Source: Closterium sp. NIES-65
Taxonomy: Eukaryota > Streptophyta > Zygnematophyceae > Desmidiales > Closteriaceae
Assembly (NCBI GenBank): GCA_948144175.1
Contig: CANXME010002069.1
Coordinates: 434,001-498,000, forward strand
Direction: 5' to 3'
Length of the DNA: 64,000 nucleotides
Shown piece by piece: positions 1-64,000 of this stretch; positions within the stretch are counted from its first letter, which is position 1, and the number at the start of each line of letters is the position of its first letter. The notes under the pieces were generated by a model. It had not been told where the DNA came from. It saw only the letters and a program-made list of their open reading frames with translations, and ran no database searches. Both the position numbers and the translations under genes were made by a program.

Positions 1-3000
1 CCAGGCTCAGCACCCTCCGCAGCACCAAAGTCACCAGTGACCTCGACAGGCTCGACTGCGTCTATCTGGGACACACCTGAAGGGGTCGGACCCTGAGGGG
101 GGAGGGGGTCTACCGGAGGGGGACCAGGTACAAGGAAGAGCGGCGGCGGGGGGAGGGACGGAGTGCGGTAGGGGAAGAGGTGGTAGTAGGGGACCGACTC
201 GTCAAACGTGACGTCCTGGGAGGAAAGAACACGGCGAGAGGTGGGGTGGTAGAACTGCCACCCTAGCGCGTCAGGGGGGAAACCCAGGAAGACGCAGGGA
301 GCAACACGAGGGGACAGCTTGTCCGCAGACAAGTCGCGGACAAACGCCCGAGATCCCCAGACACGGAACGCAGACGCATCGCCAACCTTCCCCGTCCACA
401 GCAAGGCTGGGGAGGTCTCCGGCCTGGAGACCCTGGGGTGAAGGTTGATCTGATGCGCCGCGTACCGAACCACAAACGGCCACAGAAAATGGGGGGCAGC
501 CGCATGCATCATGGACGTACGAGCGACGTCCATGACTATGCCAATGCGGCGCTCAGCAATCCCATTTTGCTGTGGAGAGTCCGGAAGCGTGAAGGTCTGG
601 CGGATGCCTCGTGCACAACAGTAGGCTCGCAGAATGCCAGAGGAGAACTCTCCGCCTCTGTCAGAGTGCAGACGCAGAACAGGAAAGTCCGAGCCGAAGC
701 TCCGCCTGAGCTGGAGACGAGCTGCGCGGATCCAGTCGATCAACACCTCAGTGACATCACCCTTGCTGCGCAAGGGGAAGACTGTGGTGTAACGCGAGTA
801 GTCGTCAACCACCAACAGGAAGTAGCGCTCGTGACCCTGCCCACGAACGCGGGCCGGGCCCCACACGTCCATGTGAAGCGTCTGCAGCGGGGCCTCCGTC
901 GGAGGAAACTGGGAGGTGTGAGGGGCAGCCCGCTGCCGCCCCTCGACACAGGGGACGCAGGTAGGGCCAGGCCCCGGAGGAAGGGGAGGGAGGGACCGGG
1001 GAAGACCAGAGACAAGGACACGGGAGGCCATGCCTCGGAGACGAAGCAGGGAGGGGTGACCAAGGCGGTGGTGCCAAAGGAGAGTCTCGTGAGACAGGAG
1101 GCGACACGAGCAGGGGGCAGACTCAGGACCAGACCTGGACGCTGCAGCAAACACCTGACCCGACGCAGCTACCTGACCAGACGCAGGGACAGAAGGAGAC
1201 GTATTGGACAGTGTGTACAGGCTCGACCCCGGCCGACGAGTAAACGTGGCCAAGTGTCGGCCCGTCCGAGCGTCCGTGCAGTGGGTCACTCGCTGGCTCG
1301 TAGGAGTGAACTGGTGAACTCCCCCATCTTGAAGGTCAGCGCCACTCACCAAGTTTGTAGAGAACGAGGGGAGGTAAAGACCAGACAGGGTGCCAGAGGG
1401 AGCCGTCGGACATGGGAGGACAGTGGAGAAGTGAGCAAGGACAGGACCCCCAGAGGGGTCTGCCAGAGAGACCGCAACTGGCCGACCAAGCGGCGTGAGT
1501 GTGGTGCGGTCTCGAAAGAAGGAGCGAGACGCCCCCGAGTCAAGGGTGAAGGTGAGGGAGGCCGAAGCCGACTCGGTACCTGAGAGCGCGTACTCACCAG
1601 TACCTGAGGAAGCAGACGCACTAGCACCTAGAGCAGCAGCCTCGCTAGCACCTAGAGCAGCAGCCTCACCAGTACCTAGAGCAGCAGTCTCACTGCCCGT
1701 GTCGGGCGGGAAACACCGGTAACAGTCACCCTCATCACTAATAGTCACAGCATACATGGCAGCAAGAATAGCATCAAAGTCAAGATCAAAGATAGCTACG
1801 CCCGCCCTAGACAGCTCACCCCAGCGGGGGATCTCCGTGGCCTCCGGAAACAGGTGACGCCAAGCGTCCGTCAGGCGGCCAAAGCAGCGCTGGGAGGGGT
1901 GCGCACCCCCACACTGCTCACCCGTGCGGTCGCCGGTGCGGAGGACGTAGGTGCACGGACCAGTACCCCCACCCCGCTGGCGTGCAGCGTACCACTCACG
2001 GAGGTGCTGAGGGGGGGGGATGTCACGATTGCGCTGCTAGTGCTGCTGGCGCTGACCACCACCGGAGCCGACCCTCTGCGCAGCGCCACCCCGACCAGCT
2101 CCACCTCCTCCGCCACCGCCTCCTCCACCGCCGCCACCCCCGCCACCTCTGCTCCCACCGCCACCGCCGCCGCCTCCGCCTCCACTGCCGCCACCGACAC
2201 CTCCACCCCCGCCACCACCTCCACCGCCACCCCCACCACCTCCGCCGCCTCCACCGCCGCCTCCACCGCCCCCGCTAGCTCCTCCAGCGCCCCTGCCCCT
2301 CTTGCCCTTGCCAGGGCGGCGTCTTCCGCTAGGGGTAGACGCCGCACCGACCGACTCAAGCCCAACAAGGTCGGCCGCAGCAGCAGAGGCAACAGAGGGC
2401 AAAAGGGGGGAGGGGGAACACCCCTCAAAGATGGGGGTGCGCGGGTCACCCCGAGAGGCTCCTACAGCGACTATGCTCTTCTCCGCTGCGAAGAGGGCCT
2501 TCTCGAGGAGGTCAACAGTGAGAGTGGTGGGACAGACTGAGAGGAAGTGGTCCCTGACTACACGAAGGGAGTCAGGGAGGCGGGTGACTATGTAGTAGAG
2601 AGTGATGTACATGGGGGGGGGGGGGGGGGGGGGGGGTTCTTGGCGCAGAACTCAGCAGGAAGCGCAGCGCGGTAGCGAGTGTCACTAGTGCAGAGGTGCG
2701 TAATGAGGTCAGCGACTGTGGGAAAGGCAGCAAGGTCAGGAAAGAGGTACGGTAGCATGAGGCGGCTCAGTGCAGCAGTGGCAGGGGAGGAGTAGCATGC
2801 AACTACAGCGGCGTACAAGGTCTGAGCACTCTTGTACTGGCTAAAGTGCGCACGCTCAGAGGTAGGCAGGTGGCGACGCACAGCAAGACGTGCAGCAGCA
2901 TCGCGCGTGGCCCACTGTGAGCGAACAGTGGCGTCAGCATCAGCAGCACGGGCAGGAGAGGCACCAGAGGTGAGGTCAAAGAGAGAGAGACCGTCTGCCC

Positions 3001-3097
3001 TATCGCACTGTAAGAAAAGCTGCAGGTCATCTATCGAGACGTCAAAGTCAATGGCCCGACCCTCATCGTCAAAAGCGAGGACACTAGGGGTAGCCAT
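1..3097 (-). pseudogene. COP1 gag-protease-integrase polyprotein, partial and broken
   Basis: This would be the capsid, protease and integrase part of a Copia polyprotein. It starts at ATG 3097 with MATPSVLAF, the conserved start of the family. The gag reading is shifted at a run of 24 C (sense) at 2613-2636 and resumes with MYITLY. A Gly-rich region follows, then an in-frame TAG at 2037-2039 where relatives have CAG. Below that I see no stop down to position 1. This part holds the protease (SGASRSFF around 1515-1545), the integrase HHCC and DDE region, and the YHLFPYRTP linker. Family copies have about 2,000 residues, so roughly half is present. Inactive as it stands because of the homopolymer shift and the amber codon. 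Confidence 0.85.
2613..2636 (-). repeat. Homopolymer of 24 G (C on the gag sense strand)
   Basis: Lies just before the internal Met of the gag motif MYITLY. The same place has 10 C in COP2 and COP7 and 8 in COP3, while COP5 has an interrupted CCTCCTCCC. Slippage here explains the gag frameshift in COP1. Confidence 0.9.
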
Positions 3098-3169
3098 GAC
3101 AGCAGTAGACTAGCAGCGCAAACAGTAGGGTGAGGGCAGTGCTGTGAAAGAGGCGCTGCTCTTACTGGA

Positions 3170-3400
3170 CAGGGCAGCTCGGGCGGCTCGGCTGCAGGGC
3201 GACTCGGCGGCTCGGCAGCTGGGCGGCTCGGCGGCTCGGCTGCTGGGCGGCTCGGCGGCTCGGCAGCTGGGCGGCTCGGCGGCTCGGCTGCTCGGCTGCT
3301 GGGCGGCTCGGCTGCTGGGCGGCTCGGCGGCTGGGCGGCTCGGCTGCTGGGCGGCTCGGCTGCTGGGCGGCTCGGCTGCTGGGCGGTCCGGCGGGGCCGC
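3170..3400 (-). repeat. GC-rich minisatellite in the COP1 leader, type 1
   Basis: Tandem, imperfect repeats built on CTGCTGGGCGGCTCGG and GGCGGCTCGG on the plus strand. On the element's sense strand this reads as a CCGAGCCGCC repeat, also seen in the leaders of COP2 (9180-9400), COP5 (43190-43320) and COP7 (59750-59950), so it is a family feature expanded differently in each copy. Confidence 0.9.
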
Positions 3401-3439
3401 TGAGAGGGCGGCGTGCGGGGCCGCTAGGAGGAGGCGGCG

Positions 3440-3915
3440 GGGCCGCTGAGAGGAGGCGGCGGGGCCGCAAAGGTAGGTGGCGGGGCCGCAGGTAGGTGGC
3501 GGGGCCGCTGGTAGGTGGCGGGGCCGCAGGTAGGCGCCGGGGCCGCACAGGTAGGTGGCGGGGCCGCGGGTAGGTGGCGGTGCCGCAGGTAGGTGGCGGG
3601 GCCGCTGGTAGGTGGCGGGGCCAGCAGGTAGGTGCCGGGGCCGCACAGGTAGGTGGCGGGGCCGCGGGTAGGTGGCGGGGCCGCAGGTAGGTGGCGGGGC
3701 CGCTGGTAGGTGGCAGGGCCGCAGGTAGGTGGCGGGGCCACCAGGTAGGTGCCGGGGCCGCACAGGTAGGTGGCAGTGCCGCGGGTAGGTGGCGGGGCCG
3801 GCGGTAGGTGGCGGGGCCGCTGGTAGGTGGCGGGGCCGCAGGTAGGTGGCTGGGCCAGCACGTAGGCGCCGGGGCCGCACAGGTAAGCGCGAGGGCCGCA
3901 AGGCAGGCGACGGGG
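3440..3915 (-). repeat. GC-rich minisatellite in the COP1 leader, type 2
   Basis: About 25 imperfect copies of an 18-bp unit, GGTAGGTGGCGGGGCCGC, with variants. Both strands are open over long stretches, giving Pro/Ala/Arg-rich readings that I regard as non-coding. The unit is not shared in this form by the other Copia copies. Confidence 0.9.
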
Positions 3916-4032
3916 CCGCTAGGGCGGCGCAACGGGGCGAGAAAAGGGGGAGCGCGATTCGGGCTAGGGCTGAGCGCGCTCCGGGCAGGAAAAAAAAAAA
4001 TGTCGAATTGGTGGGCCCTAGGAACAGTTCCC

Positions 4033-4136
4033 ATATGAAAACAGTTGGGTACAAGTACTAACCCTAATTGGGTTGTACCCCATATGGGCTACCCCACTAC
4101 AGCCTACACAAAAGCATAAGCTATAATGTTCTGACA
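4033..4136 (-). repeat. COP1 5' LTR, shortened
   Basis: On the minus strand it begins TGTCAGAACATTATAGC and shares the TGTAGGCT, GTGGGGTA and GGGGTACA blocks with the COP2 and COP5 LTRs. It is about 100 bp against 127-132 bp in those; its end and the primer binding site are missing, replaced by TATGGGAACTGTTCC. The inner boundary is approximate. Confidence 0.7.
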
Positions 4137-4178
4137 GACTCTGCACCGACCGAGAAACTCCAGCCGAACACCCCCTAG

Positions 4179-7100
4179 AGTGAGAATATTCCCTCTCGAG
4201 GTTTTCAAGCCTTTAAAAAATTCAGGGGAGATTTCAAGGCCAAGAAAAAGCCTTTACAAATTATTCAGGTACCTGAGAAGTTGGGCAAACCACTCCGGAG
4301 CGTTGAAAAGGGTCGTGCGTTCCAAGGAGTTCATATTCTCTCCCCGCAGCATAGTGTTAAGGCTCCCCATTGCCCACAGGAGAAGCCTACACAGCTGCAA
4401 AGGCTTAAAGGAAGGTTCCAGGCCAAGACAAAGCTGAATCGGCCTCGGATAAATCCTTCTAACCCTGCTCAGTTGGAAACTGATATGGAGTCTGGAGCTT
4501 CGAGCGCAGGACCGAGGGATGATCTATTCGACGTACCCTACGATCCTATAAGCGAGACGATCTACGATTACACGGAGCAGCAACAACCACTACTACTCGA
4601 GGTGATCTGCAACGGGCGACGCCTCCAAGCACTGGTGGACAGCGGTGCGTCTCACTCGGTGTGCGACCACAGAACGTTGGAGAAAATTGGAGAATCTTCG
4701 GAGGAGACCAATTTTTCGGCAACAATGGTGGAATGTACGAAACTTCCCATCCACGGCGAAGCATCACTGCAGCTGCACATAGGGGCGCTGAGGTGGAAGC
4801 CGACGTTGCCGATTACGAACATCAAAAGTTTAGATTTCATCTTGGGGCGAGATTTCTTAAAGCGGTTCAACCCCGAGATCGACTTGGTCAACAGGAAGGC
4901 GCGCATCTACAACAACGGGAAGCGGATAACACTACGAAGCCGGACGGATACAGGGAACATTCCTGAAACGACACTGGCACGATTCGAACGGACAGTGAAC
5001 GAGAGTAACACGGGTTACTTAGCACTGGTTATGGCAGCAGCAGAGGAGGAGAAGCTGAGTACGGAGCTACCTGCAGCAGTAAAGGAGGTCTTAGAGCAGT
5101 ACAAGGATATAATGCCCGACGACCTACCTGCAGGCGTACCTCCAGCACGCACCCACGAGCAAGAGATCGTGGAGGAACCAGGTGCGAAACCTGTCTCACG
5201 TGCACCATACCGATTGAGTCCGACCGAACTGACAGACATGAAGAAACAGATAGAGTATCTACTGGACAGACAACTGATCCGCCCATCCACCTCTCCCTAC
5301 GGTGCACCAGTTCTCTTCACTCCAAAACCAGACGGCAGTTTACGGATGTGCATCGACAACCGCACACTGAACAAACAGACAGTTAAAAACAAATACCCCA
5401 TACCGCGCATAGACGACCTACTGGACCAACTGCGTGGTACAACAGTCTTTTCGAAGCTGGACCTACGATCAGGTTACTAGCAGATCAAGATGGCAGACAA
5501 CTCAGTCCACAAGACGGCGTTCCGTACCAGATACGGCTCCTACAAATACTTGGTGATGCCGTTCGGACTTTGCAATGCACCAGCAACGTTTCAGGCGGAG
5601 ATGAATCACATCTTACGGCCCCTACTGGACGAGTGCGTGGTTGTGTACCTAGACGACATTCTTATCTACTCCAAGAACATGAAGGAGCACGTGGAGCATC
5701 TGCGGAAGGTGTTCGAGATCCTGCAGAAAAACAAGTTCTACGTGAAGCTGTCGAAGAGCGACTTCGCCCTAAAGAAGGTGCAGTTTCTCGGGCACATGGT
5801 GAGTGCCGAGGGCGTACACGTGGACCCGCGGAAGATCGAAGCCGTCAAGAAGTGGAAAGTACCGGAGAACGTGAAGGAGTTGCAGTAGTTCCTAGGCTTT
5901 GCCAACTACTACAACAGGTTCATGCCGCACTACGCAAAGATAACAGCGCCACTGACCGACCTACTGAAAAAGGATACGCCCTTCAAATGGGATACTCCTC
6001 ATCAGCAAGCCATGGAACAGCTACAGACAGCACTGACTACAGCGCCAGTACTCATCTTGCCGGATCCAGACAAGGACTACGTGGTGGAAGCAGACGCTAG
6101 TGACCAAGCAGTCGGAGCAGTACTGATGCAGGATCACGGACGCGGTTTGCAGCCCATCGCCTACCTCAGTAATAAGCTACACGGAGCAGAACTAAACTAC
6201 CCCATTCACGACAAGGAAGCCTTAGCGATAGTCATAGCCTTCAAGGCGTGGAGGTGTTACCTAGAGGGAGCCAAGACTACAGTCTATACTGACCACTGCA
6301 GTCTCAAATACCTGAAGTCACAGCCGACACTCTCACGACGACAGGTGCGGTGGGTGGACTTCCTGGAAACTCACTTCCACTACGACATCGTCTACAAGCC
6401 CGGGCTACACAACAAGGCAGACGCGTTGAGCCGCCCCGGACATGTAGCAGGCATCCAGCTCGACGGGATGAACCCTCTGCTCAAGGGTCTATTCCAACAT
6501 GGGTACTCCGTGGACGCAGAGATTGCTACAGCACAGACCAAGAAGCTATTACAGTGGGAGAAAGACTTAGCTGTAAGGAAGGGTTCAGGAAAGATTTGGG
6601 TACCGAATTACGCCCCGCTACAGCAGATCCTATTGGAGGAGTTTCACGACGTACCTTACGCGGGACATTTCGGGAGCAACAAGACGTTAGCAGGGATAGC
6701 GAAGTATTACAACTGGCCCGGGATGGCAGCAGACGTGCAGCAGTTCGTCACCTCATGCGACACGTGCCAGCAGATGAAGAGCAGCAAACAGAAAAAAGCA
6801 GGGTTACTTCAGCCTCTACCCGTACCGGAGCAGCCATGGCAGGTCGTTACCCTCGACTTTATCACAGGACTTCCTTCGACCTCACGGAGGCATGATTCCA
6901 TCCTCGTGGTGATCGATAAGTTCTCCAAAATGGGTCACTTCATACCGACCAACGCCACAGCTACAGCTGAAGCAACCGCTCGCCTCTTCTTCGACCGCAT
7001 CATCACCATCCACGGCATCCCCGCTACACTCATCTCAGACAGAGACCCAATATTCACTAGTAAGTTCTGGAAGGAGCTCATGGGATTGTTGGGGACTAAG

Positions 7101-7577
7101 CTTGCGATGTCTTCAGCATACCACCCACAGACTGACGGACAGACACAGCGACTCAATCAAGTGGTTGAACAGTTACTGCGCACAGCTTGGAAGGACGACG
7201 TCAGCCATTAGGACACACAATTACCAACCCTAGAGTTCGCTTACAACAACACATTACATGCGGCCACAGGGAAAACTCCTTTCTTCCTGTGTTACGGACG
7301 GGAACCACTCACACCACAGCAGCCAACCACACCGGCACACGTCCAAGCCGCACATGACTTCGTTACGAACATGCAGCAGCTATGGGAGAAGACTCAGCGA
7401 CGACTCACCACGATGCAGACCTCCCAGAAGCAGTATGCCGATCGTCAGCGATGAGATCACTCAGTAGCAGTCGGAGATCAGGTGCTTCTTAACACGCGCA
7501 ACTTAAACCTGTCTCACCTCCCATCAAAACTCCAGCCTCGCTTCTGTGTTCCTTTTCTCGTTGAGGCACAGGTGACA
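4179..7577 (+). pseudogene. GYP1 pol: protease, reverse transcriptase, RNase H, integrase
   Basis: A Gypsy pol read in one frame with in-frame stops at 5478 (TAG), 5886 (TAG), 7209 (TAG) and 7452 (TGA). The protease active site [10 protein letters not shown] near 4630-4660 is the only intact D-S/T-G site among the three Gypsy copies of this family here. RT motifs follow: [21 protein letters not shown], then [10 protein letters not shown] around 5640. RNase H begins at YVVEADASDQAVGA and the tether YTDHCSLKYL follows. Integrase has the HHCC domain ending CDTCQQMK and the catalytic Asp, Asp and Glu position, where TERLNQ of relatives reads TQRLNQ (near 7150), so the catalytic Glu is replaced by Gln. 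The chromodomain is displaced to 20655. Not functional as read. Confidence 0.85.
7573..7577 (+). repeat. Target site duplication TGACA, left copy (GYP2)
   Basis: TGACA directly precedes the GYP2 5' LTR; the same five bases follow its 3' LTR at 20655-20659. Removing GYP2 plus one copy rejoins GYP1 integrase in frame. Confidence 0.9.
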
Positions 7578-7955
7578 TGTGAGAGTACGATGGCTTATGC
7601 CAGCTATGCTTGCTTGCCTTTTCTTTTTCATGCTATTTCTAGCATAGGATAATTATATGCATGCATGAATTGCTTGATTTCCTAGGCTAGGTGGTTTCCT
7701 ATATTTTATAATAGTTATAGCACCGAGCTAGGTTGCGTGCACCGAATTCTGGCTTTTCGGTTGCCACCGAATTGCCTTCTACCGAATTCGGTAAGGATCC
7801 GTTCGGGACGCTACGCGGCCCGCGGAACCTTCGCGTAACACCTGGTTACAGGGCCTTGTGTCGAGCCTATATATAGCCTCGTGTTGTACCCAGGTGGACA
7901 TTCAATTCAATTCAATTTGAATCATCTTTTCTGAGCTCGATCCTAGATCCTCACA
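7578..7955 (+). repeat. GYP2 5' LTR
   Basis: 378 bp, TGTGAGAGTACG at the left and CCTCACA at the right. It contains an ATGCATGCAT palindrome, three ACCGAATT motifs (the third inside the palindrome ACCGAATTCGGT) and a TATA box. Homologous to 20277-20654, 21009-21386 and 21741-22104. Confidence 0.92.
7867..7876 (+). promoter_or_regulatory. TATA box of the Gypsy LTR promoter
   Basis: CTATATATAG about 80 bp before the LTR end. The same sequence recurs at 20566-20575 and in the LTRs at 21009-21386 and 21741-22104, so each of the four LTRs keeps a candidate promoter. Confidence 0.6.
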
Positions 7956-7956
7956 C

Positions 7957-7970
7957 TTGGTAATCAGAGC
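7957..7970 (+). other. GYP2 primer binding site
   Basis: TTGGTAATCAGAGC lies one base after the 5' LTR and resembles TTGGTATCAGAGC, the usual complement of the 3' end of plant initiator tRNA-Met, with one inserted A. Confidence 0.7.
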
Positions 7971-8385
7971 GGGTTTACACGCGAGGTCTTCAACCGCTTA
8001 GTTCCGGCCTTTAAAAACCGCGGGGGCGACGACGAAAGCGCCGATACGGGTACGTAAAACCAGTTCCGCGCAATTTTTCTAAGTCCCCCTCGATTCGGTT
8101 TTCGAACACCCCTCAGATTTACTGGTGGAAAGGTTGGAGTTTCGACCGTTCGATCGAGTTTCATCTGAACGGCCCAGAGAATTTCGCCCCAAAAAGTTGG
8201 AATTTGGAGCGTCGGATCGATTTTCTCCTCAACGGCCGAGATCGGACGCGAATTTCGCCTAAGGGAGATTTACGCAACCTACAGAAGTCGCGCTCGTCGA
8301 TTCTACAGTCAATTTGACTCGCAGTAAGTCGAGCAGCACCTAGAATTCGATTATTTTCGTCGCGCATCTTCCTGTAAATCACCAA
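7971..8385 (+). other. GYP2 untranslated leader
   Basis: Leader between primer binding site and gag ATG. It holds two related segments around 8105-8160 and 8161-8250 with a shared pattern of GTTGGA, TTTCG, a CGATCGA-like core and AACGGCC. An inverted copy of its first part is found at 55532-55795. No coding potential recognised. Confidence 0.6.
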
Positions 8386-8455
8386 ATGGAGGGCCAAGGC
8401 GACAACTATGCGACTACGAGCGACATCGCGAGCCTCCGCACCGACATGGAGCAGA
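8386..8455 (+). pseudogene. GYP2 gag, first 23 codons, cut by COP2
   Basis: ATG at 8386 starts MEGQGDNYATTS. The matching start in GYP4 is ATG 56194. The reading stops after one base of codon 24, where COP2 entered at GCAGA, and resumes in the same frame at 15824. Confidence 0.85.
8451..8455 (+). repeat. Target site duplication GCAGA, left copy (COP2)
   Basis: GCAGA before the COP2 5' LTR is matched by GCAGA at 15819-15823 after its 3' LTR. Five bases is normal for Copia integration. Confidence 0.93.
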
Positions 8456-8587
8456 TGTCAGAATATTGTAGCTTACTTGTTTGTGTAGGCTATAGTGGGG
8501 TATCCCATAGGGGGTACAACACAACTAGGGTTTCCTATTTGTACTCACTTCATTCGTAGTCATTTCATTCACGTTCCTTTCTTCACA
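8456..8587 (+). repeat. COP2 5' LTR
   Basis: 132 bp from TGTCAGAATATTG to TTCTTCACA. Very short for Copia. A start codon at 8495 opens a reading frame that runs out of the LTR through most of the leader to 9373. Confidence 0.93.
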
Positions 8588-8599
8588 TGGAATCAGAGC
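8588..8599 (+). other. COP2 primer binding site
   Basis: TGGAATCAGAGC directly after the LTR; one change from TGGTATCAGAGC, the complement of the initiator tRNA-Met 3' end. Confidence 0.8.
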
Positions 8600-8689
8600 A
8601 GGTCCCATCCTAGGGACTGTTCTTTAGGGCCCACCGAAGCGCGCCCGAGGCGCGCGCCTTTTTTTTTAGCGACCCTCCGAGTCGCCCTT

Positions 8690-9410
8690 TTCCTTCGCGG
8701 CCCGACCGCCGCCCTACTCGCGGCCCAGCCGCCGCCCTACCTTAGCGGCCCACCCGCCGCCCTTGCTAGCGGCCCCGCCACTCTGTCGCGGCCCCGCCAC
8801 TCTGTCGCGGCCCTGCCACCCTTTCGAGCGGCCTCGCCACTCCGTCGCGGCCCCGCCACCCAGTCGCGGCCCCGCTACCTCTTCGCGCGGCCCTGCCACT
8901 TTGTCGCGGCCCCGCCACTCCTTCGAGCGGCCCCGCCACTCTGTCGCGACCCACCCGCCGCCCTACCTGCGGCCGTCCGCCGCCCTTCCTGCGGCCGTCC
9001 CGCCGCCCAACCTGCGGCCTACCCGCCGCCCTACCTGCGGCCGTCCGCCGCCCTACCTGCGGCCGTCCCGCCGCCCTACCTGCGGCCTACTCGCCGCCCT
9101 ACCTGCGGCCTACCCGCCGCCCTACCTGCGGCCCGCCCGGCCGCCCTACCTACGCGGCCCAGTAGCAGCCAAGCCGCCCGGAACGGCCGAGCCGCCCAGG
9201 AGCCACCGAGCCGCCCAGCAGCAGCCGAGTCGCCCAACAGCAGCCGAGCCGCCCGGAGCCGCCGAGCCGCCCAGCAGCAGCCGAGCCGCCCGGAGCCGCC
9301 GAGCCGCCCAGAAGCAGCCGAGCCGCCCAGCAGCAGCCGAGCCGCCCGGGAGCCGAGCCGCCCAGCAGCCTAGCGGCCGTGTCGCCAGGCGACCTTCCTC
9401 CCGAGCCGCC
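8690..9410 (+). repeat. GC-rich minisatellites in the COP2 leader
   Basis: Three successive repeat types: GCGGCCCCGCCACTCTGTC-like units (8760-8950), CCTGCGGCC(T/G)ACCCGCCGCC-like units (8950-9150) and CCGAGCCGCCCAGCAGCAG-like units (9180-9400). The same places in COP1, COP5 and COP7 hold different expansions of related motifs. Confidence 0.9.
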
Positions 9411-9493
9411 CGACCTGCCCTGCCCGATGAGCACTGCACTGCTGTCACTACGTACCCTTCCCCTACTACTTGCACTGCGCCACTGTCGTCGTC

Positions 9494-12400
9494 ATGGCTA
9501 CACCCAGTGTCCTCGCTTTTGACGCTGAGGGTCGAGCCATTGACTTTGAGGTCTGGCTCGACGACCTGCAGCTGTTTTTACAGTGCGACAGGGCCGACGG
9601 TCTGTCTCTCTTTGACCTCACCTCTGGCGCCGTCCCTGCCCCTGCTGCTGATGCTGACGCCACTGTTCGCTCTCAGTGGGCCACGCGCGATGCTGCTGCA
9701 CGTCTTGCTGTGCGTCGCCACCTGCCTACCGCTGAGCGCGCGCACTTTAGCCAGTACAAGAGTGCTCAGACCTTGTACGACGTTGTAGTTGCGCGCTACT
9801 CCTCCCCTGCCACTGCTGCACTAAGCCGCCTCATGCTCCCCTTCCTCTTCCCTGACCTTGCCGCCTTTCCCACTGTCGCTGATCTCATCACGCACCTCCG
9901 CACTAGTGACACTCGCTACCGCGCTGCGCTTCCTGCTGACTTCTGCGCCAAGAACCCCCCCCCCATGTACATCACTCTCTACTTCCTAGTCACTCGCCTC
10001 CCTGACTCCCTTCGTGTAGTCCGGGACCACTTCCTCGCGGTCTGTCCCACCACCCTCACAGTCGACAGCCTCGAGAAGGCCCTCCTTGCAGCAGAGAAGA
10101 GCATAGTTGCTGTAGGAGCCTCTCGAGGTGACCCCCGCGCCCCCATCTTTGAGGGGTGCTCTCCTTCCCCTCTCCTGCCCTCTGTCGCCTCTGCCGCTGC
10201 GGCCGACCTCGTTGGTCTTGAGTCGGTCGGTGCGGCGTCTGCCCCTAGCGGGAGACGCCGCTCTGGCAAGGGCAAGGGGGGCAAGGGAGCGGGTGGGGCC
10301 AGTGGGGGCGGTGGCGGTGGAGGTGGAGGCGGCAGAGGGAGTGGGGGTGGCGGTGGAGGTGGTAGCGGGGGTGGGGGTGCTAGTGGCGGCAGTGGAGGCG
10401 GGAGTGGCGGCGGCGGTGGCGGTGGTAGCAAAGGCGGCAGAGGCGGGGGCGGTGGAGGCGGAGGCGGGGGTGGCGGAGGTGGAGGTGGTCGGAGTGGAGC
10501 TTCGCAGCGGAGCGGCACTGGTGGCGGTCAGCACCAGCAGCAGCAGCAGCAACAGCAGCGTTCTCGCGACGTCCCCACCCCTCAGCAGCTCCGTGAGTGG
10601 TACACGCAGCGTCAGCGCGGTGGGGGTTTTGGTCCCTGCACCTACGTTCTCCGCACTAGCGACCGCACTGGAGAGCAGTGTGGGGGTGCCCACCCCGCCC
10701 TGCGCTGCTTTGGCCGCCTGACGGACGCTTGGCGTCAGCAATTCCCGGAGGCCGCGGAGATCCCCCGCTGGGGAGAGCTGTCTAGGGCTGGTGTAGCTAT
10801 CTTTGATCTTGATTTTGATGCTATCCTTGCTGCCATGTATGCTGTGACCATTAGTGATGAGGGTGACTGTTACCGGTGTTTCCCGCCCGACCCGGGCATT
10901 GGTACTGCTGCTCCAGGTGCCGGTGAGGCTTCTGCTCTAGGTGCCAGTGCGTCTGTACTCTCAGGTGCTCGTGAGACTGCTCTCTCAGGTACTAGTGCGT
11001 CTGCGCTCTCAGGTACTGCGTCGGCTTCGGCCTCCCACACCTTCACTCTTGACTCTGGAGCGTCTCGCTCTTTCTTTCGGGACCGCACCACACTTACGCC
11101 ACTTAGTCGGCCGGTTGCGGTTTCCCTGGCTGACCCCTCTAGGGGTCCTGTCCTGTATCGCTTCTCCACAGTCCTCCCGTGTCCGGCGGCTCCCTCTAGC
11201 ACCCTGTCTGGTCTCTACCTCCCCTCGTTCTCTACGAACTTGGTGAGTGGTGCTGACCTACTGGATGCAAGAGTCCACCAGTTCACCCCTGCTCGTCAGC
11301 GAGTGACGCACTGCACAGAGGCTAGCACGGGTCGTCACCTGGCTACGTTTACACGTCAGCCAGGGTCGAGCCTGTACACACTGACCACTGCTTCTCCTCC
11401 AGGTGCTGAGTCTGGTAGAGTCCCTTCGTCTGGTCAGGTGTTTGCTGCAGCGTCCAGGTCTGGTCCTGAGTCTGCCCCCTGTTCGTGTCGCCGTCTGTCT
11501 CACGAGACCCTTCTCTGGCACCACCGCCTTGGCCACCCCTCTCTGCTTCGGCTCAGAGGCATGGCCTCCCGTCTTCTTGTGTCTGGTCTCCCTCGGTCTC
11601 TACCTCCCCTTCCTCAGGGCCCTGGCACTGCCTGTGTCCCCTGTGTCGAGGGGCGCCAGCGTGCTGCCCCTCACTCCTCCCAGTTTCCTCCGACAGAGGC
11701 TCCGTTGCAGACGCTCCACATGGACGTGTGGGGCCCTGCCCGCGTCCGTGGACTCGGTCACGAGCGCTACTTCCTGTTGGTGGTTGACGACTACTCGCGT
11801 TACACCACAGTCTTCCCCTTGCGCAGCAAGGGTGATGTCACTGAGGTGCTGATCGACTGGATCCGCGCAGCTCGTCTCCAGCTCAGGCAGAGCTTTGGCT
11901 CGGACTTTCCTGTGTTGCGTCTGCACTCGGACAGAGGCGGAGAGTTCTCCTCTGGCCTTCTGCGTGCCTACTGTCGTAAGCGAGGCATCCGCCAGACCTT
12001 CACGCTTCCGGACCCCCCGCAGCAAAATGGGATTGCTGAGCGCCGCATCGGCATGGTCATGGACGTCGCTCGTACGTCCATGATGCATGCGGCTGCCCCC
12101 CATTTTCTGTGGCCGTTTGCGGTCAGGTACGCAGCGCATCAGATCAACCTCCACCCCAGGGTCTCCAGGCCGGAGACCTCCCCAGCCCTGCTGTGGACGG
12201 GAAAGGTTGGCGATGCGTCGGCGTTCCGGGTCTGGGGATCTCGGGCGTTTGTCCGCGACTTGTCTGCAGACAAGCTGTCCCCTCGCGCTGCTCCCTGCGT
12301 CTTCCTGGGGTTCCCCCCCGACGCCCCTGGGTGGCAGTTCTACCACCCCACCTCTCGACGTATTCTGTCCTCCCAGGACGTCACGTTAGACGAGTCGGTA

Positions 12401-15400
12401 CCCTACTACCGCCTCTTCCCCTACCGCACTCCGTCCCTCCCCCCGCCCCCGCTCTTCTTGGTACCAGGTCCCCCCCCGGTAGACCCCCTCCCCCCTCAGG
12501 GTCCTGCCCCTTCAGGTGTGTCCCAGGTAGACGCGGTCGAGCCTGTCGAGGTCACTGGTGACTCTGGTGCTACTGCGCGAGCTGAGCCTGGGAGTGCTGA
12601 GCCTGGAGGTGCTACACTTTGGGGTGCTGAGCCTGGGGGTGCGGAGTCCGGAGGTGCTGAGCCTGGGGGAACTGAGTCTGGGGGTGCTGAGCCTGGGGGT
12701 GCTGGGCCTGGGGGTGCTGAGCGTGGGGGTGCTGGGCCTGGGGGTGCTGGACCTGGGGGTGCTGAGCCTGGGGGTGCTGAGCCTGGGGGTGCTGGGCCTG
12801 AGGGTGCTGAGCCTGGGGGTGCTGAGACTGGGGGTGCTACGCCTGGAGGTGCTTTGTCTCGTCGAGAGCCACTCCCCCCACAGGAGCTGCGTGAGTGGTT
12901 TGCCCGGCGCTGGAGGCGTGCTGCTGGTGCTGGAGGTTCTTCGGCTGCAGAGGGTACTGCTGCCGAGCGTCACGGAGGTGCTCGTACTGTGGGTGCTGGA
13001 GCTGCTGGGTCTGAGGGTTCTCCTGGAGCTGGTGCTGCTGAGGGTGTTGGCGCTGAGACTGCCGCTGACGGTCCGACTGGCAGTGCTCCTAATGGTGCTG
13101 CTGGAGGTTCTGGAGCTAGTGGAGGTGCTGCTGGAGGTGCTGCTGGAGCCGGTACTCCTGCTGGGGGTACTGGTGCTGTCCCTGCTGTTCCTGGCGTCGC
13201 CGTGCGGCCCCGACCGTACTTCGTTCCGCTCCTGCAGCAGGTTCTTGGTCTTACACCTTCTCCTGGTCCTCCTCCTCCTCCTCCTTTAGAGGGTCCATAG
13301 CATGTCTCGTCACAGTCACAGCTACAGCCTGTCTCCCCTTTGCCTGCTCCTTCTCCCTACGCTGGTCCGACTGGAGGTCTTACCGAGCGTCGTGAGCCTG
13401 CGTCTCGTCCTGCGTCGCCTGTTCGTACTGCGCGCGCTAGTGGTCGCGGTTCGCGTCAGCGTCCTCCTTCTGTCCCTGGCACGCACCGGATGTCTCTGCG
13501 TCCGTCTACTGCTCCCCTGCGTGCCCCTTTGCCTTCTCCTCCTGCTTCCTCTCTTCCTTCTCTTGCCGACCTGGAGTCGGACTCTCTTCGTGCTGCCAGT
13601 CCTACTGTCACGCGTCTCCTTGCTACTGCTGTCACTGACCCTTCTTTCGAGTCTTCTGCTGCGTCTGCGCTTGTCACTGAGCTCGTCGACTTTGCTGCAC
13701 GCTGTCGTCTAGACTACGCTGCTAGTCTTGTCGCTGAGTCTGAGTCTGCCTGTCCTCCGTCCGTCGGGGGTGAGTGTGCCCTTGGCACGGACGTCCTTGA
13801 GGACAGGCAGGAGAGTTCCAGTGTCTGGCCGCCGCTTCACCTCATCTCGCGTCTGTACTGCTAGCCCCTGAGGGAGACCCGGATGCACTAGACATCCCGA
13901 CTCCGCGCTCTTACGCGGAGGCGATAGAGGGTCCCTACTCCTCTCAGTGGCAGGCAGCTATGGATGCAGAGATGGCTTCCTGGAAGTCCACAGGCGCCTA
14001 CGTTGACGCTGTGCCCCCTCTTGGGGCGAACATCGTCAGTGGCATGTGGATCTTTAGGGTGAAGCGGCCGCCGGGTTCTCCGCCTGTCTTCAAGGCGCGT
14101 TACGTGGCTCGTGGCTTCAGTCAGCGGCAGGGGGTTGACTACTTTCAGACCTTCTCCCCCACCCCGAAGATGACCACTCTTCGGGTACTGCTGCACGTTG
14201 CTGCTCACCGTGACTACGAGCTGCACTCTCTCGACTTCAGCACAGCTTTCTTGCAGGGCAGCCTGCACGAGGAGATCTGGCTGCGTCGCCCACCTGGCTT
14301 CACTGGGTCTTTCCCTCCTGGTACCCAGTGGAGTCTCCGGCGTCCAGTCTACGGTCTCCGCCAGGCGCCATGTGAGTGGCATGACACACTGAGGACTACA
14401 CTGGCGGCACTTGGGTTTGCTCCTTCTACTGCTGACCCGTCGCTGTTTCTGCGTACCGACACCTCTCTGCCGCCGTTCTACATCCTCGTGTACGTCGACG
14501 ACTTGGTCTTTGCCACAGCTGATACTGCTGGACTCGCCTACGTGAAGTCCGGGCTGCAGAAGAGACACACGTGCACTGACCTGGGTGAACTGCGCAGCTA
14601 CCTTGGCTTGCAGATCACCCGGGACAGAGCACGCCGCACCATTACCCTGACTCAGTCACACATGGTGCAGCAGGTCCTTCAGCGCTTCGGCTTCACGTAC
14701 TCCTCGCCTCAGGCCACTCCTCTGCCTACTCGCCACTCGCTCTCAGCTCTGCCTTCGGATGAGTCCGTAGAGTCGAGTGGCCCGTATGCAGAGCTTGTTG
14801 GCTGCCTCATGTACCTGATGACCTGCACACGACCTGACCTTGCATACCCTCTTAGCATTCTCGCACGCTATGTTGCTCCTGGGAGACACCGACCAGAGCA
14901 CATGGCTGCAGCGAAGAGGGTGTTGCGCTACTTGTGCAGTACGTCGGGCATGGGGCTAGTGCTTGGAGGGCGCAGTCCAGTGGTCCTCACTGGGCACGCG
15001 GACGCTTCTTGGGCTGACGACCAGGCTACGCAGCGGTCGTCACAGGGTTACACCTTCAGCCTTGGTTCCGGCTCTGTTTCATGGCGGGCTACCCGCTCGT
15101 CTTCTGTTCTCGGCTCCAGTTGTGAGGCTGAGATCTACGCCGGGGCTATGGCTGCACAGGAGTTACGCTGGCTCACCTACCTGTTGACCGACCTTGGAGA
15201 GCCGCCTCGTTCTCCTCCAGTCCTGTACGTAGACAACAAGGCCATGCTGGCCTTGTGTCGAGAGCAGCGACTGGAGCACAGGACAAAGCACATTGCTCTC
15301 CGCTACTTTCTTGCTCGTGAGCTACAGCAGCGTGGACAGTTGCGACTTGCGTACGTGGCCTCTGAGGCCAACACGGCTGATGTCTTCACCAAGGCACTTG

Positions 15401-15474
15401 CGCCTTGTGATCATCAGCGTTGCTGCACGCAGCTGGGCCTTGTGCCTGTCTTGCCTCACTTGCTCACTTCTTGA
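9494..15474 (+). pseudogene. COP2 gag-pol polyprotein, one amber and one frameshift
   Basis: Copia polyprotein starting at ATG 9494 (MATPSVLAFDAEG). Order: gag domain; Gly-rich tract (about 10300-10490) and Gln tract; a spaced Cys/His motif with GPC, EQCGGAH and RCFGR; protease [10 protein letters not shown] (about 11040); integrase zinc site with WHHRLGH and CVPC, then catalytic [17 protein letters not shown] and NGIAERR; a GAEPGG-repeat linker; RT with YVDDLVFA (about 14490); RNase H with [18 protein letters not shown] and YVDNKA; stop 15474. An in-frame TAG at 13298-13300 sits where COP5 has CAG, and a small indel near 13811 shifts the frame before RT. All catalytic residues are present, so this is a lightly damaged copy. 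Confidence 0.92.
12585..12850 (+). repeat. 15-bp coding minisatellite in the integrase-RT linker
   Basis: Tandem GGTGCTGAGCCTGGG units encoding GAEPG pentapeptides with substitutions. Homologous arrays are at 39600-39960 (COP5, minus) and 63070-63235 (COP7), each with its own copy number. Confidence 0.9.
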
Positions 15475-15686
15475 CCTTGCTTGTACCTTGACCTATATAT
15501 ACTCTTGCTCTTGCTTGCTTGACTCTTGTATATCTCTATATATGGTCTTGCATGTGAACTGGCCTTGTGGCCCTTGAACTTGTGCTCGGAATGTGTGGTG
15601 ACTTTGTGATCCACCCTGAGCTTTGCTTTGTTTTGCTTGACTGGTCTTGTGACCCCTTGTTCTCCCCCACTTTGCCTATGGGGGTG
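15475..15686 (+). other. COP2 3' untranslated region and polypurine tract
   Basis: CT-rich 212 bp between the stop and the 3' LTR. It ends CCTATGGGGGTG, which also precedes the LTR in COP5 and is the likely plus-strand primer. Confidence 0.75.
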
Positions 15687-15818
15687 TGTCAGAATATTGT
15701 AGCTTACTTGTTTGTGTAGGCTATTGTGGGGTATCCCATAGGGGGTACAACACAATTAGGGTTTCCTATTTGTACTCACTTCATTCGTAGTCATTTCATT
15801 CACGTTCCTTTCTTCACA
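15687..15818 (+). repeat. COP2 3' LTR
   Basis: 132 bp, TGTCAGAATATTG to TTCTTCACA. Differs from the 5' LTR at two places (CTATTGTGG for CTATAGTGG, and CACAATTAG for CACAACTAG). Followed by the second GCAGA. Confidence 0.93.
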
Positions 15819-15823
15819 GCAGA

Positions 15824-16746
15824 CGCATGCGACGCTTCGTCGACTCGAGGCTTTTCTGACAAGCCAACCAGGGTTCGCCACCGCAGCAACAGCGACTACA
15901 GCGATTGCAGCACCGACAACTCGAGCAGCAGTGGCGACACCGACATTTCACGGACCAATGGCACCACTGTCGCCGAACCTCGAAGCACCACGACCGAGGC
16001 TCCCGGAGGCGTTCGATCCAAGCGCGAAGGGATCCGACGTCCGGCGATTCGTGGCCACCCTCGAAATTTACTTCGAGGCCATTGGCTGTTCGACCCTGCA
16101 ACACGACGCAACAAGGATTCGGCTCACAGCGACACTGTTACGTGGACCGGCTCTCGAATGGATTTACTACACCGACGTAGCCCGCGGGGAGAAAACGTGG
16201 CAGCAGTTTTGGGCAGATTTAATCGAGCGTTTCGAACCAATTAATACAACCTACATGGCGTGGCAGCAGATACACCGACACAAGCAATACACTAGTTTAA
16301 CACAGTACACGCAGCAGATGGAGTTACTGTTCAACCGCATCACCGACCTGACCGAAGGCGAAAAAATCCAGGCGTACATCGAAGGATTAAAAATGGAGAT
16401 TCGGCGGCAGGAGATTCGGCGGCAGGTGATTGCGGCGAATTACAACAGCTACAGAGACATCGTGCGTGCTGCCGAGCGATACGACGCGCTGACTCGAAGT
16501 CAACCCAAAACACGATGCTTCACGCCGAACCGTACATTCGGCACGAAGCGATCGGCACCCCCCACGTTCACCGAACCGATGGATATCGACAAATACGACG
16601 CGAAGCAGCAGCCGACAAAATGCAAATTTTGCGGCGCAGCAGGACATCAATTTTTGTCGTGCTACAAAATGAAGAAAGCACGTGCGGCACTCCGGGACGG
16701 AAACAGTGGAGCACCCCCGAAGTCAAAACACGGGAATCGCCAATAG
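15824..16746 (+). pseudogene. GYP2 gag, remainder after the COP2 insertion
   Basis: Continues the frame of 8386-8455. It contains the Gypsy capsid region (FVATLEIYFEAIG, LRGPALEWIY, RFEPINTTYM, LTQYTQQMELLFNRI) and one CCHC zinc knuckle, CKFCGAAGHQFLSC, near 16621-16662. It ends at TAG 16744-16746, after which pol lies in another frame. In GYP4, gag and pol share one frame and are separated only by a TAG. The capsid binds element RNA; this copy is split by 7.4 kb of Copia DNA. Confidence 0.88.
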
Positions 16747-19700
16747 CCGCGGATCGACCTGGCGATCGCGTAAAGATCCGAAAAGCAGGAAAAGGCGACG
16801 ACGTGGCGACTTCGGAGCGGGTGAAAAAAGGAGAAAATGATGGCGCGAATTTAAAACGTCACGACCGGCCGGCATCAGGGGAAATCGCCGAGGCGAATGG
16901 AGGCTCCGCGAAAAAAGACTCTGCACTGACCGGGAAACTCCAGCCGAACTCCCACGAAAGTAAGAATTCGTTAAAAGTATCGTATAATGATGCTCTAACG
17001 AAGAATATTGCTTCTCGTGGTTTACAAGCCTTCAAAAAATTCAGGGGAGGTCTAGAGGCCAAGAAAAAGCCTTTAGAAATTATTCAGGTACCTGAGAAGT
17101 TGGGCAAAGTACTACGGAGCGTAGAAAAGGGTCGTGCGTTCCGTGGAGTTAATATTCTCTCCCAGCAGCACAGTGTTAAGGCTTCCCGTCGCCCACAGGT
17201 GAAGCCTACACAGCTGCCAAGGCTTAGAGGAGACATCCAGGCTCAGGAAAAATTATACAAGCCTCGGAAAAATCCTCCTACCCCCCAGGTGAAGTTGGAA
17301 AGCGCTGAGTCAGGTATAGGAAAAAGGGAAGGTATTAAGTTTGATGTACCCTATGATCCTATTAACGAGACCCTCTTTGACTACTCAGCACAACAGAAAC
17401 CACTACTCCTCGAGGTGTTATGCAATGGGCGACGCCTCCAGGCACTGGTGGACAGCAGTGCATCTCACTCGGTGTGTGACCCTGAGCATTGGAGAAAATT
17501 GGAGAGAAGGCGGAAGAGACCCAGTTTTCAGCAACCATGGTGGACGGTAGGAAGCTTCCTATCCACGGCGAAGCATCACTGCAACTACATATAGGTGCGT
17601 TGAGGTGGAAGCCGAAGCTACCAGTCACCAACATCAAAGGATTAGATTTTATCTTGGGGCGAGATTTCCTGAAGCAGTTCAACCCCGAGATCGATTGGGT
17701 CAACAGCAAGGTGTGCACTGAACAAACAGACTGTCAAAAACAAATATCCCATACCGCGCATAGACGACCTACTCAATCAACTGCGTGGAGCAACAGTATT
17801 TTCGAAACTGGACCTACGATCGGGCTACTAGCAGATCAAGATGGCAAACAACTCCGTCCACAAGACAGCGTTCCGTACCAGATACGGTTCCTACGAATAC
17901 TTGGTGATGCCGTTCGGACTCTGCAACGCACCAGCAACGTTTCAGGCGGAGATGAATCACATCTTACGACCCCTGCTGGACGAATGCGTGGTGGTGTACC
18001 TAGACGACATTCTCATCTACTCCAAGAACATGAAGGAGCACGTGGAGCATCTGCGGAAGGTGTTCGAGATCCTGCGGAAAAACAAGTTCTACGTGAAGCT
18101 GTCAAAGAGCGACTTCGCCCTGAAGAAGGTGCAGTTTCTCGGGCACATGGTGAGTGCCGAGGGCGTACACGTGGACCCGCGGAAGATCAAAGCCGTCAAG
18201 AAGTGGAAAGTACCAGAGAACGTGAAGGAGTTACAGCAGTTCCTAGGCTTCGCCAACTACTACAACAGGTTCGTGCCGCAGTACGCTAAGATAGCAGCGC
18301 CACTAACCGACCTACTGAAAAAGGATACGCCCTACAAATGGGATACCCTTCATCAGCAAGCCATGGAGCAGCTACAGACAGCACTGACTACAGCGCAAGT
18401 ACTCATCTTGCCGGATCCAGACAAGGACTACGTGGTGGAAGCAGACGCTAGTGACCAAGCAGTCGGAGCAGTACTGATGCAGGATCACGGACGCGGTTTG
18501 CAGCCCATCGCCTACCTCAGTAAGAAGCTACACGGAGCAGAACTAAACTACCCCATTCACGACAAGGAAGCCTTACGATAGTCATAGCCTTCAAGGCGTG
18601 GAGGTGTTACCTAGAGGGAGCCAAGACTACAGTCTATACTGACCACTGCAGTCTCAAATACCTGAAGTCGCAGCCGACACTCTCACGACGACAGGTGCGG
18701 TGGGTGGACTTCCTGGAAACTCACTTCCACTACGACATCGTCTACAAGCCCGGGCTACACAACAAGGCAGACGCGTTGAGCCGCCCCGGACATGTAGCAG
18801 GCATCCAGCTCGACGGGATGAACCCTCTGCTCAAGGGTCTATTCCAACATGGGTACTCCGTGGACGCAGAGATTGCTACAGCACAGACCAAGAAGCTATT
18901 ACAGTGGGAGAAAGACTTAGCTGTAAGGAAGGGTTCAGGAAAGATTTGGGTACCGAATTACGCCCCGCTACGGCAGATCCTATTGGAGGAGTTTCACGAC
19001 GTACCTTACGTGGGACATTTCGGGAGCAACAAGACGTTAGCAGGGATAGCGAAGTATTACTACTGGCCCGGGATGGCAGTAGACGTGCAGCAGTTCGTCA
19101 CCTCTTGCGACACGTGCCAGCGGATGAAGAGCAGCAAGCAGAAAAAAGCAGGGTTACTTCAGCCTCTACCCGTACTGGAGCAGCCATGGCAGGTCGTTAG
19201 CCTCGACTTCATCACAGGGCTTCCTTCGACCTCACGGGGACATGATTCCATCCTCGTGGTGATCGATAAGATCTCCAAAATGGGTCACTTCATACCGACC
19301 AACGCCACAGCTACAGCTGAAGCAACTGCTCGACTCTTCTTCGACCGCATCATCACCATCCACGGCATCCCCGCTACACTCATCTCAGACAGAGACCCCA
19401 AATTCACGAGTAAGTTCTGGAAGGAGCTCATGGGACTGTTGGGGACAAAGCTTGCAATGTCTTCAGCATACCACCCCCAGACTGACGGACAGACTGAGCG
19501 ACTCAATCAAGTGGTTGAACAGTTACTGCGCACAGCTTGCAAGGACGACGTAAGCCACTGGGACACACAGTTACCAACCCTAGAGTTCGCTTACAACAAC
19601 GCATCACATGCGGCCACAGGGAAAACTCCTTTCTTCCTGTGTTACGGACGGGGACCACTCACACCACAGCAGCCAACTACACCGGCACACGTCCAAGCCG

Positions 19701-20266
19701 CACATGACTTCGTCACCACCATGCAGCAGCTATGGGAGAAGACTCAGCGACGTCTCACCACGATGGAGAACTCCCAGAAGCAGTATGCCGATCGTCAGCG
19801 ACGTGATCACTCAGTAGCAGTCGGAGATCAGGTGCTTCTTAACACGCGCAACTTGAACCTCTCTCACCTTCCATCCAAACTCCGGCCTCGAATTTGTGGT
19901 CCTTTTCTCGTTGAGGCACAGGTGACACCAGTTACATTCCGCTTGCGCTTACCAGATACATGGAAGCTTCACAACGCTTTCCATGTCCAGCTACTGAAGC
20001 CCTACAAGGACCCCAACCAACAGTTCCAGGGACGGCAACTACCGCCACCACCACCTGTTCTCATACAGGATGAACCCGAGTACGAGATCGAGCGCGTTCT
20101 CTCTCATCGGCGCCGCGGTGGCAAGACTCTCGAGTTCCTGATACGCTGGAAGGGATACGACCCCACTGAGGACAGTTGGGTTGCAGAAGCTGACATGGGC
20201 AACCCACGCCGTGCTCTCAAGGACTATCTTGTCAACCAGGGTGTATCTCACGCCACCCAGCTCTGA
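16747..20266 (+). pseudogene. GYP2 pol: protease, RT, RNase H, integrase, chromodomain
   Basis: The protease site reads DSSA instead of DSGA near 17450, so the catalytic-loop Gly is lost. A frameshift follows near 17480. Near 17712 about 450 bp present in GYP1 are missing, removing the end of protease and the first third of RT. RT then shows [12 protein letters not shown] at 17829-17831 and [11 protein letters not shown] one-base deletion near 18573 shifts RNase H. From 18695 to 20266 the frame is open and complete: CDTCQRMK zinc site, integrase Asp (SLDFITGLP), Asp (ISDRDPKF) and Glu (GQTERLNQ), and a C-terminal chromodomain (YEIERVLSHRR, EFLIRWKGYDPTEDSW). Such chromodomains direct Gypsy integration to particular chromatin. 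Only the integrase part looks functional. Confidence 0.88.
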
Positions 20267-20276
20267 GGGGGGGACG

Positions 20277-20654
20277 TGTAAGAGTACGACGTCTTATGCC
20301 AGCTATGCTTGCTTGCCTTTACTTTATCATGCTATTTCTAGCATAGGATAATTATATGCATGCATGAATTGCTTGATTTCCTAGGCTAGGTGCTTTCCTA
20401 TATTTTATTATAGTTATAGCACCGAGCTAGGTTGCGTGCACCGAATTCTGGCTTTTCGGTTGCCACCGAATTGCCTTCTACCGAATTCGGTAAGGATCCG
20501 TTCGGGACGCTACGCGGCCCGCGGAACCTTCGCGTAACACTTGGTTACGGGGCCTTGTGTCGAGCCTATATATAGCCTCGTGTTGTACCCAGGTGGACAT
20601 TCAATTCAATTCAATTTGAATCATCTTTTCTGAGCTCGATCCTAGATCCGCACA
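20277..20654 (+). repeat. GYP2 3' LTR
   Basis: 378 bp beginning TGTAAGAGTACG (one change from TGTGAG), preceded by the polypurine tract GAGGGGGGGACG and followed by TGACA. It shares GAATTGCTTGATTTCC with the 5' LTR, unlike the two LTRs further right. Confidence 0.92.
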
Positions 20655-20998
20655 TGACACCTGTTACATTCCGCTTGCGCTTACCAGATACATGGAAGCT
20701 TCACAACGCTTTCCATGTCCAGCTACTGAAGCCCTACAAGGACCCCAACCAACAGTTCCAGGGACGGCAGCTACCACAACCACCACCTGTTCTCATACAG
20801 GATGAACCCGAGTACGAAGTGGAGCGTGTTCTCACTCATCGGCGCCGCGGCGGCAAGACCCTCGAGTTCCTGATCCGCTGGATGGGATACGACCCCATTG
20901 AGGACAGTTGGGTTGCAGAAGCTGATATGGGCAACGCCTGCCGTGCTCTCAAGGACTATCTTGTCAACCAGGGTGTATCTCACGCCACCCAGCTTTGA
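20654..20998 (+). CDS. Orphan integrase C-terminus and chromodomain ORF, copy 1
   Basis: A 114-residue open frame whose ATG is formed by the last base of the LTR plus the TGACA target. It encodes the integrase C-terminal SH3-like part (VTFRLRLPDTWKLHNAFHVQ) and a chromodomain (YEVERVLTHRR, EFLIRWMGYDPIEDSW), ending ATQL. It is the displaced end of GYP1 pol. It lies directly after an LTR with a TATA box, so a short message could give a free chromodomain protein; that is inference. It differs from the GYP2 end (for example VERVLTHRR against IERVLSHRR), so it belongs to GYP1. Confidence 0.6.
   Translation: MTPVTFRLRLPDTWKLHNAFHVQLLKPYKDPNQQFQGRQLPQPPPVLIQDEPEYEVERVLTHRRRGGKTLEFLIRWMGYDPIEDSWVAEADMGNACRALKDYLVNQGVSHATQL
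20655..20659 (+). repeat. Target site duplication TGACA, right copy (GYP2)
   Basis: Pairs with 7573-7577. The bases after it continue GYP1 integrase. The same TGACA recurs at 21387-21391 because this segment was duplicated in tandem. Confidence 0.9.
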
Positions 20999-21008
20999 GG
21001 GGGGGACG

Positions 21009-21386
21009 TGTGAGAGTACGACGGCTTATGCCAGCTATGCTTGCTTGCCTTTACTTTATCATGCTATTTCTAGCATAGGATAATTATATGCATGCATGAA
21101 TGGCTTGATTTCTTAGGCTAGGTGCTTTCCTATATTTTATTATAGCTATAGCACCGAGCTAGGTTGCGTGCACCGAATTCTGGCTTTTCGGTTGCCACCG
21201 AATTGCCTTCTACCGAATTCGGTAAGGATCCGTTCGGGACGCTACGCGGCCCGCGGAACCTTCGCGTAACACCTGGTTACGGGGCCTTGTGTCGAGCCTA
21301 TATATAGCCTCGTGTTGTACCCCGGTGGACATTCAATTCAATTCAATTTGAATCATCTTTTCTGAGCTCGATCCTAGATCCTCACA
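21009..21386 (+). repeat. Chimeric Gypsy LTR between two chromodomain copies
   Basis: 378 bp. Its left half shares GAATGGCTTGATTTCTT with the LTR at 21741, while its right half (GGTAAGGATCCGTTC, TTCGCGTAACACCTGG, CAATTCAATTCAATTTG) matches the GYP2 3' LTR and not 21741. This is the product expected from unequal crossing over between those two LTRs. Confidence 0.85.
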
Positions 21387-21730
21387 TGACACCCGTTACA
21401 TTCCGCTTGCGCTTACCAGATACATGGAAGCTTCACAACGCTTTCCATGTCCAGCTACTGAAGCCCTACAAGGACCCCAACCAACAGTTCCAGGGACGGC
21501 AGCTACCACAACCACCACCTGTTCTCATACAGGATGAACCCGAGTACGAAGTGGAGCGTGTTCTCACTCATCGGCGCCGCGGCGGCAAGACCCTCGAGTT
21601 CCTGATCCACTGGACGGGATACGACCCCATTGAGGACAGTTGGGTTGCAGAAGCTGATATGGGCAACGCACGCCGTGCTCTCAAGGACTATCTTGTCAAC
21701 CAGGGTGTATCTCACGCCACCCAGCTTTGA
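21386..21730 (+). CDS. Orphan integrase C-terminus and chromodomain ORF, copy 2
   Basis: A second 114-residue open frame, again with an ATG made by the LTR end and TGACA. Nearly identical to copy 1; visible differences are RWMGYD against HWTGYD and NACRAL against NARRAL. It arose by the same tandem duplication. The chromodomain aromatic residues (Y, W) and the EDSW block are kept, so neither copy has gained a disabling change. Confidence 0.6.
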   Translation: MTPVTFRLRLPDTWKLHNAFHVQLLKPYKDPNQQFQGRQLPQPPPVLIQDEPEYEVERVLTHRRRGGKTLEFLIHWTGYDPIEDSWVAEADMGNARRALKDYLVNQGVSHATQL

Positions 21731-21740
21731 GGGGGGGACG

Positions 21741-22104
21741 TGTGAGAGTACGACGGCTTATGCCAGCTATGCTTGCTTGCCTTTACTTTATCATGCTATT
21801 TCTAGCATAGGATAATTTTATGCATGCATGAATGGCTTGATTTCTTAGGCTAGGTGCTTTCCTATATTTTATTATAGTTATAGCACCGAGCTAGGTTGCG
21901 TGCACCGAATTCTGGCTTTTCGGTTGCCACCGAATTGCCTTCTACCGAATTCGGGAAGGATCTGTTCGGGACGCTTCGCGACCCGCGGAACCTTTGCGAC
22001 ACCTGGTTACGGGGCCTTGTGTCGAGCCTATATATAGCCTCGTGTTGTACCCAGGTGATCATTCAATTACAATTCTCTTTTCTGAGCTCGATCCTAGATC
22101 CTCA
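21741..22104 (+). repeat. GYP1 3' LTR, the most diverged copy
   Basis: About 364 bp. The right half has many private changes (GGGAAGGATCTGTTC, GCTTCGCGACCC, GTGATCATTCAATTAC) and it ends CCTCA without the final CA. Its age agrees with GYP1 being an older insertion than GYP2. It abuts COP3 gag. Confidence 0.85.
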
Positions 22105-22917
22105 GAGTCACCTCCACCACCCTTGCCCCCCTTGCCCCTGCCGCCCTTGCGCCTCCCACTAGGAGCAGACGCAGCCCCGACTTCCTCAGCACCAAGGTAG
22201 TCGACAGCAGCAGGAGAGGCAACAGAGGGGAGAAGGGGGGAAGGGGAACACCCCTCAAAGAAAGGCGTGCGGGGGTCGCCGCAAGAGGCACCTACAGCGA
22301 CTATGCTAGCCTCAGCTGCAAGCAGGTGCTTCTTGAGCAGGTCAACAGTGAGCTCGATGGGGCAGAGGGCGAGAAAGTGATCCCTGACTGCACGAAGAGA
22401 GTCAGGGAGATGGGTGACGAGGTGGTAGAGAGTGAGGTACATCGGGGGGGGGTTCTTGGCGAGAAACTCAGCAGGAAGGGCGGCACGGTAGCGAGTGTCA
22501 CTAGTGCGGAGGTGGATAATGAGGCCAGCGACTGTGGGAAAGGCGGACAGATCGGGGAAAATATAGGGCAGCGAGAGACGACCGATCGTAGCAGAGGCAG
22601 GCGAGGAGTAGCGCGCAACTACAGCATCGTACAGTGCCTTAGTAGTCTTGTGCTGGCCAAAATGCGCACGCTCATCTAACGGCAGGTGGCTGCGAATGGC
22701 TAGGTGAGCATGAGCGTCATGAGTCTGCCACTATGAGCGAGCCGTGTTGTCAGCAGTCTCAGCAGGTTCATGCGGGAGCAGATCCGGGCGCGTGATCATA
22801 CAGCGAGATATCTTCCTTAGCAATGATATGTAGGAACAGGTGCAGGTCGTTGAGCCAAGCATCAAACTGAATCGGACGGCCCTCAGCATCGAAAGAGAGG
22901 ACGGTGGGACTAGCCAT
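22105..22917 (-). pseudogene. COP3 gag fragment
   Basis: Starts at ATG 22917 with MASPTVLSFDAEG and follows the family gag: WLNDLHLFLH, RSHLP, ARYSSPASATIG, then AKNPPP, MYLTLYHLVTHLPDS and [16 protein letters not shown] small indel and a stop near 22770 break the frame after the first 50 codons, and the sequence ends in the basic Gly-rich region (GRGKGGKGGG) where GYP1 inserted. No protease, integrase or RT of this element is in the window. Confidence 0.8.
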
Positions 22918-23681
22918 GGGGGCAGCACTAGCAGTAGCGGCAGTAATAGCAGGAGCAGCAGGAACAACAGTAGCAGCAAGAACAGGGGCAGCAGTAGCTG
23001 CAGGTGGGGCAGCGTGGCACAGCAGGGTAGCGCCGCTCGGTAGGGCTGCACGGCTCGGGTAGGGCGGCGCGGCTCAGGCAGGGCGGCGCGGCACGGCTCG
23101 GGCAGGCAGGGCGGCGCGACGGTGGGCTTGCGCGCGGGATTGCGGCTGCGCGTAGGCGGTGGCTGTGCGCGGGCAGCGTGCGACGCACGGGCTGCAGCGG
23201 CCGGCGGGCGGGCTGCGGCCTGCGTGCGGGCTGCTGCTGCGCGGGGAGGTGGCCTGCCTGCGGGCGGCGCCTGCGCGAGGCGGCGGCCTGCGTGCAAAGC
23301 TGCGGCGCGCGGGACGGCTAGCACGGCCGGCCGGCGGGCAGCTTGAAGGCTGCGCGTGGGGCCGCACGAGGCCGTTGCGGGTTGTGCGCGGGCGGCGCTG
23401 GCTACGCGGGCGGCTAGCAGGCTGCGCGCGCGGTAAGCAAACTGCGCGCGCGATAAGCAAACTGCGCGCGCGTGGGGCTGCACGAGGCCGTTGCAAGTTG
23501 CGCGCGGGCGGCGTTGGCTGCGCGGGCGGCTAGCAGACTGCGCGCGCGTGGTTAGTGGACTGCGCGCGGGCAGCGCGAGGCGCAGAGTGCGCGAGGGCAC
23601 ATGAGCAGATAGAGGCGCACGAGGGCGCTTCTAGCGGAACGGTGGGCCCGTAGCAGTAAGCGGTCCAAGGTGCCTAACCTA
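22918..23681 (-). repeat. COP3 leader, alternating GC-rich repeats
   Basis: Very GC-rich leader with GCGCGCG runs, GCGGCTCGG-like units near the gag end, AGCAGCAG/GCAGTAGC runs at 22920-23010 and a repeated GTAAGCAAACTGCGCGCGCG at 23437-23475. Long open frames on both strands are Ala/Arg-rich and judged non-coding. Confidence 0.75.
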
Positions 23682-23695
23682 GGCTCGTAATACCA
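23682..23695 (-). other. COP3 primer binding site
   Basis: On the minus strand TGGTATTACGAGCC follows the LTR end; its first six bases match the initiator tRNA-Met type site and the rest is degenerate. Confidence 0.6.
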
Positions 23696-23775
23696 TGTCA
23701 GAATCAACAAGAGTGGATGAACTAGAAAACAGGTGGGTACAAGTAGGAAAACCTAAAAGTGTTGTACCCCATAGG
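23696..23775 (-). repeat. COP3 5' LTR, 3' part
   Basis: Holds GGTGGGTACAAGTAGG and the GTTGTACCCCATAGG block of the family LTR, ending TCTGACA on the minus strand. COP4 entered after ATAGG at 23775. The other part is at 28812-28925. Confidence 0.75.
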
Positions 23776-24130
23776 TGCTAGAAAGGCATAGTGTCAGCGT
23801 AGCGAAAACGTGTTTGTAGAAAAGAACAAGATAGAAATCTTGCATTGATCATTGAAAAGTAGAAGGATGACACAATGATGACTCAATGATGTGACACAGC
23901 AAGATATATATGCATCCAGCTACTCCTCCAGAATGACCCATTCACACCAATAATGGTGTACCAATAATTGTACCCTCTACCCTCCAATAATGCTAGGCTC
24001 CAATAATTGTGGCCCCTAAAATAATTGTGACAATTATTGTAGGACCTGAAGGCTTATAAAGAGGACTACACTAAAACCAAACAGCACACTGGTATACAGC
24101 ATTCGTTATACTGTATTCGGATTTCCAACA
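23776..24130 (-). repeat. COP4 3' LTR
   Basis: Minus strand TGTTGGAAATCC to CTTTCTAGCA. Contains several CAATAATTGT motifs and the inverted pair ATAATTGTGACAATTAT. The matching 5' LTR is 28458-28811 with few differences by eye. Confidence 0.9.
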
Positions 24131-24142
24131 CTCCCCCTTCCT
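24131..24142 (-). other. COP4 polypurine tract
   Basis: On the minus strand AGGAAGGGGGAG directly precedes the 3' LTR. Confidence 0.75.
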
Positions 24143-25876
24143 GTAGGTTTTAGTGAATCCGTTTTCCTTGGAGGATAGGGTGGTCGAGGTGGTGTACCAC
24201 CACAAGGTAGGGGTGCGTCCAAACCAAGCTAGGGTTTGCTGTTGGCCGAGCTGCTTGTCACTGTAGCACTTTTCCCCTCCCAACCTTTGGGCCTTCCAAA
24301 CTCCAACCAAACCACATGCCTTCACGTTTTCCATTCCCTCCTTCCATTCTCGACATTCTAGATCGAGATCTAGAGAGTAGTGGCTGCTGCTGAGGAAATC
24401 GTAGCAGCTCTATGGCGAAATCTCCTCAAAACCATGGCGGAATGCACGTATCGTCATGGTGGAATGCCCTTAGCGCACGCGGAATTTCCGAAACCGTAGG
24501 CTTTATCGCACGCGACGACCACACTTGTCGCGCGTTTGCGACGATCGCGGTTGCGGATGACGCGAATCGGTAGCGGATAACGCATGGCGTACGGCTGGTG
24601 CGGAACTGCACTGGCGGGCGCACACTTTGCGCGATAGAAGCGACGACTTGGCGTTCGTCAGCGGCTGACGATCTGCTGCGCGCCTACTGCATCATTTTCC
24701 TGTCCGCGCCTGCTGCATCTTCGTAAGCCTTTCTCCCCATGCTTTGGCAATCTTGCCAAGTTTGCTCAAACTTCTCCCATGTTGCCCTGTGATGCTCCCC
24801 CTATAGTTCAGCAGACACACGGTAGCAGCCGGAGTTACCGAACTCCATCAATTGGAGGGTTGCGCATGCCGATGAACTCCAAGTATCCCAGAAATCTGCA
24901 CTCCATAAATACAGAAATGTCCACTCCATGTGTGCAGTGCACACCAAGTATGCCGAGATGTGCACACCAAGGTATGCAGAAATGCGTGCTTCCATGTATG
25001 TTCTCCATCCTTCCCTCAGATGGTGCCGTTCATCTGCAGCAACCAGTCGCACGATACCGCTGCATCACGACGTATGACAACCTGCTGCATCCATTTTGCC
25101 TGCTCCCCCTGCCTATTGGCAACCCTTGGTGAGTAGGTCTTCCCCTTATGCTTCTTGACTCCATGTCCCACTCCTGTGCCATCAGATACCCTCCACACCC
25201 CACCTCCCCCTCACCCATGTGCTTGTAGTCATCCGTGGACACAGCTACAAGCACATGAGTGAGTGTGGAGTTAGGTGATGCCATGGTGTGCAGCACAGCT
25301 CGAGGAGGCCGCACACATGAGTACAACTCCAGACTCCTTGACTTGGCGATCATCAGCAGATGGTACGCCCGTTGTTCCACATTCCACTGTGTTTTCCGCA
25401 TCATTGTCTTCAACCTTCTCTGGTACAATCACCCCTGCTGCAGGTAAGTCATCTGCTGCAGCATCTCCACTTCCTTGGGGTGCATCAGCTTCATCAGCTC
25501 CAGGTGAGTTATGTTCTACAAGGTCTGCTCCATCGCCTCCCGAATTCACCGCGAACCGTTTTCCTTCTCCCCCTGAAGTCCACACCGCAACGTGGGGTGA
25601 GACTTCATGCGTGGTATCATCATGTGCCGGCTTCCGCACGACGCAAGCTTTGTGTGCCATGCGGTATGCAGAATGGGTACGCAACTGCACTCCAGGTGTG
25701 CGGGGATTCGTGCTCCCAGGTGCGTCCATGTGCACACCAGGTGTGCGGAAAAGGGTAACCCCTTCACGATCAACCTGATTCGATGACGCGTCATCACGGG
25801 AATGTCCATGATCATGGGCGGATGTAAGTGCATGCGCATACTGCACCACAAGCACTCCATCCACGTTCTTGCCAAG
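24143..25876 (-). other. COP4 3' internal region without recognisable enzyme domains
   Basis: 1.7 kb between protease and the 3' LTR. Open frames exist on the minus strand at 25271-25864 (197 codons, Ala/Asp/Ser-rich, with PGVHMDAP and VPSADDRQ) and 25030-25428 (132 codons). Neither shows integrase or RT motifs; the first may be remains of an integrase-RT linker. Short CACACCAGGTGTGC-like motifs recur here and elsewhere in COP4. Confidence 0.5.
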
Positions 25877-28123
25877 TCAAATCCGCACACTCTCCTCTCC
25901 ATGAGTCATGGTGATCTCGGTGTCTCCATTAGTAATGGTATTGATGTGCGCTCCCTTTTTCAGCAGCTGACAATAGGAGAGCAGGTTGCTCTTCAGACCA
26001 GGTACGTAAAGGACTTCAGTGTAGCGAACCGTTGTCCCATCAGGTGCCGTTGCTCTGATCGTTCCCATCATCGTGCTGCTCAGCTCGCTCCCATCAGCAA
26101 GCTCCACATAAACAGGTTCGTCCAGCTCCCTTAACTCTTCAAACCAGCGCTTGTTCGAGGTCATGTGCTGGCTGCTTCCACTATCTAGCATCCAAGATGA
26201 CGCTTTAGCTGGTGGTAAGGTAGCTTGTGACGATCCCACCGTTGCAATGCACATAACAGTACGTTGCTTGTCTTCCCCGGCTGCCCCTTGCTGTTTTGAC
26301 ACATCGTTGTCACGCTTAGGGCTGCCACTCTTTCGTGGGGAGAACGAACGACTCTCGCCGGTGTGCAGTTTTGACCTTCTGGTATGCGGTTTTGACCTTC
26401 TGGTATGCGGTTCCCACCCTGGTGGTGACCAGCCAGGGGGTGCCTTGGTACACTTGAAGAAGGGGTGGCCGACCTCCTTGCAGTACCAACACACAAGAGG
26501 TGAGCGACCTGCACTTCCTTCCTTGCCTTGCATTTTCTCCCCAGCGAATTCTTCCTTGTTCCTGGTGCTGCCCTTAGCAGTTGGAGAAGGTGAGCGATCT
26601 CCGCGCGCTTGTCCAGCCATGCGAGGTGGACGCCGGTCATGGTTAGCCTTCGTGATGAGGTCGTGATACCTCTGCTCCTGAATCATCATCCGTTGCAAGG
26701 TGAAGCTGTCCGTCACGTTGTGTAGCATTCCCGAGTGCCTCATCTCCTCCCAATGCGCCGGTAGTCCGGTGAGCAGATTTAAGGTGAATGTGTCCTCATC
26801 CACCATCTTCCCCGCAAGTGCTAACTTGTCCCGGATTGCCGTTGCGCGGTTCACGTACTCTTCCACCCTCTCTTGTCTCTCCATTTTCAGGTTGTCCAAC
26901 TGCTTCAAGAGAGAGACCTTCGCCACCGAATCTTTGGCCTGGTAAGTATCCATTAAGTACTCCCATGCTTCATATGCTGGGCTATAGGATTCTTGGAACA
27001 TGTCCAGCTGTATCTGAATCGTGGCGCTCACGCTGTGCAGTAGGACCCAAAAAGCGAGCGCCGCACGTTGTGAGTAATCCGCCTGTAGCATTTCCAGCCG
27101 CTCCATAGCGTCGTTAATGTCACCATCTCCCATGGTAACCGGATACTGCAGGGTCACAAAGAACTCCCACATATTCGTGACGCGAGCGTTCATACGAAAC
27201 CGTAGCGCCCACTCCCGGAAGTTCGAGCCATCAAACGGAGTAGTGGTGAACGCTTTGTCCACCGTTGCTCCCACCATTTTGCGTGACACTCGTTCCTTGT
27301 CATCTTCCGTGTATTCACGTGGAGCGGGGTCGAAGAGAGTACGCACGGCTGACGGTCGAGGTAGTTGAACCGTGCGCTGCATGTCCCCATTCTGTCCACC
27401 ATGCTGACGTTCCAGCACTTCCACTTGATCCCGTCGCATGACACCACTTGTCTGCATTCCGTATCCCATCCGCCCCATGCTGTCCACATAGTGTGCGCCT
27501 ATCGATCGACGAGGTGCACACAGAGGTATGACATTGCCGTTATGAAGGTGAGACCTGGCCATGGGAGGAGCTCCAATGGGATGGGAGTTAGTCGCAAGTT
27601 GTCGTAGTGGGGGAGCACCAATAGTGTAGGAGGCAAAACCCACACCTTCCACGCCCACTTGACCATTTCCGTCACCCTGCTGCCCAATCTGTCCACTTCT
27701 CACTCGACCATGCACTGCACTCCCATACTCATCATTCCTCCCCCGTGCTTCCCTTTGCATGGATGATTGAGGTGCAGGATTGGCCTTCTCCTCTCCTTGG
27801 ACGGATACATCCATCCCTTGGGATGACTCTCCTCCTTGAGGTATGCCCATTTCCACTTCACCATCAATTCCTCCATGAACATTTGCACAAGTTTGGTTAG
27901 CACGTGGAGTGCTTGAATGAGAGAGTCCACGGGTGGACGGATTGCTGGACTCATAAGAGAACGTTGTCCTTGGCTGGATTGTCATTCCAAACTTGTTCCT
28001 TAACGAAGCTTGGAGTGCTGGTGGTGCCCTTGCAATCATGCTTTCCAGGTGCTCATGCTGAGCCATGATGACTTCTTCAAAAGCCGCATATCCAAGATCC
28101 ACTTCGCCATCGAAGTGCGCCAT
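25877..28123 (-). CDS. COP4 gag-protease polyprotein
   Basis: About 748 codons from ATG 28123 (MAHFDGEVD) to 25877; the frame is open upstream to 28147 from a TTG. The N-terminal third is low-complexity. A Copia gag (UBN2-like) domain follows with FDGSNFREWALRFRMN, AYEAWEYLMDTYQAKD and VEEYVNRATAIRDKL, then a CCHC knuckle CWYCKEVGHPFFKC near 26460-26505, a basic stretch with an HTRRSKP repeat, and an aspartic protease (WMLDSGSSQHMTSNKRW, then LYVPGLKSNLLS). It ends shortly after the protease at ESVRI. Gag would form particles and protease would mature them; integrase and RT must come from another element. The frame is intact over its whole length, which suggests selection or recent activity. 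Confidence 0.85.
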   Translation of the reverse strand: MAHFDGEVDLGYAAFEEVIMAQHEHLESMIARAPPALQASLRNKFGMTIQPRTTFSYESSNPSTRGLSHSSTPRANQTCANVHGGIDGEVEMGIPQGGESSQGMDVSVQGEEKANPAPQSSMQREARGRNDEYGSAVHGRVRSGQIGQQGDGNGQVGVEGVGFASYTIGAPPLRQLATNSHPIGAPPMARSHLHNGNVIPLCAPRRSIGAHYVDSMGRMGYGMQTSGVMRRDQVEVLERQHGGQNGDMQRTVQLPRPSAVRTLFDPAPREYTEDDKERVSRKMVGATVDKAFTTTPFDGSNFREWALRFRMNARVTNMWEFFVTLQYPVTMGDGDINDAMERLEMLQADYSQRAALAFWVLLHSVSATIQIQLDMFQESYSPAYEAWEYLMDTYQAKDSVAKVSLLKQLDNLKMERQERVEEYVNRATAIRDKLALAGKMVDEDTFTLNLLTGLPAHWEEMRHSGMLHNVTDSFTLQRMMIQEQRYHDLITKANHDRRPPRMAGQARGDRSPSPTAKGSTRNKEEFAGEKMQGKEGSAGRSPLVCWYCKEVGHPFFKCTKAPPGWSPPGWEPHTRRSKPHTRRSKLHTGESRSFSPRKSGSPKRDNDVSKQQGAAGEDKQRTVMCIATVGSSQATLPPAKASSWMLDSGSSQHMTSNKRWFEELRELDEPVYVELADGSELSSTMMGTIRATAPDGTTVRYTEVLYVPGLKSNLLSYCQLLKKGAHINTITNGDTEITMTHGEESVRI

Positions 28124-28278
28124 GACCTTGACAAAACCGTCTACCAAGTGTGCGGTAAACGCGCGGTTGTTGTCAGAGGTCCACTGGTGATCCCCGATTG
28201 ATCCTAGGGAAGGGTTACAGGCACGTTGGCCTGGGGGGTTATGGGCGCACTTACCCGCTACACAAACAAGCCCTTTTA

Positions 28279-28310
28279 TCCCAATGGTCTAGTGGTTGGG
28301 ATTCTGACAG
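28279..28310 (+). other. tRNA 5'-half-like sequence in the COP4 leader
   Basis: TCCCAATGGTCTAGTGGTT followed by GGGATTCTGACAG resembles the acceptor and D-arm (A box) of plant tRNA-Glu or tRNA-Gln. No matching anticodon stem, T-arm or B box follows, so this is a relic or chance. Confidence 0.25.
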
Positions 28311-28445
28311 TTGTAACCAACAGCGAACACCAGGTGTACGAAAGCGTAGACCGGGTGTGCGGTACTCTGACTGTATGCAGGTACCTATCCAAACTGTATG
28401 ACAGTAAATTCATGAACCAGTTTTGGCAGCATGCCCCCTATAATA

Positions 28446-28457
28446 GCTCTGATACCA
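28446..28457 (-). other. COP4 primer binding site
   Basis: On the minus strand TGGTATCAGAGC, an exact initiator tRNA-Met type site, immediately after the 5' LTR. Confidence 0.88.
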
Positions 28458-28811
28458 TGCTAGAAAGGCATAGTGCCAGCGTAGCGGAAACGTGTTTGTA
28501 GAAAAGAACAAGATAGAAATCTTGCATTGATCATTGAAAAGTAGAAGGATCACACAATGATGACTCAATGATGTGACACAACAGGGTATATATGCATCCA
28601 GCTGCCCCTCTAGAATGACCCATTCACACCAATAATGGTGTACCAATAATTGTACCCTCTACCCTCCAATAATGCTAGGCTCCAATAATTGTGGCCCCTA
28701 CAATAATTGTGACAATTATTGTAGAACCTGAAGGCTTATAAAGATGACTACACTAAAACGAAACAGCACACTGGTATACAGTATTCGTTATACTGTATTC
28801 GGATTTCGAAC
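28458..28811 (-). repeat. COP4 5' LTR
   Basis: 354 bp ending CTAGCA on the minus strand next to the primer site. Homologous over its whole length to 23776-24130. The outer end reads GTTCGAAATCC with the terminal TGTTGG partly lost. Confidence 0.88.
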
Positions 28812-28925
28812 TAGGAAACCTAAAAGTGTTGTAAGGTGGGTACAAGTAGGAAAACCTAAAAGTGTTGTACCCCATAGGAACTACCCCACTACAGCCTAAA
28901 TAGACTATAGCATATAAGTTTGACA
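28812..28925 (-). repeat. COP3 5' LTR, 5' part, with an internal partial duplication
   Basis: Minus strand begins TGTCAAACTTATATGC at 28925 and contains GTAGTGGGGTAG and CCTATGGGGTACAACAC. The block CCTAAAAGTGTTGTA occurs twice (28819-28833, 28855-28869) and again at 23750-23764 on the other side of COP4, so the junction is not a simple insertion. Confidence 0.7.
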
Positions 28926-28955
28926 GGAGTTATGCGTTTAGGGTTGATGTCTCCC

Positions 28956-28975
28956 TCGGATGGCATGCCATCCGA
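28956..28975. repeat. Perfect 20-bp palindrome followed by T20
   Basis: TCGGATGGCATGCCATCCGA is its own reverse complement; after TGGGG comes a run of 20 T (28981-29000). The layout resembles a hairpin with a Pol III-type T terminator, but nothing transcribed is recognised upstream. Confidence 0.85.
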
Positions 28976-29045
28976 TGGGGTTTTTTTTTTTTTTTTTTTT
29001 CCTTCCTGGGGGCAGCAGTTTGAAGGAGGTCAACAGGTAGACGGA

Positions 29046-29067
29046 GGGTCGACGGAGCCGTCGACCC
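29046..29067. repeat. 22-bp inverted repeat
   Basis: Arms GGGTCGACGG and CCGTCGACCC are perfect complements around the two bases AG. Confidence 0.85.
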
Positions 29068-30199
29068 ATTTCCGTTGAGATATGCCTTACATATGGTATG
29101 TATTTTTCAAAATACGTACTTTTCTATTCTCACCGTGCCATTCCTGTGACTCTCTACACCGCCCCCCACTCCTCAGACCCACCGCTGCCTGCTGGCTGCT
29201 TTCACCTTCATTCCCGCCATCGCAGGAGCAGTGAGCGCATCTGTGCGCGCGGCTCGCCTTTTTCACGTTTTACTCCGCGCGCTGCGGGGTTCAATAGCCT
29301 CGTTTCCTGTTCGAAGCGCGCCGCAGTGCCGTGGGCACGATTTCGACGTTGACTCCGCTTCCTCGCGGAACTCAACTCGCACGCTATTCCCCCGCGCCGC
29401 GCAGCCACTCCCGCCCCCCTCTGCGCCCCGCCCGCCATGTGACAAGAACACCCTGTACCTGTCAACTCCGCGGACATTCGCTTGCGCTCATCCTCAACAC
29501 CCCCACCAGTCCCTGCCGCCCATCGCCCGTTCCTTCCGCTTATCGCTCCCGCTTCTCCCCTTGTCTCCTCCCATCGCCGCCACCCACCCCTCCTGCCTTC
29601 CGCCGCGCCCGTTTCTGAATTCCTTGCGTTCCGTTCATTCCGCGCATTCCGCGCGCTTCTCTCCCCGCCCGGCCCCCACCCTCGCTAGTTCCTGCGCGCT
29701 AGTTTCCTCTCCTCCCGCCTGCGCTGATCCGTCCCTCTTCTCGATCGCCCCTCCCTGTAGCAGCAGCAGCGGTCGTCAAGCCATGCGGCAGCCGTCCGTG
29801 CATTGAGCGCCAGCGGTGAGGTGCACATCCTCACCCAAGCTGTAGTAGCGCCTGTGGCCGGGCCGGGCTTACACAAAGGGTTGAAAGGCATCCGTTGCGC
29901 CTCTATAACGCCCTCGTTCTGACCCAGTGGTATATCGGGGTGTTATACAAGCATACTGAGCCCTCCCTCCCCTCCCTCTCCTCCCTCCGCTCCCTCATCG
30001 CCCTCCCGCCGTCCTATCTTTTTTCCTGGACCATTGTACCAGCACGCAACCCACGCCATGGACGCGCGTATCGCCGCCCACCGCTTCACACCGCTGCTCA
30101 CCGCTGCGCGCACCGCTGCTCACCCTTGCTCACGGCCTTCAAGATGCTGAAAGGTGCAATTGCTATCTCACTTGGGAACCTCAAGGAGCCACGAGCATG

Positions 30200-30355
30200 G
30201 CAGGCGCGCACACTCGTGTGGAGGCAGCACTGGGAGTTGGAGAAGCGGCGGCAGGGCCTTGGGGTTTTGAGACGTCTCAAAGCGCGCACAGTCACGTGGA
30301 GGCAGCACTGGGAGTGCAAGGAGTTGGAGAAGCCGCAGGGCCGCCTTGGCCTCCC
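30200..30355 (+). repeat. Tandem duplication just upstream of the GT37 start
   Basis: Two related units, around 30204-30270 and 30281-30350, both containing GTGGAGGCAGCACTGGGAGT. An in-frame ATG at 30197 would translate both (VEAALGV twice) as an N-terminal extension; I think they are more likely 5' leader. Confidence 0.5.
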
Positions 30356-30421
30356 GACAGCCTGCATCACTCTGCTCGTTTCCAGGCTGATAGGCAACAA
30401 GGAGGGCCGTCTCAGCAGCAC

Positions 30422-33400
30422 ATGCAGCCGGTGCACCATGGGCGGCTGTTAAGGCGTGAGGGGGTGCTTCATCTGTGTCGGTTGCTGCTGCTTGCAGCGT
30501 GGGCAGCGGCGTGCATTGCCGGTGCATGGGGGCTGGCTGGGGACCACCGCGGCCTCAGAGGTACGCCCTCCTGCTGTGCTGGTGCTGAGTGCCGTTGAGT
30601 GCTGCTGCTGAGGGCTGCTGAGTGCTGCTGAGTAGTGCTGAATAGTTTGAGTGGTGCTGAATAGTTTGAGTGGTGCTGAATGGTGCTGAGTGGTCTGCCT
30701 CACAAACCCCTAAACCGATTTTTAAGGCTCCTGGTAAGGAGTTGAGAAGCAAGGGCTTTGTCAATAAGATGTGATGCAGAGCGGTGCTGACTGGTCCGCC
30801 TCACGAGCCCCTCTCGCCTCCAACGCTTCCCGTGCACCACCATTACACCACTCCCACACCACCCCCACACCACCCTCACACCACCCCCACACCACCCTCA
30901 CACCACCCCCACACCACCCCCACACCACCCCCACACCACCCCCACACCACCCCCACACCACCCTCACACCACCCCTACACCACCCCACACCACCCCCACA
31001 CCACCCTCACACCAGCCCCACACCAGCCCCACACCACCCTCACATCACACCACCCCCACACCACCCCCACACCACCCCCACACCACCCGCACACCACCCC
31101 CACACCACCCCCACACCACCCTCACACCACCCTCACACCACCTTCACACCACCTTCGCACCACCTTCACACCACCCTCACACCACCCTCACACCACCCTC
31201 ACACCACCTTCACACCACCTTCACACCACCCTCACACCACCCTCACACCACCCTCACACCACCCCCACACCACCTCACACCACCCTCGCACCACTCTCGC
31301 ACCACCCTCATTCCACTCTTACCCCACCCTCGTGCCACCCTCACACGACCTTGCGTCACATCACTCTCACATCACCCTCACACCACACCTCGCACCAGCC
31401 TCACACCCCCCTTCATCTCCCCGCCCCCCCCCCCAAACCCCCCTTCACCCCACCTCACGCCCCTCTCTCTCTCCCGCTCCCCCCCCCTCTCCCAGACTGT
31501 ACGGACATCTTGGCAGCAGGAGTGGCTCTCACGCCCACCACCGACACACACACCGCACCTGCCACCTCCGTGCCCCCCTCCTCCACCGCCAACTCGAATA
31601 GCACCTTCTTGAATTTCACCTCCCCCACTGTAGATGGCACCTCCCCCAACTCTACTGCCAGCAGCAGCAGGGCGGGCGAGTGGGGGCACCACCGGCGGTA
31701 CGAGCGGCGGGCGGGGCAGTGCTGGAGCCGGGCGGAGCTGCCTTGCTATGTGGGCATCAGCAGGCACACACGGGTGCAGCAAGAGCAACAACAAAGCAAA
31801 GAAAGCACGGGGGACATTTTTTCCCCCGAGGGAGCTGGGCAGAACGAACAGCAGCAGCATGGGATGTCGGAGCAGCTGCAGGTGAAGCTGCGGCAGTACC
31901 ACACGTACCGCCGCGAGTGCCTCCACCGCGAGCCCCTCCACCACCTGCGCTCCACCCTGCTCGCCGGCAAGCCCACCGCCTGCCGCTACCTTGTCTTCTA
32001 CCACCCGTCTGACGGCCAGGGCAACCGCCTCATCTCCCTCGTCTCCGCCTTTGCCTACGCGCTGCTGACCGATCGGATCTTCCTGTTGAGCTCTAAGAGT
32101 GGGCCCGCTGCCGTGCTGTGCGAACCGTTTGAGCACGGCGAGTCGTGGGTGCTGTTTGGGCGCGAGGAGAAGTTGGAGGAGCATCATGCGCAGGTGCTGG
32201 CGCTGAAGGTGGCGAGGGAGTGGAGGGAGGTGAGGGAGGGGAGGGAGAAGAAGGGGAAGAAGGGAGGTGGGCGGAGGAGGCTGGTGGAAGGTTTGGTGCA
32301 GAGGCAAGAGCAGTGGTTAGGGGAGTGGCAAATGCAGTTGGGAAGGCAGCAGCGTTTGCTGCAAAACATCAATCCAAACACGCCAGCACCACCATCACCA
32401 CCAACAGCACTGCCACCACCACCACCACCTACAGCGCCACCACCGCCACCACCACCACCACTAGCACCAACAACAGTTTCTACACCCACCTCTCCTATGT
32501 TTCCTCCCCCAATGCCTCCATCATTTCAACCCCCACCCTTACCTCCCCCTCCCCCTCCCCCTCCCCCTCCCCCTCCACCCCCACTCCCACCGATTCTTCC
32601 CATGCCAACCCCACCACTGCCACCCACTGCACTGCCACCACAAGCATCATCACTGTCACTACCAACGCCACCAACACCACCAACGCCATTTCCAACGCCA
32701 CCACCAGCAGAGGCAGCAGCAGCACCCCCACCACCCCCACCCTTACCCTCTCCGCCTCCCCCCCCACCATTCGAAACGCCAGCAGAAGGGGAGGACGAAA
32801 TACCACCAATGTATGTCATCCGTGCCAATGCCATCCTATGATGTCCCTTGGCATACCACTGTTTGTGCCATGCCATGTGTGGCATGCCCACGTGTGTGTG
32901 CCATGCCCATGTGTCTGTATGATTGCCATGACAGTTCACGGTAGTGTCATGCCATCATTTGAGGCAATGCCGTCACTCAATGCGTCACTGAATGCCATCA
33001 CTCGACACCCCTCTCTTCGCGATCTTGTCTCTACGCCCCTTCTCTGCCCCTGAGTCTGACCAGTCTCCCAAAGTCCCATTTCCCTTGCTCCACCATTCCC
33101 TCCCTCATAAGTCCATTCTTTCTCGTCTCCATTCCCCTCTCGTCCCCCCCTCGTAACCCCTCGTATCTCTCTCTCAACCCCATCCTCCCCTGCTAGTCAT
33201 TGAGTGGAAACCCACTCCCCTCCAGCCCTCTTCGTCTGCCTCGCAGCAGCCTCCCACACCCCCTCACTCCCCAAGTTCCCACTTACTTCCTTCCTGATTC
33301 CCCTCCAACACCCTCCCCATTCCCCCCACCCTCTCCCAGTCTAAAGGTGAACATCTTTCACACAACCTCTCGATCTGGGCAACTCTTTTTCTGCGAATTC

Positions 33401-34543
33401 GAGCAGCAATGGCTCTCCCGCACGCCCACGCTCCTCCTCTCCTCCAACCAGTACTTCCTCCCCGCCCTCTACCTCCTCCCCTCCTTCCGCCGCCGCCTGC
33501 TCCTCCTCTTCCCCTCCCACCAGCCCTTCCGCTCCCTCTCCCGCCTCCTCCTCTTCCCCCGCAACCGCATCTGGGCGCAACTCACCCACCGCTTCCACTC
33601 CCTCATCGCCCCCGCGCCCGCGCGCATTGGCCTGCAGGGCCGCTTCCCCACGCACGCGAACGAAGGTCGACTGCGGTACGACACGATGAACATGGGTCGA
33701 TGCCTGTTGGATGCTCTCAACTCGTCGGTCCTGCAGGAGGCAAGGGAGATGAGGCTTGGGGCGGATTGGGAAGAGGGCGGGCGATGGAGGGGGGTGGTGG
33801 AGGGGGCTGGGGCAGCGGAAGGAGGGGAGTTAGGGAGAGTTTTCACAAGCAGTGGCAGCAGTAGCAGCAACAGCAGTAGCAGCGACGGCAGTGGGGATGA
33901 CTATGGGTTAGAGGGGTTGTCAGGGAATGTGACAGAGGTGATGGTGGCATCTTTGAACGCTGCTCTAGTGCATAACCTGTCAGTGGCAGTGACAGGCAAC
34001 ATGAGTGCAGTGCGAGTGAGTGTGGGGCACGACGCCACACATGCTGCCATGGGTGTTATACTACCGCCCATTAACAGCAATGCTGCTTCTCCTGCTCTTC
34101 CTGCTGCTGCTCCTGCGCCCATGTCTCCAGATGTAGCCAACAGCAGCAGCAGCAACGGCGCATCCGACACCCACGTCCACATAGTCCGGCTAACGATTGA
34201 TGAGAAGCAGAACAATGGCGATAAGGCTGGTGTTGACCGAGCAATGGTGGACATCTACACTCTAGCTCTCTTCTCCGACGCCCTCATCATCTCCGAGGTC
34301 TCCACCTTTGGCTACCTCTGCGCCTCGCTCTTTGGTGTGCCCCGCACCACGTTCGTCAGTGCCACGTGCAAGCGAGCGCCGCCTGAGCCGTGCTTGCACT
34401 TCCCACCGGGGAACGAGCGGTGCCCGGATGGCCAGGCACAGGTGCTAGAGCAGGCGTTGGCTGCAGACCCGCATGTGCCGCTCATGCACTGCGTGGATGT
34501 GAGAAATGGGCTCACATTGAAGCCTCTTGAAGGATGGGAATAG
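30422..34543 (+). CDS. GT37 family fucosyltransferase-like protein (three exons)
   Basis: Predicted Golgi type II membrane enzyme of the plant xyloglucan/arabinogalactan alpha-1,2-fucosyltransferase family, transferring fucose from GDP-fucose. Model: exon 1 30422-30560, exon 2 31496-32810, exon 3 33340-34543, both introns GT-AG and in phase, about 885 aa (960 if ATG 30197 is used). Exon 1 encodes a short basic N-terminus and a signal anchor (HLCRLLLLAAWAAACIAG). Family blocks: YLVFYHPSDGQGNRLISLVS and AYALLTDRIFLL, then CEPFEHGESW; after the second intron SGQLFFC and SNQYFLPALYLLPSFRR; motif I IGLQGRFP; ALFSDALIISEVSTFGYL; C-terminal EPCLHFPP and VDVRNGLTLKPL. Unusual: a charged then proline-rich insertion of about 200 residues (32190-32790) and a Gly/Ser-rich insertion near 33840. 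The substrate cannot be told from sequence. Confidence 0.85.
30838..31420 (+). repeat. Minisatellite filling intron 1 of the GT37 gene
   Basis: About 50 copies of an 11-bp unit, ACCACCCYCAC, with single-base variants. It occupies more than half of the intron (30561-31495). The C-rich strand is the sense strand. Long Pro/His/Thr-rich open frames here are artefacts of the repeat. Confidence 0.92.
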
Positions 34544-34612
34544 GCCTTCTGAGTAGGGTAGGATCTGGATAAGCTTGCGCGTGAAGTGTCGCTGTGCTAT
34601 AATGTCGGCTAA

Positions 34613-35158
34613 GGGTGCATTCCGCTGTGAACACTTTCTCAAAGAAAGTGTCCGAATCACTTTTGGCCCTAGTCGCCCTCAAATGTCTCGGAACTTCATG
34701 TCCCAATCGATCGATGTACTGCGACCCACGGCGACATCTCGACAACTTTGTGTGAAGGAATGTGATTGGTCCGTTGTGTGAGTTGCCTACTCAACCTACG
34801 CGTCACATGCACCTGGGCGGAAGGTCTGCGGGCGCGAAATGATCGGGATGGTCAATAATTCCGAAGGAGCCTTGTGTGGCCAATCACGTTTCAGAGTACG
34901 CGTAGCTACTGAAATCCGTCATTGTAGAATGATGACCAGGTACATTCAGCATGGATTGACATTTGGCACCGCGTGCGATGGCTGGTGTGTGTTGAGTTGG
35001 CGTGCAATTAGCCCGCGACAGTTCCGCGTTTCACGCCACCCAATGAAAAAATACTTTTTGCGACAAACAAGAGCGGTCCGGAATTCGGACACCTGGCAGC
35101 ATATGTTGTAAGTACGCGTCACTTCTCTTTGAGAAAGTGTCCAGAGCGGAATGTACCC
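34613..35158. mobile_element. MITE with 32-bp terminal inverted repeats (Tourist/PIF-Harbinger-like)
   Basis: 546 bp bounded by GGGTGCATTCCGCT (left) and the complement of GGGTACATTCCGCT (right); the 32-bp ends match at 29 positions by eye. Flanked by TAA at 34610-34612 and 35159-35161. A 3-bp TWA target and GGG-type ends are typical of PIF/Harbinger elements. No transposase is encoded. It starts 69 bp after the GT37 stop codon, so it may lie in that gene's 3' untranslated region. Confidence 0.8.
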
Positions 35159-35161
35159 TAA

Positions 35162-36665
35162 TTCCAAATTTAGTACCGTTGTTGAACACCCTTAGGTCCT
35201 GCAATATTATTCATTTATTCCAACTCGTAACGTGTCGGGGAATAGATTGAGCAAAAAAGGCTTGTGGAAGATTACAATATGCGAAAGATTGTGGTAAATT
35301 GCCTATTATGAGTGGAATTGAGCGAGCGAGAAAATTTTGAACTATCAAGGCAAAACAATACAATGAGCGAAGTTTTGAGCGAATTGTTGTACGGTAGCAA
35401 AATCAAAGGTAACGTAATGAGTGATCACAAAAAGCGCCCCTGGGGCCTATCGCAAAGGTTGGGAAAATGTCGAGGCATAGGACCGGGCCGCAGGTTACAA
35501 GCCGAGCCGTGTACTTTGCTCGTGACGGTGATGGTAGCGGGAACAGTTTCCAGGCGAATGACTTGAGTGTTGCAATAATTGGCTCCGCCCTTGCTTGGGC
35601 GATGCCGATTTCGCAGTCGGGTACGTTGGAGGTACAACCGGCCGACTTCCTTCAGTGGACGCCGACTTGGGGGAGGAAGTCGACGGAGTTGGTCGACGTC
35701 GGCGGGACCACTGCGATGGCGCGGACGAGGCGAAGTCGGCTGACGGCTTCGGCACGGGCGGTTGACGAAGGCGTTCGTCGACCAGATGTCAAGTCGACAC
35801 CAACTTAATGGCCTTTTCTGGTCGGCCATGTAACCTGGTCGACGAAGTTATGCGGAAATGCGCGAACTTTGCCCCGATAGATTTTGGCGGAGTCGACCTG
35901 CGTGGCGACATCATGTGGTCGACATGGTGCACCTAAGCAATCATCGACATATGGTCGAGCCAGGACCGGCGCAACGTGCGTGACAGTGCACGACGTGCTT
36001 AACTAACTACCTGCACCTGCTTGGTAGGTGCGCACATGTGCGCACGTGCTGACCTGCTGTTGAAATGATGGCAAGCCTCCTTGCTGCAGCGTTGTCAAGC
36101 CACCCTGGTACTACGTTGGCAAGTCGTCGACTTTCAGTGTTGTCAAGCCGCCTTTCACCTGCATAGGCACGCCGCTGACGTGCGGAGTTGGCAAGCTGCC
36201 TTTGTGCTGCGCTAGAAGTCGACTTGAAAGTGTCGGGTTGCTAGTACATTTCTGCTGTATTCAATTTGCCATTGCGATTGTCATTGTTGTTCACAACTTT
36301 CAAAGTGAAACTCTTGCCAATTCGCCCCATGAACACAGGAAGTAGAGAGAAGACACGCAACACTACAGTCACCCGTACAACCCTGTAGCCTCCGACGAAG
36401 GCTAGCTACCACCGTTGTAGAGTGACTCTCGGCATGGTGCGATGAGCGTGGACGGTCCCGCAATAGACCTTCAGAATAAGCCAACTTTGCGCATCACCTA
36501 AGATGTTGTTAGGCCGACGCCATGGTTGAATCTGTTGTCGAGGCAGGCGTAGAGGATACCCTGCGGACGAGAGAGACTCATGTTCGGGCATGCCACCAAG
36601 CTGGCGAGTTTGGCGCAGCGAGTATGGAGGTGCTCCTCCTATGCTTTCGTGTGGGCGCGCGGGCA
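35162..36665. other. Unassigned DNA between MITE and COP5
   Basis: No gene recognised. 35678-36235 is rich in GTCGAC and related CGAC motifs, and 36065-36215 has degenerate 30-40 bp repeats around TTGTCAAGCCRCC. Open frames are short on both strands. The same GTCGAC richness appears right of COP5 (44800-45370), so both sides may belong to one decayed element. Confidence 0.4.
36028..36045. repeat. Perfect 18-bp palindrome
   Basis: GTGCGCACATGTGCGCAC equals its own reverse complement. Confidence 0.85.
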
Positions 36666-36670
36666 TCCCC
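36666..36670 (+). repeat. Target site duplication TCCCC, left copy (COP5)
   Basis: TCCCC precedes the COP5 LTR; TCCCC also follows at 44355-44359. Confidence 0.92.
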
Positions 36671-36797
36671 TGTGAAACTAACTGAACAGGAATGAATTGA
36701 CTAAGAGTTGGGTACAAATACAACCCTAGCAAACTGTACCCCATATGTGCTACCCCACTATAGCCTACAAACATGCATCAGCTATAATAATCTGACA
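36671..36797 (-). repeat. COP5 3' LTR
   Basis: 127 bp; minus strand TGTCAGATTATTATAGC to GTTAGTTTCACA. It lacks four bases present in the 5' LTR (AGTCAGAG there, AGAG here on the plus strand). Confidence 0.94.
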
Positions 36798-36810
36798 CAC
36801 CCCCATAGGC
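36798..36810 (-). other. COP5 polypurine tract
   Basis: Minus strand CCTATGGGGGTG immediately before the 3' LTR, the same as in COP2. Confidence 0.75.
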
Positions 36811-37006
36811 AAAGTGGGGGAGAACAAGGGGTCACAAGACCAGTCAAGCAAAGCAAAGCAAAGCAAGCTCAGGGTGGATCACAAAGTCACCACACAGTCC
36901 GAGCACAAGAGCAGGGCCAGAGGCCAGTTCACATGCAGGAGTACAGACATATATATAAAACTAGACAAGCAGGAGCAGGTATATATATGACAAAGTACAA
37001 GTAAAG

Positions 37007-40000
37007 TCAAGAAGAGAGCAAGTGAGGCAAGACAGGTACAAGACCCAGCTGGGTACAAAAGCGCTGATGGTCACAAGGCGCAAGTGCCTTGGTGAACACA
37101 TCAGCAGTGTTGGCCTCAGAGGCCACGTAAGCAAGTCGCAACTGACCACGCTGCTGCAGCTCACGAGCAAGGAAGTAGCGGAGAGCAATGTGCTTCGTTC
37201 TGTGCTCCAAGCGCTGCTCTCGACACAAGGCCAGCATGGCCTTGTTGTCTACGTACAGCACTGGAGGAGAACTAGGCGGCTCTCCAAGGTCGGTCAGCAG
37301 GTAGGTGAGCCAGCGAAGCTCCTGTGCAGCCATGGCCCCGGCGTAGATCTCAGCCTCACAACTGGAGCCGAGAACCGAAGACGAGCGAGTAGACCGCCAC
37401 GAGACAGAACCGGAACCAAGGCTGAAGGTGTAACCCTGTGACGACCGCTGCGTAGCCTGGTCGTCAGCCCAAGAAGCGTCCGCGTGGCCGGTAAGGACCA
37501 CTGGACTCCGCCCTCCAAGCACTAGCCCCATGCCCGACGTACTGCACAGGTAGCGCAATACCCTCTTCGCTGCAGCCATGTGCTCCGGTCTGTGTCTCCC
37601 AGGAGCAACATAGCGTGCAAGAATGCTAAGAGGGTATGCAAGGTCAGGTCGTGTGCAGGTCATCAGGTACATGAGGCAGCCAACAAGCTCTGCATACGGA
37701 CCACTCGACTCTACGGACTCATCCGAAGGCAGAGCTGAGAGTGAGTGGCGAGTAGGCAGAGGAGTGGCCTGAGGCGAGGAGTACGTGAAGCCGAAGCGCT
37801 GAAGGACCTGCTGCACCATGTGTGACTGAGTCAAGGTAATGGTGCCACGTGCTCTGTCCCGAGTGATCTGCAAGCCAAGGTAGCTGCGCAGTTCACCCAG
37901 GTCTGTGCACGTGTGTCTCTTCAGCAGCTCGGACTTCACGTAGGCGAGTCCAGCAGTGTCCGCTGTGGCAAAGACCAAGTCGTCGACGTACACGAGGATG
38001 TAGAACGGCGGCAGGGAAGTGTCGGTGCGAAGAAACAGCGACGGGTCAGCAGTAGAAGGAGCAAACCCAAGAGCCGCAAGCGTAGTCCTCAGTGTGTCGT
38101 GCCACTCACGCGGTGCCTGGCGGAGACCGTAGACTGGCCGTCGGAGGCTCCACTGGGTGCCAGGAGGGAAAGTCCCAGTGAAGCCAGGCGGACGGCGCAG
38201 CCAGATCTCCTCGTGCAGGCTACCCTGCAGGAACGCAGTGCTGAAGTCGAGGGAGTGAAGCTCGTAGTCGCGCTGAGCGGCAATGTGCAGCAGCACCCGA
38301 AGAGTGGTCATCTTCGGGGTGGGAGAGAAGGTCTGAAAGTAGTCAACTCCCTGCCGCTGACTGAAGCCACGAGCCACGTAACGCGCCTTGAAGACAGGCG
38401 GGGAGCCCGGCGGCCGCTTCACCCTGAAGATCCACATGCCACTGACGATGTTCGCCCGAGGAGGGGGAACCGCGTCAACGTAGGTGCCTGTGGACTTCCA
38501 GGAAGCCATCTCTGCATCCATAGCTGCCTGCCACTGAGAGGAGTAGGGACCCTCTACGGCCTCCGCGTAAGAACGCGGAGTCGGGATGTCTAGTGCATCC
38601 GGGTCTCCCTCAGGGGCAAGCAGTACAGACGCGAGATGAGGTGAAGCAGCCGCTAGACACTGTAACTCCTCCTGCCTGTCCTCTAGGACGTCCGTGCCAA
38701 GGGCACACTCACCCCCGACGGACGGAGGACAGGCGGACTCAGACTCAGCGACAAGACGAGCAGCGTAGTCTAGACGACAGCGCGCAGCAAAGTCGACAAG
38801 CTCAGTGACAAGGGCAGACGCAGCAGACGACTCAAAGGAAGGGTCAGTGACAGCAGTAGCAAGGAGACGCGTGACAGTAGGACTGGCAGCACGAAGAGAG
38901 TCCGACTCCGGGTCGGCAAGAGCAGGAAGAGAGGAAGCAGGAGGAGAAGGCAAAGGGGCACGCAGAGGAGCAGTGGACGGACGCAGTGACATCCGGTGCG
39001 TGCCAGGGACAGGAGGAGGACTCTGACGCGACCCGCGACCACTAGCGCGCTCAGTACGAACAGGCGACGCAGGACGAAACGCAGGCTCACGACGCTCAGT
39101 AAGACCTCCAGTCGGACCAGCGTAGGGAGAAGGAGCAGGCAAAGGGGAGGCAGGCTGTAGCCGTGGCTGTGACCGAACAGGCTGTGGACCCTCTAAGGAA
39201 GCAGGAGGAGGTGCAAGACCAAGAACCTGCTGTAGGAGCGGAACGAAGTACGGTCGAGGCCGCACGGCGACACCAGAAACAGCAGGAACAGCACCAGTCC
39301 CCCCGTCAGGAGGACCCACGCCAGCAGCACCTCCAGCAGCACCTCCAGAAGCTCCAGAACCCCCACCAGCAGCACCAGGAGCACTGTCAGTCGGACCACC
39401 AGTGGCAGGCTCAGCGCCAACACCCTCAGCAGCACCAGCTCCAGGAGAACTCTCAGACCGAGCAGCTCCAGCACCCACAGTACGAGCACCGTCGGGACGC
39501 GCGGCAGCAGTACCCACTGCAGGCGAAGAACCACCAGCACCAGCAGCACGCCTCCAGCGCCTGGTAAACCACTCACGTAGCTCCTGTGGGGAGAGTGGCT
39601 CCCGGCGAGACGAAGCACCCCCAGGCTCAGCACCCCCAGGCTCAGCACCCCCAGGCACAGCACCCCCAGGCTCAGCACCCCCAGGCTCAGCACCCCCAGG
39701 CACAGCACCCCCAGGCTCAGCACCCCCAGGCTCAGCACCCCCAGGCACAGCACCCCCAGGCTCAGCACCCCCAGGCTCAGCACCCCCAGGCACAGCACCC
39801 CCAGGCTCAGCACCCCCAGACTCAGCACCCCTAGGCTCAGCACCCCCAGGAACAGCACCCCCAGGCTCGACACCTCCAGGCTCAGCACCCCCAGGCACAA
39901 TTCCCCCAGGCTCAGCACCCCCAGACCCCGCACCCTCAGGCTCAGCTCCCGCAGCAGCACCAGAGTCACCAGTGACCTCGACAGGCTCGACCGCGTCTAC

Positions 40001-41957
40001 CTGGGACACACCTGAAGGGGCAGGACCCTGAGGGGGGAGGGGGACTACCGGGGGGGGGCCTGGTACCAAGAAGAGCGGGGGCGGGGGGAGGGACGGAGTG
40101 CGGTAGGGGAAGAGGCGGTAGTAGGGTACCGACTCGTCGAACGTGACGTCCTGGGAGGACAGAACACGTCGAGAGGTGGGGTGGTAAAACTGCCACCCAG
40201 GGGCGTCGGGGGGGAACCCCAGGAAGACGCAGGGAGAAGCACGAGGGGACAGCTTGTCCGCAGACAGGTCGCGAACAAACGCCCGAGATCCCCAGACCCG
40301 GAACGCCGACGCATCGCCAACCTTCCCCGTCCACAGGAGGGCTGGGGAGGTCTCTGGTCGAGAGACCCTGGGGTGGAGGTTGATCTGGTGCGCAGCGTAC
40401 CTGACCGCAAACGGCCACAGAAAATGGGGAGCAGCCGCATGCATCATGGACGTACGAGCGACGTCCATGACCATGCCAATGCGGCGCTCAGCAATCCCAT
40501 TCTGCTGTGGTGAGTCCGGAAGCGTGAAGGTCTGACGGATGCCCCGCACACGACAGTAGGCACTCAGGAGGCCAGAGGAGAACTCTCCGCCTCTGTCCGA
40601 GTGCAGACGCAAAACAGGGAAGTCAGAGCCAAAGCTCCTCCGAAGCTGAAGACGAGCTGCGCGGATCCAGTCGATCAACACCTCAGTGACCTCACCCTTG
40701 CTGCGCAAGGGGAAGACTGTGGTGTAACGCGAGTAGTCGTCAACCACTAGCAGGAAGTAGCGCTCCTGACCCTGTCCACGGACGCGGGCTGGGCCCCACA
40801 CGTCCATGTGAAGCGTCTGCAACGGGGCCTCTGTCGGAGGAAACTGGGAGGAGTGAGGGGCAGCACGCTGGCGCCCCTCGACACAGGGGACACAGGCAGG
40901 GCCAGGGCCCGGAGGAAGGGGAGGGAGGGACCGGGGAAGACCAGACACAAGGACCCGCGAGGCCATGCCTCTGAGCCGAAGCAGAGAGGGGTGGCCAAGG
41001 CGGTGGTGCCAGAGGAGTGTCTCGTGAGACAGACGACGACACGAACAGGGGGCAGACTCAGGACCAGACCTGGACGCTGCAGCAAACACCTGACCAGACG
41101 AAGGGACTCTACCAGACGCAGTACCTGGAGGAGAAGCAGTGGTCAGTGTGTACAGGCTCGACCCTGGCCGACGTGTAAACGTAGCCAGGTGACGACCTGT
41201 ATCCGCCTCCGTACAGTGGGTCACCCGCTGACGAGCAGGGGTGAACTGGTGGACACCTGCATCCTGGAGGTCAGCACCACTCACCAAGTTCGTCGAGAAC
41301 GAGGGGAGGTAGAGACCAGTCAGGGTGCCAGAGGGGGCCGCTGGACACGGGAGGACAGTGGAGAAGCGAGACAGGACAGGTCCCCCAGAGGGGTCAGCCA
41401 GGGACACCGCAACCGGCCGACTCAGCGGCGTGAGAGTGGTGCGGTCCCTAAAGAAGGAGCGAGACGCTCCAGAGTCAAGGGTGAAGGTGTGAGAGGCCGA
41501 AGCCGACACAGTACCTGAGAGCGCGGACTCACCAGCACCTGAGAGCACAGACGCACTGGCACCTAGAGCTGCAGCCTCACTAGTACCTGACGCGGCAGTA
41601 CCAATGCCCGGGTCGGGCGGGAAACACCGGTAACAGTCATCCTCATCACTACCAGTCACAGCATACATAGCAGAGAGAATAGCATCAAAGTCAAGATCAT
41701 AAATAGCTACTCCAGCCCTAGACAGCTCTCCCCAGCGGGGGATCTCAGCGGCCTCCGGAAACTGCTGACGCCAGGCGTCGGTCAGGCGGCCAAAGCAGCG
41801 ACGGGCTGTGTGGGCGCCCCCACACCTCTCCCCCGCACGGTCACCGGTGCGAAGAACGTAGGGGCAGGGACCAAGTGCACCACCGCGCTGACGCTGCAAG
41901 TACCACTCACGGAGCTGCTGAGGGCCGGGGACGGTGCGAGAGCGCTGCTGCTGCTGC

Positions 41958-42004
<47 letters not shown>

Positions 42005-43078
42005 CTGACCACCCCCAGAGCTGCTCCGCTGAGACGAGCCACTCCGACCCCCGCCTCCACCGCCACCCCCGCCTCCACCGCCGCCCCCGTCTCCACCGCC
42101 ACCTCCCCCACCAGGACCGTCGCTCCCACCGCTCCCACCGCCTCCTCCGCTACCACCTCCGCCGCCACCTCCGCCTCCACCGCCGCCACTAGCACCTCCA
42201 CTCCCGCCACCACCCCCACCGCCACTCCCACTCCCCCCTCCACCCCCACCGCCTCCTCCACCGCCCCCTCTAGCTCCACCCGCCCCCTTGCCCCCCTTGC
42301 CCTTGCCAGAGCGGCGTCTGCCGCTGGGGGCAGACGCCGCGCCGACCGACTCAAAACCAGCGAGGTCGGCCGCAGCGGCAGAGGCGACAGAGGGCAGCAG
42401 GGGGGAAGGACCACACCCCTCAAAGATGGGGGTGCGAGGGTCACCCCGAGAGGCCCCTACAGCGACAATACTCTTCTCAGCCGCTAGCAGGGACTCCTCA
42501 AGGAGGTCGACAGTGAGAGTGGTGGGACAGACAGAGAGAAACTGGTCCCTAACGACACGAAGGGACTCAGGGAGACGGGTGACGAGAAAGTAGAGAGTGA
42601 TGTACATGGGAGGAGGGTTCGCAGCGCGGAACTCAGCAGGAAGGGCAGCACGGTAGCGGGTGTCACTAGCGCGGAGGTGGGTAACTAGGTCAGCAACAGT
42701 GGGAAAGGAAGCGAGGTCAGGGAAGAGAAACGGTAGCATGAGGCGGCTAAGGGTAGCGGAGGAAGGGGAGGAGTAGCGTGCAACTACAGCGTCGTACAAG
42801 GCCTGAGCGGTCTTGCACTGACTAAAGTGGGCACGCTCAGAGGAAGGGAGGTGGCGACGCACAGCAAGACGTGCAGCAGCATCGCGGGTCGCCCACTTGG
42901 AGCGAGCAGCAGAGTCAGCATCAGCAGGCGGGGCAGGGACAGCGCCAGAGACAAAGTCAAAGAGAGAGACCCCATCTATCGCATCACACAGTAAGTACAG
43001 CTGCAGGTCTTCAATCCAGACGGCAAAGTCAATGGCCCTCCCCTCAGCGTCAAAAGTAAGAACATTGGGGGTGGCCAT
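37007..43078 (-). CDS. COP5 gag-pol polyprotein, intact
   Basis: About 2,023 aa from ATG 43078 ([13 protein letters not shown]); the frame is open upstream to 43099. Order: gag (to about residue 240, with [13 protein letters not shown]); Gly-rich tract (about 265-365) and Gln tract; spaced Cys/His motif ([26 protein letters not shown]); protease [12 protein letters not shown]; integrase with WHHRLGHPS and CVPCVEG, then catalytic Asp (LHMDVWGP), Asp (LHSDRGGEF) and Glu (NGIAERR); [14 protein letters not shown] linker; RT with [11 protein letters not shown]; RNase H with [21 protein letters not shown] and YVDNKA. No frameshift or stop. The protein makes the particle, processes itself, copies RNA into DNA and integrates it. 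It lacks a compact CX2CX4HX4C knuckle. Confidence 0.95.
39600..39960 (-). repeat. 15-bp coding minisatellite in the COP5 linker
   Basis: Tandem units encoding GAEPG or GAVPG with a higher-order period of three units (45 bp: [15 protein letters not shown]). Confidence 0.9.
41945..42001 (-). repeat. CAG repeat encoding polyglutamine in COP5
   Basis: About 18 CAG codons on the sense strand with one CCG interruption, after the Gly-rich tract. COP2 has a shorter version at 10530-10560. Confidence 0.9.
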
Positions 43079-44211
43079 GGCAGCAGCTGAAAGTCTCACC
43101 GGGCTAGGAGAGTCGGGTAGGACAGCAGCAGGCAGCTCGGGCTGGGTCGGGCGGCTCGGGCGGCTCGGGCGGCTCGGGCGGCTCGGGTAGTTCGGGTACC
43201 GGGCGGCTCGGCTGCTGCTGGGCGGCTCGGCTGCTGCTGGGCGGCTCGGTTGCTGCTGGGCGGCTCGGCTGCTGCTGGGTGCTCGGCTGCGGCTGGGCGG
43301 CTCGGCTGCTGCTGGGCGGCTCGGCGGGGCCGTTAGGGTGCAGCTGCAGGGCCGGGACAGGGGACGGCGGGGCCGTCAGGGTGCAGCGGCGGGGCCGGGG
43401 CAGGGGACGGCGGGGCCGTCAGGGTGCAGCGGCGGGGCCGGGACAGGGGTCGGCGGAGCCGTCAGGTGGCGGGCCAGCAGGCGAGGTGGCGAGCCGTCAG
43501 GTGAGGCGGCGGGGCCGTCAGGTCAGGTGGCGGGCCAGCAGGTGAGGCGGCGGGGCCGTCAGGTCAGGTGGCGGGCCAGCGGGTGAGGCGGCGGGCCGTC
43601 AGGTGAGGTGGCGGGCCAGCAGGTCAGGCGGCGGGCCGTCAGGTGAGGCGGCGGGGCCGTCAAGTCAGGTGGCGGGCCAGTAGGTGAGGCGGCGGGCCGT
43701 CAGGTGAGGCGGCGGGGCCGTCAGGTAAGGTGGCGGCGGGCCGTCAGGTGAGGCGGCGGGGCCGTCAGGTAAGGTGGCGGGCCAGCAGGTGAGACGGTGG
43801 GCCGTCAGGTGAGGCGGGGGGGCCGTCTGGTGAGGTGGCGGGCCAGAAGTCGAGGCAGCGGGCCGTCAGGTGAGGCGGCGGCCGTCAGGTAAGGCGGCTG
43901 CGGGGCCGAAAGAGGTGCAGCGGGGGGGGCCTGCTGCAGCGACGAAGAGGCCGCGCGGCCGTCTAGAGGGCGGCGCGGCGCGGCAGAGCCGAGAGGGCGG
44001 CGCGGCGCGGCTGTAAGGGCCGCGCGAAGTGGGGCCTGGGCCGCGCGCGCGAAAAAAATTGAGTCGCGCGCGCGACTCTCGGGGCGCCACAAGGGCAGCT
44101 CGACGCGCACTAGGGGGAGCGCGCCTCGGGGAGAATAGGGCGCGCTCCGGGCAGGAAAAAAAAAAAAAAAAAATCGTGGGTGGGCCCAAAGAACGGTCCT
44201 TAGGAGGGACC
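43079..44211 (-). repeat. COP5 leader with GC-rich minisatellites
   Basis: CGGCTCGGG and CTGCTGCTGGGCGGCTCGG units at 43140-43330, then roughly twenty GGCGGGCC(A/G)(G/T)CAGGTGAGGC-like units at 43440-43880, and an A18 run at 44156-44173. Same position as the leader repeats of COP1, COP2 and COP7 but a different main unit. Confidence 0.88.
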
Positions 44212-44223
44212 CGCTCTATACCA
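44212..44223 (-). other. COP5 primer binding site
   Basis: Minus strand TGGTATAGAGCG directly after the 5' LTR; TGGTATCAGAGC with one C missing. The element is otherwise intact, so this variant site may still work. Confidence 0.75.
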
Positions 44224-44354
44224 TGTGAAACTAACTGAACAGGAATGAATTGACTAAGTCAGAGTTGGGTACAAATACAACCCTAGCAAACTGTACCCCA
44301 TATGTGCTACCCCACTATAGCCTACAAACATGCATCAGCTATAATAATCTGACA
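44224..44354 (-). repeat. COP5 5' LTR
   Basis: 131 bp, TGTCAGATTATTATAGC to GTTTCACA on the minus strand, followed on the plus strand by the second TCCCC (44355-44359). Confidence 0.94.
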
Positions 44355-44642
44355 TCCCCCTCCCCAACCTGAAGTGGACGATGTCGAAATATGTTTGTCA
44401 TATTTTATATCTGCTTGTAGTTGTAGTGTAGTTATTGTACTTTGTAGGTGGTGCACCAACTTTGTTTTCTATGCTATATGTTCCTTGAAACCTATAGTGA
44501 AACCTCATTCTCCAATTTCTCTCTTCCAACTCACTCGATACCTCGCCTAGGAGAAACCCGCTCGATATCCTACTTGGGCCTAGGCTACTAAGCCTAGGCC
44601 CTACTTAATCTTAACTCATTCTCGTTCAACTCTCGACAGACG
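44355..44642 (+). other. Leader-like sequence right of COP5
   Basis: AT-richer sequence with no coding signal, containing a 26-bp hairpin at 44576-44601 (arms GGGCCTAGGCT and AGCCTAGGCCC, loop ACTA). It probably belongs to the older retroelement whose gag follows. Confidence 0.5.
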
Positions 44643-45775
44643 ATGCGTCCACCTCTCCCCGACCTGGAAGCAACGAGGGTGGTGGCAACAACGTTAGCGA
44701 AGGAGGCACGAGGGTGACGCGTAGTGTGATTTGGGCCGCCGACGTCGGCGTCGGTGGAATGCATGCGCGGGTATTGCAGTCGGGGGCTGCGGTCAGCTTG
44801 CAAGACGACGTCGATGGTCGACGTCGATCTCTCCAGTGAAGCGGATCCGGACGAACTTCGGCGACCTACATTTCAGCCGGCTAGGACAGCGGCATCGCTC
44901 CGACCTACGGCTACTTCAAGTTCTCATCGAACAAGTGCTCGAAGATCGACATGACCTTATCACGTGGATGGAGTCGATTGAGCCGAAGCTGGAGATCATG
45001 GGCCCGAAGAAGTTCGTCATGGGAGCGCTGTACAAAGACGACGCCGAAGATGGAGATCATGGGCCCGAAGAAGTTCGTCAATGGACGGAATGCTGCGCCG
45101 CCCACCTGCTGACTTTCTTGGTCATTTTCGCGGTGTTGCTCGTTGATGGTGCAAGCTGCTTTGTAGCCTTGCCGACTTCGAATGAACGTTGGCTTCGAGG
45201 CGTGGGAGTTTATCATGTAGGCCTACAAGGCGACCGCCGACCTCTACATCGGAGTGGTTGGCCAACATCAACATTGGCGAGCAAGAGTCGGCGACAGAGC
45301 ACTGTATGACCGACCTGCGGTTGGCCGACGTCGACTACTTGGCAGCGTCCTACATTACACACGTCGTCAAGGTTCTCCTACGGGCTACAACCTGATGCGC
45401 CGAGTGAAGGCATGCGCACGCAACTCTATGTGGAATCCTAAGGCGAGCTTCATCATCCAAGATAAAATCATGCAGGAGTCAGAGCGGCCCACGGAGCTTC
45501 TTCTGCAGCCCAACTACGCTGCCTCGCATAACAAGGACGTCAGCATGTGTAATGTAGGGAGTCGGGCAGAGGTGGAGGCGGTAAATCGACAAGCAACAAG
45601 TCGGCAAACGGAGCGGACTGCTAGACGCTGGCTAAGGATAATGAACGCAGTGGTAGGTGCCAAGGTGGGCGCCAGTGCTCCATTTGTGGCGACCTTGACC
45701 ATCTTGCCTATGATTGTTCTGACCAGGAGGAGTATGCTGGCGGCCAGAAGGCTAACCACGGGATAATCGACGGCG
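44643..45775 (+). pseudogene. Gag remnant of an older retrotransposon, 5' part
   Basis: Broken coding sequence from about ATG 44643 (MRPPLPDLEATRV). Frameshifts separate readable blocks: LLQVLIEQVLEDRHDLITWM near 44915-44975, then a CCHC zinc knuckle CSICGDLDHLAYDC at 45676-45717 after a basic region, then DQEEYAGG. A 61-bp tandem duplication (GGAGATCATGGGCCCGAAGA at 44991 and 45052) falls inside. The knuckle places it as a retroelement gag, probably Copia type, but no other domain is preserved. GYP3 interrupts it, and it seems to continue at 53277. Confidence 0.6.
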
Positions 45776-46336
45776 TGTCAGAATTATGAGGTTAAGGCCT
45801 AAGAAATCCTGATAGAGGGTGTAGCGGAAAGCAAAGGCGGAAAACATGTACATTTGTATATAAGCAAAACCGATTGTGGCGAGGGCAGTAACGGCAGCGG
45901 CGTGGCGGGGTGAGACAGGTAGAGGGAAGGTGGGGCGAGGAACGGGATTCGGGGTGCGCTGGCAGGGTTACAGCGAGATGACGTGGAGGAGGGTGCGGGT
46001 GGGGAGCTTACTGTGTGATGTGTGGTGTACATGTGTGTGCTTTGGTTTCTTCTTGCAGACACCGAGTCCAGGACAGAGCTGGGAAGCAGCAAAGCCAGCT
46101 GGAGACGGGTGGAAGAGCATTGTGGATGGCAAGCTAGGTAGCCTAGCACTGTTGCTTTGTTAGGCCAGCCTTGCTAGGGTTTGTGTAGGGAAGCTTAAGG
46201 CAGGGTCCTGGGCCATGGGACTGCCACTGCGTGTTTGTTTTCGTGAATTACTGCAGCATTCTGTTTTCAAGATAAGCAGTCTTAGCACGGAGCCATAACC
46301 GCAGTCAGGATGAGTTAGGAGGTAGCTGAACTGACA
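45776..46336 (+). repeat. GYP3 5' LTR
   Basis: 561 bp with inverted ends TGTCAG...CTGACA. A TATATAAG box is at 45857-45864, and a TTTCTTCTTGCAG stretch ends near 46059. No clear initiator-tRNA primer site follows; the gag ATG is only 12 bp downstream. Confidence 0.92.
45857..45864 (+). promoter_or_regulatory. TATA box of the GYP3 LTR
   Basis: TATATAAG about 82 bp into the LTR, also at 52516-52523 in the 3' copy. Confidence 0.5.
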
Positions 46337-46348
46337 AGCACGCACTCC

Positions 46349-48464
46349 ATGCAACTGAGATCGGGACGACAGCTAGAGCCGGTGACGGTCAGGCCTAGTT
46401 CGAACGGAGAGATGCGGAACAAAGAAGGGGGTCCGCGGGAGACGGGAAGAACGGAGGGCCAGCAGGGCCTCAGTGAAGGAGCGAGTGGTCCGCAAGGCGG
46501 CGCTCGGGAAGAACCAGGCGATGGCGGGAAGAATGCGCCCGAGGAGCAGCGGGAAAGCCAGCGCAGCCAGATGCCGGGGCGCCCGCAGCCGGGGGGACCA
46601 AGTGCGTATTAGCGGAGCGTTTCGTGGCAAGGAACCGAAGACGAGACGACGCTGCAGCGATGGAAGTACACGCAGCTGCCCAAGATAGAAGTGCCTGAGA
46701 GATTCTCGGGAGACGCAAGACGGGGGCCGAGTCTTAAAAACTACATCATGCAGCTGGAAAACCTCCAGGCGCGTTGGGCGAAGGATCGGTTGGATCCGGA
46801 AGAATTCTTCAGAGGCTTGGCAAATACCTTGGCTGGCGAGGCGGAGACCTACTACATAATTTCCAGGAGAGAGCTGCTGGAGTGGTCTGCGGGACGAGCG
46901 CCAGGCGAACGGGACCCGACGGTGCACTTCTTATCGATGCTCCGCGAGCAGTTCCCGCTACAAACCGCGGAAAGGGTGGTCGAGTTCCGAGGATTCCGCC
47001 GTCGGGAAGGGGAATCATTGTTGGCGTACTACGGGAGACTCGTGGAGCTGGGGGAGGACATGAACTGCACGGACCAGGGACGGCTGATTGGGAAGTTTGT
47101 AAACGGATTGAGCCAGCCACTGCGACAGGACGTGGAAGTGCGAGTGTTCGAAATGGGATCAGAAGCCACCTTGAGGGAAGCCTATGAGATCGTGAAACGC
47201 GTGGAGACCAGGCGTCGGCTATATGAAGTGGAGCGGACGGCGGATAGAGGACCAGAGAGGAGGCGGCCGGCATGGGGAGCGGCGTCGGCCTACCCAGAGG
47301 CAGAGGAGAGGGCGCGAGAGGAGCCGCGGAGATGTCACAACTGCGGTCTAACCGGGCATCTCCGACGAGATTGCCGTAACCCTGCGGCTTGCTCGCTGTG
47401 TGGCAGCCGAGAGCACATGCGAAGGGAATGCCCAGGTGTGCCAACTTGTACGAGGTGCGGTCGCAAAGGACACCGCGAAGCGGATTGCTACGCGGGAAGA
47501 CGGGACCGCCGGGGCGCAGAAGCAGGGGAGGATCGCCAAGCCACTATCGCGCGACTGCGGGCGCAGCTAGCCGACTTAGAGGCTGCCGAGCAGAAGGAAC
47601 CGGCCATGGTAGCACACGAAGATGAAGACGCGGAGGAACCGGAGTTTATTCTCATGGCTCAGCCGTCGCGAGAGCGTGACAAATTGGGCTTGCGGAGGGC
47701 CACAAGGAGGCAGAACTTCCCTGAAGACGTGCGGCGAGAAGCGGGACCAAGGCGGCGAGCTAGTGATCGCCCGGAGGGAGCGGGAGCAACATATCGGCAC
47801 CCAAGAGAGAGAATGGCCTGTCAGGCCACCGTGCTGACTATAGCCGCCGGACCGGTTACTATCGGAGGCTTCACGGCGCAACGAGCAATAGTGGACACGG
47901 GAGCCGCGCATGTGTTGATTGGCAAGAGCCTGGCGGAAAAGCTGCAGCTGCACAAGCCGGGACGGCTGATCACAGAAGGATACCTCTTAATGACGCCCGA
48001 TGGGGGAGAGGCGAAATGGATGCCCAAGACAAGGCAATCCATATCCCTGGTGTTGAACCCAGGAACTGCGGAGGAGTGTGCGCTGAGAGTGGACTGCGGA
48101 GTGTCGGAATCAGAGGATTTTGATTTGCTCATCGGGGTGGAATACCTGTTCCGGATCGGAGCCACCATCTGCATGTGGGAGGAGAAGGTGCAATATCGGG
48201 TGTGCTACTGGGAAGACGACGGGCCAATTGGCAACTTGCCAGTGCGCTTTGTGAGAAGGGAACCACGAGAAGCCTACCAGTGCACAGAAGCGGAGATACG
48301 GGAGGAGCTGGGCATACCCACCTGGCAGCAGATCTCGCGGCTGCCAGCGCCGCAGGCGGATCCGGCAGAGGGAGAACCAGACCTCAAGGCGCTGTGCACC
48401 GATACCAAGCGGCTACTGGGACCGACGGTTGTGCTCGACCTTTTTGGCGGTATCGGAACAGGGG
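46349..48464 (+). pseudogene. GYP3 gag and aspartic protease
   Basis: One frame from ATG 46349 (MQLRSGRQLEPV), broken only by TAG at 46610-46612. Gag: KIEVPERFSGDARR, the capsid region FLSMLREQFPLQTAERVVEF and LIGKFVNGLSQPLRQDV, then three zinc knuckles in a row: CHNCGLTGHLRRDC, CSLCGSREHMRREC and CTRCGRKGHREADC (47335-47495). Protease: AIVDTGAAHVLIG near 47890 (D-T-G-A active site) with LLIGVEYLF as the second conserved block. The frame then enters the methyltransferase motif I VVLDLFGGIGTG at 48431 and loses it at a GGGG run (48461-48464). Three knuckles are more than the one in the GYP1/2/4 family. Confidence 0.85.
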
Positions 48465-49622
48465 CTGGCGGCAGTGCTGAAGTCAGGTATCAGCGTGGAA
48501 AAGTGGATCTTGGTGGAGAGTGACATGGAGGCGGCTAAGATGGCAGTGGGCCACGCACACAAGCTGCATGAACGTTACCCGCATCAATTCTGCACCGCCA
48601 CCTTGGACCACAGTATGCTATGCGGGGCCAGCAACATCCGACACGTCGATGAACAGCAGTTGCGCGAATGGGGGAGAACTGACATAGTGGTGGCAGGATG
48701 GGAGTGCCAGGGCTACTCACGAGCAGGAGAAGGGAGAGGCATGAGAGACGATAGGAGCAGTCTGTTCCGGGAGTTGCAGCGAGTGTTGGGGCTGATCAAA
48801 AGAATCCAGGGAGATGTGCTGTACATAGTTGAGAACGTGGATATGGAAGGAGACATAAGGGAGTAGGTGCAGCTGGCGCATGAGGAAATCACAACGGTGC
48901 TGGGGCCAGGCGTGGTGATAGACGGAGCGCAAATAGGGAGCAGGACACACCGAGTGCGAAGATTTTGGACGAATGGGATCAATGACGCTGCACTACAGTA
49001 TCGCCTGTCCCTGATGGAGCGGCCAGTTCCCCGCTTGGTAGAGGACATTATAGAACCAGGGAGGCTGGCGGCACTGGTGACAAGGCTGGATCACCCAGCT
49101 CAGTTCCCTTGTAACGAAGTAGGGAAGCCAAGGCAGGCCTGGCCGACGTTCGTCTCCTACCGAAACGCGGCAGCCTTCAGGATGCACGGGGACGACCCAG
49201 GCCCAGGCATGGTCTACGACTGCACGGCCGGGGAGTGGCAGGAACCTACGGCGCTGGAGAGGGAGCTGGCAATGGGCTTCATGGAGGACGCAACCGCACA
49301 CCCGGAGGTGACGCAAGACGAGAGAAGGAGAGCGCTGGGCAGGGCCATGGATCTCAACGTCATGCATTGGCTCGTCGCCACCATCCGCATGTACCACTCC
49401 CAGCTGCGGTGGGAGCGGAAGAGAGACAAGGCGGTAGCAGTGCGCCCACCTACGGAGAGATTGGCGGCGAAGGAGGCCATGGCGCGGGCAATGCTGGGTG
49501 AGATACAGGAACAGGACGAGCGGCAACATGAGCTGGGGCACCCACTGGAGCGAAGATGGGTTTACCCCTGGGAGGAGCACGATGAAAGGCCAGCAGTGTA
49601 CGCCGAACAGGAGGAGATCTGA
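48428..49622 (+). pseudogene. GYP3 cytosine-5 DNA methyltransferase domain, Dnmt3-like
   Basis: Catalytic domain of a C5-cytosine methyltransferase fused between protease and RT; it would methylate DNA using S-adenosylmethionine. Motifs: I VVLDLFGGIGTG (48428-48463), continuing in frame 0 as GLAAVLKSG after one extra G; II/III LVESDMEA; IV VVAGWECQGYS (catalytic Cys codon 48705-48707); VI LYIVENVDM (about 48822); VIII GSRTHRVRRFW (about 48938); IX/X ELAMGFMED and GRAMDLNVMHWLV (49263-49377). The order and the RxHRxRxFW and GRxxxxxVxxxL patterns resemble Dnmt3/DRM-type catalytic domains. Motif IV has Glu-Cys where nearly all family members have Pro-Cys. TAG at 48864-48866 and the motif I frameshift disable this copy; TGA at 49620 ends it. 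Confidence 0.9.
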
Positions 49623-49934
49623 CTGCCAGCAGAGCGTGAGGAGGAAGCGGTGGACAAGAAGCGGGAAGACTACGGCTGGCTAGAAGAGGCAATCGAGAGG
49701 CAGCGGCGCTGAGAGCGGGAAGAGCAGGAGTTCGGCTACAGTGGCTTCGCCCTAATGGCAGCAACGAGAGAGACAGCTGCTGTCACGGAGCCAGCAGGAA
49801 GTGAGAATACGGGTAGCAACACAGAGACAGGAGGGGCAACGGCCATGGGAAGGGAGGAGGCAGAGCAGCCACCCGTAAAGGAAGAGCGAGTGCAGTAGGC
49901 AGAGCGATAGCCGGAGTGGGTAATCGGAGGAGGG
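49623..49934 (+). other. Linker between methyltransferase and RT, with stops
   Basis: Reads in the RT frame as a charged linker (AEREEEAVDKKREDYGW, then ETAAVTEPAGSENTG) with TGA at 49710 and TAG at 49896-49898 after a CAG. It joins into the start of RT (KLKEVLTRHRAAFAYSLKEV). Confidence 0.65.
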
Positions 49935-50990
49935 GTGTCAGAGGAGGACGCCACGAAGTTGAAAGAAGTCCTGACTAGGCACCGGGCCGCGTTCGCATAC
50001 TCACTGAAGGAGGTTGGGCGGTGCAACATGGCGGTGGTCACGTTGGATTTGACGACAGACATCCTAGTGTATCAGCGGCGGCGACGCATGACAGCGGAAG
50101 AGACACAGATATGTAAGGAGAAATGTGAGGAGCTGCTAGCGGCAGGCTTCATCCGGAAATCGAATTCAGAATACGCAGCAGCCACGGTAGTAGCAGCCCG
50201 AACAGACCTGACAGGCAAGGTGCTTTCCAAGAGAATGTGTGGGGATTACCGGGGCCTCAACAAAATCATGATCATGAAAAGGTATCAGACGCCAATGCCG
50301 GACGAAATCTTTGATCGGCTAGCCGAAGCGCTCGTGTTTACGACGTTAGACTTGCGTCAGGGGTTTAACCAGATCCCCATAGCCGAAGCAGACAAGAAGA
50401 AGACAGCGTTTCATGGGCCAGACGGGCAATACGAATGGAACTTCCTGCCCTTCGGGCTGAAGACCGCATCGCCAGAGTTCCAGCGGGTCATGGACCAGGT
50501 GCTGCGGGAGGTTAAGAACGCAGCATGTTACATCGACGACGTCATCGTGTTCAGCACAGATAGCAGCTCGCACGTGCAGGATGTAGAGGCCGCGCTGAGC
50601 GCCATTCAGGGGGCAGGCCTGACCTGCCATCCAGGGAAGTGCAAGTTCGGGCAAACGACAGTCGAGTACCTGGGGTTCGAGGTGGAAGGGGGGAGGATTG
50701 GGATTCAGAAGGCGAAAGTGGAATTACTGGACCGCGTGGCCACACCGACGGACCGGACTACCTTGCGGGCGCTGCTGGGGTTCTTAAACTACTACCGCGC
50801 CGCAGCACTGAACCAGCTACTCAGGGACGACAAGCCGTGGGAATGGGGACCAGACCAAGAAAGGGCGGTGCAGGACCTGATGGAAGCCGTGAAGAATGGG
50901 GTAGTGCTGGAGCTGCCCAGAGCGGACTTGCCCTTCACCCTATACACGACTGGAGTAGTGCGGGCATGGGGGCGGTGCTGGCGCAGATGA
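49935..50990 (+). pseudogene. GYP3 reverse transcriptase
   Basis: Gypsy RT in the same frame as the methyltransferase: RRRRMTAEETQICKEKCEEL, then SKRMCGDYRGLNK, FTTLDLRQGFNQIP, FLPFGLKTASPEFQRVMDQV, the catalytic CYIDDVIVFS, HPGKCKFGQTTVEYLGF and LRALLGFLNYYR. Unlike the GYP1/2/4 family it keeps a sense codon after DLRQGF. It breaks near 50950, where one missing base moves RNase H to another frame. The RT domain itself looks complete. Confidence 0.88.
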
Positions 50991-51270
50991 AGGGTGAGGT
51001 GGAGAAGGTGGTGGCCTTCGCTAGCCGAAGCTGCAACGCGGCAGAAGCCAACTACTCATCGTACGAAGGGGAGGGGCTGGCGGTAGTCTGGGCGGTGAAG
51101 CACTTCAGGGTCTACCTGCAGGGAAGGAAGTTCACGCTGGTGACAGACCACCAGCCGCTGCTCTGGCTTATGCAGACACCTGACCTGACTGGGAGGAACG
51201 CTCGCTGGGCAATGAAGTTACAGGAATATGATTTTGAGATCCGGCACCGCCCAGGCAAGACCATGCAGCA
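50944..51270 (+). pseudogene. GYP3 RNase H, then an internal deletion
   Basis: Reads DWSSAGMGAVLAQ, FASRSCNAAEANYSSYEGEG, VVWAVKHFRVYLQG, TLVTDHQPLLWL and IRHRPGKTMQHV, the RNase H and tether of Ty3/Gypsy. After MQHV (51270) the sequence jumps into the middle of integrase, so the rest of the tether and the HHCC zinc domain are missing. Confidence 0.85.
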
Positions 51271-52205
51271 TGTGGGATAGAAGGTACATCCTCCTTATGG
51301 TGGAGCATGTCAGCAAGTGGGCCGAAGCGAGGCCGCTAGTGCACAAGACGGCTGAGGCGGTAGCAGAGGCGTTTGAGGAGATGGTTATTACCAGGCTGGG
51401 GGCATGCGGGGAGGTATTGACAGATCAGGGCACAGAGTTCGAAGGGGCCTTTGACCTGCTGCTGAAGGCCAGCGGCATACGGCATCGGTCAACCTCACGA
51501 TACCATCCGCAGAGCGACGGCTTGACAGAACGGCTGGTGCAGACGGTCAAACGAGGGCTGAGGGCCTATGGGGAGGAGCACAAGCGGGACTGGGATAGGA
51601 AACTGTGCTGGGTCATGGCGGGCTATCGCTTCAGCAAGCAGGCAGCTTTGAAGGATGTGTCGCCTTACTACCTATTGTTTGGCAAGGAGCCGGTTATGCC
51701 GGTGGGAGCGCCACGCCTGCTCCTGGATGTGGTCACGACAGGCTCAGCTGAGAAGTGGGTGGCAGTGGCGGATGCACGGGCAGCGTACCTAAGGCAGCTA
51801 CTGCCATCAGCCCTGGAGAACCTGCACGTTGCTCAGCTGCGGGATATCGAGAGGTACAAGCAGCGGCAGGAGGCAAACGGCAAAGGAGCCAGGATAGGAG
51901 TGCGGGAGGAGGAAGAGGTGTACCTTCGGCGGCAGCGGAGGCACGCCCTGGACGTGGGGCTCTCGCAGCAGCGGTGGACGGTAAAGGAGGTACGGCCATC
52001 GGGAGTCATAGTGCTGGAGGACGGGACGGGGAAGCGGGTGGCAGATCACGTGACAAATGTGGCCAGGATTCGAGGGGAGAGGGGCAAGAACGTACCTCAG
52101 GGTCCTATGACACGCGCGAGGACGGCGGCCATGTGCCATGGGAGGGGGCAAGGAGGTACTCAAGAAAGGAAGGATGAAAGCAAAGGGAAGGGGAAAGTGG
52201 GGTAA
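51270..52205 (+). pseudogene. GYP3 integrase, N-terminally truncated
   Basis: Starts within the core at RRYILLMVEHVSKWAEARPL; the HHCC domain and the first catalytic Asp are deleted. The second Asp (LTDQGTEFEG) and the Glu (QSDGLTERLVQTVK) are present, followed by YLLFGKEPVMP and a C-terminal region (RRQRRHALDVGLSQQRWTVK, then VIVLEDGTGKRVADHV) without an obvious chromodomain. It ends at 52205 and overlaps the start of the 283-bp repeat. It cannot catalyse integration. Confidence 0.85.
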
Positions 52206-52433
52206 AGACCACACGGGAGGAAGGAGTGGGGCAGAGAGGAGGGCAAGGGGAGCCGTAGGATGGAACCAGGTGTAGGATGGTGGGAGGGAAGAGCAGAAGA
52301 AATGAGGGCACCGCAAGAAAGGGCTAGATGGGAACACGGGCACCTGAGCAGTGCAGTAAGGAAGCAAGGCAGCAGGAGGGAATAGGTTGGGGGGAGAGAT
52401 ACAGCAACCATGGGAGTGGGGAGTTTCCGACAG
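52151..52433 (+). repeat. 283-bp direct repeat, copy before the GYP3 3' LTR
   Basis: From AAGGAGGTACTCAAG to TTTCCGACAG, covering the end of the integrase frame and the purine-rich 3' untranslated region. Repeated almost exactly at 52994-53276. Confidence 0.93.
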
Positions 52434-52434
52434 C

Positions 52435-52993
52435 TGTCAGAATTCTGAGGTTAAGGTCTAAGAAATCCTGACAGAGGGTGTAGCGGAAAGCAAAGGCGGA
52501 AAACATGTACATTTGTATATAAGCGAAACCGATTGTGGCGAGGGCAGTAACGGCAGCGGCGTGGCGGGGTGAGACAGGTAGAGGGAAGGTGGGGCAAGGA
52601 ACGGGATTCGGGGTGCGCTGGCAGGGTTACAGCGAGATGACGTGGAGGAGGGTGCGGGTGGGGAGCTTACTGTGTGATGTGTGGTGTGCATGTGTGTGCT
52701 TTGGTTTCTTCTTGCAGACACTGAGTCCAGGATAGAGCTGGGAAGCAGCAAAGCAAGCTGGAGACGGGTGGAAGAGCATTGTGGATGGCAAGCTAGGTAG
52801 CCTAGCACTGTTGCTTTGTTAGGCCAGCCTTGCTAGGGTTTGTGTAGGGAAGCTTAAGGCAGGGTCCTGGGCCATGGGACTGCCACTGCGTGTTTGTTTT
52901 CGTGAATTACTGCAGCATTCTGTTTTCAAGATAAGCAGTCTTAGCACGGAGCCATAACCGCAGTCAGGATGAGTTAGGAGGTAGCTGAACTGA
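52435..52993 (+). repeat. GYP3 3' LTR
   Basis: 559 bp, TGTCAGAATTCTG to GCTGAACTGA, lacking the terminal CA of the 5' copy. Differences from the 5' LTR are mostly transitions (for example GGCCTAAG/GGTCTAAG, GGGGCGAGG/GGGGCAAGG). Confidence 0.92.
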
Positions 52994-53276
52994 AGGAGGT
53001 ACTCAAGAAAGGAAGGATGAAAGCAAAGGGAAGGGGAAAGTGGGGTAAAGACCACACGGGAGGAAGGAGTGGGGCAGAGAGGAGGGCAAGGGGAGCCGTA
53101 GGATGGAACCAGGTGTAGGATGGTGGGAGGGAAGAGCAGAAGAAATGAGGGCACCACAAGAAAGGGCTAGATGGGAACACGGGCACCTAAGCAGTGCAGT
53201 AAGGAAGCAAGGCAGCAGGAGGGAATAGGTTGGGGGGAGAGATACAGCAACCATGGGAGTGGGGAGTTTCCGACAG
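52994..53276 (+). repeat. 283-bp direct repeat, copy after the GYP3 3' LTR
   Basis: Fused directly to the LTR end (CTGA, then AGGAGGTACTC) and ending CCGACAG, precisely where copy 1 meets the LTR, but followed by GCGACCGTC of the host. Confidence 0.93.
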
Positions 53277-53480
53277 GCGACCGTCATCGTCGTGGCAACC
53301 AGCCTTGCAAGGGAAGCTGCCGTCGAAGACGTCATTGGCAAAAGATGCTGACACCTCCAGCGGCAATGCACGCGGTGACGGAGCGGCCTCGTGCTCGATG
53401 GTTGGCGTGGTGAAGCCGGCGATCTCGCTGGCTCCAGAGGCCGGCGAGGACATCCATGTCAAGAATCTAACGGACGAGAA
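53277..53480 (+). pseudogene. Gag remnant of the older retrotransposon, 3' part
   Basis: Probable continuation of 44643-45775 after removal of GYP3: the left side ends ATCGACGGCG and this side starts GCGACCGTC. The joined frame runs on as DRHRRGNQPCKGSCRRRRHW to a stop at 53413. Assignment rests on position and frame, not on a recognised domain. Confidence 0.4.
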
Positions 53481-55510
53481 TGAATGACTAGAAGCATGGA
53501 AGGGTTTAAATATGAGGAAGCCCTAGCATGACCTAGCCCACCAAAATACAACAACTCAGGTCGTCTCAACTAGTCCAACCACTATGGCACGTGGTCACAA
53601 GACTAGTCAGCAAGAAACAACACGGCATGTCATGCAAACCAAGGTGGCACAACTAGTCCAACCTCTGTGACGAGCAAGGCCATAAGACGAGTCCATGGGT
53701 TCGCACGGTATATGTACATATATGTAAATCTACATCGTTATATAATACAATCAGCGGAGGAAGCAACTGAGTTCAAGAAACAAGCAAGTGAGGACAACAT
53801 TTAACTAGTCCGAGTTGAGTACAGAACTGTTGATGGTCACAAGGCCGACATGCCTTGGTAAAGATGTTAGCGGTGTTGGCCTCTAAGCCACTGTAATCGT
53901 GCATGCTTGGCAGCGCTGCTGTAGCTCGCGCAAGAAGAAGTTTCGCAGCTCAATGTGCTTCATATGCCCCAACAGTCGTGGCTCCTGACACAACACGCTC
54001 ATGGCTCTTTGTCAGCGAAGAGCACTGGGGCAGTACGAGATGGCCCAAGTCAGAGAGCAGAATGGTGAGCCAGTGCTACTCCGGTACAGCCATGGCACCA
54101 GCGTTGATATCAGCCTCACAGATAGAGCAACTTACAACGCACGAGTTGACCTCCAAGACACAGTTCTAGATCCGAGACTAAAGCAGTAGCCATGTGAAGA
54201 CCTCCAAAACTGAACGTCGTCTGCCCACGGCACGTCGCTGTGGCCAACGAGCCTGACTGCCCGTCTCCATCCAAGCACAAGCCCCATGTACGATGTGCTC
54301 CCCAGATAGCACACAACCCTCTTAGCGGCCTCCAGTCGACAGGGCGGTGTTCCGGGTGCAACGAGCTCCAACGTTGAGAGAGTATGCAAGATCTGGACGA
54401 CTATATGCCATCACGTATATAAGGCAGCCCACCGGCTCTACGTAGTCACCACTAGACTCAGCAGGCTGGTCAGGAACAAGAAGTGTGAGCTTGTGATGGA
54501 CTGCAAGCAGAGTTACCTGCGGGGTAGAGTAGCGAAAGGGGAACTGCTCGAGGATTTGCTGCACCATGTGCGATTTAGACAGTGTAATGGTGCGTTATGC
54601 TTTGTCCCGCAAATCGAGGTACTGACGCAACTCATCTTGGTCAGTGCAGGTGTGTCTCATCTGCAGTTCCGCCTTCACCGAAGCCAATGCAACTCTGTCA
54701 GGCGTAGCAAATACGAGGTCGTCAACATAAACAAGTACATAGAACGGTGTGGAGCCAGAATGGACAAAGAGAGCAGGGGCAGCAGAAGACGGAGAGAAGC
54801 CAAGAGACATTAGAGCGGTGTGCATTGTGTTGTGCTACTCGCGAGGCGTCTGACACATACCGTAGACTAGCATCCTGAGACCCGACAGGGTGCAAGGAGG
54901 AAATAACTGAGTAAAATTAGGCGGGTGGCGTAGCGAGATCTGCTCATGGTGGCTGTTTTGGAGAAACGGATTGCAATAGTCCAGTGAGTGAAGCTAGTAG
55001 CCATGCTGTGCTGCTACGTGCTGTAGTACCCAAAAAACTCTACCCCCTCTCCCTGACTGAAGTCTCTCGACATGTAACGCGCCTTCGAGACACGCGTCAA
55101 GGCGACCGCTTCACCTTGAAGATCTGCATGCCATCGACTTTGTTCGTCCCAAGAGGGGGACCTACATTGATATAGGTACATGCCAAGATGCCTTGTATGC
55201 CTCGATGGTTGCTATCCACTGTCCCAAACTACCTTAGTGTAAGAGCGAGGAGTTGGGATATGAAAGGTGCGAGGGTCACCCTTAGGAGCTAGCAGTATGG
55301 GACAGAGATGGGAAGTAGCGATTGCAAGGAAAGCTAGCTCAGACAAACGTAGGAGGAGCTGTAGAGTGAGTGACAATTGAGGAAAGGACACGAGACACTG
55401 TAGAAAAAGTGGCATGCAGGAAGTTAGAGAGTGAAAGAAACACATTGCGAGGCGACTGAGGAGGAGTCGGAAGACGAGGACGAGACACACAAGGAGGAGA
55501 AAAACAGAGG
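53481..55510 (-). pseudogene. COP6: decayed Copia RT and RNase H
   Basis: Minus-strand remnant with many stops and shifts. Readable blocks, from right to left: LLAPKGDPRTFHIPTPRSYT (55230-55290), a damaged early RT (54840-55200), [16 protein letters not shown] (around 54700-54750), QILEQFPFRYSTPQ (54540), YVEPVGCLIYVMAYSRPDLA (54400-54460), RVVCYLGSTSYMGLVLG (54290), ADDVQFWRSSHGYCFSLGS (54160-54225) and, near 53830-53990, a faint match to the RNase H end. The protein is homologous to COP5 but strongly diverged. No LTR recognised; 53481-53810 resembles a 3' untranslated region. More AT-rich than the younger Copia copies. Confidence 0.8.
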
Positions 55511-55531
55511 CTCATAGGGTGATGGCTAGTC

Positions 55532-55795
55532 GAAATTCACGTCTGATCTCGGCCGTTGAGAAGAAATTCGATCCGACGCTCAAAATTCCAACTGTTTTGG
55601 GCGAAATTCTCGAGGTCGTTGAGATTCGAATCGATCCGACGGTCGAAGTTCCAACTTTTTCGCCACTGGACCTGAGGAGTGTTCGAAAACCGGTTCGAGG
55701 GGGACGTTAGAAAATAGCACGGAACTGGTTTACGTACCCGAAATCGGCGCTCTCCGTCGTCCCCCCCGCGGTTTTAAAAGCTAGGTTTTAGCGGT
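55532..55795 (-). repeat. Inverted copy of the Gypsy leader
   Basis: The reverse complement matches GYP2 leader sequence at about 8000-8260 (CCGCGGGGG, TACGTAAA, CCAGTTCCG, CCCCCTCGA, GTTTTCGAACAC, GGATCGA, TCTCAACGGCCGAGATC). It lies head-to-head with GYP4, whose own leader resumes at about 56075. Confidence 0.85.
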
Positions 55796-56074
55796 CGGCG
55801 CCTTTGTGCCGCCGCCGAGTATTGCAGCCCAACAGTCGGTGTTTGGCCAAGATACTTGGCCACCCTCATTCCAGCTGCTACCTGCTCCTCATTAGGGCAT
55901 TGCACAACCCTAGCCAGCTGCCCGGTAGCAAACGCGACGTCGCCAGAGTGAAGGTCATGTGGCTACTCCCTTTCCCTCTGGGTTCAAGTGTGTGAAGGGA
56001 CGAGAGGAGGAGAGCGTTTGTGAAGAGGAGAGGCGCCGTTTTCACTCGTTGGTGGGCAGCCTCATGTATGCGGA
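55796..56074 (+). other. Unassigned sequence between inverted leader and GYP4
   Basis: About 280 bp with no recognised match in the window and no gene. Confidence 0.4.
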
Positions 56075-56193
56075 GAATCACGCGACCTACAGAATCAACC
56101 CTCGTCATTTCTGCAGTCAACTCGACTCACAGTAAGATGACCAACGCCTAAAATTAATTTATTTTTGTCACAAATCTTCCTATGAATCGCCAA

Positions 56194-57126
56194 ATGGAGG
56201 AAAACGGTAATAATTCCGTACGGAAAATTACGGAGTTACACACCGGTCTGGACCAGACGCGAGCGCCACTCCAGCGAATAGAGGAGCTTCTCGCGAACCA
56301 GTCGGCAGCCGCCATAGCAGCAGCGAACGCAGCGGCGAATGCAGCAGCGACGTCAGCAGCAGCAGCGGCGACACCGACACTTAACCCAGCAACAGCGGCA
56401 GCGGCTACAGTGAATCTTGAGGCGGCACGTCCGGGGCTACCGGAGACGTTCAATCCGAATGCGAGAGACACTAACGTTCGTCAATTCATTGCGACTCTCG
56501 AAATTTACTTCGAGGCCGTTGGCTGTACGACCCCGACACACGATGCAATGCGGATTCGGCTCGCAGCGACACTGTTACGAGGCCCAGCGCTCGAGTGGAT
56601 TTACAACAGCAATAAGATCCGAGGCGAGGGGTCATGGACGCAGTTTCGGGAAGCTTTAATTCAACGTTTCGAACCAATCAACTCCAGCTACATGGCGCGG
56701 CAGCAGATTCATCGGCATAAACAGTTCGGAAGTGTAACACAGTACACGCAGCAGATGGAGAGCCTCTTCAACCGAATTACCGACCTGACCGAAGGGGAAA
56801 AAATCCAAGCGCATACTGAGGGGCTAAAGATGGAAGTCCGCTGACAGGTGATTGCCGCAAACTACAACAACTACCGCGACATGGTGTGTGCAGCAGAGAG
56901 ATTCGATGCGCTGACACGAGATCAACCCGAGACACGATGCCACGTGCCAAACCGATCATTTGGCACGAAGCGATCGGCACCACCCACGACCGCCGACCCG
57001 ATGGATATGGACAAGATCGACGCGAAGCAGCGGCCGACAAAATATGAGAAGTGCGAATTTTGCGGCGCAGCAGGACATCGACTCTTCGCGTGTTGGAAGT
57101 TGAAGAAGGTACTAGCGGAGCTATAG
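56194..57126 (+). pseudogene. GYP4 gag
   Basis: Starts at ATG 56194 (MEENGNN), the position matching GYP2 gag; an ATG 12 bases upstream is also in frame. It has a coiled-coil-like start, an Ala-rich tract (56305-56410), the capsid region (FIATLEIYFEAVG, LRGPALEWIY, RFEPINSSYM, VTQYTQQMESLFNRI), TGA at 56842-56844 in place of an Arg codon, and the zinc knuckle CEFCGAAGHRLFAC (about 57055-57096). It ends at TAG 57124-57126, beyond which pol follows in the same frame. Confidence 0.88.
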
Positions 57127-57150
57127 GGCAACAACAGTGCGACATCCACG

Positions 57151-58593
57151 ATGGCGAAAAAAGGAGGACATGATGGCGCGAATTTAAAACGCCTCGATCG
57201 GCCGACAACAGGGGAAATCGCCGAGACAAATGGAGGCTCCGCGAAACAAGACTCTGCACCGACCGAGAAACTCCAGCCGAACACCCCCGAGAGTAAGAAT
57301 ATTCCCTCTCGAGGTTTTCAAGCCTTTAAAAAATTCAGGGGAGATTTCAAGGCCAAGAAAAAGCCTTCATACATTATTCAGGTACCTGAGAAGTTGGGCA
57401 AACCACTCCGGAGCGTTGAAAAGGGTCGTGCGTTCCAAGGAGTTCATATTCTCTCCCCGCAGCATAGTGTTAAGGCTCCCCATTGCCCACAGGAGAAGCC
57501 TACAGAGCTGCAAAGGCTTAAGGGAGGGTTCGAGACCAAGACAAAGCTGAATCGGCCTCGGATAAAGCCTTCTAACCCAACTCAGTTGAAAACAGATATG
57601 GAGTTAGCAGCTTCGAGCGCAGGACCGAGGGATGATCTATTTGACGTACCCTACGATCCTATAAGCGAGACCATCTACGGTTACTCGGAGCAGCAAAAAC
57701 CACTACTACTCGAGGTGATCTGCAATGGGCGACGCCTCCTGGCAATGGTGGACAGTAGTGCGTCACACTCGGTGTGCGACCGCGGGACGTTGGAGAAAAT
57801 TGGAGAATTTTCGGAGGAGACCAAGTTCTCGGCAACAATGGTGGACGGTACGAAACTTCCCATCCACGGCGAAGCATCACTGCAGCTGCACATAGGGGCG
57901 CTGAGGTGGAAGCCGACGTTGCCGATCACGAACATCAAGGGCTTAGATTTCATCTTGGGGCGAGATTTCTTGAAGCGGTTCAACCCCGAGATCGACTGGG
58001 TCAACAGGAAGGCGTGCATATACAACAACGGAAAACGAGTGGAGCTGCGAAGCTGGACGGATACAGGGAACATTCATGAAACGACACTGGCATGGTTCGA
58101 ACGGACGGTGAACGAGAGTAACACGGGTTACTTAGCACTGGTTATGGCAGCAGCAGAGAAGGAGAAGCCGAGTTCGGAGCTACCTGCAGCAGTGAAGGAG
58201 GTCTTGGAGCAGTACAAAGATATAATGCCCGACGACCTACCCGCAGGAGTACCTCCAGCACGCACCCACGAGCACGAGATCGTGGAGGAACCAGGTGCGA
58301 AACCCGTCTCACGTGCACCATACGGACTGAGTCCGACCGAACTGACAGACATGAAGAAACAGATAGAATATCTACTGGACCGACAACTGATCCGCCCATC
58401 CACCTCTCCCTACGGTGCACCAGTCCTCTTCACTCCAAAACCAGATGGTAGTCTACGGATGTGCATCGACTACCGTGCACTGAACAAACGGACTGATAAA
58501 AACAAATACCCCATACCGCGCATAGACGACCTACTGGACCAACTGCGTGGTGCAACAGTCTTTTCGAAGCTGGACCTACGATCGGGTTACTAG
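57151..58593 (+). pseudogene. GYP4 protease and N-terminal RT
   Basis: 480 open codons in the gag frame. The protease site reads [10 protein letters not shown] (Gly to Ser, as in GYP2), followed by [15 protein letters not shown] starts with [36 protein letters not shown] and [10 protein letters not shown] and then meets TAG at 58591-58593. The same TAG is found at the matching codon in GYP1 (5478) and GYP2 (17829). Apart from this codon and the protease substitution the segment is well kept. Confidence 0.87.
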
Positions 58594-59077
58594 CAGATCA
58601 AGATGGCAGACAACTCGGTCCACAAGACGGCGTTCCGTACCAGATACGGCTCCTACGAATACTTGGTGATGCCGTTCAGACTCTGCAACGCGTGCGTAGA
58701 TGAATCACATCTTACGACCCCTACTGGACGAGTGCGTAGTGGTGTACCTGGACGACATTCTTATCTACTCCAAGAACATGAAGGAGCACGTGGAGCATCT
58801 GCGGAAGGTGTTCGAGATCCTGCGGAAAAACAAGTTCTACGTGAAGCTGTCGAAGAGCGGCTTGGCCTTGAAGAAGGTGCAGTTTCTCGGGCACATGGTG
58901 AGTGCCGAGGGCGTACACGTGGACCCGCGGAAGATCGAAGCCGTCAAGAAGTGGAAAGTACCGGAGAACGTGAAGGAGTTGCAGCAGTTCCTAGGCTTCG
59001 CCAACTACTACAACAGGTTCGTGCCGCAGTACGCTAAGATAGCAGCGCCACTGACCGACCTACTGAAAAAGGATACG
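58594..59077 (+). pseudogene. GYP4 RT, C-terminal half
   Basis: Continues [19 protein letters not shown], loses about 20 bp near 58695 (after LCNA) with a frameshift, then reads [20 protein letters not shown] with the catalytic Tyr-Leu-Asp-Asp, [14 protein letters not shown] and [13 protein letters not shown], and stops at the fusion with GC-rich repeats near 59077. RNase H and integrase are absent. Confidence 0.85.
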
Positions 59078-59640
59078 CTACCGCCCCGCTTAGGCCCCGC
59101 TACGGCCCCGCTACGGCCCCGTCGGCCCCGCTACGGCCCCGCTTAGGCCCCGCTACGGCCCCGCTACGGCCCCGTTGGCCCCACTATGGCCCCGCTTAGG
59201 CCCCGTCGGCCCCGCTACGGCCCCGCTTAGGCCCCACTACGGCCCCGCTACGGCCCCGTCGGCCCCGCTACGGCCCCGCTTAGGCCCCGCTTAGGCCCCG
59301 TCGGCCCCGCTACGGCCCCGCTTAGGCCCTGCTACGGCCCCGCTACGGCCCCGTCGGCCCCGTCGGCCCCACTACGGCCCTGCTTAGGCCCCGTCGGCCC
59401 CGCTACGGCCCCGCTTAGGCCCCGCTACGGCCCCGCTACGGCCTCGCTACGGCCTCGTCGGCCCCGTCGGCCCTGCTTAGGCCCCGCTACGGCCCCGCTA
59501 CGGCCCCGTCGGCCCCGTCGGCCCCACTACGGCCCCGCTACGGCCCCGCTTAGGCCCCGCTGCGGCCCCGCTACGGCCCCACTTCGGCCCCGTGGGCCCC
59601 TCTACGGCCCCACTTAGGCCCCACTTCGGCCCCGTCGCCA
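59078..59640 (+). repeat. GGCCCCGCTA-type minisatellite at the GYP4/COP7 junction
   Basis: Dozens of 8- to 11-bp units (CGGCCCCGCTA, GGCCCCGCTTA, GGCCCCGTC) in mixed order. It occupies the place of the COP7 LTR and early leader. Confidence 0.93.
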
Positions 59641-60013
59641 CCGCGGCCCCGCCCACCCTTGCGGCCCGCCGCCACCTGCGACCTCGCCACCACCTCCGAC
59701 CCCGCCTCCCAGCGTCCGCAACGCCGAGCAGCCGAACTGCCGGCCACCTGAGCCGCTCGACCTCCCGAGCCGCCCAGCAGCCGAGCCGCCCAGCATCCGA
59801 GCCGCCCAGCAGCCGAGCCGCCCAGCAGCCGAGCCGCCCAATAGCCGAGCCGGCCAGCACCAGCAGCCGAGCCGCCCAGCAGCCGAGCCGCCCAGCAGCG
59901 GAGCCGCCCTGCAGCCGAGTCGCCCAACAGCCGAGCCGCCGAGCAGCCCGATCGCTCCACCTACCTGGTAAGAGCACAGTCTCTGCCACTGCACAGCCTT
60001 GCCTCCTTCTGTT

Positions 60014-63000
60014 ATGGCTTCCCCTGGCGTTCTCACCTTTGACGCTGAGGGTCGGGCAGTGGACTTTGAGGTCTGGGTAGATGATCTGCAGCTTTTCCTG
60101 CAGTGCGATAGGGCAGACGGCCTCTCCCTGTTTGACCTCACTTCTGGTGCCTCCCCTGCCCCTGCTGCTGATGCTGACGCCACTGTTCGCTCACAGTGGG
60201 CCACACGTGACGCTGCTGCTCGCCTTGTTGTGCGCCGCCACTTACCGACCACTGAGCGTCCACACTTTAGCCAGTACAAGAGTGCTCAGACCTTGTACGA
60301 CGCTGTAGTTGCACGCTACTCTTCCCCTGCCACTGCTGCACTGAGCCGCCTCATGCTACCGTACCTCTTCCCTGACCTTGCTGCCTTTCCCAGTGTCGCT
60401 GACCTCATTACGCACCTCCGCACTAGTGACACTCGCTACCGCGCTGCGCTTCCTGCTGAGTTCTGCGCCAAGAACCCCCCCCCCATGTACATCACCCTCT
60501 ACTACATAGTCACCCGTCTCCCTGACTCTCTCCGTGTAGTCAGGGACCACTTCCTCTCTGTTTGCCCCACCACTCTCACCATTGACCTCCTCGAGAAGGC
60601 CCTCCTAGCGATAGAGAAGAGCATAGTCGCTGTAGGAGCCTCTCGTGGTGACCCTCGCACCCCCGTCTTTGAGGGGTGTTCTCCCTCCCCCCTCTTGCCC
60701 TCTGTTGCCTCTGCTGCTGCGGCCGACCTCGTTGGTTTCGAGTCGGTCGGCGCTGCGTCTGCCCCGAGCGGGAGACGCCGCACCGGCAAGGGCAAGGGGG
60801 GCAAGGGCACTGGAGGAGGTGGAGGGGGCGGTGGAGGTGGTGGTGGAGGCGGTGGAGGGAGTGGGGGTGGTGGTGGGAGTGGTGCTGGGGGTGGCGGCGG
60901 CGGCGGCAGCACTGGAGGCGGCGGAGGCGGTGGAGGTGGTGGAGGGAGCGGAGGCGGCGGAGGTAGTGGATGAGGCGGAGGTGGAGGAGGCGGCGGATGC
61001 GGCGGAGGCGGCGGCGGCGGCGGAGGCGGCGGTGGTGGAGCGCCAGCAGCAGCAGCGGAGTGGTGTGACCCTGTCCCCTCAGCAGCTTCGTGAGTGGTAC
61101 ACTGCACGCCAGCGCGGTGGGGGTTTTGGTCCGTGCTCTTACGTTCTCCGTACCGGCGACCGCACTGGTGAGCAGTGCGGGGGTCCGCACTCCACGCAGC
61201 GCTGCTTTGGTCGCCTGACGGACGCGTGGCGTCGCCAGTTCCCTGAGGCGTCAGAGATCCCTCGGTGTGGAGATTTGGCTAAGGCCGGGGTTGCTATCTT
61301 TGATCTTGACTTCGATGCTATTCTTGCTGCCATGTATGCTGTTGCTGATAGTGTTGAGGGTGCCTGTTACCTGTGTGTACCGCCTGACCCGGGCATTGAG
61401 GCTGCTGCGCTAGGTGCTGGTGAGACTGCTGCTCTAGGTGCTAGTGCGTCTGCTGCCCCAGGTGCCAGTGCGTGTGCCGCCCCAGGTGCTGGTGAGTCTG
61501 CTCTCTCAGGTACTACGTCGGCTCAGGCCTTCCACACCTTCACCCTGGACTCGGGTGCGTCCCGCTCCTTCTTTTGAGACCGCACCACTCTTACGCCGCT
61601 CAGTCGGCCGGTTGCAGTCTCCCTAGCAGACCCCTCTGGGGGTCCTGTCCTTGCTAGCTTCTCCACTGTCCTTCCGTGCCCTCCAGCCCCCTCTGGCACC
61701 CTGTCTGGTCTCTACCTCCCCTCGTTCTCTACGAACTTGGTGAGTGGAGCGGACCTACAGGATCGAGGGGTTGACCAGTTCACTCCTGCGAGTCAGCGAG
61801 TGACCCACTGCATGTGTGCTCGGACAGGCCGACACTTGGCCACGTTCACCCGTCGGCCAGGGTCGAGCCTGTACACCCTTACTGCTGAGTCTCCTCCTAC
61901 TGCTGAGTCTGCCCATGTAGCTGCGTCGAGTCAAATGTTTGCTGCGGCGTCTAGGTCTGGTCCTGAGTCTGCCCCCTGCTCGTGTCGTCTGCTGTCCCAC
62001 CAGACTCTCCTCTGGCACCACCGCCTTGGTCACCCCTCCTTGCCTCGTCTCCGAGGCATGGCCTCCCGTGTCCTTATCTCTGGTCTTCCTCGGTCTCTCC
62101 CTCCCCTTCCTCCGGGGCCTGGCCCTACCTGCATTCCCTGCGTCGAGGGGCGACAGCGCGCCGCCCCTCACTCCTCCGAGTTTCCTCCGACAGAGGCTCC
62201 GCTGCAGACTCTTCACATGGACGTGTGGGGCCCAGCCCGCGTCAGTGGGCAGGGGAGAGAGCGGTACTTTCTGCTGGTCGTTGACGACTACTCGCGTTAC
62301 ACCACAGTCTTCCCCTTACGCAGCAAGGGTGACGTCACTAAGGTGTTGATCGACTGGATCCGCGCAGCTCGTCTCCAGCTCAGAGAGAGTTTCGGCTCGG
62401 ACTTTCCTGTTTTGTGTCTGCACTCGGACAGAGGAGGGTAGTTTTCCTCTACCCGTCTCGGAGCCTTCTGTCGGGCACAGGGCATCCGCCAGACCTTCAC
62501 GCTTCCGGCCTCTCAACAGCAAAATGGGATTGCTGAGCGCCGCATTGGCATGGTCATGGACGTCGCACGTACGTCCATGATGCATGCGGCTGCCCCCCAT
62601 TTTCTGTGGCCGTTTGCGGTTCAGTACGCAGCGCATCAACTCAACCTTCAGCCCCAGGTCTCCTTGCCAGAGACCTCCCCTGCCTTGCGGTGGACAGGGA
62701 AGGTTGGCGATGCGTCTGCGTTTCGGGTCTGGGGATCTCGGGCATTTGTCCGCGACTTGTCTACGGACAAGCTGTCCCCCCGTGGTGTTCCTTGCGTCTT
62801 CCTTGGCTTCCCCCCGTGACGCGCGTGGCTGGCAGTTTTACCACCCCACCACGCGCCGTGTTCTGTCCTCCCAGGACGTCACCTTTGACCAGTCGGTGCC
62901 TTACTACCGTCTCTTCCCCTACCGCACTACGCCCCTCCCCCCGCCGCCGCTCTTCCTTGCGCGAGGTGCTACTCAGGTAGACCCCCTCCCTCCTCAGGGT

Positions 63001-64000
63001 CCTGCCCCTTCAGATGTGTCCCAGGTAGACGCAGTCGAGCCTGTCGAGGTAGCTGTAGACTCTGGTGTTGCTAGAGGTGCTGAGCCTGCGGGTGTTGGGT
63101 CTGCGGGTGCCGGGTCTGGGGGTGCTAAGTCTCGGGGTGCTGAGACTGGAGGTACTGAGCCTGGGGGTGCTAAGCCTTGGGGTGCTGAGTCTGGGGATGC
63201 GGAGCCTGGGGGTGCTGGGTCTGCTCGTGTGGCTGCCGGCGGTACTTCATCGAGGCGGGAGCCGCTCTCTCCACAGGAGCTGCGCGTGTGGTTCGCCCGC
63301 TGCTGGAGACCTGCTGCTGAGCCTGGGGGTGTTGGCGCTGGTGTTTCTACTGGTGCTGGTGCGTCTGGGGGTGCTGCTGAGGCAGCTGGTGCTGACGGTC
63401 CTACTGGAGTTGGTGCTGCTGGAGCTGGAGCTGCTGGGGGTGTTGGCGCTGGTGTTTCTACTGGTGCTGGTGCGTCTGGGGGTGCTACTGAGGCAGGTGG
63501 TGCTGCCGGTCCTACCGGAGTCAGTGCTGCTGGCGCTGGTGCTTCTGAGGGTACTAGAGTTGGCGCTGTTGGAGCTGGAGGTTCTGCTGGCGCTGGTGCT
63601 GCCGCTGGGGGTACTGGTGCCGTACTTGCTGGTTCTAGAGGCGCTGCGCGGCCGAGGCCGTACTTCGTTCCGCTCCTGGAGCAGGTTCTTGGTCTCCTGC
63701 TCTCTACTGGTCCTGCTCCTCCCCTAGAGTGTCCACAGCCTGTCCAGTCGAAGTCACAGTTACCGCCCGCCTCCCCTCTACCTGCTCCTTCTCCCTACAC
63801 TGGTCCTACTGGAGGTCTTGCTTAGCATCGTGAGCCTGCGTCTCGTCCCGCGTCACATGTTCGTGCTGCTCGCACTAGTGGTCGTACTGCACGTCTGCGT
63901 CCTCCTGCGGTCCCTGGCACACACCAGATGGCACTGCGTCCTTCCACTGCTCCTCTACGTGTCCCGTTGCCGTCTCCTCCAGAGTCCTCTCTTCCTTCTC
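60014..64000 (+). pseudogene. COP7 gag-protease-integrase polyprotein, broken
   Basis: Starts at ATG 60014 ([13 protein letters not shown]). Gag is intact to the Gly-rich tract, where TGA 60971-60973 and a shift occur. The frame recovers with [13 protein letters not shown] and the spaced Cys/His motif, protease [11 protein letters not shown] ending at TGA 61575-61577 (relatives have Arg), integrase [16 protein letters not shown] and [11 protein letters not shown] 62439-62441 just after LHSDRGG, NGIAERR and WPFAVQYAAHQLN. A shift near 62815 precedes [14 protein letters not shown]. The linker has GAEPGG-type repeats and Gly/Ala-rich arrays; TAG at 63823-63825. RT lies beyond the window. Inactive. 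Confidence 0.88.
63070..63235 (+). repeat. 15-bp coding minisatellite in the COP7 linker
   Basis: GGTGCTGAGCCTGGG-type units as in COP2 and COP5, more diverged. A second longer repeat (GGTGTTGGCGCTGGTGTTTC, about 110 bp apart) follows at 63330 and 63438. Confidence 0.85.

Follow-up and report, generated by a model that had tools for sequence, protein, structure and literature searches.

A Ty3/Gypsy element in which a DNMT3-type methyltransferase domain is situated between the protease and the reverse transcriptase (RT) was confirmed at positions 45776-53275 of the window, a 64,000-nucleotide stretch of contig CANXME010002069.1 of Closterium sp. NIES-65 (Table). The Pfam domains zf-CCHC, aspartyl protease, DNA_methylase (PF00145), RVT_1 and rve followed one another on the + strand, so that the methyltransferase had the same orientation as gag and RT, as an earlier note on this DNA had stated. 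The zf-CCHC and aspartyl protease matches spanned 46691-48523, PF00145 matched at 48402-49622 with an E value of 4.5e-7 when stops were read as X, and the rve match (E 1e-7) was slightly short of the Pfam cut-off. The D-T-G-A of the protease and the YIDD of RT were present as quoted in that note, and the methyltransferase motifs I, IV, VI, VIII and X were readable in the announced order.

The RVT_1, RT_RNaseH, Integrase_H2C2 and rve domains of Ty3/Gypsy elements were found by Pfam in the copies L027 and L013, and TG...CA termini with a short target duplication also agreed with this group. The repeats of the window element were arranged as A, coding, B, A', B' with GGCG flanking both sides; A and A' were 98.4% identical and B and B' 99.3%. 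Identical long terminal repeats were not found at its two ends, the left one being A and the right one B. The element is Gypsy by its proteins, but its terminal layout is non-canonical. The methyltransferase had been described as lying between LTRs; direct repeats do exist, but they do not form a plain LTR pair.

The window copy is dead as a result of frame changes, in-frame stops and sequence loss near the integrase. The frame shifts within motif I of the methyltransferase, so motif I is in the gag-protease frame and the remaining domain in the RT frame; the claim of a frame shared with RT held for the part after motif I only. Five in-frame stops lie between this shift and RT, and the frame shifts a second time within RNase H. 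Compared with the near-identical copy L009, about 0.54 kb has been lost where RNase H meets the integrase.

Table. Features of the methyltransferase-carrying element and its flanks (window positions).
Feature	Position	Strand	Basis
Target-site duplication GGCG, left	45772-45775		Sequence; repeated at 53276-53279
Terminal segment A, begins TGTC, in the usual place of a 5' LTR	45776-46333	+	Repeat of 52435-52992
Presumed primer-binding region, immediately 3' of A	46334-46365	+	Partly conserved among subfamilies
gag with CCHC zinc knuckles	46691-47800	+	Pfam zf-CCHC, E 1e-9
Retropepsin-type protease, D-T-G-A at ~47893	47850-48400	+	Pfam Asp_protease_2, E 1.2e-5
C5 cytosine methyltransferase domain, DNMT3 type, unpermuted, catalytic E-C-Q	48424-49410	+	Pfam; relatives and fold from other copies
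Methyltransferase-RT linker, with stops in the window copy	49411-49934	+	Comparison with other copies
Ty3/Gypsy reverse transcriptase, YIDD at ~50530	49935-50800	+	Pfam RVT_1, E 1e-29
RNase H, frame change in the window copy	50801-51280	+	Placed by similarity to other copies
Integrase, 5' part lost	51281-52149	+	Pfam rve; comparison with L009
Polypurine tract GGGAGGGGGC, adjoins B	52140-52149	+	Kept in each of 7 copies compared and in L031
Segment B, copy 1, ends GACA	52150-52432	+	Repeat of 52993-53275
Palindrome GACAGCTGTC at the B/A joint, proposed integrase cutting place	52429-52438		Putative function
Segment A, copy 2	52435-52992	+	Repeat of 45776-46333
Segment B, copy 2, ends GACA (right end of the element)	52993-53275	+	Repeat of 52150-52432
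Target-site duplication GGCG, right	53276-53279		Sequence; same bases in L009

The domain was carried by 31 of the 34 copies fetched, namely by the 22 chosen by the domain itself and by 9 of the 12 chosen by RT. All 20 copies fetched by DNMT similarity had the gag-PR-DNMT order, and 19 of them also had RT, RNase H and at least a part of the integrase. Copies without the domain had been named in the earlier note as evidence that would speak against its membership in the element; such copies were indeed found (3 of the 12 fetched by RT), but the same three also lacked the protease in the 2.5 kb examined. The DNMT and RT distances were correlated (r = 0.863, 20 sequences, 0 of 2000 permutations). 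The frame change at the domain start in the window copy might indicate that the methyltransferase block had inserted separately or was joined on in the assembly. This possibility is practically negligible, since those 31 copies share the place of the domain across many contigs and with RT identities down to 63%, several of them in a single open frame, and since further Closterium strains and metagenomes contained the methyltransferase too. It was concluded, in agreement with the earlier note, that the methyltransferase is a part of the element.

At each of the 123 places scored for PF00145, out of 901 candidates in a single assembly and with host genes and possible haplotype copies included, the cut-off was exceeded, so the methyltransferase match is not due to chance. 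Stop-free frames of at least 1700 aa surrounded 19 of these places and those of at least 1000 aa surrounded 42. The median dN/dS was 0.082 for DNMT (based on 90 of 210 pairs), 0.055 for RT and 0.051 for the integrase; judged from sequence comparison, the methyltransferase is under strong purifying selection. The window element is a decayed copy from a large Closterium family of Ty3/Gypsy elements that selection maintains; the family polyprotein reads gag - protease - DNMT3-type methyltransferase - RT - RNase H - integrase. In kind, this family matches KnitGypsy-Dnmt3, which was described from the charophyte Klebsormidium nitens as a Ty3/Gypsy element with DNMT3 in Pol (de Mendoza et al. 2018, PMC5890265). 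Because Closterium itself is a charophyte and that element was published in 2018, the kind is not novel.

The domain was assigned to the DNMT3 family by its best match, full-length fold and unpermuted motifs. The best PDB profile match was DNMT3A (E 2e-22), while the DRM profile matched only a part of the domain (E 4e-12), and the motif order of other copies aligned without the DRM permutation. The structure predicted from a copy other than that of the window (pLDDT 93.0, pTM 0.91) matched DNMT3A, DNMT3B and DNMT3C in Foldseek with E values down to 4e-20 and, among the best 20 matches, TM scores of 0.79-0.82 by target length.

The P-C expected in the catalytic loop (motif IV) of DNMT3 and active C5 enzymes was absent from the Closterium domain. 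The catalytic P-C-Q read E-C-Q in 30 of 32 readable Closterium proteins, and the change of P to E was found in 21 of 21 Closterium copies compared; P-C-Q was kept in 22 of 24 proteins from elsewhere. It could be proposed from this replacement that the methyltransferase has ceased to methylate and is retained in the particle for binding DNA, RNA or a cofactor, in the spirit of DNMT3L. The KnitGypsy-Dnmt3 domain likewise showed no methylation in yeast, a negative that its authors did not regard as conclusive because human DNMT3B also failed there (de Mendoza et al. 2018, PMC5890265). The proposal is considered rather unlikely: 31 of the 32 Closterium proteins that could be read retained the catalytic cysteine, the glutamate of motif VI and the arginine of motif VIII were invariant in a 12-row alignment, and the purifying selection on the domain is strong. 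De Mendoza et al. (2018, PMC5890265) suggested that the enzyme might serve the host, either by limiting the element copy number or by feeding host methylation. We regard it as quite improbable, the element's own replication being a simpler reason for selection on an element gene. In three of four copies, the exception being L010, the frequency of CpG transitions exceeded that of other C/G transitions by a factor of 1.6 to 2.3; such an excess may be a weak sign of methylation and would not tell which enzyme was responsible.

Related methyltransferase-retroelement proteins were found in Marchantia polymorpha, Calypogeia fissa and Sphagnum (P0021, P0043-P0050, P0052-P0054, P0056-P0060 and others). 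Hence the range of charophytes and dinoflagellates given in the earlier note looks too narrow. P0021 and P0043 were about 41% identical to copy L027 across the domain. In contrast to the Closterium E-C-Q, these relatives have P-C-Q. In the Marchantia protein P0047, RT and RNase H follow the methyltransferase; among the Calypogeia and Sphagnum proteins none was seen with RT and methyltransferase together. Since P0043 and P0046 end shortly past the methyltransferase, their RT may be in a second frame. A D-S-G-A protease-like stretch was recognized by eye upstream of the domain, with no Pfam call in P0043, and some relatives carry a PHD finger (P0065 and, after rve, P0127). A literature search returned no paper describing these Marchantia, Calypogeia and Sphagnum proteins.

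The element ends are TGTC...GACA, and 4-bp duplications were found at 10 of 11 distinct resolved sites. These sites covered the forms A-coding-B, A-coding-B-A-B and A-B-A-coding-B as well as one A-coding-B-A-B-A-B; the only site without a perfect duplication (L016/L018) was within a satellite. A GC spacer was present at every B/A joint found, with one altered base adjoining it in L023. Where two copies made the border visible, the conserved purine tract stops where B starts, and A stops directly before the partly conserved block; the tract and the presumed primer site together bound a B-A repeat. The borders of reverse transcription and of integration did not coincide in the forms compared, so a permutation step is needed whichever explanation holds. 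Taken together, the ends, the duplications, the varied layouts and the bounded B-A repeat suggest that the integrase opens circular DNA at the GACA-GC-TGTC palindrome.

We proposed that reverse transcription would yield cDNA with B-A repeats limited by the polypurine tract and the primer site, which would then circularize with one or two repeats. The integrase would cut the palindrome at the B/A joint, and joining of the two resulting CA-ended termini to the target would duplicate 4 bp. A one-repeat circle would thus give A-coding-B, and a two-repeat circle would give A-coding-B-A-B or A-B-A-coding-B. A precedent for palindrome cutting is the foamy-virus integrase, which cuts palindromic 2-LTR junctions (PMC1180852). 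More speculatively, the methyltransferase may travel in the same particle and methylate the cDNA or the circle ahead of integration, and new copies would then already be marked on arrival; self-methylation of this sort had been suggested in the earlier note. Against this step stand the Closterium catalytic motif without the usual proline and the non-conclusive yeast negative of the Klebsormidium domain; an inactive E-C-Q enzyme might instead act on the DNA by binding.

The odd terminal forms could also have arisen by recombination in or between ordinary insertions, from an inherited A-coding-B-A-B founder. A point that counts against the circle account is that a B-by-B exchange converts A-coding-B-A-B into A-coding-B with the duplication retained, and the two B-A units of L023, identical over the 765 bp compared, resemble a later unequal exchange. 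However, the A-B-A-coding-B form with its TCCC duplication (L024/L026) is not derivable by a single exchange in A-coding-B-A-B, and the differing borders demand a permutation anyway. Recombination is judged doubtful as the source of these forms. The whole account, comprising a decayed family member, integration from opened circles and, more weakly, particle-borne methylation, is considered probable.

A broader reading is offered tentatively, with somewhat less than even confidence. A streptophyte-wide Gypsy lineage, extending from charophytes to liverworts and peat moss, might have gained a DNMT3-type enzyme once and kept it since. Its reverse-transcription ends would have been split from its integration ends, and it would integrate from circles, with its DDE integrase making the cut at a palindrome within the repeat. 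In Closterium, P would have been replaced by E in the catalytic loop while purifying selection acted, and the domain, either as a functional enzyme or as a module for binding, would act on circles of the element itself. Methyltransferase-carrying Gypsy elements are in any case not a curiosity confined to one alga. With relatives in land plants of tractable genetics such as Marchantia, it becomes possible to test directly why a transposon should encode a type of enzyme that usually serves to silence it, and the terminal forms are a natural experiment on whether circular DNA can be the normal substrate of a DDE integrase.

The A-coding-B-A-B order is shared with the PAT-like and DIRS elements, which have split direct repeats and a presumed circular intermediate. 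These use a tyrosine recombinase and make no target duplication, and membership in the group was ruled out by the H2C2-rve integrase and the 4-bp duplications of the Closterium element. Retrotransposons with a C5 methyltransferase are also described from Symbiodinium, and their authors treat them as independent of the Gypsy case (PMC5890265). SymbioDIRS-Dnmt3 resembles the Closterium element in its DNMT3-type domain in Pol and its A-coding-B-A-B repeats, but it is a DIRS element with a tyrosine recombinase, and SymbioLINE-Dnmt is a LINE; the Closterium element differs from both by its DDE-type integrase and 4-bp duplications. The likeness to KnitGypsy-Dnmt3 follows the published description, no Klebsormidium protein having been named among the matches of the protein searches. 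It comprises the Gypsy domains, an unrearranged DNMT3-type domain in Pol, purifying selection on this domain and, according to the Fig. 4c legend, DIRS-like A-coding-B-A-B repeats (PMC5890265). The Closterium host differs in being a zygnematophyte, with the 123 scored PF00145 places in its assembly. The E-C-Q motif of nearly all Closterium copies, set against key residues described as conserved in the 2018 paper, and the land-plant relatives in Marchantia, Calypogeia and Sphagnum appear to be new beyond the 2018 kind, and the TGTC...GACA ends with 4-bp duplications in several terminal layouts are a further addition to it.

Read along the + strand of the window, the element began with gag zinc knuckles and a protease, continued with the C5 methyltransferase and ended with RT, RNase H and integrase, which bore out the claim of the earlier note that a Ty3/Gypsy element carried a cytosine methyltransferase between protease and RT. 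This copy was broken: the reading frame changed inside the first motif of the methyltransferase and a second time in RNase H, and five in-frame stops were located from that motif to the RT start. Compared with L009, one of the element loci (L) fetched from the Closterium assembly, ~0.54 kb was missing at the RNase H/integrase border. As both copies had common flanks and the same GGCG duplication and were 99.4-99.6% identical across the element and its flanks, L009 was taken to be either the second haplotype or a segmental copy of recent origin. One of the Copia elements in the window had a 2030-aa open frame with internal short tandem repeats.

Retroelements and tandem repeats of the window
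Feature	Position in window	Strand	Remark
Ty3/Gypsy element with methyltransferase	45776-53275	+	
Gypsy element without methyltransferase	4281-7211	+	
ORF	4281-5480		protease to RT gap of only ~150 residues
Gypsy element without methyltransferase	16900-20300	+	
ORF	18695-20266		chromodomain at end
Copia element	9470-13300	+	
Copia element	13960-15474	+	
Copia element	25877-28147	-	
Copia element	37007-43099	-	
732-bp tandem repeats	19908-22033		
11-bp tandem array	30741-31400		

The assembly (874 Mb, 2400 contigs; the window was G000:C1771:434001-498000) was searched with the methyltransferase domain, and 40 places were scored from 416 candidates. The gag, protease and methyltransferase followed in the same order in all 20 places fetched, and RT, RNase H and at least a part of integrase were also present in 19 of them. 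Copies L003 and L010 were situated on contig G000:C708. Since these first 20 places had been picked by the domain, a search started from RT was also run, yielding 150 scored places from 10,398 candidates. In this genome-wide check for the domain next to a Gypsy RT, a methyltransferase match was listed just upstream at 35 of the best 50 of the 150 RT places, the pairing covering those 50 rows and a part of the methyltransferase rows. Twelve RT-picked copies were fetched, namely six of the 15 best-50 places without a listed methyltransferase and six more distant ones (63-71% RT identity), the latter chosen for long open frames and not at random. The domain was present in nine, including all six distant copies; the remaining three had neither the domain nor a protease in the 2.5 kb examined and look truncated. 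No case of a protease followed directly by RT was met among the copies examined.

Altogether, 31 of the 34 fetched copies carried the domain (20/20 picked by the domain, L031 and L032, and 9/12 picked by RT), and the other Gypsy elements of the same window lacked it. The distances of the methyltransferase and RT domains were compared for sequences that covered 150 or more profile positions in each domain, drawn from 132 proteins and two locus translations; 20 sequences and 170 of 190 pairs were used. The distances correlated (r 0.863), and none of 2000 permutations gave a value as high. A captured or misassembled methyltransferase was rejected on the basis of the fetched copies, whether picked by the domain or by RT, and of this correlation; the domain was part of the element, as the earlier note had held.

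The kind of METHYLTRANSFERASE was examined using a profile of 12 relatives, which had DNMT3A as its top PDB match (E 2e-22), followed by DRM over a part of its length (4e-12), M.HhaI (3e-11) and tRNA/Dnmt2 enzymes (1e-7); DNMT1 was not named among the best 60 of 67 matches. A partial DRM match is what a permuted relative should give. With DNMT3A far ahead and DRM matching only in part, an origin from DRM, DNMT1 or Dnmt2 was rejected. The AlphaFold2 model of the L027 domain (mean pLDDT 93.0, pTM 0.91) was closest to the solved structures of DNMT3A, DNMT3B and DNMT3C across the whole domain, with E down to 4e-20; for the best 20 rows the TM by target length was 0.79-0.82.

Every row of the alignment kept the glutamate of motif VI and the arginine of motif VIII. 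In the catalytic P-C motif (motif IV), the proline, which generally matters for the activity of C5 methyltransferases, was replaced by glutamate in all 21 NIES-65 copies compared, and L018 had lost the motif IV glutamine as well. Motif IV was read where the pattern matched, that is, in 56 proteins and in six of the nine RT-picked copies with the domain. Of the 32 Closterium proteins that could be read, 30 had glutamate for proline, with one S-C-Q (P0008) and one E-S-Q; L038, a further NIES-65 copy, also read S-C-Q. Relatives outside Closterium had P-C-Q in 22 of 24 cases, and E-C-Q was found in two metagenome proteins (P0112 and P0125). The 10 Closterium rows formed one group in the tree (95/93), with both E-C-Q rows from metagenomes placed in the other (92/88); hence, the change to glutamate may have arisen more than once. 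The outgroup was one short DNMT3A on a long branch, from which a single clade of retrotransposon domains relative to host DNMT3s cannot be read.

Selection on the domain was estimated from pairs with dS of 0.1 to 1.5, stop codons being skipped. The median dN/dS was 0.082 for the methyltransferase (90 of 210 pairs among 21 sequences, some of which were near-identical haplotype copies), 0.055 for RT, 0.051 for integrase, 0.030 for RNase H, 0.066 for gag and 0.064 for protease. Between subfamilies dS was saturated (2.3 for the window copy against L027, with dN of 0.08). A search for PF00145 gave 123 scored places from 901 candidates, a count that may include host genes and haplotype copies. Stop-free frames of at least 1000 aa surrounded 42 of these places and frames of at least 1700 aa surrounded 19, thus copies with uninterrupted frames exist. 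Selection, as read from these alignments, says that the methyltransferase matters to the element. Three PF00145 places 7064 bp apart, each within an open frame of 1368 aa, were observed at G000:C995:460522-474898, a tandem array of either the element or a gene derived from it.

The element started with TGTC and finished with GACA. It was flanked by an exact 4-bp duplication at 10 of the 11 distinct sites that could be resolved (GGCG twice, TGAA, GAGT, TATA, GGTG, TCCC, AACG, GGCC and CTGG), the exception being L016/L018 (GGGA versus GGGG). In L016 and L018 the element lay within a satellite of ~60-bp units. Copies with the same flanks were merged in this count (L009 with the window; L010/L011; L012/L013; L016/L018; L017/L019/L020/L021; L024/L026); no complete pair of ends was obtained from L014, L022, L028 and L032, nor a right end from L019. 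L017, L019 and L020 on G000:C1144 and L021 on G000:C1287 had the same left flank, TATA; the G000:C1144 copies, at ~155-kb and 134-kb steps, are a segmental duplication carrying the element.

Two terminal segments, A and B, were arranged as A-coding-B (L010/11, L015, L016/18, L025, L027), A-coding-B-A-B (window/L009, L012/13, L017/20/21, L031), A-coding-B-A-B-A-B (L023) or A-B-A-coding-B (L024/26). In seven copies compared, B started where a conserved purine tract ended, and A stopped directly before a partly conserved block. A repeat made by reverse transcription would have such borders if its order were B-A, not A-B, so the integration borders lie inside the repeat, at the B/A joint. A plain LTR pair was rejected on these layouts and borders. 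No tRNA genes were found in the 64-kb window.

The B/A joints found contained the palindrome GACAGCTGTC (GACA-GC-TGTC), except that of L023 (GAGA-GC-TGTC). It was proposed that integrase would cut each strand of the palindrome just behind CA, giving two ends that resemble those made by retroviral integrases in 3' processing. HIV-1 integrase reportedly cuts a palindromic sequence. A one-repeat circle opened at the B/A joint would yield A-coding-B, and a two-repeat circle A-coding-B-A-B or A-B-A-coding-B, the A/B joint being the scar of circle closure. The available text on foamy virus reports that its integrase cuts palindromic LTR-LTR junctions (PMC1180852). Because recombination after insertion can also produce A-coding-B and multiply B-A units, we infer the opening of circles and do not regard it as proven.

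Its position in Pol would carry the methyltransferase into the particle together with the cDNA, and its likeliest role appears to be to methylate the cDNA or the circle ahead of integration; methylation before integration was proposed for DIRS elements by de Mendoza et al. (PMC5890265, in part). A serious rival is that the protein binds without catalysis. The altered motif IV counts against pre-integration methylation. The Klebsormidium domain gave no methylation in yeast, a negative of uncertain weight because human DNMT3B did not work in that test either (PMC5890265, in part). Transition rates at CpG and at other C/G positions were 3.5 and 1.5% in the window copy, 2.3 and 1.4% in L012, 7.6 and 4.8% in L014, and 0.9 and 1.1% in L010, and such CpG decay is a weak sign of methylation.

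Among the proteins matched by the profile search, one of Marchantia polymorpha (P0047) combined the methyltransferase with RT and RNase H, and another (P0052) had methyltransferase and RNase H. Related methyltransferase proteins of Calypogeia fissa and Sphagnum had no RT in the same protein, and were linked to a Gypsy element because of a shared stretch upstream of the domain, read as gag/protease-like, which Pfam did not call in P0043. The Marchantia proteins P0043 and P0046 ended soon after the methyltransferase. These early ends suggest that gag-protease-methyltransferase and RT-integrase are encoded in two frames in liverworts. A PHD finger was observed in P0065, P0121, P0127 and P0129, Marchantia and metagenome proteins among them, and followed rve in P0127; Pfam matched it in P0065 and P0127, and a simple pattern search found none. 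Some relatives may thus combine a part that reads histones with one that methylates DNA. The protein searches, in each of which scoring was limited to the 8000 candidates with the most words in common, named no Klebsormidium relative.

In the open-licence literature, as far as available, no report of bryophyte methyltransferase-retroelement proteins or of methyltransferase retrotransposons in Closterium was found. In the available text of PMC12344493, DNMT3 of retrotransposons is mentioned for streptophytes and dinoflagellates, the LTR family is called Copia, Marchantia is named for 4mC, and the word Closterium is absent; the text of the Closterium genome-size paper (PMC10407611) lacks the word methyltransferase. 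According to Morozov et al., land plants "such as tracheophytes" have no transposons that encode DNA methylases (PMC6338049, in part). The earlier restriction of such elements to charophytes and dinoflagellates appears too narrow in view of the related proteins of Marchantia, Calypogeia and Sphagnum. The kind itself is already known from KnitGypsy-Dnmt3 of Klebsormidium, described in the available text as a charophyte Gypsy element whose Pol includes a DNMT3 and for which DIRS-like repeats and purifying selection are also given (PMC5890265).
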